From a virus: DNA of 23,534 nt. Under the pieces are notes generated by a model. The model ran no database searches. It was given only the letters and a program-made list of their open reading frames with translations, and was not told where the DNA came from. A program made the translations under genes and the position numbers. Of this stretch, positions 1 to 23,534 are shown one piece after another; the stretch's first letter is position 1, and the number at the start of each line of letters is the position of its first letter. The stretch lies in IMG/VR virus record IMGVR_UViG_3300047365_000080, positions 1 to 23,534 of that record; one strand, given 5' to 3'.

Positions 1-46
1 CGGTGACCTCAAAACTTATAATTGCGCCTTTTTTCTTCTTTGTCAT
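1..46 (-). CDS. Start of a structural gene, probably tape measure (partial)
   Basis: An ATG at 46-44 overlaps the stop of the frameshifted chaperone reading frame (TAATG) and opens a frame reading MTKKKKGAIISFEVT to the window edge. In phages with a G/GT chaperone pair the next gene is nearly always the tape measure protein, which sets tail length. That placement is the only reason for the call, because 15 residues are too few to recognise a family. Confidence 0.5.
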   Translation of the reverse strand, partial: MTKKKKGAIISFEVT

Positions 47-441
47 TACCTTTTCATTTTAGCTTTACGCTCTTCTGCATCTCTTTTTGCTTTTATGGAT
101 GCGTTAATCTTTTCAGAATTATAATATTCAATATGTTTCAAGAAATACAAAGACTGCTTTGAGTCTTCTATATCTAAAACGTTTAAGTAAGTTTCTAAGG
201 CTGAGTAGTCTTTTCCGAGATAGTAGCCATTCATACCATCCCATCTTTCAGATAGAAAGTCATGAAGCATAAACGCTTCTTGAACTTCCAATGGGAAAAT
301 ACTTCTATCTACAGGCATTTTGTCTGGGTCAGGTTCTTGATTTAACTGCTCACAGACAGCTAGATATTTTTCTAGGTCTATACCTGTATCTTTATAGCTT
401 CTTTTTATAAGTGCAAGTATATAATTTACTTGCTTTGCGTA
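46..441 (-). CDS. Tail assembly chaperone, frameshift (GT) extension
   Basis: This is the T-like part of a G/GT tail chaperone pair. It has no good independent start: the first in-frame ATG is at 318, but the frame is open upstream to the slippery site at 441-447, where a -1 shift joins it to the upstream chaperone. The extension is 131 residues and is charged, with a Lys/Arg/Glu-rich C-terminus ending in KAKMKR. In lambda and many siphophages the GT fusion, made at a low percentage of G, binds the tape measure protein and recruits tail tube subunits. The stop TAA at 48-46 overlaps the next ATG, as expected just before the tape measure gene. The fusion would be about 273 residues. The match rests on architecture, not on recognised sequence similarity. 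Confidence 0.75.
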   Translation of the reverse strand, partial: YAKQVNYILALIKRSYKDTGIDLEKYLAVCEQLNQEPDPDKMPVDRSIFPLEVQEAFMLHDFLSERWDGMNGYYLGKDYSALETYLNVLDIEDSKQSLYFLKHIEYYNSEKINASIKAKRDAEERKAKMKR

Positions 442-866
442 AAATTTTCCAAATCGCCTACAGTATCAGTTACCCATTGGTCAAAATCGCCTGAGTTCTT
501 CATTAATAACTCAGCATTTTCTGCTGTGTATTGAAGTTCTTCTTCGGGGTCTTGTCCACTTACATCTACCAATAGAAACTCTTCTAAGTAGTTATATTTT
601 AAACCTGTCCATCCTTTTATAATTGAACTAACGTATTCTACTAAAAATAGTTCTTCATCGAGTGAATCTTCAAAAGCTCTTGTCTTTTTGTTAAACTTTT
701 GTTTCATACATTTGTTTCTAAGTTTAACTAATTCTTCTCTACTTAAATATGTTAGGTCAACTGAAAAGCCATCATAACCTGGATAGTCAATTGATACTGT
801 CTTGCTTGGAGTTAATAAACTCTTGAGCGAAACGGGTTGTGTTTTTACTTCTTTTTGTTCTGTCAT
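426..866 (-). CDS. Tail assembly chaperone, G-like
   Basis: A 146-residue acidic protein just downstream of the major tail protein gene, the standard place for the lambda G-like chaperone. The N-terminus (KSLLTPSKTVSIDYPG) followed by LTYLSREELVKLRNKC resembles the N-terminal part of phage tail chaperones, where a short beta element precedes an all-helical domain. AGGA lies six bases before the ATG. The gene ends with a canonical slippery heptamer five codons before its stop, so most ribosomes make this short form and a few shift into the GT extension. A hairpin terminator separates it from the major tail gene, which would lower its expression relative to the tube protein. Function is inferred from position, size and the frameshift. 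Confidence 0.75.
   Translation of the reverse strand: MTEQKEVKTQPVSLKSLLTPSKTVSIDYPGYDGFSVDLTYLSREELVKLRNKCMKQKFNKKTRAFEDSLDEELFLVEYVSSIIKGWTGLKYNYLEEFLLVDVSGQDPEEELQYTAENAELLMKNSGDFDQWVTDTVGDLENFTQSK
441..447 (-). promoter_or_regulatory. Programmed -1 ribosomal frameshift site (A AAT TTT)
   Basis: On the minus strand the zero-frame codons are GAA AAT TTT ACG, giving the heptamer A AAT TTT, a textbook X XXY YYZ slippery sequence. The zero frame stops at 428-426, five codons later. The -1 frame is open from TAC at 441-439 through to the stop at 46. The site lies between two ORFs whose size and position match G and GT. I did not identify a confident downstream stimulatory structure. Confidence 0.8.
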
Positions 867-876
867 TTTTTGTCCT

Positions 877-903
877 AAAAAGTGGGAGGGAATGACCCCT
901 CCC
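877..903 (-). terminator. Intrinsic terminator after major tail protein gene
   Basis: On the minus strand a 7-bp stem GGGAGGG/CCCTCCC with a six-base loop is followed by AC and five T. It starts nine bases after the stop of the major tail gene (912) and lies upstream of the chaperone start (866). It probably acts as a partial terminator that keeps tail tube expression above that of downstream genes. Confidence 0.75.
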
Positions 904-911
904 GAGTTTTA

Positions 912-2138
912 TTAATCTACTTTATATGTTACTTTAACTTCGTTAGTTGCAGAGGCTGCTGTTGCTGATGATAAATCACTAGCTAAACCGTGGAAAGCCA
1001 CGTCTACTGATACTACATCTTCAAAACTATGAGTCGGTAACTCTAAGTGTGCTTTTGGTACATCAACTACTACTCTAGGAGTAGCTGCTGTTGAACCGCC
1101 GATTCCGAAAGCTAAATCAAAAGCGTTAGTAATAACTCCTCTTGATTCTTGAAGCTTTTCGAATAAGTCCATAGAACTATTAGAGTCTGAATTTAGATAA
1201 CAAGTAAAGTTACCTGAGACACTTCTAGTTCCAGTTACATGACCAATCGGTAGGTTTACTGTACCTAATGTTTCTGGTGTTAAATATGTGAGATTATTCT
1301 CAATTGTTATATTTCCACCTGTTAATGTTATACTATAAGCTTGGTCACTTGCGCCTAAGGAACCTAATGTCCCTGTAGATTCTGAAGCATCATAAGTTAT
1401 AGATAAATCTGTTAATTTATTTCTGATAAAGTTAGTTGTTGTACCAACTCCTTCAGCAATTAATCCTTTAGGGGCCGCAGTGTTATCAGTTGATGTATCT
1501 AATGCAGCTACTTCCTCTATTGTTTTACCATTTCCAGACCATGCGATTTGAGCAATACCTTCTATATCAAAATCAATTGATGCAGAACCTACTGAACAAT
1601 CTGATAGTTTGTAAATAGTTACGTCGCCTGAACTTGCAAATGATGTAGGTGTAGCATCTTTTGCAGCTCCTAGTACGAAGAACATGTTGAATGTTCCTAC
1701 TTGTACGTTATTGGAATTTGCAAAATCAAAAGCTAAACCGCCTGTGCCTGTTCCTGATGTGAAGTCTCCTCCACATGCTTTGTCATAGTCTTTTGCAGTT
1801 AAAGCTGCCCATAGTGGGCCTTCTACTGCAAAATGAGCATTAGCTGCGGAGTGTTCTCCACTAGCAAAAGCTGCTGCACTACCTGACTTTGTAGGTCTCA
1901 TATAAGTACTAAAGCTCCATTCTGCAGGCGCGAAAGAGTCAGTAAACATTGCTCTGCCTCTCTTACTGTATCCTGCTGAAGTTGCTGCTTCGCTTAATGT
2001 CACCTCTGAAGTATTTGTGCCTTGGCTAAAAGAAAACCCATCTAATACAGGTATCTCATACAGAGCTGTATTTGCTGTAGTGCTATCTTCTGACCATTCC
2101 ATAAATACTTTGGTATCTCTACTAAAGAAAAATGCCAT
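912..2138 (-). CDS. Major tail (tube) protein
   Basis: A 408-residue protein rich in Ser, Thr, Ala and Gly with predicted beta-rich character and no signal peptide, placed between the tail-completion gene and the chaperone pair. This is the normal place of the major tail tube protein in siphophages, and tube proteins of about 400 residues with an added surface domain are common. The start is the ATG at 2138 (MAFFFSRDTKVFMEW), with AGGAGAA upstream. The downstream hairpin terminator (877-903) fits a highly expressed structural gene. The opening motif, with an early 'DTKVFMEW' strand and then 'IPVLDGFSFSQGTNTSEVTL', resembles phage tail tube N-termini. Identity is supported by context and composition rather than a diagnostic motif. 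Confidence 0.75.
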   Translation of the reverse strand: MAFFFSRDTKVFMEWSEDSTTANTALYEIPVLDGFSFSQGTNTSEVTLSEAATSAGYSKRGRAMFTDSFAPAEWSFSTYMRPTKSGSAAAFASGEHSAANAHFAVEGPLWAALTAKDYDKACGGDFTSGTGTGGLAFDFANSNNVQVGTFNMFFVLGAAKDATPTSFASSGDVTIYKLSDCSVGSASIDFDIEGIAQIAWSGNGKTIEEVAALDTSTDNTAAPKGLIAEGVGTTTNFIRNKLTDLSITYDASESTGTLGSLGASDQAYSITLTGGNITIENNLTYLTPETLGTVNLPIGHVTGTRSVSGNFTCYLNSDSNSSMDLFEKLQESRGVITNAFDLAFGIGGSTAATPRVVVDVPKAHLELPTHSFEDVVSVDVAFHGLASDLSSATAASATNEVKVTYKVD

Positions 2139-2151
2139 TCTTTTCTCCTAA

Positions 2152-2613
2152 TTAATATCGAATCTCTAAGGTGATTTCTCCTACACCTAGAGGCTCCAAT
2201 ACGCCTTCATCTGTATCTACAGTACCAATTGTTGTTTGTACTGTATTATGAGATGTTCCTGTTGAATCATAGTATGTTAGTGGGTCGTTATCCTCTATTA
2301 CCGTTTCAACATCTTCTAACAATTCTTCGAGTGCTTCGATAACATCATTATCATCTGAAACATAACATCGAACTGTTATTCTTAAAAATCTAAATCTAAA
2401 ACCCGCTCCTTCATATTCGCGTGTTTCAGTACCTGCTCCAACATGTATTGTTGGAAATTCGTTTACTTCGTCCCAAAACTTAAGTCGTCTTTCTACACTC
2501 GCAACTGAAGTTCTAAAAGGTGCGCTACCATTTATTTCTTCTAGTTTTAAACAGAGTGCTTCAACTATGGCACGACGTCGCGTGGTATGTTTCCTTGCTA
2601 GTGTCGATTCCAT
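2152..2613 (-). CDS. Tail terminator / tail completion protein (putative)
   Basis: A 153-residue protein directly upstream of the major tail gene in transcription order. Its layout matches tail terminator proteins of the lambda gpU type and related minor tail proteins: an N-terminal helix (RAIVEALCLKLEEI), a central strand ending FPTIHVGAGTE, then 'FRFLRITVRCYVSDDNDVIEALEELLEDVETVI' and a C-terminal strand (GVGEITLEIRY). These proteins cap the tail tube and bind the head connector. The start ATG at 2613 overlaps the stop of the previous gene, which indicates translational coupling. A generic minor tail protein is the alternative. Confidence 0.6.
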   Translation of the reverse strand: MESTLARKHTTRRRAIVEALCLKLEEINGSAPFRTSVASVERRLKFWDEVNEFPTIHVGAGTETREYEGAGFRFRFLRITVRCYVSDDNDVIEALEELLEDVETVIEDNDPLTYYDSTGTSHNTVQTTIGTVDTDEGVLEPLGVGEITLEIRY

Positions 2614-4100
2614 TATTGTATCTCTATTCCGAACCTTGCTCCAACTAATGCTGTAGCTGCTTGTCTAATTGACCTTTTTATTAATCTCTCTGGGTCTCTC
2701 TGAGCTGTATACATTTTTCCTCCTGGAGCAAAAGTTTCATAAGGATTATTCATGTAACTTGCTTCAATCATTGTATTTCCACCTCTAGGCCCTTGTGTTA
2801 TATTGTCTACCCTTACTGAGTTTGCAAATCTTCCTGTTCTATATCGTAATGCAGGAGATACCATATTTCTTGCTACTGTTTGAGGTAACATTTCGTTCAA
2901 TAAAGCTTTTAGTGCCATTGGATTACTACGTCCTTCTGTTCTCATTCCCGAAGATACTCTAGGTAATCCTTTTCTTGGTGTTCTTTTTGCTGGCTTAGTA
3001 GTCTTCTTACTTTGTACCATTCCTGTATTACCTTTTTTAGGAGTTTTCATTTCTGAGAAAAGTTTTTTATTAACTTTTAGTCTCATGTCAGGGCGTGCCT
3101 TATGAGGAAATAGATTTTGTATTATAAATTTTGGTCCTTCTGCTATAACATTATCTATAACACTTGGACTTCCTCCTACTGTTAACACATCAAAAGGATG
3201 ATTTTCCATGTGTTGCTTTACAAAGTTATTTACATTTCTCTCAACTCTGTCTAGCATGGAGTTTATTGTTCTAGTTAATCTATTATCTACTCCTCTATCC
3301 CAATCTTTCATAGCATCTGTATAAGCTGCTCCTTGAAAGTTAGACCCTCTACCTAGTGCAAAACTTACTGTAATTACATTGTCTAAAACGTAACTATTTG
3401 TGCTCGGGTTTCTAGTTCTACTGTTTCTAGTAGCCAGTACTCTTATAGGGTTTCTGCTCCATCCCATTTCTATATGAATTAAATCATTAAAACTTGATAC
3501 TACTACTTCTCTTAAAGTTTCATCGGGAGTTATTTGATTTAACTCATCAATTAAAGACTCAATCTGTCTACTTGCTTTTGGCATGGCTTCTTCAACACCT
3601 ACCATTCCTAAAGTAGTCTTATCATCATCTCTATTCGGACCTCCATGGTGTCCGTGCATAGCACTTTTTATATCTCGTCTATCTGAAGCACCGATACTAA
3701 TACCTGTTTTTGCTTCGAGAGCTCTTAAGGCTTTATTTTTAGCTTCTCCTGTAGCTCTTTTTTCTTTACTACTAGCTGCTTCTCTTGTTCCTGTTGCTCT
3801 AGATACTTTAGTTACTACTACTCCACCTTTGCCAAATGGAGTTGATATATGAAAAGGTTCATTACTTTTTTTAAATTCTTTTCTAAGAGTTTGATTAAAA
3901 GCTGCTCTCATTGTGTTTGCATGCTTTCTTTCCTCTACAGGAATGTTTGCTTTAACCATAGCAAACTCACACCATTCTTCTATGTACTTTTTATCATATA
4001 CATAGGATTCTATCATATTTTGGCTTAATTCTTTTCTAGTTTTTCTTTCTGTAGATTGAATAATATTTAGTATTTCTGCTTTTAATTGTCGTATTGCCAT
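2613..4100 (-). CDS. Neck / tail-completion structural protein (putative)
   Basis: A 495-residue basic protein between the gp6-like head-tail connector and the tail terminator. The C-terminal quarter contains 'ALRYRTGRFANSVRVDNI' and 'MIEASYMNNPYETFAPGG', patterns I associate with HK97 gp10-like head-tail joining and virion morphogenesis proteins. The N-terminal 360 residues are unfamiliar and include Lys/Arg-rich linkers (around residues 100-120 and 350-375) and a His/Gly/Asp stretch near residue 150. The protein is longer than a typical gp10-like protein (about 110-150 residues), so it may be that domain with a large N-terminal addition. Start and stop overlap both neighbours (ATG at 4100, stop at 2613), so it is translated in a coupled series. 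Confidence 0.5.
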   Translation of the reverse strand: MAIRQLKAEILNIIQSTERKTRKELSQNMIESYVYDKKYIEEWCEFAMVKANIPVEERKHANTMRAAFNQTLRKEFKKSNEPFHISTPFGKGGVVVTKVSRATGTREAASSKEKRATGEAKNKALRALEAKTGISIGASDRRDIKSAMHGHHGGPNRDDDKTTLGMVGVEEAMPKASRQIESLIDELNQITPDETLREVVVSSFNDLIHIEMGWSRNPIRVLATRNSRTRNPSTNSYVLDNVITVSFALGRGSNFQGAAYTDAMKDWDRGVDNRLTRTINSMLDRVERNVNNFVKQHMENHPFDVLTVGGSPSVIDNVIAEGPKFIIQNLFPHKARPDMRLKVNKKLFSEMKTPKKGNTGMVQSKKTTKPAKRTPRKGLPRVSSGMRTEGRSNPMALKALLNEMLPQTVARNMVSPALRYRTGRFANSVRVDNITQGPRGGNTMIEASYMNNPYETFAPGGKMYTAQRDPERLIKRSIRQAATALVGARFGIEIQ

Positions 4101-4696
4101 TAAATAACAACTTTATACAAATCAAGTACTCTTTTGATATGGTCTGGAAAATCAGTACTATTTCTAATTCCAGCAGTCCCTTGATTCTGTAACTGAGCGC
4201 CACCTAGAGTTCTTCTTTCTTTATGCTCGTCTTTCATGTAATAATTTACTAAGTCGAACAGAGCTAGTTGTAAATCTTTTGGAGTACTTGCGTAACCTGC
4301 CTTATATGTGATTTTAACAGCACCTACACCTTTCTTCCAACTTATTGGATTACCAGTTGTATTAGTTCTTATAATAGCATCGGCTTCTTGGTCTATATAA
4401 TACTCATATTTAGTTGTAAGTAATTCTTGATAATCATCTGAATAACTTGTTCTTTCTTCCACTTTATTAATTGATACTAACGGACTCTCGCTGACTATTA
4501 TCGTTGATGTGTAGTTATCCTCAATTGTAAAAGTTTCTACTTTATTTGTACTGTAGTAATCAAGAAATGATACTCCACAGTATTTTTTAACTAAATCAGA
4601 TATTTGAGGTACAATTATTGCAAGACGGTCGTCGTCTTTCTCGCCTCTTAGGCCTTCTGCGTCTTTGTATTCATTTACTGTAATTAAATCTGCCAT
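4100..4696 (-). CDS. Head-tail connector protein, gp6-like
   Basis: A 198-residue protein matching the layout of the HK97 gp6 / SPP1 gp15 head-tail connector family: an N-terminal helical part (ITVNEYKDAEGL, DDRLAIIVPQISDLVKKYCG), a middle beta region describing epitope-like strands (ESPLVSINKVEE...TTKYEYYIDQEADAII), and a C-terminal 'VKITYKAGYASTPKDLQLALFDLVNYY' that is very typical. These proteins form a ring beneath the portal and prepare the head for tail joining. The gene follows the capsid gene after a terminator and precedes the neck genes, which agrees with the role. The stop at 4100 touches the next ATG. Confidence 0.85.
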   Translation of the reverse strand: MADLITVNEYKDAEGLRGEKDDDRLAIIVPQISDLVKKYCGVSFLDYYSTNKVETFTIEDNYTSTIIVSESPLVSINKVEERTSYSDDYQELLTTKYEYYIDQEADAIIRTNTTGNPISWKKGVGAVKITYKAGYASTPKDLQLALFDLVNYYMKDEHKERRTLGGAQLQNQGTAGIRNSTDFPDHIKRVLDLYKVVI

Positions 4697-4700
4697 AGTT

Positions 4701-4729
4701 AAAAAGTGGTGGGTTTAAGGTAACCCACC
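4701..4729 (-). terminator. Intrinsic terminator after the capsid gene
   Basis: On the minus strand an 8-bp stem GGTGGGTT/AACCCACC with a six-base loop is followed by AC and five T. It lies between the capsid stop (4748) and the connector start (4696). It has the same AC-TTTTT tail as the terminator at 877-903. Partial termination here would raise capsid dosage relative to neck and tail genes. Confidence 0.8.
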
Positions 4730-4747
4730 AAAACCTTATTGCTAATA

Positions 4748-6802
4748 TTAGTCAGCTTTATACATCCAACCCCACTTAGAAGTTGCACCGTCGATTAGGT
4801 CGGTAAAACCTATTCTTTGAGAAGCCACTAGGACTCTTCTTTGGTTTGCTACTTCGTAGTCTGATTCAATAGTAACGCCTCTTAATCTTGGCATTACATA
4901 GTTTCTTGGGTTAACTGCGATAGCTCCAAATTTAGCTACTGCTGGAGTAGCGAACTCGTCACACATTAAGACTCTAGAGCCATAAACCTGTCCGATTTCA
5001 CCATTTAGCTTAGTAGCCATGTCGCCAACTAGGTTAGCGTCTTGGAATTCTGCATCTTCTAATAATTCATAGTAAGACCTTTGTGAAACAATATATATTA
5101 CTTCACTTGGGTTTATACCATATTTACCCATATTCTTTCTCATTTCAAGTAAGTCAGTTGCTACAATTTTATCAGAAGCAAAAGCTGTACCTGATTGTGT
5201 GTAGTCTGAATCATTTCTTGCTAAGTGTAAAAGACCTTCAAAAGCTGCACCTGAAGTACCATAAGCACCATCAGCATCGTCACCAGCTAGGACAGCATTC
5301 TCTATGCCTCTAGCGTGTGCTCTCACCATTGATTCTCTAATTAAAGGAAGAATCGGTAAGATTGCATCTTCTTCAGTTTCATTACCTAAGTAAGATTGTG
5401 AGATTAATTTTTTGGTTGAAAGAGTTCTTTCAGTCATGTCTACGCCACCTGCTGAACCAGGGTTATAAGCGTCTCCTCTTTCCTGTAAGTTACCATGTGG
5501 TGAAGAACCACTAGCTGTTTGTCCTGCTGCAAATTCAGCATAACCAGCATCTGGTAGGATTGGGATAATCATGTTAGCAGAAGTCATAGCGATTTCTCTA
5601 AATAGAGGTGCTAAGACTAATTCATTTTGAATATCTCTTTCGATTTGTGTTGATACGATTTGCTCAAAGTCTGCTGAAGAAACGCCAACACCACTATGTG
5701 CGTTAACTTTTTCCATTACACCTTTTGCATAATCACTGTTCCATCCTTTACCAGTAGCTAAACCAGCAAATTTTGCATCAATGATATCATTCTCGTAAGC
5801 TTTTTTCCAGTCGCCTTGACCTTGTCTGTCGTTGAAAATTCTTTTTGATTCTCTGATTGACATGATTTCTTCTGATTTCTCAGCTAGTTGCTTCTCTAAT
5901 CCGTCCACAACTGTTTTTAAGTCTTCATGTTGCTCAGAAACTCTTTTTTCTACGTCATTCATAAGTCTCTCAGCGCCTGTTAAGCCAGCTTCGATAATAG
6001 TTTTTTGCTCGTCCTGTTTTGCTTCTTGAACAGCCTTTTCATTAGCCTCTACTTCAGCTTGCTTTTCAGCCTGCTCTTGTAGTGCTTTTTCCTCTGCTGC
6101 TTTTTGCTCGGCTTGTTTCATTGCTATTTTAGCTGCAGTATCCTCTGCAACTTTTTTCGCAAATGCTTCCAAGTCGATTGAAGTTTCAGGAGATTTTTTC
6201 TCTTCTGACATATCAGTCTCCGTTGATGAGGATTTCTCCTCGCTTGGCTGCTCAATTTTAACAGCGTCTGCTGCTGCGGTTGAGTTAGCCTGTAATATTT
6301 CTTTTTGGTACTTTCTGTATTCATCCATACTATCAAATGACTTGCTTAGTCCAAAGGTTGCCCCTTGGTTGCAAGGTACTGATACTACAGAAACTTCAAA
6401 AAGTTCCGCGTCTTTAATTTTGAATCCATCACTCTCAGTTAGATATTCAGAATCTTTACATCTGAATCCGACTGAAAATGCTCCCAGGACTCCATCTTTC
6501 ACTAAATGAGTAATGTCACCTGCGGCTTTTGATATCTTTGCGGTGATATCTAAACCTTTATCTGTGACTTCTAAACCAGTTGCTCTACCGATAGGTTTGT
6601 TGTAGTCGTGGTTAAAAAGAATGATTGGATTACTTTTGAAGTTTTCCAATCCGCCTTTTGTCCATGCCTCGCTTTCGATTATATCTCCAGCTCTATCTAG
6701 TGCATTTGTACTTGCAGAACCTTTGATGTTTATTCCACCATCTTCGGTTTCGCCTAGTGATTTAAAAGTACTCGTCCAATGATAAATTTTGTTACTTGAC
6801 AT
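4748..6802 (-). CDS. Prohead protease-major capsid fusion protein
   Basis: A 684-residue polyprotein. Residues 1-155 are a U35/S78-type HK97 prohead protease: 'ASTNALDRAGDIIESEAW', the catalytic His in FNHDYNKPIG (H65), the catalytic Ser in LGAFSVGFR (S110) and the acidic strand DAELFEVSVVSVPCN (E133-E136). Residues about 200-320 are a Lys/Glu/Ala/Gln-rich coiled coil, a scaffolding delta domain. Residues about 325-684 are an HK97-fold major capsid protein, with an N-arm, a long P-domain-like stretch and the C-terminal 'GWMYKAD'. HK97 encodes protease and capsid separately, but fused versions occur in some siphophages and are presumably matured by self-cleavage between scaffold and capsid. 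The start overlaps the previous gene by 11 bases. A strong terminator follows. Confidence 0.92.
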   Translation of the reverse strand: MSSNKIYHWTSTFKSLGETEDGGINIKGSASTNALDRAGDIIESEAWTKGGLENFKSNPIILFNHDYNKPIGRATGLEVTDKGLDITAKISKAAGDITHLVKDGVLGAFSVGFRCKDSEYLTESDGFKIKDAELFEVSVVSVPCNQGATFGLSKSFDSMDEYRKYQKEILQANSTAAADAVKIEQPSEEKSSSTETDMSEEKKSPETSIDLEAFAKKVAEDTAAKIAMKQAEQKAAEEKALQEQAEKQAEVEANEKAVQEAKQDEQKTIIEAGLTGAERLMNDVEKRVSEQHEDLKTVVDGLEKQLAEKSEEIMSIRESKRIFNDRQGQGDWKKAYENDIIDAKFAGLATGKGWNSDYAKGVMEKVNAHSGVGVSSADFEQIVSTQIERDIQNELVLAPLFREIAMTSANMIIPILPDAGYAEFAAGQTASGSSPHGNLQERGDAYNPGSAGGVDMTERTLSTKKLISQSYLGNETEEDAILPILPLIRESMVRAHARGIENAVLAGDDADGAYGTSGAAFEGLLHLARNDSDYTQSGTAFASDKIVATDLLEMRKNMGKYGINPSEVIYIVSQRSYYELLEDAEFQDANLVGDMATKLNGEIGQVYGSRVLMCDEFATPAVAKFGAIAVNPRNYVMPRLRGVTIESDYEVANQRRVLVASQRIGFTDLIDGATSKWGWMYKAD

Positions 6803-7055
6803 CCTTTTTCTCCTTCTTAACAGTTTTCTTAGGAGCTGGTTTTTTAACTACCTTTTCTACTGCTGCTACTTGGACAGGGTGTCTTTTCTTCATAGCAGAT
6901 AATACTCTATTCCAAGAACCAAATGCTCTTCTAAGCAAATAGTCTTTAACAGGTACATCATTACCATGAGATTTATATTCAGGTAAATCCATTACTTCAA
7001 CGCCTTTTTCGGCCATGAAATCGGATAAAACCTTTATCATCTTGTCTTTTGTCAT
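6792..7055 (-). CDS. Small basic protein with HNR-like motif
   Basis: An 87-residue protein between portal and protease-capsid genes. Residues 1-58 read as a helical unit ending 'LLRRAFGSWNRVLSAMKKRHP'. The FGSWNRVLSA pattern recalls the homing-endonuclease-associated repeat (HNR), a short helical DNA-binding module. The C-terminus is a Lys/Pro/Val-rich tail (KKPAPKKTVKKEKK), likely disordered and nucleic-acid binding. It starts two bases after the portal stop and overlaps the capsid gene by 11 bases, so it is co-translated with head genes. A head-associated DNA-binding protein is possible. I do not know a characterised homologue. Confidence 0.55.
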   Translation of the reverse strand: MTKDKMIKVLSDFMAEKGVEVMDLPEYKSHGNDVPVKDYLLRRAFGSWNRVLSAMKKRHPVQVAAVEKVVKKPAPKKTVKKEKKDVK

Positions 7056-7057
7056 AA

Positions 7058-8266
7058 TTATTCTTCCTCGCTTGGCGGAGTTTCTTCCGGCCTGCCACCT
7101 TCTTCTGGGTTTGTGGCTGAACCTGCGATATTCGCAGGAACTCTTGGTGTATCAAACCCTTCAATAGTCTCAAGTCTTAACGCCTCCCTTGCTTCATTCG
7201 GTGTCATTATACCTGTGTTGACAAGTGTGGCGTAATAGCCTGCTTGGTCTCTTAACTCTGGTTGTAAAGCAGGTATACCTGATACATTTTCATCAAGTTT
7301 GAAACCGAAATATCTCTCGAAAGCATACGCTATTTTGTTAATAATAGGTAGTATGGTTTCTAAATAATATAGACGGTGGTTAGGCCTTAAGTTGGCATTA
7401 TTACCACTATCCATTAATATTGGTGGAACTCCTATTGCTTTTAGAATTATTTTTTCGTTAGAAGCTATTGCTTCTTGGAAGTCTAAATCTTTGAAGTTAA
7501 CTTCAGTTAGGTTTTCCACTGTTAATCCGCCATCTAAAAATAGCGGTCTTCTACCACCTGACTGAGGATTGTATCTTGCAACCCAAGCCTGTAACATTCT
7601 TTCTTTAATTTTCTCTGAAAGAGTGTTTGGTGACTTTAAAACTAGTCCTGGAACTGCTCCATTTTTAAAGAAGTTGTCCTGAAACCTTCTCATGCTACCC
7701 ATTAATTGCATAGTTCTGAGTGCAGGTTTTAATCTAGGTACTCCTCTATAAATAGAACGGAAACTGTTTTCTTTAATATGAATTATTTCTGATGGCTTAT
7801 AATCAATAGAGTTGTCATAAGTATATTTTTCAACATACTGTTTGTCATCACTATATATGGTTACATGCTCTGCTGGAAGATGATACAGATGTGCACCATC
7901 AAAGTAGACAAATATATTTCCATCAATTAGTAAGTCAATTATCAGATTTCTTTTAAATGTACTTACGTCTTGAAATGGATTTGGTTCACTATTTAGTAAT
8001 AAATCTACTCTACTTCTTCGTATGTTCTTTACAATAGGAGACGTTCCTATAATCTTATCGCCAATATCGAAAGGTACTTCAGCAGTATCGTCAACTACCA
8101 TGTTGACTGCTCTGTTTACTATCTCGATAGTTTCGTAAGCATTTCTATAACTTATCTGATGCTCACGACTTTCAATGGTCATGCCCTCGTTTCTAGCAAT
8201 AACATATTGAGCAGGATTATCTTTTTCCTCTCTATCTATTCCTAAAAATCTATCATACCATGCCAT
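7058..8266 (-). CDS. Portal protein, HK97 family
   Basis: About 402 residues. Recognisable portal features include 'IEIVNRAVNMVVDDTAEVPFDI', the stem/clip region around 'IIHIKENSFRSIYRGVPRLKPAL', 'NFFKNGAVPGLVLKSPNTLSEK', and the conserved crown-proximal 'ANLRPNHRLYYLETILPIINKIAYAFER'. The ring forms the DNA entry vertex and docks the terminase. I place the start at the ATG at 8266 (MAWYDRFLG). The reading frame continues upstream only to a TTG at 8287 with no ribosome-binding advantage. The start overlaps the end of the HNH gene by 14 bases. The Pro/Glu-rich C-terminus (EEGGRPEETPPSEEE) is common in portals. Confidence 0.92.
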   Translation of the reverse strand: MAWYDRFLGIDREEKDNPAQYVIARNEGMTIESREHQISYRNAYETIEIVNRAVNMVVDDTAEVPFDIGDKIIGTSPIVKNIRRSRVDLLLNSEPNPFQDVSTFKRNLIIDLLIDGNIFVYFDGAHLYHLPAEHVTIYSDDKQYVEKYTYDNSIDYKPSEIIHIKENSFRSIYRGVPRLKPALRTMQLMGSMRRFQDNFFKNGAVPGLVLKSPNTLSEKIKERMLQAWVARYNPQSGGRRPLFLDGGLTVENLTEVNFKDLDFQEAIASNEKIILKAIGVPPILMDSGNNANLRPNHRLYYLETILPIINKIAYAFERYFGFKLDENVSGIPALQPELRDQAGYYATLVNTGIMTPNEAREALRLETIEGFDTPRVPANIAGSATNPEEGGRPEETPPSEEE

Positions 8267-8624
8267 ATTTTTGTCTCTGTATTTCAACCCATTTCTGTTG
8301 CTTTTTTGCTGTTACCAACTTGGGTCGTTTGCCGTATATACTATGTAATCGTAAATGATGTTCATGACATAATGTAACAGCTTGATTATATATTTCGTCT
8401 TCTTTTTCTGCGATAAATTTTATTCTAAGGTCTAATATTTCTTGTTCAGATTCTATTTTTATCTTATTTACTTTCATCCACTGCTCTAATAATTCAGTTA
8501 ATCCGTAAAAATGATGAAAGTCTAGATTCTTCGTACTTCCGCAGATGTGACATTCCGTTGCTTTATTATATTTAGACTTGGCCTTGTCACGAACATACTT
8601 TACTAAATCTCTTTTTAAATCCAT
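8253..8624 (-). CDS. HNH-family endonuclease
   Basis: A 123-residue protein with a zinc-binding HNH (beta-beta-alpha-Me) arrangement: C25-x2-C28 (ECHICGS), the H37-H38 pair in LDFHHFYG that supplies the general base, and C86-x2-H89-H90 in TLCHEHHLRLH. Small HNH proteins next to terminase and portal genes are common in cos phages, where they activate terminase cleavage, so a packaging role is more likely than free homing. It is the first gene after the promoter at 8,647-8,675, with GAGTAGG upstream of the ATG at 8624. A mobile HNH gene is the alternative. Confidence 0.85.
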   Translation of the reverse strand: MDLKRDLVKYVRDKAKSKYNKATECHICGSTKNLDFHHFYGLTELLEQWMKVNKIKIESEQEILDLRIKFIAEKEDEIYNQAVTLCHEHHLRLHSIYGKRPKLVTAKKQQKWVEIQRQKYGMV

Positions 8625-8646
8625 AAACCTACTCGTTATAAAGATA

Positions 8647-8675
8647 ATTTTAGCAAAATTTTAAGTTCATGTCAA
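8647..8675 (-). promoter_or_regulatory. Sigma70 promoter for the head/tail operon
   Basis: Minus-strand TTGACA (8675-8670), a 17-base spacer and TAAAAT (8652-8647), with TG one base before the -10. It sits in the only gap between terminase large subunit and HNH. It shares the TTGACAT core, the spacing and the T-rich spacer end with the promoters at 13,656-13,684 and 21,873-21,901. Confidence 0.8.
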
Positions 8676-8698
8676 GAACTATTTTTTCAAGGGGTAGA

Positions 8699-9997
8699 TT
8701 AGAATGTAGTGACACTTGTCTCGAATGAGTATAGCGCGTATCGAATGGCGTCTGCCATGTGAGATGCATAATTGTGTTTGGGTTTTTCTTTTAATAAGTT
8801 AGGATTTGGGTCCCACTGATATTGGTCTAAACTTGATATAGATTCACGACAAGCTTGATGAACTATTAATTTATCATTATCCACTACTCCAGCTACGTGT
8901 CCTATACCGTCTAAAACAGATTTCTTTGCATTGATAGTAGTGATATCATAATTTTGTGCAAAATCGAACCTTGTTTGCTGAGCAGCAGAATCAATGTAAA
9001 TGTAATCTATGTCCCACTTCTGAATTAGTTTCTGAATCTCTATTGCATGTTGTTCTGTAGTTCGTTCTGCATCAAGATATTCATCCAGTAAGTAGTATGT
9101 TTCTGAATCCCAATCATATCCGAAAACACAGAAAGCCGTGGGGTCTTTGTAACCAACGTCCATTCCTGCGAAGATATCCATTCTCGAGGTATCTATTTCT
9201 GATAAATCTGATAAACACTTTTCATGATTGAACGCCCATACTTGACCTTCAAACACATTGAAGTCCGCCATATACTCTTGATTAAACTCAGCTTCTGACA
9301 TCGTCTTCTTTGCTTCGATTATATCTTGCTCAGATATTCTAGGGTTCTCGTGATATGTTGCCTTGATACTTGCCCATTCTGGAAACTCATCTGAGAATCC
9401 TCTGTACCAAAACTCTGCAAACCAATTATTTCTACCCCTTGGAGTAGATATAAAGAGTGCTTTTGAGTTTTCTTTATCTAGTGTGGGCCTGAGCGCAACA
9501 TTGAAAGCATCCCGCCCGTCAACGAGAGCGGCCTCGTCGAATATGATGAGGTCATAAGACCTACCCACGACCGAGTCAACTTGGTTAACGGAACCCATAC
9601 GAATCGTACTATGGTTTGAAAGTTCAATAACTTTATCTTTTGCATTGTCTCTTAATACCTCTAAATCAAAGTGCTTAATTAATTGCCTTTGTAAATCAAA
9701 TGAAATTTGAGAAAGTGAATAGTTGGGTGACATCAATAATACATTAGCTCCTGGAACTAAAGTAGTTAATTGACCTATGATATTGGCAATGTAGGTTTTA
9801 CCTTGCCTTCTTGAAACTGCGGCAGTAACAAAACGATACTTTGGATTATTGATTGCATTTATAATTCCATGCTGAGAACTATTAGGTGTAATTCCTAACA
9901 AGTTCATATATCCATCAATAGGTAATTTTATAAATCTTCTATCATCGAACTTCATAATGTGGTCTGAAACCACATCCGTTCTGCTTATTTCAATCAA
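8699..9997 (-). CDS. terL: Terminase large subunit
   Basis: A 432-residue packaging motor. The ATPase domain has Walker A SRRQGKT (residues 62-68), Walker B DLIIFDEA (149-156, with D154-E155) and the coupling motif STP (184-186). The RNase H-like nuclease domain has metal-binding candidates D280 (FAGMDVGYKDPTA), D336 (YIYIDSA) and D416 (HMADAIRYAL). All catalytic positions are present and the length is normal. The start ATG at 9997 overlaps the stop of the preceding 75-residue gene. The gene ends just before the promoter of the head operon. Its usual partner, a small-subunit-like gene, lies about 10.7 kb upstream at 20,728-21,195 rather than adjacent. Confidence 0.95.
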   Translation of the reverse strand: MIEISRTDVVSDHIMKFDDRRFIKLPIDGYMNLLGITPNSSQHGIINAINNPKYRFVTAAVSRRQGKTYIANIIGQLTTLVPGANVLLMSPNYSLSQISFDLQRQLIKHFDLEVLRDNAKDKVIELSNHSTIRMGSVNQVDSVVGRSYDLIIFDEAALVDGRDAFNVALRPTLDKENSKALFISTPRGRNNWFAEFWYRGFSDEFPEWASIKATYHENPRISEQDIIEAKKTMSEAEFNQEYMADFNVFEGQVWAFNHEKCLSDLSEIDTSRMDIFAGMDVGYKDPTAFCVFGYDWDSETYYLLDEYLDAERTTEQHAIEIQKLIQKWDIDYIYIDSAAQQTRFDFAQNYDITTINAKKSVLDGIGHVAGVVDNDKLIVHQACRESISSLDQYQWDPNPNLLKEKPKHNYASHMADAIRYALYSFETSVTTF

Positions 9998-10221
9998 TGT
10001 ATTGTCTCGTCTTCAAATATGTATTCGTTATCTTCTTCGCTTAGTATTCCCGACTCTTTAGCTTTTTCGTATAAGTAGCAATAAGCTGCGGCTAAGTTTT
10101 TAAAATTCTCCTCTCCATTTGTGAGGTTTCTTTTCTTTTCTGCGTTTAGCATTTGTGCTAGGAATTTACCTGCATTTACTAAACTTTCATCCAACCATAA
10201 TTTTCTGCCGTCTGCTTTCAT
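9994..10221 (-). CDS. Hypothetical 75-residue protein upstream of terL
   Basis: A small, mostly helical protein (DESLVNAGKFLAQMLNAEKK, ENFKNLAAAYCYLYEKAKESG) with an acidic C-terminus. It overlaps terL by four bases (ATGA), and AGGAGAA lies just before its start. Tight coupling to terL suggests a packaging accessory role. A small terminase partner or TerL modulator is possible but not shown. I recognise no motif. Confidence 0.6.
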   Translation of the reverse strand: MKADGRKLWLDESLVNAGKFLAQMLNAEKKRNLTNGEENFKNLAAAYCYLYEKAKESGILSEEDNEYIFEDETIH

Positions 10222-10229
10222 TTATTCTC

Positions 10230-10940
10230 CTATACTTGTAGTAAATCGTTTGAGATGTGGTCATTATGTTTTGTTGGAATATATGGCCACTTCATATACT
10301 CCCATGCAACACTATATCTATAGTCTCGACTTTTATTCTCATAGCACCCATGTATTAGATTGGGATGAAAAAATACTGCAAAAGGCTCATCTAGTTCTAA
10401 ATCTATTACTTCTTCATTGGTTTTAAGGTCTATCCACTTAATCCATTCTTGATGCGATTGCCTATCATGATTAAGTACGCCTTGTTTATGAGATTCTTTT
10501 ACTATTCGTAAACATCCACTTTCTTTTGTTGCTCCATTTACAAAAACATCACAACTTATTAGTTTATCTGGATGTGCTTCAATATAGTAATTGTCTTGGT
10601 GCCAGCTTACTGACTTTCCTTCTCGTGGAATCATTGGAAAAAACTTAGATATATAAGTACTTAAGTGATTTGTTCGTAGTAATGTTCTTGCTACCTTTAA
10701 TAATTTAGGATTTCTACCTAATTTTTTAAAAGTTTCATTATATTTCATCGCTCCTTGTAACATCATAGGGTTATACGGAGTGTTCATTAGCCAATTTTCT
10801 TGTGTATGCGCCGAAATAGTCTTTGCATATCTAGTCAAAGTGTTACATGTGAGGTTGAGCTCTTCATGTTCCTCTTTACTTAGAAAGTTTTTTACAATTA
10901 AATAACCTTTTTTACGGAATTGACTAATGTCATAGTTCAC
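10230..10940 (-). CDS. PhyH-family 2-oxoglutarate/Fe(II) dioxygenase
   Basis: A 236-residue member of the phytanoyl-CoA dioxygenase (PhyH) superfamily. The opening FRKKGYLIVKNFLSKEE is the usual PhyH start. The iron ligands are H114 and D116 (SWHQDNYY) and H197 (NLIHGCYENKS), and R208 (RDYRYSV) is placed to bind the 2-oxoglutarate carboxylate. Length and ligand spacing are normal, so the enzyme should be active. PhyH and related oxygenases recur in marine phages, often with unknown substrates such as modified nucleotides, lipids, glycans or protein side chains. Context, between the basic-protein cluster and terL, does not identify the substrate. Confidence 0.85.
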   Translation of the reverse strand: MNYDISQFRKKGYLIVKNFLSKEEHEELNLTCNTLTRYAKTISAHTQENWLMNTPYNPMMLQGAMKYNETFKKLGRNPKLLKVARTLLRTNHLSTYISKFFPMIPREGKSVSWHQDNYYIEAHPDKLISCDVFVNGATKESGCLRIVKESHKQGVLNHDRQSHQEWIKWIDLKTNEEVIDLELDEPFAVFFHPNLIHGCYENKSRDYRYSVAWEYMKWPYIPTKHNDHISNDLLQV

Positions 10941-10943
10941 TTT

Positions 10944-11249
10944 TTACCATTTTACCTTATTTGCCCAGTAAGCAGCTGACATTTTGCCTTTAGCAATGTT
11001 TCTTCTATGTCTAGCTTTGAAACTTTTACGCTTCATCTTCATTCTACGTGACTCTCCTGCTTTAGGTTTGCCCGCAGTCTTAGCTCCTTTCTGTCCAAAT
11101 CTTATTGTTTTGATTTTACCGCCCACCTTTGCCACAACTATATGTGATTTAGTTCTGTGACCTGGTGTTCTTTTTGGTTTGTTGAAACCTGAGACTCCTG
11201 CTCTTTTTAATCTAGGGTCTCTTTTACGTCCTTTCTTACGTGTAGGCAT
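10944..11249 (-). CDS. Highly basic 101-residue phage protein (DUF6321-like)
   Basis: An extremely Lys/Arg-rich protein with short conserved blocks I recognise from many marine phages: 'DPRLKRAGVSGFNKPKRTPGH', 'IKTIRFGQKGAKTAGKPKAGES' and the C-terminal 'GKMSAAYWANKVKW'. I associate these with a small uncharacterised family (DUF6321, from memory, not checked). Composition suggests nucleic-acid or capsid-interior binding. The start has an almost perfect ribosome site (AGGAGGT) six bases before the ATG, pointing to high expression. It lies four bases upstream of the PhyH gene and follows the 87-residue basic gene closely. Confidence 0.75.
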   Translation of the reverse strand: MPTRKKGRKRDPRLKRAGVSGFNKPKRTPGHRTKSHIVVAKVGGKIKTIRFGQKGAKTAGKPKAGESRRMKMKRKSFKARHRRNIAKGKMSAAYWANKVKW

Positions 11250-11251
11250 TT

Positions 11252-11515
11252 CTACCTCCTACGTAATATTCTGCTATGTCCTTTTTTGCTGAATCTAGCT
11301 TTTTTAGGATTCTTTGTTTTACCGAATCTAGGACCGATAGCTTTTGGTGCAGATGCGTATCTCATTGCTTCCATACTTCCTGCTTTTCTGCTATTTACAG
11401 TAGCTCCTGCTGCTGCATTCATGTCTCTAGTAACTCCTCTTTTGAGTTTGTGTTTACGGATTTTCTGTGTGCTGTGAACACCAGTAGGTCCGCTTAAAAA
11501 ACCGCCTCTAGCCAT
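11252..11515 (-). CDS. Basic 87-residue protein
   Basis: Begins MARGGFLSGPTGVHS and is rich in Lys, Arg, Ala, Gly and Ser, with the C-terminus FSKKGHSRILRRR. No enzyme motif or membrane segment is present. The GGAGAA ribosome site lies at the end of the small upstream reading frame, so the two are probably coupled. It is one of four basic proteins in a row, likely DNA- or virion-associated. The function is unknown to me. Confidence 0.65.
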   Translation of the reverse strand: MARGGFLSGPTGVHSTQKIRKHKLKRGVTRDMNAAAGATVNSRKAGSMEAMRYASAPKAIGPRFGKTKNPKKARFSKKGHSRILRRR

Positions 11516-11516
11516 T

Positions 11517-11657
11517 TTATTCTCCTACAAGCTTTTTTAATTGCTCGTCTCGAAAGACGCATTTGTTCATTGATGCATAATCTTTCAGTTTCTTTAAATT
11601 TGTTAACTTCTGTCTTGAGTCTATTATTAACGATGCTACTGCTTTCTCTACCCCCAT
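11517..11657 (-). CDS. Possible small protein (46 residues, start uncertain)
   Basis: A reading frame fills the gap between two basic-protein genes. From the ATG at 11657 it reads MGVEKAVASLIIDSRQKL and ends LKKLVGE at the TAA at 11519-11517, just before the next ATG. The frame is open further upstream (an ATT at 11699 would give 60 residues) and overlaps the end of the 97-residue basic gene, but no better ATG or clear ribosome site exists. The helical, amphipathic composition looks like coding sequence. Confidence 0.4.
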   Translation of the reverse strand: MGVEKAVASLIIDSRQKLTNLKKLKDYASMNKCVFRDEQLKKLVGE

Positions 11658-11704
11658 AAGTGTATAAGCTAGCTCTAGTTTGTGGTCTAGCTGCTTAATG
11701 GAGA

Positions 11705-11998
11705 TTATCTTCTTTTTCTTCGTGTAGTTTTTCGTTTTTTGCCTCTCTTTGCATAAGTACGAACGTTAGTAGGTTTTCCTCCAACGCCCTGTGCTACTTT
11801 TCTTTTTCTCCTTACTGCTGAACGTTTTTGAGCTTTACTCATAGTTCTAGCACGAGCTAAAGGAACACATTTAGGATAGCCTTTTCTTCCTGTCTTAGCT
11901 TTCCCTCTTCCACAAGGTTGATATCTGCCTTTCTTTTTTGGTCTTCCAATATCTACCCATTTTTCTTTAAACCATTTTTTAAGTCCGGTACTAGCCAC
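11705..11998 (-). CDS. Basic 97-residue phage protein (DUF5872-like)
   Basis: Starts MASTGLKKWFKEKWVDIG, then 'KGRYQPCGRGKAK', 'GYPKCVPLARARTMSKAQKRSAVRRKR' and an Arg/Lys tail. The PCGR...YPKCVP...MSKAQ layout with two Cys is shared by small uncharacterised proteins of many marine phages (DUF5872, from memory). The pair of Cys and the strong positive charge suggest a nucleic-acid-binding, possibly metal-binding, protein. The start overlaps the stop of the preceding 63-residue basic gene by eight bases. Confidence 0.7.
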   Translation of the reverse strand: MASTGLKKWFKEKWVDIGRPKKKGRYQPCGRGKAKTGRKGYPKCVPLARARTMSKAQKRSAVRRKRKVAQGVGGKPTNVRTYAKRGKKRKTTRRKRR

Positions 11999-12182
11999 GT
12001 CTGTACCTCCCGCCTCTTTTCTTGTATTCTCTAACTAACCATGCATTTGCATATGCGCTAGGATATACTGCGAACTTTCTTTTTGTTGCTGCTTTTACTC
12101 TTGCATAGAGTTTTTTATTAGTAGGTACGTTACGTGATTTTCTTGCTACCTTCCTTCTTGATTTTTTTCTACGTGCTGCCAT
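11991..12182 (-). CDS. Basic 63-residue protein
   Basis: Reads MAARRKKSRRKVARKSRNV..., then 'KRKFAVYPSAYANAWLVREYKKRGGRY'. The YPSAYANAW motif recurs in small phage proteins of the DUF5872-like type, so this and the next gene may be related halves of one family. I prefer the ATG at 12182 over the upstream in-frame ATG at 12209, because the extra nine residues (MSGGLYTLI) are unlike the rest. Neither start has a strong ribosome site. The function is unknown; DNA or RNA binding is likely from its charge. Confidence 0.6.
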   Translation of the reverse strand: MAARRKKSRRKVARKSRNVPTNKKLYARVKAATKRKFAVYPSAYANAWLVREYKKRGGRYRRG

Positions 12183-12243
12183 AATTAAAGTGTAGAGTCC
12201 CCCACTCATTGACTGAAGAAGAGAACTCTAACTGGGTATTAAC

Positions 12244-12420
12244 CTACTTGTCCTTGGCTTTCCACACGTTTAATGCGCACCAGTCCATAATCATGTAAAC
12301 CTTTTTCATTAATCCATCATCAATTGGTGTTGGAGTAATCGCTGCTACAAAAGAGCAGATTGTTACAATTACGGGGACAACTGATATTAATTTTCCTATT
12401 AATAAGAAAAAATCTATCAT
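12244..12420 (-). CDS. Small membrane protein, holin-like (58 residues)
   Basis: A short gene with GGAGAG seven bases before its ATG. The product begins MIDFFLLIGKLISVVPVIVT, a transmembrane helix to about residue 28, followed by 'AAITPTPIDDGLMKKVYMIMDW' and the Lys-ending CALNVWKAKDK. The pattern (hydrophobic N-terminus, TPTPxDD, then an amphipathic segment and LNV-KAK end) is one I have seen in small holin-like or membrane proteins of marine phages. No endolysin is visible in the window, so a lysis role is not confirmed. Confidence 0.7.
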   Translation of the reverse strand: MIDFFLLIGKLISVVPVIVTICSFVAAITPTPIDDGLMKKVYMIMDWCALNVWKAKDK

Positions 12421-12431
12421 ACTTCTCTCCT

Positions 12432-12461
12432 CAGTCCTTTCCGCTCTTACGAGCTAGACTG
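12432..12461 (-). promoter_or_regulatory. Two-part hairpin upstream of the holin-like gene
   Basis: The minus-strand RNA can form an outer stem CAGTC/GACTG enclosing GCTC-GTAA-GAGC, a 4-bp stem closed by a GNRA tetraloop. It ends four bases before the ribosome site of the 58-residue gene. It may tune translation or protect the mRNA. No U-tract follows, so it is not an intrinsic terminator. Confidence 0.4.
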
Positions 12462-12469
12462 CTTAACCA

Positions 12470-12661
12470 CTAGTTTTTATAGGAGCCTTCGCTAAGGTCA
12501 ACTCCATCGCCGTTGTGGTCACTACTCGGCTTAAATTGTGTGATTTCTTTTGCAGTTTTTCTTTCTGCTTCAATCATCTTATCTTTAATGTCGACTTTAC
12601 CGTCTCCATTTAAGTCATTGGGGTTTACCCCCTTTAATATATTCCAAATTCTTTTAAACAT
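12470..12661 (-). CDS. Small EF-hand/dockerin-like protein (63 residues)
   Basis: Contains one complete 12-residue calcium loop, DLNGDGKVDIKD, with ligands at D16, N18, D20, D24 and D27. A second loop-like stretch (DHNGDGVDLSE, residues near 48-58) is one residue short. The N-terminus MFKRIWNILKG is an amphipathic helix that could touch the membrane. GGAAAC lies just before the ATG at 12661. No signal peptide is evident. Calcium sensing or stabilisation is inferred from the loop only. Confidence 0.65.
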   Translation of the reverse strand: MFKRIWNILKGVNPNDLNGDGKVDIKDKMIEAERKTAKEITQFKPSSDHNGDGVDLSEGSYKN

Positions 12662-12679
12662 AATGTTTCCTATTAGGGC

Positions 12680-12758
12680 GGAGCTGGGACCCCTCGATAT
12701 TTTTCCGTGTCATGATATAATATCATGCAAGTTTGCTTAGTATAAGGTCACCCGCTCC
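12680..12758 (-). ncRNA. Possible structured RNA element (weak)
   Basis: The gap between the 27-residue gene and the EF-hand gene can fold on the minus strand: ends GGAGC/GCTCC pair, and GGG/CCC extends this to 8 bp across one bulged base. Inside lies a perfect CATGATA-TTA-TATCATG hairpin at 12,711-12,727. It is not a tRNA: the D-arm and T-arm do not form and U33 is missing. It may be an untranslated leader structure, an operator or an unknown small RNA. Confidence 0.3.
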
Positions 12759-12767
12759 TAAAAATTA

Positions 12768-12777
12768 ATCACCTCCT
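12768..12777 (-). promoter_or_regulatory. Orphan extended Shine-Dalgarno (AGGAGGTGAT)
   Basis: Ten bases exactly complementary to the 3' end of proteobacterial 16S rRNA, on the minus strand, just after the 27-residue gene. The ORFs that follow within range are only a few codons (for example GTG ATT AAT TTT TAG), so no real gene uses it. It may drive a leader peptide, hold a ribosome, or be a relic. Confidence 0.45.
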
Positions 12778-12792
12778 CAGGTTAAACTTTGG

Positions 12793-12876
12793 TTACTTTT
12801 TCTTCTTCTTGCCTCTTTTCTTTTTCTTTTTGGGCCGTCCGACCCTGGAACCATAAGTTCCTTTTCCATATGGCAT
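12793..12876 (-). CDS. 27-residue Lys-rich phage protein
   Basis: Reads MPYGKGTYGSRVGRPKKKK and ends in a run of Lys with one Arg-Gly. The MPYGKGTYGS start followed by GRP and a Lys tail is a conserved tiny protein I recognise from numerous phage genomes, of unknown function. AGGAGAA is placed five bases before its ATG and overlaps the stop region of the Cys-rich gene. Confidence 0.65.
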   Translation of the reverse strand: MPYGKGTYGSRVGRPKKKKKRGKKKKK

Positions 12877-12885
12877 TGCTTTCTC

Positions 12886-13047
12886 CTAAGTCCAACGAGG
12901 TGGCTCGTCTGGACACTCAGCCCATCTTAATTTAGTTTTGAGGGGCATAAAACATTTACATATTGTACAAGTTTTCCAAAACTTACTGTATTTTGGACAC
13001 TTCTTACAAATCTCTAGTCGTTCTTCAGGCGACTTTTTTCGCTTCAT
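12886..13047 (-). CDS. Cys-rich zinc-ribbon-like protein (DUF6171-like)
   Basis: A 53-residue protein with six Cys: C14-x2-C17, C27-x2-C30-x-C32 and C45. The layout ICKKCPKYSKFWKTCTICKCFMPLKTKL...AECP matches small phage proteins I associate with DUF6171 (from memory). Two CxxC pairs would bind one zinc ion. It starts two bases after the previous gene's stop. Zinc-dependent nucleic-acid or protein binding is likely; no function is known to me. Confidence 0.7.
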   Translation of the reverse strand: MKRKKSPEERLEICKKCPKYSKFWKTCTICKCFMPLKTKLRWAECPDEPPRWT

Positions 13048-13049
13048 GT

Positions 13050-13202
13050 TTATCTGCGTCTGTTTGTGTTGTGTTTTCTACGTTGTAGATTCTTTTTTCT
13101 AGCAATTAGCTTTTTGAGTCTAGCAGATTGTGGAGTTTCTCCATGTTCTTCTTCTGATTTTTCTACTGCTTCTTTTAATTTTTCTTCTATCTGATTAGCC
13201 AT
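13050..13202 (-). CDS. Small charged protein (50 residues)
   Basis: Reads MANQIEEKLKEAVEKSEEEHG, an acidic helix, then a very basic C-terminus (KKLIARKKNLQRRKHNTNRRR). Its ATG overlaps the stop region of the upstream 59-residue gene, so the two are coupled. The split acidic/basic character suggests a helical nucleic-acid binder. The family is not recognised. Confidence 0.6.
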   Translation of the reverse strand: MANQIEEKLKEAVEKSEEEHGETPQSARLKKLIARKKNLQRRKHNTNRRR

Positions 13203-13374
13203 TAATAAACTTCCATGCTTCTTGTTCTGATTTATGTTGTGATAAGACGTGTTGGTCGTCTCTTACACACCATACACCTCTTTTGAGATATAACTGCCAT
13301 CCCTCTGGTAAAGCCTTTTCTGCTTTAGCCTTTGGTGACTTAGATATATCTTTTTTGCTATATTCCATTTCCAT
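13195..13374 (-). CDS. Small hypothetical protein (59 residues)
   Basis: Begins MEMEYSKKDISKSPKAKAEK, then 'LPEGWQLYLKRGVWCVRDD' and 'KSEQEAWKFING'. AGGAGAAAAC precedes the ATG at 13374. The compact alpha/beta second half with three Trp looks like a folded domain. It is coupled to the upstream coiled-coil membrane gene (stop at 13384) and to the next gene by overlap. Function unknown. Confidence 0.6.
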   Translation of the reverse strand: MEMEYSKKDISKSPKAKAEKALPEGWQLYLKRGVWCVRDDQHVLSQHKSEQEAWKFING

Positions 13375-13383
13375 TGTTTTCTC

Positions 13384-13611
13384 CTAGTGCATTGTTATCA
13401 TGGTTGTTACAATGCCGATTAAGGATACAAGTAAAAAACCTGCACATCCTAATAGTATAGATTCTATTCTAGAAACTTGTCCTTCGATTCCATTGAATCT
13501 GTCCGAAGCTCCTTTTTCCATAGACTCTATTTTGTTAAATATTGTCTTCCATCTTTCAGCACAGATAGCTTCATGCTTTTCAAGATTTGCAGCTACCTGC
13601 TCGATTTCCAT
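13384..13611 (-). CDS. Coiled-coil membrane protein, XhlA-like
   Basis: About 75 residues: a coiled-coil N-terminus (EQVAANLEKHEAICAERW, IFNKIESMEK, FNGIEGQVSRIESIL) followed by one C-terminal transmembrane helix (LLGCAGFLLVSLIGIVTTMI). This matches small phage holin-accessory proteins of the XhlA type. The frame extends upstream to a GTG at 13647, but the ATG at 13611 has GGGGACTAAC before it and fits the promoter at 13,656-13,684, which would give about a 40-base leader. It is the first gene of that transcript, so a lysis or membrane role fits. No endolysin was seen nearby. Confidence 0.65.
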   Translation of the reverse strand: MEIEQVAANLEKHEAICAERWKTIFNKIESMEKGASDRFNGIEGQVSRIESILLGCAGFLLVSLIGIVTTMITMH

Positions 13612-13655
13612 GTTAGTCCCCTTTACATCTTGTGGATATTTCCACACTTATGAAA

Positions 13656-13684
13656 ATTATATCAAAATATCAACAAGATGTCAA
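13656..13684 (-). promoter_or_regulatory. Perfect-consensus sigma70 promoter
   Basis: Minus-strand TTGACA (13684-13679), exactly 17 bases, TATAAT (13661-13656), with an extended -10 TGA in front. It lies immediately after the stop of the cyclase gene and upstream of the small-protein/late operon. It belongs to a sequence repeated at 21,873-21,917. Confidence 0.9.
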
Positions 13685-13700
13685 GTATTATTTTCGTATG
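13677..13700 (-). repeat. Promoter repeat, copy 1
   Basis: A 24-base stretch, identical except for one base to 21,894-21,917 in the same orientation. It covers the -35 box of the promoter and the last codons of the CHASE2-cyclase gene (Ile-Arg-Lys-stop). The two copies bracket the island from cyclase to methyltransferase. Confidence 0.85.
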
Positions 13701-15469
13701 GTATAGATTTTTACTGGCTCCGACTTGCCTTTTACAGTTACCTCGTCAAGAAACTCGTACTCATAACCATCTACTAAACTGTGTTCAGATATTATTAAAT
13801 CTGCATCATAATCTTTGCAACTTGACTCTAACCTTGCAGCCAGATTAACCGCATCGCCAAGGACGCTGTAATCGAAACGAGTAGTAGAGCCAAAGTTGCC
13901 AACCACGCAAGGACCTGAATTGATGCCAGCACCTGTATTAATTTGGTCAAGGCCTTCATCTTTAAGTGTTTCATTTAATTTCTCCAAAGCTATTCTCATT
14001 TCAATAGCCGCTTTTGTTGCATTCTCTATATGATTCTCGTCAGGAAGCGGAGCTCCCCAGAAAGCCATGATGCAATCTCCCATATACTTATCGATTGTAC
14101 CTCCATGCTTGAGAATTATCTCAGTCTGGTTGTCAAGGAAACGATTAATGAGGCTCGTAAGTCCTTGTGGATTTTTTTGATATTTTTCTGAAATCGGTGT
14201 AAATCCTCTGATGTCAGAAAAAAGAAAAGTTAGTTGTTCCGTGAACCCACCCAATCTCAGTAATGATGGGTCTTCCTGTAATTTTTTGACAAGGTCGGGA
14301 CTTACGTACGTGCCGAATTGTTGTTTGATTCGAAGTTTCTGACGATACTCGGAAAGGAAACTCAGGAAAGTATGATACCCCCAGTACAAAATCGAGATAA
14401 CTACGACACCATTAAGGTTAAGTAAGTAGGAAGATTTATAGGCATACCCCATTCCATAGAACGCTCCTGCTACAACTAGTACTAAAGCTAGTACAGAAAG
14501 ATAGACTCGAGAGACCGTAAGAGCCAATAAGGTGAGGCCAAGTAAACTGTAGGCAAGCTGAGCAGAAAGAGTCCAGGTCGGTGCAGAAGGTGCAGTGCCG
14601 TTGATAAGATTGTGTAATATATTTGCTTGAATTTCATGTGGGTATTTAGCCCCCGCAGGGGTCGGCACAGGGTTTGTTATGCCCTCTGCAGTCGTGCCGA
14701 TAATTACAAAAGGTGCATCAATCGGCTGTTGTAAATATTCTAGTAAGCTTTGTCTATAAAAGTTCGTGTTCCAATTTAAAAAGATACGACCATTCGCATC
14801 TGTATTCATAAGTGGGTAGTTTGGTATTCTAACCCAAGTAACGCCTTCTTCTGTTGTTTTTAGCTGGTACGAAGGGTCTCCTACTGCGACTCTTAAGAGT
14901 TCGAGTGCGAAGCTTGGGTAAAGTTTTGACTCTACGTTTACGACTAGGGGAATACGACGAGTAACCCCGTCTATTTCCGGCGTAGCGGTTACTAGTCCGA
15001 GCCCCTTTGTTTTTGACTCCAGAGTAGATTCGGTAGGTAAAATTCCTGGATACTGATATAGCCATGGTGTTGGGTCCTCTCCTAACTGGGCAGTTCCTAC
15101 ATGAGGATTAGTTCCAGTTACTTGTGTCGATGCTGCACTAGCAAGGACAGTAGGTCTTACTTCTAGCCTGCGTATAAAGTAATCATCTTGCATTGGCCCT
15201 CGTAAGTCTTTGTTTGGCATTAATACTGTAATGCCTGGAATTGCCTCGGTCTGCATTATAGCATCTCCATAGACACTTCTCGGTAATGGCCATCCTTCAT
15301 AAGTCTTGACTGTTTCTTCGTCAATATCAACTATGAGAATGTTTTCGTTTTGAACTACTTCTGTATTCATAATTAAGTAGTCAAATGTTTTAAGTTCTAA
15401 AATTTGGAAAGGATAGGGATTCCATATAAGAAGTCCCATTGCTAGTACAATTGTGATTAGTTTATTCAT
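13688..15469 (-). CDS. CHASE2-sensor class III adenylate cyclase
   Basis: A 593-residue membrane receptor. An N-terminal TM helix (residues 3-16) precedes an extracytoplasmic CHASE2 domain (about 25-295; markers ILIVDIDEETVKTYEGWPLPRSVYGD, GLGLVTATPEIDGVTRRIPL, VIIGTTAEGI). Three TM helices follow (about 302-320, 322-344, 348-372), then a cytoplasmic cyclase. The catalytic domain is complete: metal ligands D419 (FSDIRGFT) and D465 (KYMGD), adenine-selecting K461 and D539 (LGDAVN), and transition-state N542 and R546 (NLAARLE). It should therefore make cAMP from ATP in response to an outside signal. CHASE2 cyclases often sit beside FecR-domain genes in bacteria, as here. Start ATG at 15469 overlaps the previous gene. 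The last codons overlap the promoter repeat. Finding such a receptor in a phage is very unusual. Confidence 0.93.
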   Translation of the reverse strand: MNKLITIVLAMGLLIWNPYPFQILELKTFDYLIMNTEVVQNENILIVDIDEETVKTYEGWPLPRSVYGDAIMQTEAIPGITVLMPNKDLRGPMQDDYFIRRLEVRPTVLASAASTQVTGTNPHVGTAQLGEDPTPWLYQYPGILPTESTLESKTKGLGLVTATPEIDGVTRRIPLVVNVESKLYPSFALELLRVAVGDPSYQLKTTEEGVTWVRIPNYPLMNTDANGRIFLNWNTNFYRQSLLEYLQQPIDAPFVIIGTTAEGITNPVPTPAGAKYPHEIQANILHNLINGTAPSAPTWTLSAQLAYSLLGLTLLALTVSRVYLSVLALVLVVAGAFYGMGYAYKSSYLLNLNGVVVISILYWGYHTFLSFLSEYRQKLRIKQQFGTYVSPDLVKKLQEDPSLLRLGGFTEQLTFLFSDIRGFTPISEKYQKNPQGLTSLINRFLDNQTEIILKHGGTIDKYMGDCIMAFWGAPLPDENHIENATKAAIEMRIALEKLNETLKDEGLDQINTGAGINSGPCVVGNFGSTTRFDYSVLGDAVNLAARLESSCKDYDADLIISEHSLVDGYEYEFLDEVTVKGKSEPVKIYTIRK

Positions 15470-15899
15470 ATTTGTTTATACTATATAAATTACTTACTAT
15501 TACTATGCCTAATGTTGCATTTAGTCCATTAATGTACCATTGGTCGTCTGGGTGAGTACTAAACAAACCCAAGTAGCTCATTGTAGATATTACTACAGCC
15601 TTCTGTATAATTAGTTCTTCAGGACTTGGTTTCCTTGGAAGTAGAAAATTTGTTTCATATAAAGTATCTCTATTTTCCATAGCATATATAGTAGAAGCAA
15701 CGTCTAGTATGTTTAGTATTAAAAAGGTTTTGTGTTTTTCATTCTCAAAGTCAAAGTGATACGTTACTTCAGAAGCTTCTATTTTAGATGCGTCTTGTTG
15801 CATCTGCTCGAAGTCCCAAGGTATATCAACCTGAAGATTGACGGATGCGAATACTGGAGTTGTCACCAGAGTTAAGAATAATGTTATAGCTTTTACCAT
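15462..15899 (-). CDS. Exported small membrane protein, unknown
   Basis: About 145 residues, starting with a signal peptide (VKAITLFLTLVTTPVFA) and continuing with an acidic mature N-terminus. 'FLILNILDVASTIYAMENRDTLYETNF' resembles small multi-TM proteins with a D-x-x-(S/T)-T motif (DUF5658-like, uncertain). It ends with two hydrophobic helices (AVVISTMSYLGLFS, LGIVIVSNLYSI). I place the start at the ATG at 15899; a TTG at 15908 is the other choice. Its signal peptide lies inside the 3' end of the FecR gene (74-base overlap) and its stop overlaps the cyclase ATG. It may bridge the FecR protein and the CHASE2 sensor in the membrane or periplasm, an idea based on position only. Confidence 0.65.
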   Translation of the reverse strand: MVKAITLFLTLVTTPVFASVNLQVDIPWDFEQMQQDASKIEASEVTYHFDFENEKHKTFLILNILDVASTIYAMENRDTLYETNFLLPRKPSPEELIIQKAVVISTMSYLGLFSTHPDDQWYINGLNATLGIVIVSNLYSINKYE

Positions 15900-16926
15900 C
15901 TTGTTCAATTATTATATTATAGCTTGTCTCACCATTGAGTTCTAGTTGTACGGATTGAGTAACGCTACGAATTATTGTAATCTTTTCTGCGTCACCAAAT
16001 GTTAAAATCTGTGTTGTTGGGTCTTGCCCGAATAATGTACCTTGTACATCAAATTCTGAAAAAGCTTGTGTACCTCTTGATTCTTTTACTGCAAGTGCAT
16101 CTAGTTCCTCGATAACTTCCAACAAGTCTTCGAGAAAGTTTACATCTAAATAGTCTATGTCAAGTTCATTAAAAGATAAGTCTTCTTCTAAATAATCTAT
16201 ATCTAAACCGTCGTAAGCGAGAAGGTCGACATCAAGAATATTGTCATCAGACTCATCACTTCCAACTTCTCCTGCAGTTTCTTCTTCTTCATTTTTAGGT
16301 GGGCTCACTATGAGCATGTTGTCTATGATGTCCAGTGTCAAGTCTAGTATCATCGGTGCAGTAGGTGTACTTTCCCACATACTAGTTACTGTTGATTCAT
16401 AAGGTTTATTGAGTATGACTTCTCCCATGGCTGTTGCTACTACAATCTCGCCACTTGGAAGTCCCATATCGTCTGGTAGTAATATTACTAAACTTCTTCC
16501 TAACTCATCCACTGTCACAGTAAAGTCCGTGCCTCGAATAGCAATCTGAGAAGTCGGTGTTTCAATCTTAATATTTTGTTTATTAATCTTGCCAATACCA
16601 CCAGTAATAAAACGAGCTGTTCCACTTGCAAACTTCATTGACATCTGCGACTTGCTAGGGTCGGGGTCAAAGATTACTTTGTCTATTATAAGTTTACTAT
16701 GCTCTGTGAGTCGGACTTTACTATCGTCTATGAATGTGATACCTAATCGCCCATTAGCTGTACGCACATCATCCATTTGCTCAATGTCAAATCCTAAGTC
16801 CGTGTTGTAGGGCTTGTCTCTAAGTACTTGCCCTACTCCACGTAGTTCTGTAATGCTTCCTATATCAGCATGAAGTGGAAGTCCCACCATCATTCTGAAT
16901 AACACAAATATTGCTATTAGACGCAT
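15826..16926 (-). CDS. FecR-domain periplasmic protein
   Basis: About 366 residues after a signal peptide (MRLIAIFVLFRMMVGLPLHA). In numbering that includes a TTG-start extension of three residues, the FecR-type beta domain is at about 56-145: 'VRTANGRLGITFIDDSKVRLTEHSKLIID', 'SGTARFITG' and the hallmark 'IKIETPTSQIAIRGTDFTV'. Next come a beta-rich stretch, an acidic linker (216-290) with the repeated unit LDIDYL, and a C-terminal region (NGETSYNIIIEQDGKSYNIILNSG, ending RIRQSSG) with curlin-like Asn/Gln/Gly spacing. Such FecR proteins are commonly encoded with CHASE2-cyclases and may present signals to them. The start at 16926 lies inside the 3' end of the curlin gene (62-base overlap). Confidence 0.85.
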   Translation of the reverse strand: MRLIAIFVLFRMMVGLPLHADIGSITELRGVGQVLRDKPYNTDLGFDIEQMDDVRTANGRLGITFIDDSKVRLTEHSKLIIDKVIFDPDPSKSQMSMKFASGTARFITGGIGKINKQNIKIETPTSQIAIRGTDFTVTVDELGRSLVILLPDDMGLPSGEIVVATAMGEVILNKPYESTVTSMWESTPTAPMILDLTLDIIDNMLIVSPPKNEEEETAGEVGSDESDDNILDVDLLAYDGLDIDYLEEDLSFNELDIDYLDVNFLEDLLEVIEELDALAVKESRGTQAFSEFDVQGTLFGQDPTTQILTFGDAEKITIIRSVTQSVQLELNGETSYNIIIEQDGKSYNIILNSGDNSSIRIRQSSG

Positions 16927-17581
16927 TACTTTCAATTTTCAACCAGTCGGCTGCTAATGTTGACTGCTGTTTGATAACCGCAGTATTATTACTTCCCTCT
17001 AAGTCGAGGTAGAAGTATTTAGCATCGCTTGAACTAGCTCCATATCCAGATTGGATAAAAGTTATATCGTTGCTGTCGCCAAGAACGTCCCAGAATATAG
17101 TTGCATAATCTACATCTATATCTACTTCTGCTTCATTACTATCTCCATCGATAATCCAATCAATGTCTAGATAGTTTGCGGCATCATCTTCACCGATATC
17201 TATATCTGCAATGTTGAGTGAACCAGTAACGTCAATGTTAATATTATTGCCGTCAGCTGTGTTTAGCCCGGTTGTGTCCATGCTAAAGTCCCACACGTTT
17301 GAGTCTCCATCAAATTCAAAGAAGCCAGTAAAATTATCACCAAGTATTCCATCGGTAAGAAATTTATTGGAGCTTCCTATTTGATTGATGTCTAAGACCA
17401 TTGTTGTTCCATTCAAGATTGCTTTTGTCATTGAACCTGCAGTTGCATCGTCACCACCAATTATATTGTTAGAGCCGAGTTGTTCCAAGTCAATACTAGC
17501 ATTATTTCCTGTTTGGTCAATATAGATTTCATTGTCTGCGAACAGACCAACTGATAAAAACAAGGCTATTAATATCCTCAT
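16865..17581 (-). CDS. Secreted curlin-repeat (CsgA/CsgB-like) protein
   Basis: About 238 residues. Signal peptide MRILIALFLSVGLFA, then ten or so units marked by G-(S/D/N)-(N/S/L)-N at residues 25, 36, 69, 92, 111, 120, 146, 168 and 196. The first unit, IYIDQTGNNASIDLEQLGSNN, fits the curlin consensus Q-x-G-x-N-x-A-x3-Q well. Later units keep the Gly-Asn turn but replace Gln by Asp (INIDVTGSLNIADIDIG), making the protein strongly acidic. The C-terminus has two Cys. Curlins are exported by CsgG and assemble as beta-solenoid amyloid on the cell surface, and this gene directly follows csgG with a two-base gap after its stop. The upstream-extended frame to 17635 is an artefact of the csgG overlap. 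Exact role (fibre, nucleator or other) is not known. Confidence 0.82.
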   Translation of the reverse strand: MRILIALFLSVGLFADNEIYIDQTGNNASIDLEQLGSNNIIGGDDATAGSMTKAILNGTTMVLDINQIGSSNKFLTDGILGDNFTGFFEFDGDSNVWDFSMDTTGLNTADGNNINIDVTGSLNIADIDIGEDDAANYLDIDWIIDGDSNEAEVDIDVDYATIFWDVLGDSNDITFIQSGYGASSSDAKYFYLDLEGSNNTAVIKQQSTLAADWLKIESNASNSNICVIQNDGGTSTSC

Positions 17582-17582
17582 T

Positions 17583-18431
17583 TTAGTCTCCCAAATAGTA
17601 CTTCCAGTACCCTTTTTCCTGTCCTTTTTGTACAAGCTCTACTACTGAAGTTTCAATAGCCGCTTGTAAAGCAATGAACTTAGGTTCGTTCATAGAGTTT
17701 CCACTCTCAACTTCCACTAAGTCATTCTCAGTAGTAAATCTAAAATAATCATTACTAACTCCCACGGAGAGGATTGCTTTTGAAGTAAGGATGTCCAATA
17801 AGATTTCTCCTGTACTCACAGAAACTAACCTCATTGATACCACCACTGTATCCTCACGATATTGCTTGGAAGTTCCTATACCTAAATAGCGGGCTCCAGC
17901 TCCCCCGGTTAATACATTAGTATTGTAATCTACAATACCCCCTTCAATGATGATACCAGCATACAGCAGTGGTAACTGTTTATCTTTCTCATCAAATCTC
18001 TCACGAGTAGAACGAATCAACTGACGCTCTTTTGTTAAATGGTCTAGTCCTTTTCTTTCTACTACTTTAAAGAATCCACTAGATTTCAACGCACGAATCA
18101 AATAAGCCTCTGGAGCTTGTGTCATAGCGCTTGAGAAATCTGCGATTCCATCTCTTGATTTTCTTTGTCCTGTTAAGTCTTCGAATTTATAGATAGCAAC
18201 AACGGGCGTTCTTGCGGGTAAGGGTAGGGATTGTATTTCTTTTGTGACAGGTTTTTCAAGTACAGCAGCACCTGAGAAGCACTCTGCCTTTCGTATGATT
18301 GTAGTTAAGTCTTTGTAGTCCCCATCGGGGTTAGTCATGCACGGTGATATATAACCACTGTGCGTTGCACAACTAGAAACCAAAGTCCCCAATAGGGATA
18401 GTAATAGTAGTTGTCTCACCAGTTGCCTCAT
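17583..18431 (-). CDS. csgG: Curli secretion channel lipoprotein CsgG
   Basis: A 282-residue protein with a lipoprotein signal peptide (lipobox LVSSC, C21) and clear CsgG family blocks: 'VVAIYKFEDLTGQRKS', 'VVERKGLDHLTKERQLIR', 'IIIEGGIVDYNTNVLTGGAGARYLGIGTSKQYR', 'SMRLVSVSTGEILLDILTSKAILS', 'FRFTTENDLVEVE', 'NEPKFIALQAAIETSVVELV'. In E. coli CsgG forms a nonameric outer-membrane pore that exports curli subunits. The loop forming the E. coli constriction (Tyr51, Asn55, Phe56) reads RKSRDGIADFSSAM here: the Phe is kept, the Tyr and Asn are not evident. The start ATG at 18431 overlaps the end of the CsgF-like gene by 59 bases; a GTG four codons later with GAGG upstream is an alternative. A complete, apparently functional gene. 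Confidence 0.95.
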   Translation of the reverse strand: MRQLVRQLLLLSLLGTLVSSCATHSGYISPCMTNPDGDYKDLTTIIRKAECFSGAAVLEKPVTKEIQSLPLPARTPVVAIYKFEDLTGQRKSRDGIADFSSAMTQAPEAYLIRALKSSGFFKVVERKGLDHLTKERQLIRSTRERFDEKDKQLPLLYAGIIIEGGIVDYNTNVLTGGAGARYLGIGTSKQYREDTVVVSMRLVSVSTGEILLDILTSKAILSVGVSNDYFRFTTENDLVEVESGNSMNEPKFIALQAAIETSVVELVQKGQEKGYWKYYLGD

Positions 18432-18987
18432 TAAATATGGTCATTGTTATTGTAATGCCATCACTCGTCCAAGTGATTAAGTTATCGAATAACTGAAATG
18501 ACCCTTCTTCTGCAGGGTTCTCTCCAAACAAACTATCAACTAGCTGTCGAGATAACTGTGCATATATTCTACTTTCAAAGTTCTTTATAAATCTTGCGAG
18601 AGTTGTGTTTTCTTCTTCCCGCTTTGCTGCGTCTGCCAAAGCTTTTATCTCAGCTTTTACAGCGTCCTTCTTTGTTATTTCTTGTGAGTCAATAGTTAAG
18701 TAGTGAGAGGATGTTCCAACTCCACTAAATGAAGGACTTTTAAATTTGTGTTTGATTTCGTCAGCTTGCATGTCAAAAGCGATTGAAGCAGTACACAAGC
18801 ACAGAAGTGCCAACATTACACCATTTGTAATCTTCTCATCTTTTTGCCTTTGTTCATAGCCGTCAGTATCAAAGTTACGGTCTTGATGTATCTGTCCTCT
18901 GCGAAAGACTGCGTCATAGTTTTCTGCGTATGCGGCAGAAGGCTTTGTTATAAGTTTATCACCTGTTATGTCGTTTTTGTTTTTCAT
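18373..18987 (-). CDS. csgF: CsgF-like curli assembly protein
   Basis: The C-terminal 125 residues match CsgF: 'HKFKSPSFSGVG' corresponds to the FRNPNFGG segment with which CsgF inserts into the CsgG pore, followed by a helix (LARFIKNFESRIYAQLSRQLVDSLFG) and a beta end (DGITITMTIFNEATGETTTITIPIG) like CsgF's NRDGQLQL...TGQTSTIQV. In E. coli CsgF docks on CsgG outside and anchors the nucleator. The frame starts at 18987, but a secretion signal (MLALLCLCTASIAF) begins at residue 58 (ATG at 18816). The true start may be there, or the first 57 residues may be a cytoplasmic extension; no ribosome site decides it. The gene overlaps csgG and the 84-residue membrane gene. Confidence 0.8.
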   Translation of the reverse strand: MKNKNDITGDKLITKPSAAYAENYDAVFRRGQIHQDRNFDTDGYEQRQKDEKITNGVMLALLCLCTASIAFDMQADEIKHKFKSPSFSGVGTSSHYLTIDSQEITKKDAVKAEIKALADAAKREEENTTLARFIKNFESRIYAQLSRQLVDSLFGENPAEEGSFQLFDNLITWTSDGITITMTIFNEATGETTTITIPIGDFGF

Positions 18988-19213
18988 TTTCTTTCATTTG
19001 TAAAACAGTGTTTACCTTTTGCTGTAAACGAATCATATCGTTATCGAGCATACGTATTTGGTCTATCAGCTTTATGAGAGTCATATGCATTTCCTTTACT
19101 GTTGGATTGATTACTTGTGTTATCGTTGTCCATACAAAGTATACGAAATATCCCAGACCGACCATTGCCACCACGGGGAAACCAAATTTTTGAATCGCGT
19201 CAACTATTTCCAT
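18959..19213 (-). CDS. Small membrane protein, YvrJ-like (84 residues)
   Basis: An N-terminal TM helix (FGFPVVAMVGLGYFVYFVW) is followed by a coiled coil (PTVKEMHMTLIKLIDQIRMLDNDMIRLQQKVN) and a basic tail. The FGFPVxA start recalls the YvrJ family. It is clearly paralogous to the 97-residue gene at 19,317-19,610: both have a GxP turn, a TM helix and 'NDMI+L...V...L' at the same spacing. Its ATG overlaps the stop of the 37-residue gene. The order suggests a membrane complex feeding or regulating the CsgG system. Confidence 0.65.
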   Translation of the reverse strand: MEIVDAIQKFGFPVVAMVGLGYFVYFVWTTITQVINPTVKEMHMTLIKLIDQIRMLDNDMIRLQQKVNTVLQMKENEKQKRHNR

Positions 19214-19317
19214 CTATTATCTATCCATACTTTATAAGTATATAATAGACCTATCCAGAACGTAAATAATATACCGTCCCAATATGATAAACTGTCCCAA
19301 GCTGATACTACATCCAT
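19204..19317 (-). CDS. Tiny membrane protein (37 residues)
   Basis: Reads MDVVSAWDSLSYWDGILF, then one TM helix (ILFTFWIGLLYTYKVWI) and ends NRWK. GGAGAGAC lies just before the ATG. Both its start (TAATG) and its stop overlap neighbouring genes, which supports true translation. Family unknown; probably part of the same membrane set as its two paralogous neighbours. Confidence 0.6.
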   Translation of the reverse strand: MDVVSAWDSLSYWDGILFTFWIGLLYTYKVWIDNRWK

Positions 19318-19610
19318 TAGTCTCTCCTTACATCAATACTTCCGTCTTCTACGAAATTTTCTGCTCTTGCAATTCTGTCCAAATCAGGTGTAAGTTCAAG
19401 AGCTGCGCTTACACTTGTGTCTAACTTTATCATGTCATTATTTATAGTCTTGACACGAGTTATGAGACTTTCCGTAAACATCTTCAGGGTGTTGATTGAG
19501 TTTACCACACCTTCAAAAATTTGTCGCATGATTACGAATATAAAACCACCCATGACTATAGCAGCCGCAATGGGTGCTCCGACATCTGTGATTAAGCTGA
19601 AAATATCCAT
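19317..19610 (-). CDS. Small membrane protein, paralogue of 84-residue gene
   Basis: About 97 residues: MDIFSLITDVGAPIAAAIVMGGFIFVIM is a membrane segment, followed by a helical coiled-coil part (VVNSINTLKMFTESLITRVKTINNDMIKLDTSVSAALEL) and an acidic tail. The start is taken at the ATG at 19610, with AGGT upstream, inside the 3' end of the previous gene; the frame runs further to 19673 without a good start. Similarity to 18,959-19,213 in length, turn, TM and coiled coil suggests an old duplication. Function unknown. Confidence 0.65.
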   Translation of the reverse strand: MDIFSLITDVGAPIAAAIVMGGFIFVIMRQIFEGVVNSINTLKMFTESLITRVKTINNDMIKLDTSVSAALELTPDLDRIARAENFVEDGSIDVRRD

Positions 19611-19828
19611 GAGTTTACCTGAAACATTCCGAGCATTCCGAAGAACACGCTTACTTGAATAATAGACGCCCAAAAGATTTGTTTCATTGGATGAATTTCC
19701 GTCAACTTTTCTACTATTGACTCGCTGGGGCTTAGGTTAACTACTTGTAGTACTTTCCTAGAAGCCGATGCTTTCTCCACATCCACATCTGTATTTTTCT
19801 TTTGGGTTGATAATTTTAAATCCTTCAT
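19592..19828 (-). CDS. Small membrane protein (78 residues)
   Basis: Starts MKDLKLSTQKKNTDVDVEKA and ends in a hydrophobic helix (IFWASIIQVSVFFGMLGMFQV). AGAAGGA lies four bases before the ATG at 19828. The first 71 bases overlap the end of the IscA-like gene in another frame; a shorter start (a GTG inside, or M48 MKQIFW) is possible. It joins the following membrane genes by overlap. It is the first gene of the membrane/curli set. Confidence 0.5.
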   Translation of the reverse strand: MKDLKLSTQKKNTDVDVEKASASRKVLQVVNLSPSESIVEKLTEIHPMKQIFWASIIQVSVFFGMLGMFQVNSWIFSA

Positions 19829-20075
19829 TTAATCCTTCTACCTGCCAGTCCAGGGTTATGCCTTCCAAATAGGGTGCTGAATTGGGGTCTATGCGAAATG
19901 CTATACGCCCCCAATCCAGAACCAAATCACTTGAATAAGTTTCACTATTAAAATTAAAACTATACTCCATACCACCGCAGCCGCCCCCAGTAATACCAAG
20001 TCTAAAAACAAAGTTCTCTTGGTGCGCGGCTTTCTGTATAAGTCTAGTATAAGCTTCATTAGTGACATCTATCAT
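19758..20075 (-). CDS. IscA/HesB-type Fe-S carrier protein
   Basis: A 105-residue A-type carrier. It has the three metal-binding Cys of the family, C33 (TGGGCGGMEYSF) and C97/C99 (RCGCGES), with the usual beta-sandwich blocks and the C-terminal 'FKIINP...'. In bacteria such proteins pass 2Fe-2S or 4Fe-4S clusters from the scaffold to target enzymes. The gene follows the IscU-like gene within 40 bases, making a scaffold-carrier pair without IscS, HscA/B or ferredoxin. Host enzymes would have to supply sulfur. Length and residues are normal, so it should be active. Confidence 0.92.
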   Translation of the reverse strand: MIDVTNEAYTRLIQKAAHQENFVFRLGITGGGCGGMEYSFNFNSETYSSDLVLDWGRIAFRIDPNSAPYLEGITLDWQVEGLNEGFKIINPKEKYRCGCGESIGF

Positions 20076-20112
20076 TTCCTATAATACCTCTCGCCAAATA
20101 TTTTGTATTCGG

Positions 20113-20547
20113 TTAGATTTCATCATCTTGTGGAACTGTTTCCATATTATTTTCATTTTTCTCCTTCCAGTTTTGGATTGCTTGTTTAATAGAATCCTCA
20201 GCTAGAACGGAGCAGTGTAACTTGATAGGCGGAAGCTGTAACGCTTCTGCTATGTCTTTGTCCTTAATCTCTTTTGCTTCTTCAATTGTTTTACCTTTTA
20301 GTAATTCTACGAACATAGTAGAAGAAGCTATAGCACTTCCACATCCGTAGGTTTTAAACTTAACATCAATGATTGTTTCATCTTTGTCTAGTTTAAGTTG
20401 TAATTTCATGACATCACCACATGCAGGTGCTCCTGTCATACCAGTAGCTACATCGGGGTCATTTGGGTCAAAGCGACCCACACTGAACTGCTTAGGACTT
20501 GCTAAGACTTGTTCGAACCTTTCTACTACTTCTTTACTATACGCCAA
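20113..20547 (-). CDS. iscU: IscU-type Fe-S cluster scaffold
   Basis: A 144-residue scaffold with all cluster ligands: C43 with D45 (GAPACGDVMKLQ), C69 (TYGCGSAIASS) and C112 (LPPIKLHCS). The LPPIK segment corresponds to the LPPVK motif recognised by the HscA chaperone. The N-terminal 'YSKEVVERFE' is also typical. IscU assembles 2Fe-2S clusters from IscS-derived sulfur. The C-terminal 15 residues are an added acidic tail (ENNMETVPQDDEI). It is co-transcribed with the IscA-like gene and overlaps the preceding small gene by 11 bases. Confidence 0.93.
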   Translation of the reverse strand: MAYSKEVVERFEQVLASPKQFSVGRFDPNDPDVATGMTGAPACGDVMKLQLKLDKDETIIDVKFKTYGCGSAIASSTMFVELLKGKTIEEAKEIKDKDIAEALQLPPIKLHCSVLAEDSIKQAIQNWKEKNENNMETVPQDDEI

Positions 20548-20728
20548 CTTGTTTGATTCCTAGAACATAGTTTTCTGCTGCATTCTCTGCATACGATTCA
20601 CTGTGTCCTACGTAGAGTTCTTCTCCAACTCTTTCATCATTATCATAAAAGGTTGCACCATAGTGGCCATCCTTTTTGAAAACTTCTGCGCGTTTGTCTT
20701 CTTGCATGTAACTGCTTAAATGTATCAT
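20537..20728 (-). CDS. Small hypothetical protein (63 residues)
   Basis: Reads MIHLSSYMQEDKRAEVFKKDGHYGATFYDNDERVGEELYVGHSESYAENAAENYVLGIK, a compact beta-beta-beta-alpha pattern. The ATG at 20728 overlaps the terminase small-subunit stop. It overlaps the IscU gene at its end. Small proteins of this layout occur widely in marine phages, but I know no function. Confidence 0.6.
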   Translation of the reverse strand: MIHLSSYMQEDKRAEVFKKDGHYGATFYDNDERVGEELYVGHSESYAENAAENYVLGIKQVGV

Positions 20729-21195
20729 TATTCCTCCTTTAATAGTTTTTCCATGAGTTTCCCATAGTTACCTTGTCCAAAAGGTAAATCACTATTAATT
20801 TGTACATTTGTTTGGTTTTTAATATTGGAGGCTTTTGCTTTCTCCAAGTCTGCCATAGCTTTTATTTCGTCCATTCTCATTTTATGTGCCATTGAGAGCA
20901 GGTCGGCTATGTCTTTGTTAGTATAAATTTGAGATTCTTCTGCTTCGTCTAACTTCTTATCTATTATATCGTCTAGTGCATGGGCTATCTTAAATCTATT
21001 TCTGTAGCCCGTGTCCAGGTACACTTGGTCGATATATTGTTTAATCTCTCGCTTACCTAAATAATCTTGCACGGTATTTTCATCTATATTTAGGCGTATG
21101 CATACAGCTTGTGTAGACCCAAGTTCTAAGTATGCGTTGGCTATCTCTAACCCTTCTGGACTCATTTTTACTGCGATATCTGTTGGTTTACTCAT
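20728..21195 (-). CDS. Terminase small subunit-like protein
   Basis: A 155-residue, largely helical protein with an N-terminal helix-turn-helix-like part (NAYLELGSTQAVCIRLNIDENTVQDYLG), a middle helical region (FKIAHALDDIIDKKLDEAEE...DIADLLSMAHKMRMDEIKAM) and a C-terminal 'GNYGKLMEKLLKEE' tail of the kind that contacts the large subunit. This fits phage small terminases, which recognise the packaging site. It lies about 10.7 kb from terL, separated by the curli island, a very unusual spacing. An alternative is a DNA-binding regulator of similar fold. Confidence 0.7.
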   Translation of the reverse strand: MSKPTDIAVKMSPEGLEIANAYLELGSTQAVCIRLNIDENTVQDYLGKREIKQYIDQVYLDTGYRNRFKIAHALDDIIDKKLDEAEESQIYTNKDIADLLSMAHKMRMDEIKAMADLEKAKASNIKNQTNVQINSDLPFGQGNYGKLMEKLLKEE

Positions 21196-21866
21196 ATTTT
21201 ACGTGCTAGTACCATATAGTCCCTATCCCATCGTTGAGAGTGTTCTACCTTTGGACTTATTATTTCAAAATTGTAGCTAATCAATTCTTTTAAGTAATCT
21301 GGATTGTCTATACCTAGATGATACTTGTGAGCGTCGAAGTCGGTTCCTAATAGTAGTAAACCTCCCTTCTTTAGATAGAGTAGCATATTACTCAATCCTG
21401 TTCTCCAATCATAGCCATGGTCTAATACATTCCAACAAAGTAAAAAATCTACTTTGCCCCTTAACTCTGGTACTAAAGTCTCGTAAGGGACTGAATGTAA
21501 TTTGTAGTCTTCCTCCGTAAACCAATCCTTAATTTTTGTATTAGGTAGGTTTTCTTTGTTATGCCACGGAGTCTTTCCTGGAAATACATTGTACTTGCTT
21601 TTCTCTACTTTCATAAGGTCATCTAGTAGAGGCTCCACACAATGTTTTTCATTGTCTGAACTAAAATAAGAAAGTGCAGGTCTTGACCCACATCCGATAT
21701 CTAGTAATACTTTATTATTAAAAGATTCTTTGTGTAAGCCGAACTTCGTGAAAATATCTTTCCATTGCTTTTCAAAGTCATCGAAGTCTCGATAATTGTA
21801 GCATTTCTGATAATTTAACTCAAAAAGTTGATTAACGTCTGCCCATTCTCTAAAAGTTTCATTCAT
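21192..21866 (-). CDS. Class I SAM-dependent methyltransferase
   Basis: A 224-residue protein with motif I VLLDIGCGSRPAL (residues 53-65), an acidic residue after strand 2 (HCVEPLLDD), motif IV-like 'VDFLLCWNVLDHGYDW' and the following 'LLYLKKGGLLLLGTDF'. The substrate is not apparent; sugar, small-molecule or RNA/lipid methylation are all possible, and no DNA-methyltransferase (N/D)PP(Y/F) motif is seen. It is the first gene behind the promoter at 21,873-21,901, whose -10 is only six bases from the ATG, so the message may be leaderless. It overlaps the small terminase start by four bases. Confidence 0.85.
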   Translation of the reverse strand: MNETFREWADVNQLFELNYQKCYNYRDFDDFEKQWKDIFTKFGLHKESFNNKVLLDIGCGSRPALSYFSSDNEKHCVEPLLDDLMKVEKSKYNVFPGKTPWHNKENLPNTKIKDWFTEEDYKLHSVPYETLVPELRGKVDFLLCWNVLDHGYDWRTGLSNMLLYLKKGGLLLLGTDFDAHKYHLGIDNPDYLKELISYNFEIISPKVEHSQRWDRDYMVLARKI

Positions 21867-21872
21867 AGGAGA

Positions 21873-21901
21873 ATTATATCAAATTTTATATCTGATGTCA
21901 A
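21873..21901 (-). promoter_or_regulatory. Perfect-consensus sigma70 promoter for the island operon
   Basis: Minus-strand TTGACA (21901-21896), 17 bases, TATAAT (21878-21873), extended -10 TGA. The -10 ends six bases before the methyltransferase ATG (21866), so transcription should begin at or near the A of the ATG. The likely transcript covers methyltransferase, terminase small subunit, Fe-S genes and curli island. Confidence 0.9.
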
Positions 21902-21917
21902 GAATTATTTTCGTATG
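21894..21917 (-). repeat. Promoter repeat, copy 2
   Basis: Matches 13,677-13,700 at 23 of 24 bases in direct orientation. Similarity continues in the -10 region (AATTATATCAAA on the plus strand in both). The copies are about 8.2 kb apart. Confidence 0.85.
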
Positions 21918-21931
21918 CATCGTCACGATGC
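21917..21931. promoter_or_regulatory. Palindrome upstream of the promoter (possible operator)
   Basis: GCATCGT-C-ACGATGC is a perfect 7-bp inverted repeat around one base. It starts 16 bases upstream of the -35 box of the island promoter and touches the end of the promoter repeat. The equivalent place at the 13.7 kb copy is coding sequence and lacks it, so it may be a control site specific for this operon. Confidence 0.45.
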
Positions 21932-22004
21932 TACAGTGTGCGTCTTTTTGTAGTTCGAAAATTTTTCAAAAGTTACACGTGTGGGGGAGCTAGAGCTATA
22001 GGAG

Positions 22005-22031
22005 GAGAGGGAGTCTCATAACCCCCCTCTC
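22005..22031 (-). terminator. GC-rich hairpin after the small-gene operon
   Basis: GAGAGGG/CCCTCTC, 7 bp with a 13-base loop on the minus strand, begins 12 bases after the stop of the 51-residue gene. It lacks a following T-run, so termination would need a factor, or the hairpin may stabilise the 3' end. Confidence 0.4.
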
Positions 22032-22042
22032 TAATGACCTAG

Positions 22043-22198
22043 CTATGCAACTGCAACAGCTAGAAATCCTACCATGACTAAGAAGCAAAGACCTAGCAAG
22101 AAGAATACTATCATCTCATTCTCATTTAGATATTTAATTATCTTTGCTTTTTGTCTTAGCCATGCTTCATGATTTTTTTGTTGTTGTTTCGTTCTCAT
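22043..22198 (-). CDS. Small membrane protein (51 residues)
   Basis: Charged Gln/Lys-rich N-terminus (MRTKQQQKNHEAWLRQKAKI) followed by one C-terminal TM helix (MIVFFLLGLCFLVMVGFLAVAV). The ATG overlaps the preceding gene's TGA (ATGA). This is the last gene of a four-gene series. The function is unknown; such proteins can be membrane modifiers in early infection. Confidence 0.6.
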   Translation of the reverse strand: MRTKQQQKNHEAWLRQKAKIIKYLNENEMIVFFLLGLCFLVMVGFLAVAVA

Positions 22199-22263
22199 GA
22201 TGACACCCACAATGCAACCATTAATAATAATATGGCAGGGGTTAATATTAATAAGGTTTCCAT
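22195..22263 (-). CDS. Tiny membrane peptide (22 residues)
   Basis: METLLILTPAILLLMVALWV is almost entirely one TM helix. Start (TAATG) and stop (ATGA) overlap both neighbours, which is the main evidence that it is translated. Function unknown. Confidence 0.5.
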   Translation of the reverse strand: METLLILTPAILLLMVALWVSS

Positions 22264-22400
22264 TATTTTTGCTCCCATGTTATTAAGACATTGAAACCCT
22301 TGTTTCTATATGCCCATGCTCTTTTTTGAATCCAAGCCATTTTCCCTTTCAGAACTACGACCCCTGGATTATGGTCGCTTGATATTGTTAATGTTGCCAT
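22263..22400 (-). CDS. Small hypothetical protein (45 residues)
   Basis: Reads MATLTISSDHNPGVVVLKGK and MAWIQKRAWAYRNKGFNVLITWEQK. The Trp-rich second half looks like a small folded or nucleic-acid-binding unit. GGAGAAAA precedes the ATG, and its start and stop overlap neighbours by one base each. Not recognised. Confidence 0.55.
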   Translation of the reverse strand: MATLTISSDHNPGVVVLKGKMAWIQKRAWAYRNKGFNVLITWEQK

Positions 22401-22564
22401 TATTTTCTCCTTTTTAATTCGGCATTTAATCTGCCTAACCTCACCACAAATGCACCTCGCATATGTTTCGTGAATGTTTTCATTAGGCTCTCGTTTCTTA
22501 TCATTCTCTCATAAGATTCGATTGCTTCTAATAATTCTTTTTTTGTTAATTTTTTCTCGTTCAT
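22400..22564 (-). CDS. Small basic helical protein (54 residues)
   Basis: Reads MNEKKLTKKELLEAIESYERM with a basic C-terminus (VRLGRLNAELKRRK); likely one or two helices with a coiled-coil tendency. It is the first gene behind the promoter at 22,571-22,598. The -10 box ends six bases before the ATG and no spaced ribosome site exists, so the message may be leaderless. Function unknown. Confidence 0.55.
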   Translation of the reverse strand: MNEKKLTKKELLEAIESYERMIRNESLMKTFTKHMRGAFVVRLGRLNAELKRRK

Positions 22565-22570
22565 AATTAT

Positions 22571-22598
22571 ATTATATACCTCTCATTTAAAATTGCAA
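22571..22598 (-). promoter_or_regulatory. Promoter for the four-gene small-protein operon
   Basis: Minus-strand TTGCAA (22598-22593), 16 bases, TATAAT (22576-22571). The -10 is six bases from the ATG at 22564. A second possible start box, TTGACA at 22677-22672 with a weak -10 (TAAACT) 17 bases on, lies further upstream. Confidence 0.55.
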
Positions 22599-22618
22599 GG
22601 ATTAATTTCATTTATTTA

Positions 22619-22677
22619 TTGACAACCAACCCTTAAACTTACTACGTAAGTTTAAGGGTATGCACGCGTTTTGTCAA
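22619..22677. repeat. Symmetric inverted-repeat element
   Basis: A perfect 13-bp inverted repeat, CCCTTAAACTTAC/GTAAGTTTAAGGG around TAC (22,630-22,658), is enclosed by a second pair TTGACAA (22,619-22,625) and TTGTCAA (22,671-22,677). The outer pair are -35-like boxes facing each other. It could be an operator for a repressor controlling divergent transcription, a replication site, or a terminator. No T-run is present. Confidence 0.6.
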
Positions 22678-22806
22678 CCCCATTTCAAAAATAAACTACT
22701 GTATATCCATACAGCGGCGCCCATACCACATATCGCCTAAAAATGCAAGAGAAATCGTATATAATTTTTGCATACATTTTGCCCTCTAAATGTCTAACAA
22801 TTGCTA

Positions 22807-22834
22807 TTGTAAATTGCACTCTAACTGCTATACT
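22807..22834 (+). promoter_or_regulatory. Plus-strand promoter for the right-hand genes
   Basis: TTGTAA (22,807-22,812), 16 bases, TATACT (22,829-22,834) with the extended -10 TGC. It leaves a leader of about 25 bases carrying AAGGAG before the ATG at 22,867. Confidence 0.6.
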
Positions 22835-22866
22835 AGATTAATCAATAACATATATAAGGAGAAAAA

Positions 22867-23052
22867 ATGCCATTGATAAAAAAGAAAACTGAAAAGAAAA
22901 CTTACTATTCTGATTTAACAAAATCGGCTATGGTTAAAGTAATCAAAGACCAAACAGGGCTAACGCTTCCAGCATTGGAGAGAGCAACAAAGATTGATAT
23001 TGAAAACATAGCAATCGCCCTTGAAGTCAAAGCTGATTACAAGGGGGCTTAA
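22867..23052 (+). CDS. Small basic protein (61 residues)
   Basis: Reads MPLIKKKTEKKTYYSDLTKSAMVKVIKDQTGLTLPALERATKIDIENIAIAL and ends KADYKGA. The Lys-rich start followed by three short helices resembles SAP/HeH-type or Rho-N-like nucleic-acid-binding units, but the family is not certain. AAGGAG lies seven bases before the ATG. It is followed three bases later by the exonuclease gene, so it is probably a replication accessory or early regulator. Confidence 0.7.
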   Translation: MPLIKKKTEKKTYYSDLTKSAMVKVIKDQTGLTLPALERATKIDIENIAIALEVKADYKGA

Positions 23053-23055
23053 TTG

Positions 23056-23534
23056 ATGTCGCCTAAAACACAACCACAACACAAGCGAACAATCGCTTGT
23101 GTTGTCGATACTGAAACTTGTTTTAAAAATTCTACTGCTCATGGATTGGTTTATCATTTTGGGGCAGTCTTTGGAAATATAGAACAGACCGAATCACACC
23201 ATGTTAAAAAAATGGATTATTATGTTCGTGAAGTCATGGAAGATATCGGAAACTTTTTATTTAAGAATAAAGAAACAGGCGAAGCCTATGCAACAAATGG
23301 GGCAATGGCTAGAGCATGGAAAGACGCTATCAATAATCCACATAAGGTTAAATCATGGAAAGATATAATCGCTGAATGGGATAATACAATGCACAGCATG
23401 GGCGTAGAGATTTTGACTGCTTACAATTATAACTTCGATATCGGAGAAGATAGAAAAATTGGAACTATCAGAACAACGCATACAAAGATAAGGCATAAAT
23501 CTTTTTACTTAAAGAAAAAAGCTATGGGATTATC
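23056..23534 (+). CDS. DnaQ-like 3'-5' exonuclease (partial, runs off the end)
   Basis: The first 159 codons of a DEDD-superfamily exonuclease. ExoI motif CVVDTET (D18, E20) and ExoII-type 'LTAYNYNFDIG' (N126, D128) are visible; ExoIII lies beyond the window. Between them is an 80-residue insert with 'ATNGAMARAWKDAIN'. Phage proteins of this type proofread or degrade DNA, either alone or as the N-terminal part of a DNA polymerase. The start ATG at 23056 follows GGGGG in the end of the previous gene. Its first codons contain a perfect 13-bp inverted repeat. Confidence 0.8.
   Translation, partial: MSPKTQPQHKRTIACVVDTETCFKNSTAHGLVYHFGAVFGNIEQTESHHVKKMDYYVREVMEDIGNFLFKNKETGEAYATNGAMARAWKDAINNPHKVKSWKDIIAEWDNTMHSMGVEILTAYNYNFDIGEDRKIGTIRTTHTKIRHKSFYLKKKAMGL
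23076..23105 (+). repeat. 13-bp inverted repeat in the exonuclease gene start
   Basis: ACAACACAAGCGA (23,076-23,088) and TCGCTTGTGTTGT (23,093-23,105) are perfect reverse complements around a four-base loop ACAA. In mRNA this is a strong hairpin 20 bases inside the gene. It lies in codons 7-17 and could tune translation or act as a DNA site. Confidence 0.7.

Follow-up and report, generated by a model that had tools for sequence, protein, structure and literature searches.

The window analysed here (23,534 nt, IMG/VR record IMGVR_UViG_3300047365_000080) contains, between the terminase small and large subunit genes (terS and terL) of a T5-like phage, a single minus-strand series of overlapping or adjacent frames encoding CsgF, CsgG, a curlin-repeat protein, a FecR-domain protein and a CHASE2-adenylate cyclase (Table 1). 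This island probably represents an entire curli (type VIII) secretion operon, equipped with a membrane sensor of its own, and would place amyloid on the infected cell. The curli operon is known from other ocean phages, and the T5-like phage is a further kind of virus that carries it. All five genes had been named in an initial annotation made from the sequence alone; they lie unbroken on the minus strand where it placed them, each with a Pfam match, and the packaging and structural genes that it described as flanks are indeed seen (terS, terL, portal, a protease-capsid fusion and tail genes). Three additional members were not named there, a 148-aa protein and two paralogous small membrane proteins, denoted twA and twB. 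An assembly artefact at the join, including the chimeric assembly against which the initial annotation had cautioned, is excluded: several independent contigs (e.g., L004, L005, L011, L016, and L022) have an identical order from terS to terL, L164 is 99–100% identical to the window over the shared genes, from the methyltransferase to PhyH, and a 105-kb contig shows the island gene order again. A search of the window against Rfam gave no match.

Table 1. Features of the curli island and its borders in the window
Feature	Position	Strand	Matches and remarks
terL (terminase large subunit), downstream border	8699..9997	-	phrog_2 3e-45; 50% to Pectobacterium phage My1
87-aa ORF, first gene past the second promoter	13384..13647	-	no Pfam match; C-terminal hydrophobic span; probable start 13611; holin-like by shape only
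Promoter-like site, begins 3 nt past the cyclase stop codon	13656..13684	-	12/12 sigma-70-type, TG before -10 box
CHASE2-adenylate cyclase	13688..15469	-	PF05226 (CHASE2) 7e-32; PF00211 (cyclase) 3e-20
148-aa protein, fast-evolving	15462..15908	-	no Pfam match
FecR-domain protein	15826..16935	-	PF04773 3e-11; signal peptide, low-confidence linker, curlin-like C-terminal strand
Curlin-repeat protein (putative substrate)	16865..17635	-	PF07012 1.1e-4; 22.5 bits vs cut-off 20.7
CsgG, outer-membrane curli channel	17583..18431	-	PF03783 2e-48; solved CsgG 4uv2 5.5e-45
CsgF-like protein	18373..18987	-	PF10614 3e-18, above cut-off
twB, twA paralogue, single predicted membrane span	18959..19213	-	phrog_18771 3e-29
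twA, one or two hydrophobic stretches and polar C-terminal part	19317..19673	-	phrog_18771 2e-25
78-aa protein, between terS and cassette	19592-19828	-	
IscA/Fe-S_biosyn, between terS and cassette	19758-20075	-	
NifU-like, between terS and cassette	20113-20547	-	
terS (terminase small subunit), upstream border	20728..21195	-	phrog_3802 1e-39; ~40% to T5-like phages
Promoter-like site ahead of methyltransferase and terS	21873..21901	-	12/12 sigma-70-type, TG before -10 box

By gene content, the carrier is T5-like. In the 105-kb relative (G001), 24 of the 40 proteins of Escherichia phage T5_ev219 (Demerecviridae) are matched at E up to 1e-3, in the head, tail and replication blocks; the likeness to T5-like phages comprises T5-type packaging, head, tail and replication gene blocks, in agreement with the siphovirus-like setting proposed earlier. 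However, terS and terL are adjacent in T5_ev219 but ~10.7 kb apart in the window, the protease and the major capsid protein are fused in one ORF here, no tRNA genes were found, and the T5 endolysin, holin and receptor-binding protein have no match in G001. A “/T4” label arose from weak matches to HTVC008M proteins of nucleotide metabolism and other accessory functions, and we did not take it to indicate a T4-like carrier. The cyclase is present in 30 of the 32 informative terL loci of the T5-like lineage among the matches listed, that is, the best 80 loci of the virus scans, to which all such frequencies apply.

FecR and cyclase included, the whole set has already been described in podo- and myovirus pelagiphages (passages of PMC9599517), so the novelty that the initial annotation saw in the set falls away; what stands is the T5-like carrier, for which we found no earlier report of a curli set in the literature. 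The viral order given in the same passages, csgF-csgG-csgA/B-FecR-(csgA/B)-cyclase, is that of the window, save that the 148-aa protein occupies the slot of the second curlin. A search for the gene order in phage and bacterial genomes, as suggested in the initial annotation, recovered it in HTVC008M (KC465899), methylophage Melnitz (MZ577096), IMG/VR contigs and bacterial operons. In the pelagiphage module and in Melnitz, the small membrane proteins, csgF, csgG, curlin, FecR and cyclase follow each other as they do here, but CsgF, CsgG, FecR and the cyclase are only 36–44% identical to those of HTVC008M and Melnitz, and the carrier here is a T5-like phage, with the set located between its two terminase genes.

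Three bacterial genomes (Caulobacteraceae MAGs L253 and L254, and L363) also encode csgF-csgG-curlin-FecR-cyclase; for L253/L254, identity to the window is 51% for CsgG, 38% for FecR and 43% for the cyclase. This bacterial curli subtype shares with the phage set both its five genes and the lack of a detectable CsgE in all three relatives but is chromosomal, among metabolic genes. L254 has two curlin genes, neither L253 nor L254 has a twA or twB match, and the FecR protein of L363 is without the tail motif described below. Of 42 genomes with CsgF, the analysis covered that of L254 and 40 others, all but G138, and several of the stretches were truncated by contig ends.

The export genes proposed in the initial annotation are confirmed, CsgG by Pfam and a solved structure and CsgF by Pfam. 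CsgG has a signal peptide and a lipobox-like SSC (the lipobox was read by eye). The longest ORF of CsgF begins within twB, its hydrophobic signal being residues 53–71, and the CsgF profile had no match among solved structures at E up to 0.01. In Escherichia coli, the curli operon is laid out as csgBAC-csgDEFG; the phage system shares with it the CsgG channel and the CsgF family but adds FecR and the cyclase, and CsgE was not found in any of the 8 virus records. No CsgB nucleator was identified. CsgE is not universal among alphaproteobacterial modules either (passages of PMC9599517). In the viral module outlined there, one or more histidine kinase genes precede csgF; the two membrane proteins encoded before csgF here (84 and 118 aa) have no kinase domain at E up to 10, so that a histidine kinase identity of twA and twB is without domain support, the published kinase genes having been compared by description only.

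Both twA and twB are retained in HTVC008M and Melnitz, and it is conceivable, albeit unlikely, that the CsgG(F) channel is a lysis device that permeabilises the envelope late in infection, assisted by twA and twB in a holin-like manner, curlin export then being a secondary activity, as put forward for Melnitz (passages of PMC9004378). In L043, an endolysin gene precedes twA by two genes; in L048, the gene directly upstream of twA weakly resembles a holin family with three spans (E 0.011, below the cut-off); and twA and twB themselves are small membrane proteins, though their holin or spanin matches are insignificant. However, lysis leaves the conserved curlin, the FecR tail and the cyclase unexplained, HTVC008M has no annotated lysis gene adjoining the set, and the five core genes also reside in bacterial chromosomes, where phage lysis cannot be served.

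The curlin-like substrate with a signal peptide, also anticipated in the initial annotation, is borne out by a Pfam match just above the cut-off, a repeat model and a hydrophobic N-terminal signal; the probable true start with the signal peptide is at 17581, and the protein contains seven G-x-x-N units. Its structure model is a beta-rich repeat (pLDDT 84.7, pTM 0.82), for which a second aligner gave CsgA (8c50) as the best match, with Z 17.1 but an rmsd of 8.7; Foldseek returned nothing for the model at E up to 0.001, and the curlin profile had one weak match by sequence among solved structures (2l0d, E 0.028). The 148-aa protein has dN/dS of 0.36–1.07 in four comparisons, and its slot is empty or filled by a second curlin in other carriers.

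The FecR-domain protein carries a hydrophobic signal N-terminal to the FecR domain. This domain was identified by Pfam in 51/51 FecR proteins and an anti-sigma domain in none of the 51, so that a role as an iron-dependent anti-sigma regulator is unsupported by domain content. A C-terminal curlin-like strand motif is present in 129/129 phage FecR homologs and in 0/75 other bacterial FecR proteins; the pattern was written after viewing the phage sequences, i.e., the 129 are the set that suggested it, whereas the 75 controls were unseen beforehand. These controls come from 80 loci, of which four (L253–L256) are reported apart and one dropped out. By profile, the similarity of the tail to curlin is weak (E 0.003–0.008, probability 5–10%), the Pfam curlin repeat was detected in 0/51 FecR proteins, and the FecR profile had no match among solved structures at E up to 1.

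The membrane cyclase is intact, as previously proposed, with both the CHASE2 and the catalytic domain, and also matches a solved structure. Six key positions, which we take to be the metal, substrate and transition-state residues, are kept in 39/39 T5-type homologs and 77/78 other homologs. The cyclase, FecR, curlin and CsgG are under purifying selection, with dN/dS of 0.08–0.24 where computable; some dS values are saturated, the L008 cyclase was left out because it contains N, and CsgF is not among the computed genes. Among other bacterial FecR genes, 22/75 are followed within 2.5 kb by a CHASE2-cyclase, which indicates that this pair exists without curli.

The CsgG tree shows that virus types have exchanged this gene, whereas in the cyclase tree the T5-like sequences (19 rows) fall into a single group, although the latter tree and that of FecR were built quickly, without bootstrap, and the CsgG, cyclase and FecR trees all gave a long-branch warning. 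Redundancy and length filters preceded the trees, so that, for instance, L115, L132, L149, and L153 appear in those of the cyclase and FecR and are absent from that of CsgG, in which one genome region is represented twice (L335 and L385). The separate histories of csgG and the cyclase suggest that the curli module may travel between distant virus types in parts, not only whole.

The coherence of the T5-like cyclases against the exchange of csgG, together with the fully kept catalytic residues and the FecR-cyclase pairs without curli, could also be accommodated if host reprogramming by cAMP were the main benefit, the FecR-switched cyclase altering host expression and curli export being only its trigger or carrier. 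We regard this as improbable: purifying selection on curlin and the export genes is similar, no cAMP-binding protein that could be a phage receptor was found in the virus records, and some carriers may be without the cyclase, which is frequent but not universal (passages of PMC9599517). An import pore, i.e., an open channel admitting iron compounds, vitamins or larger molecules to a starved host (suggested in passages of PMC7029224 and in the Discussion of PMC9599517), agrees with the NifU- and IscA-like genes adjoining the cassette and with CsgE not being found, but leaves CsgF, curlin and the FecR tail unexplained and draws on an iron-regulator argument that is weak for a protein with a FecR domain only, so that we give it very little credence.

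Promoter-like sites border the unit on both sides. The site before the methyltransferase is at the same offset in L004, L164, and L174; its -10 box ends ~7 nt upstream of the called start codon, which would imply that the transcript is nearly leaderless or that the true start is further in. After the cyclase, a site with a score of at least 11/12 is found at the same offset in 49/50 loci compared with 33/1500 random stretches, which were taken from the same contigs and may contain the promoters themselves. Within 2.5 kb before terS, where chance 11/12 sites are not rare and fixed offsets carry the weight, promoter-like sites are at fixed places in 14/16 loci (36–37 bp in 11/16, 707 bp in 3/16). 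In some loci, 11/12 sites also occur inside the terS-cyclase unit. Given the site right after the cyclase stop codon, the region from terS to the cyclase resembles one transcription unit, and the curli island is probably transcribed together with terS.

For the curli secretion operon, we infer the following pathway. CsgG and CsgF would form the outer-membrane channel, through which the curlin-like protein is predicted to be exported and to assemble into curli-type amyloid on the infected cell. Its predicted partner, the FecR-domain protein, would likewise be secreted and pair with curlin through the curlin-like C-terminal strand, while the FecR domain may signal to the periplasmic CHASE2 domain of the neighboring cyclase, which would produce cAMP for a host effector. 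The likeliest gain for the phage is capture of neighboring cells or a shield against other phages; because it sits among packaging genes, the island may be expressed late, for which reason we slightly favor capture, as a guess. More tentatively still, and with considerable doubt, we propose that the FecR-domain protein is a curlin sensor: with its tail in the stream of exported protein or in the amyloid as it grows, its FecR domain would remain periplasmic and switch the CHASE2-cyclase; the phage would thus run a checkpoint on its own amyloid secretion and report to the host via cAMP, and distant phage lineages would trade exporter and substrate but keep a host-matched cyclase.

In favor of the operon, we count the Pfam and solved-structure matches, the curlin model, the conserved order, the frequency of the cyclase among the informative terL loci, the promoters, dN/dS, the catalytic residues, the bacterial operons and the FecR tail. 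Against it, we count that neither CsgE nor CsgB was identified, the Foldseek result and the rmsd to 8c50, the weak tail profile, the Pfam curlin result for FecR proteins and the tail-less L363, the cAMP-binding protein not found, the promoter-like sites within the unit, and the report that clumping was not seen in Melnitz infections (passages of PMC9004378).

Since the pelagimyophages, phage curli have raised the questions of whether there is a substrate, why there is a cyclase and what role FecR has. New here are the T5-like carrier, the frequency of the cyclase among the listed terL loci, the promoter after the cyclase, the exchange of CsgG, the bacterial five-gene sets and the FecR tail. 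If our reading is right, the tail, which within the compared sets is confined to FecR proteins linked to curli, and the transcription unit common to the curli set and terS would be testable handles, and the three bacterial genomes that share the five genes would allow phage-free study of the pathway.

The window is a virus record of 23,534 bases. Its island at 13688-19828, described in the initial annotation as encoding CsgF, CsgG, a curlin-like protein, a FecR domain protein and a CHASE2-cyclase, does contain all five genes at the positions assigned to them, together with three additional cassette members, namely a 148-aa protein and the small membrane proteins twA and twB.

Genes of the curli cassette located between terS and terL (window numbering)
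Gene or product	Coordinates	Strand	Remarks
CHASE2-cyclase	13688-15469	-	named in the initial annotation
148-aa protein	15462-15908	-	further cassette member
FecR	15826-16935	-	named in the initial annotation
Curlin repeat protein	16865-17635	-	named in the initial annotation
CsgG	17583-18431	-	named in the initial annotation
CsgF	18373-18987	-	named in the initial annotation
twB, small membrane protein	18959-19213	-	twA paralogue; phrog_18771
twA, small membrane protein	19317-19673	-	twB paralogue; phrog_18771

In pairwise comparisons of the window with four relatives, dN/dS is 0.08-0.24 for the cyclase, FecR, curlin and CsgG genes, where computable, and 0.36-1.07 for the 148-aa protein, which evolves much faster than the adjoining genes; in other carriers, this slot is either empty or occupied by a second curlin-like gene. 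NifU-like and IscA/Fe-S_biosyn-like genes (19758-20547), located between terS and the cassette, are retained in many T5-like relatives, and so is, in many relatives, the series of small, strongly Arg/Lys-rich ORFs (101, 87, 97 and 72 aa; 10944-12209) between the cassette and terL. A phytanoyl-CoA dioxygenase-like gene (10230-10940) is located near the window cassette; its counterpart in Pelagibacter phage HTVC008M (KC465899) lies directly upstream of the cassette of that phage.

The search for the same gene order that the initial annotation proposed recovered it in HTVC008M, in methylophage Melnitz (MZ577096) and in bacterial csgF-csgG-curlin-FecR-cyclase operons. The series in the two phages is identical to that in the window except that a second curlin-like gene takes the place of the 148-aa protein; their CsgF, CsgG, FecR and cyclase proteins are 36-44% identical to those of the window, and their first curlin 28-31%. 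In the phage collection, records of these two phages were the only matches to the FecR and curlin queries; the cyclase query gave additional matches, covering roughly one quarter of the protein, to two records from Acinetobacter phages and one from a gut phage, and CsgG one additional 1.5-kb record named Salmonella phage. According to the available text of PMC9599517, podovirus and myovirus pelagiphages carry csgF, csgG, csgA/B, FecR, often a second csgA/B, and adenylate cyclase, with one or two genes termed histidine kinase preceding the module, which has been transferred between the two families. We sought a histidine-kinase domain in twA and twB, the small proteins encoded ahead of csgF, and found none. 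For Melnitz, csgF and csgG have been reported, with csgA and csgB stated to be absent in the available part of PMC9004378, contrary to the deposited record, where two curlin-repeat proteins are annotated. The initial annotation gave no precedent for a full set accompanied by a siphovirus-like head and tail; this stands for the carrier, as no report of a siphovirus or T5-like carrier was found in the literature searched, but not for the set itself, already published for podoviruses and myoviruses.

The packaging and structural genes flanking the island, previously perceived as siphovirus-like, are T5-like as judged from their sequence matches: terL is 50% identical to that of Pectobacterium phage My1, terS about 40% and the capsid 33-37% identical to those of T5-like phages. 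In a related IMG/VR record of 105,272 bases, 24 of 40 proteins of the T5-like Escherichia phage T5_ev219 are matched, in the head, tail and replication blocks. Whereas in T5_ev219 terS and terL are adjacent, they are ~10.7 kb apart in the window, with the island in between, and the head maturation protease and major capsid protein, separate in T5_ev219, form one fused 684-aa ORF (4748-6802). Among the best 80 terL loci of IMG/VR, 32 are informative, having at least 4.2 kb available ahead of terL, and the cyclase is present in 30 of them; L089 and L094 have none in the upstream stretch. T5-type packaging or head genes are present in the available stretch of 51 of the 169 classed loci with a FecR or CsgG ORF; the non-T5 carriers show podovirus-type or other gene content, e.g., an internal virion protein (L048), integrase, portal and terminase (L190), or ribonucleotide reductase and DNA polymerase (L043).

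A sigma-70-type promoter matching at 12 of 12 positions, with TG before the -10 box, begins 3 nt past the cyclase stop in the window, and matches of at least 11 of 12 (with variable spacer) occur at this offset in 49 of 50 distinct T5-type loci, against a background of 33 in 1500 stretches of 150 bp drawn at random from T5-type contigs. A second 12-of-12 site is found at 21901, ahead of a methyltransferase gene and terS; in the 16 loci long enough for this comparison, a site of this kind precedes the called terS start by 36-37 bp in 11 cases and by 707 bp, ahead of the methyltransferase, in 3. Given promoter-like sites at both ends, the genes running from terS to the cyclase look like a single promoter-bounded unit, albeit 11-of-12 sites occur within it as well in some loci. 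Because a packaging gene, terS, belongs to this unit, we infer late expression. Between terL and the HNH/portal genes there is a further 11-of-12 site (8647-8675, minus strand).

The curlin protein has a hydrophobic N-terminal signal, as seen in hydrophobicity analysis, and seven G-x-x-N units, a number that 7 of 2000 shuffles attained; 116 homologues average 7.3 units vs 2.4 in shuffles (maximum 10), and 108 of the 116 possess a C-terminal Cys pair. Its AlphaFold2 model (48 sequences) is confident (pLDDT 84.7, pTM 0.82). Foldseek alone gave no match at E up to 0.001; VIA-align places the solved CsgA of Pontibacter korlensis at the top (8c50; Z 17.1, 25% identity with 190 aligned, rmsd 8.7), ahead of SufB/SufD-type proteins and further beta-helix folds (Z up to 15.8).

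In the FecR model (pLDDT 69.6, pTM 0.47), a signal helix and the FecR fold are followed by a linker of low confidence (209-264), one helix and seven short C-terminal strands (303-366). The closest structural matches of the fold include the PupR cell-surface signalling domain (6ovk, Z 15.8); residues 22-117 match the 'cell surface anchoring domain' 5ix9 (Z 9.7, 72/76 residues, 26% identity), part of the region by which a large bacterial adhesin is retained, and this match would fit an anchoring role of FecR. The C-terminal pattern [ILVF]x[ILVF]xQ with no more than four residues after it, formulated after the phage set had been seen, is present in all 129 distinct phage FecR proteins, in the FecR proteins of two of the three bacterial curli operons (L253 and L254, not L363) and in none of 75 other bacterial FecR proteins. 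In profile comparison, the alignment of this tail to the final curlin repeat scores 20.4-20.8 (E 0.003-0.008, probability only 5-10%); as controls, 30 column shuffles did not exceed 14.9, and three other FecR parts scored 10.3-18.3. The Pfam curlin model matched 0 of 51 FecR proteins. The resemblance of the tail to a curlin repeat is suggestive, not proven.

Six cyclase positions with catalytic or substrate roles are retained in 39 of 39 T5-type cyclases and, among the other homologues, in 77 of 78; the sole departure among the 118 cyclases compared is that of Melnitz (7826-9877 of its own locus, L003), where Ser replaces the catalytic Asn. The eight virus records searched, of which some are fragments, yielded no cNMP-binding protein, suggesting that cAMP would act on a host protein; the three bacterial relatives encode 4-7 such proteins.

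The CsgG tree has 61 rows, of which 17 are T5-type; these require four changes, at least three of them forced by well-supported branches, and a group of 14 other phages is nested within the main T5-type clade. In the cyclase tree, the T5-type rows (19) all group together, and at least two changes are forced in the FecR tree; the export core and the cyclase thus differ in their histories. A FecR profile search of bacteria identified two Caulobacteraceae MAGs from one sampling series (L253, L254) with near-identical csgF-csgG-curlin-FecR-cyclase operons flanked by metabolic genes, with two curlin genes in L254. CsgF is present in 42 of the 398 Caulobacterales genomes searched, and examination of 40 of these yielded one more operon with FecR and cyclase (L363, on a 705-kb contig of G410). 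Such operons exist in bacteria but are rare within the order sampled (three genomes); a CHASE2-cyclase beside FecR without curli, found for 22 of 75 other bacterial FecR proteins, is commoner. When the CsgG tree is rooted on ordinary Caulobacterales CsgG, the CsgG proteins of the three operons and of the phages fall together, with no branching order recovered between them. Two MAGs labelled as planctomycetes (L255, L256) carry the phage cassette including twA and twB and accordingly are probably phage contigs binned with bacteria.

The mechanism that we propose builds on the observed genes, folds, gene order, promoter-like sites and selection. The cassette may instead have a role in lysis, as proposed for the Melnitz csg genes in the available text of PMC9004378, where clumping is described as not observed; we retain this alternative because an endolysin gene in one other carrier and a weakly holin-like gene in another are close to the cassette. 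In the reading we favor, CsgG and CsgF would export curlin to the cell surface, where it would form an amyloid on the infected cell, with FecR coupling curlin to the CHASE2-cyclase, and the phage would gain from this secretion; sibling capture has been proposed as a role (PMC7029224, available text). The module is real, widespread across the IMG/VR collection and largely known already; as far as searched, what is new is the lineage of T5-like carriers, the promoter-bounded unit that includes terS, the differing histories of export core and cyclase, the occurrence of FecR and cyclase in bacterial curli operons, and the C-terminal tail of FecR.
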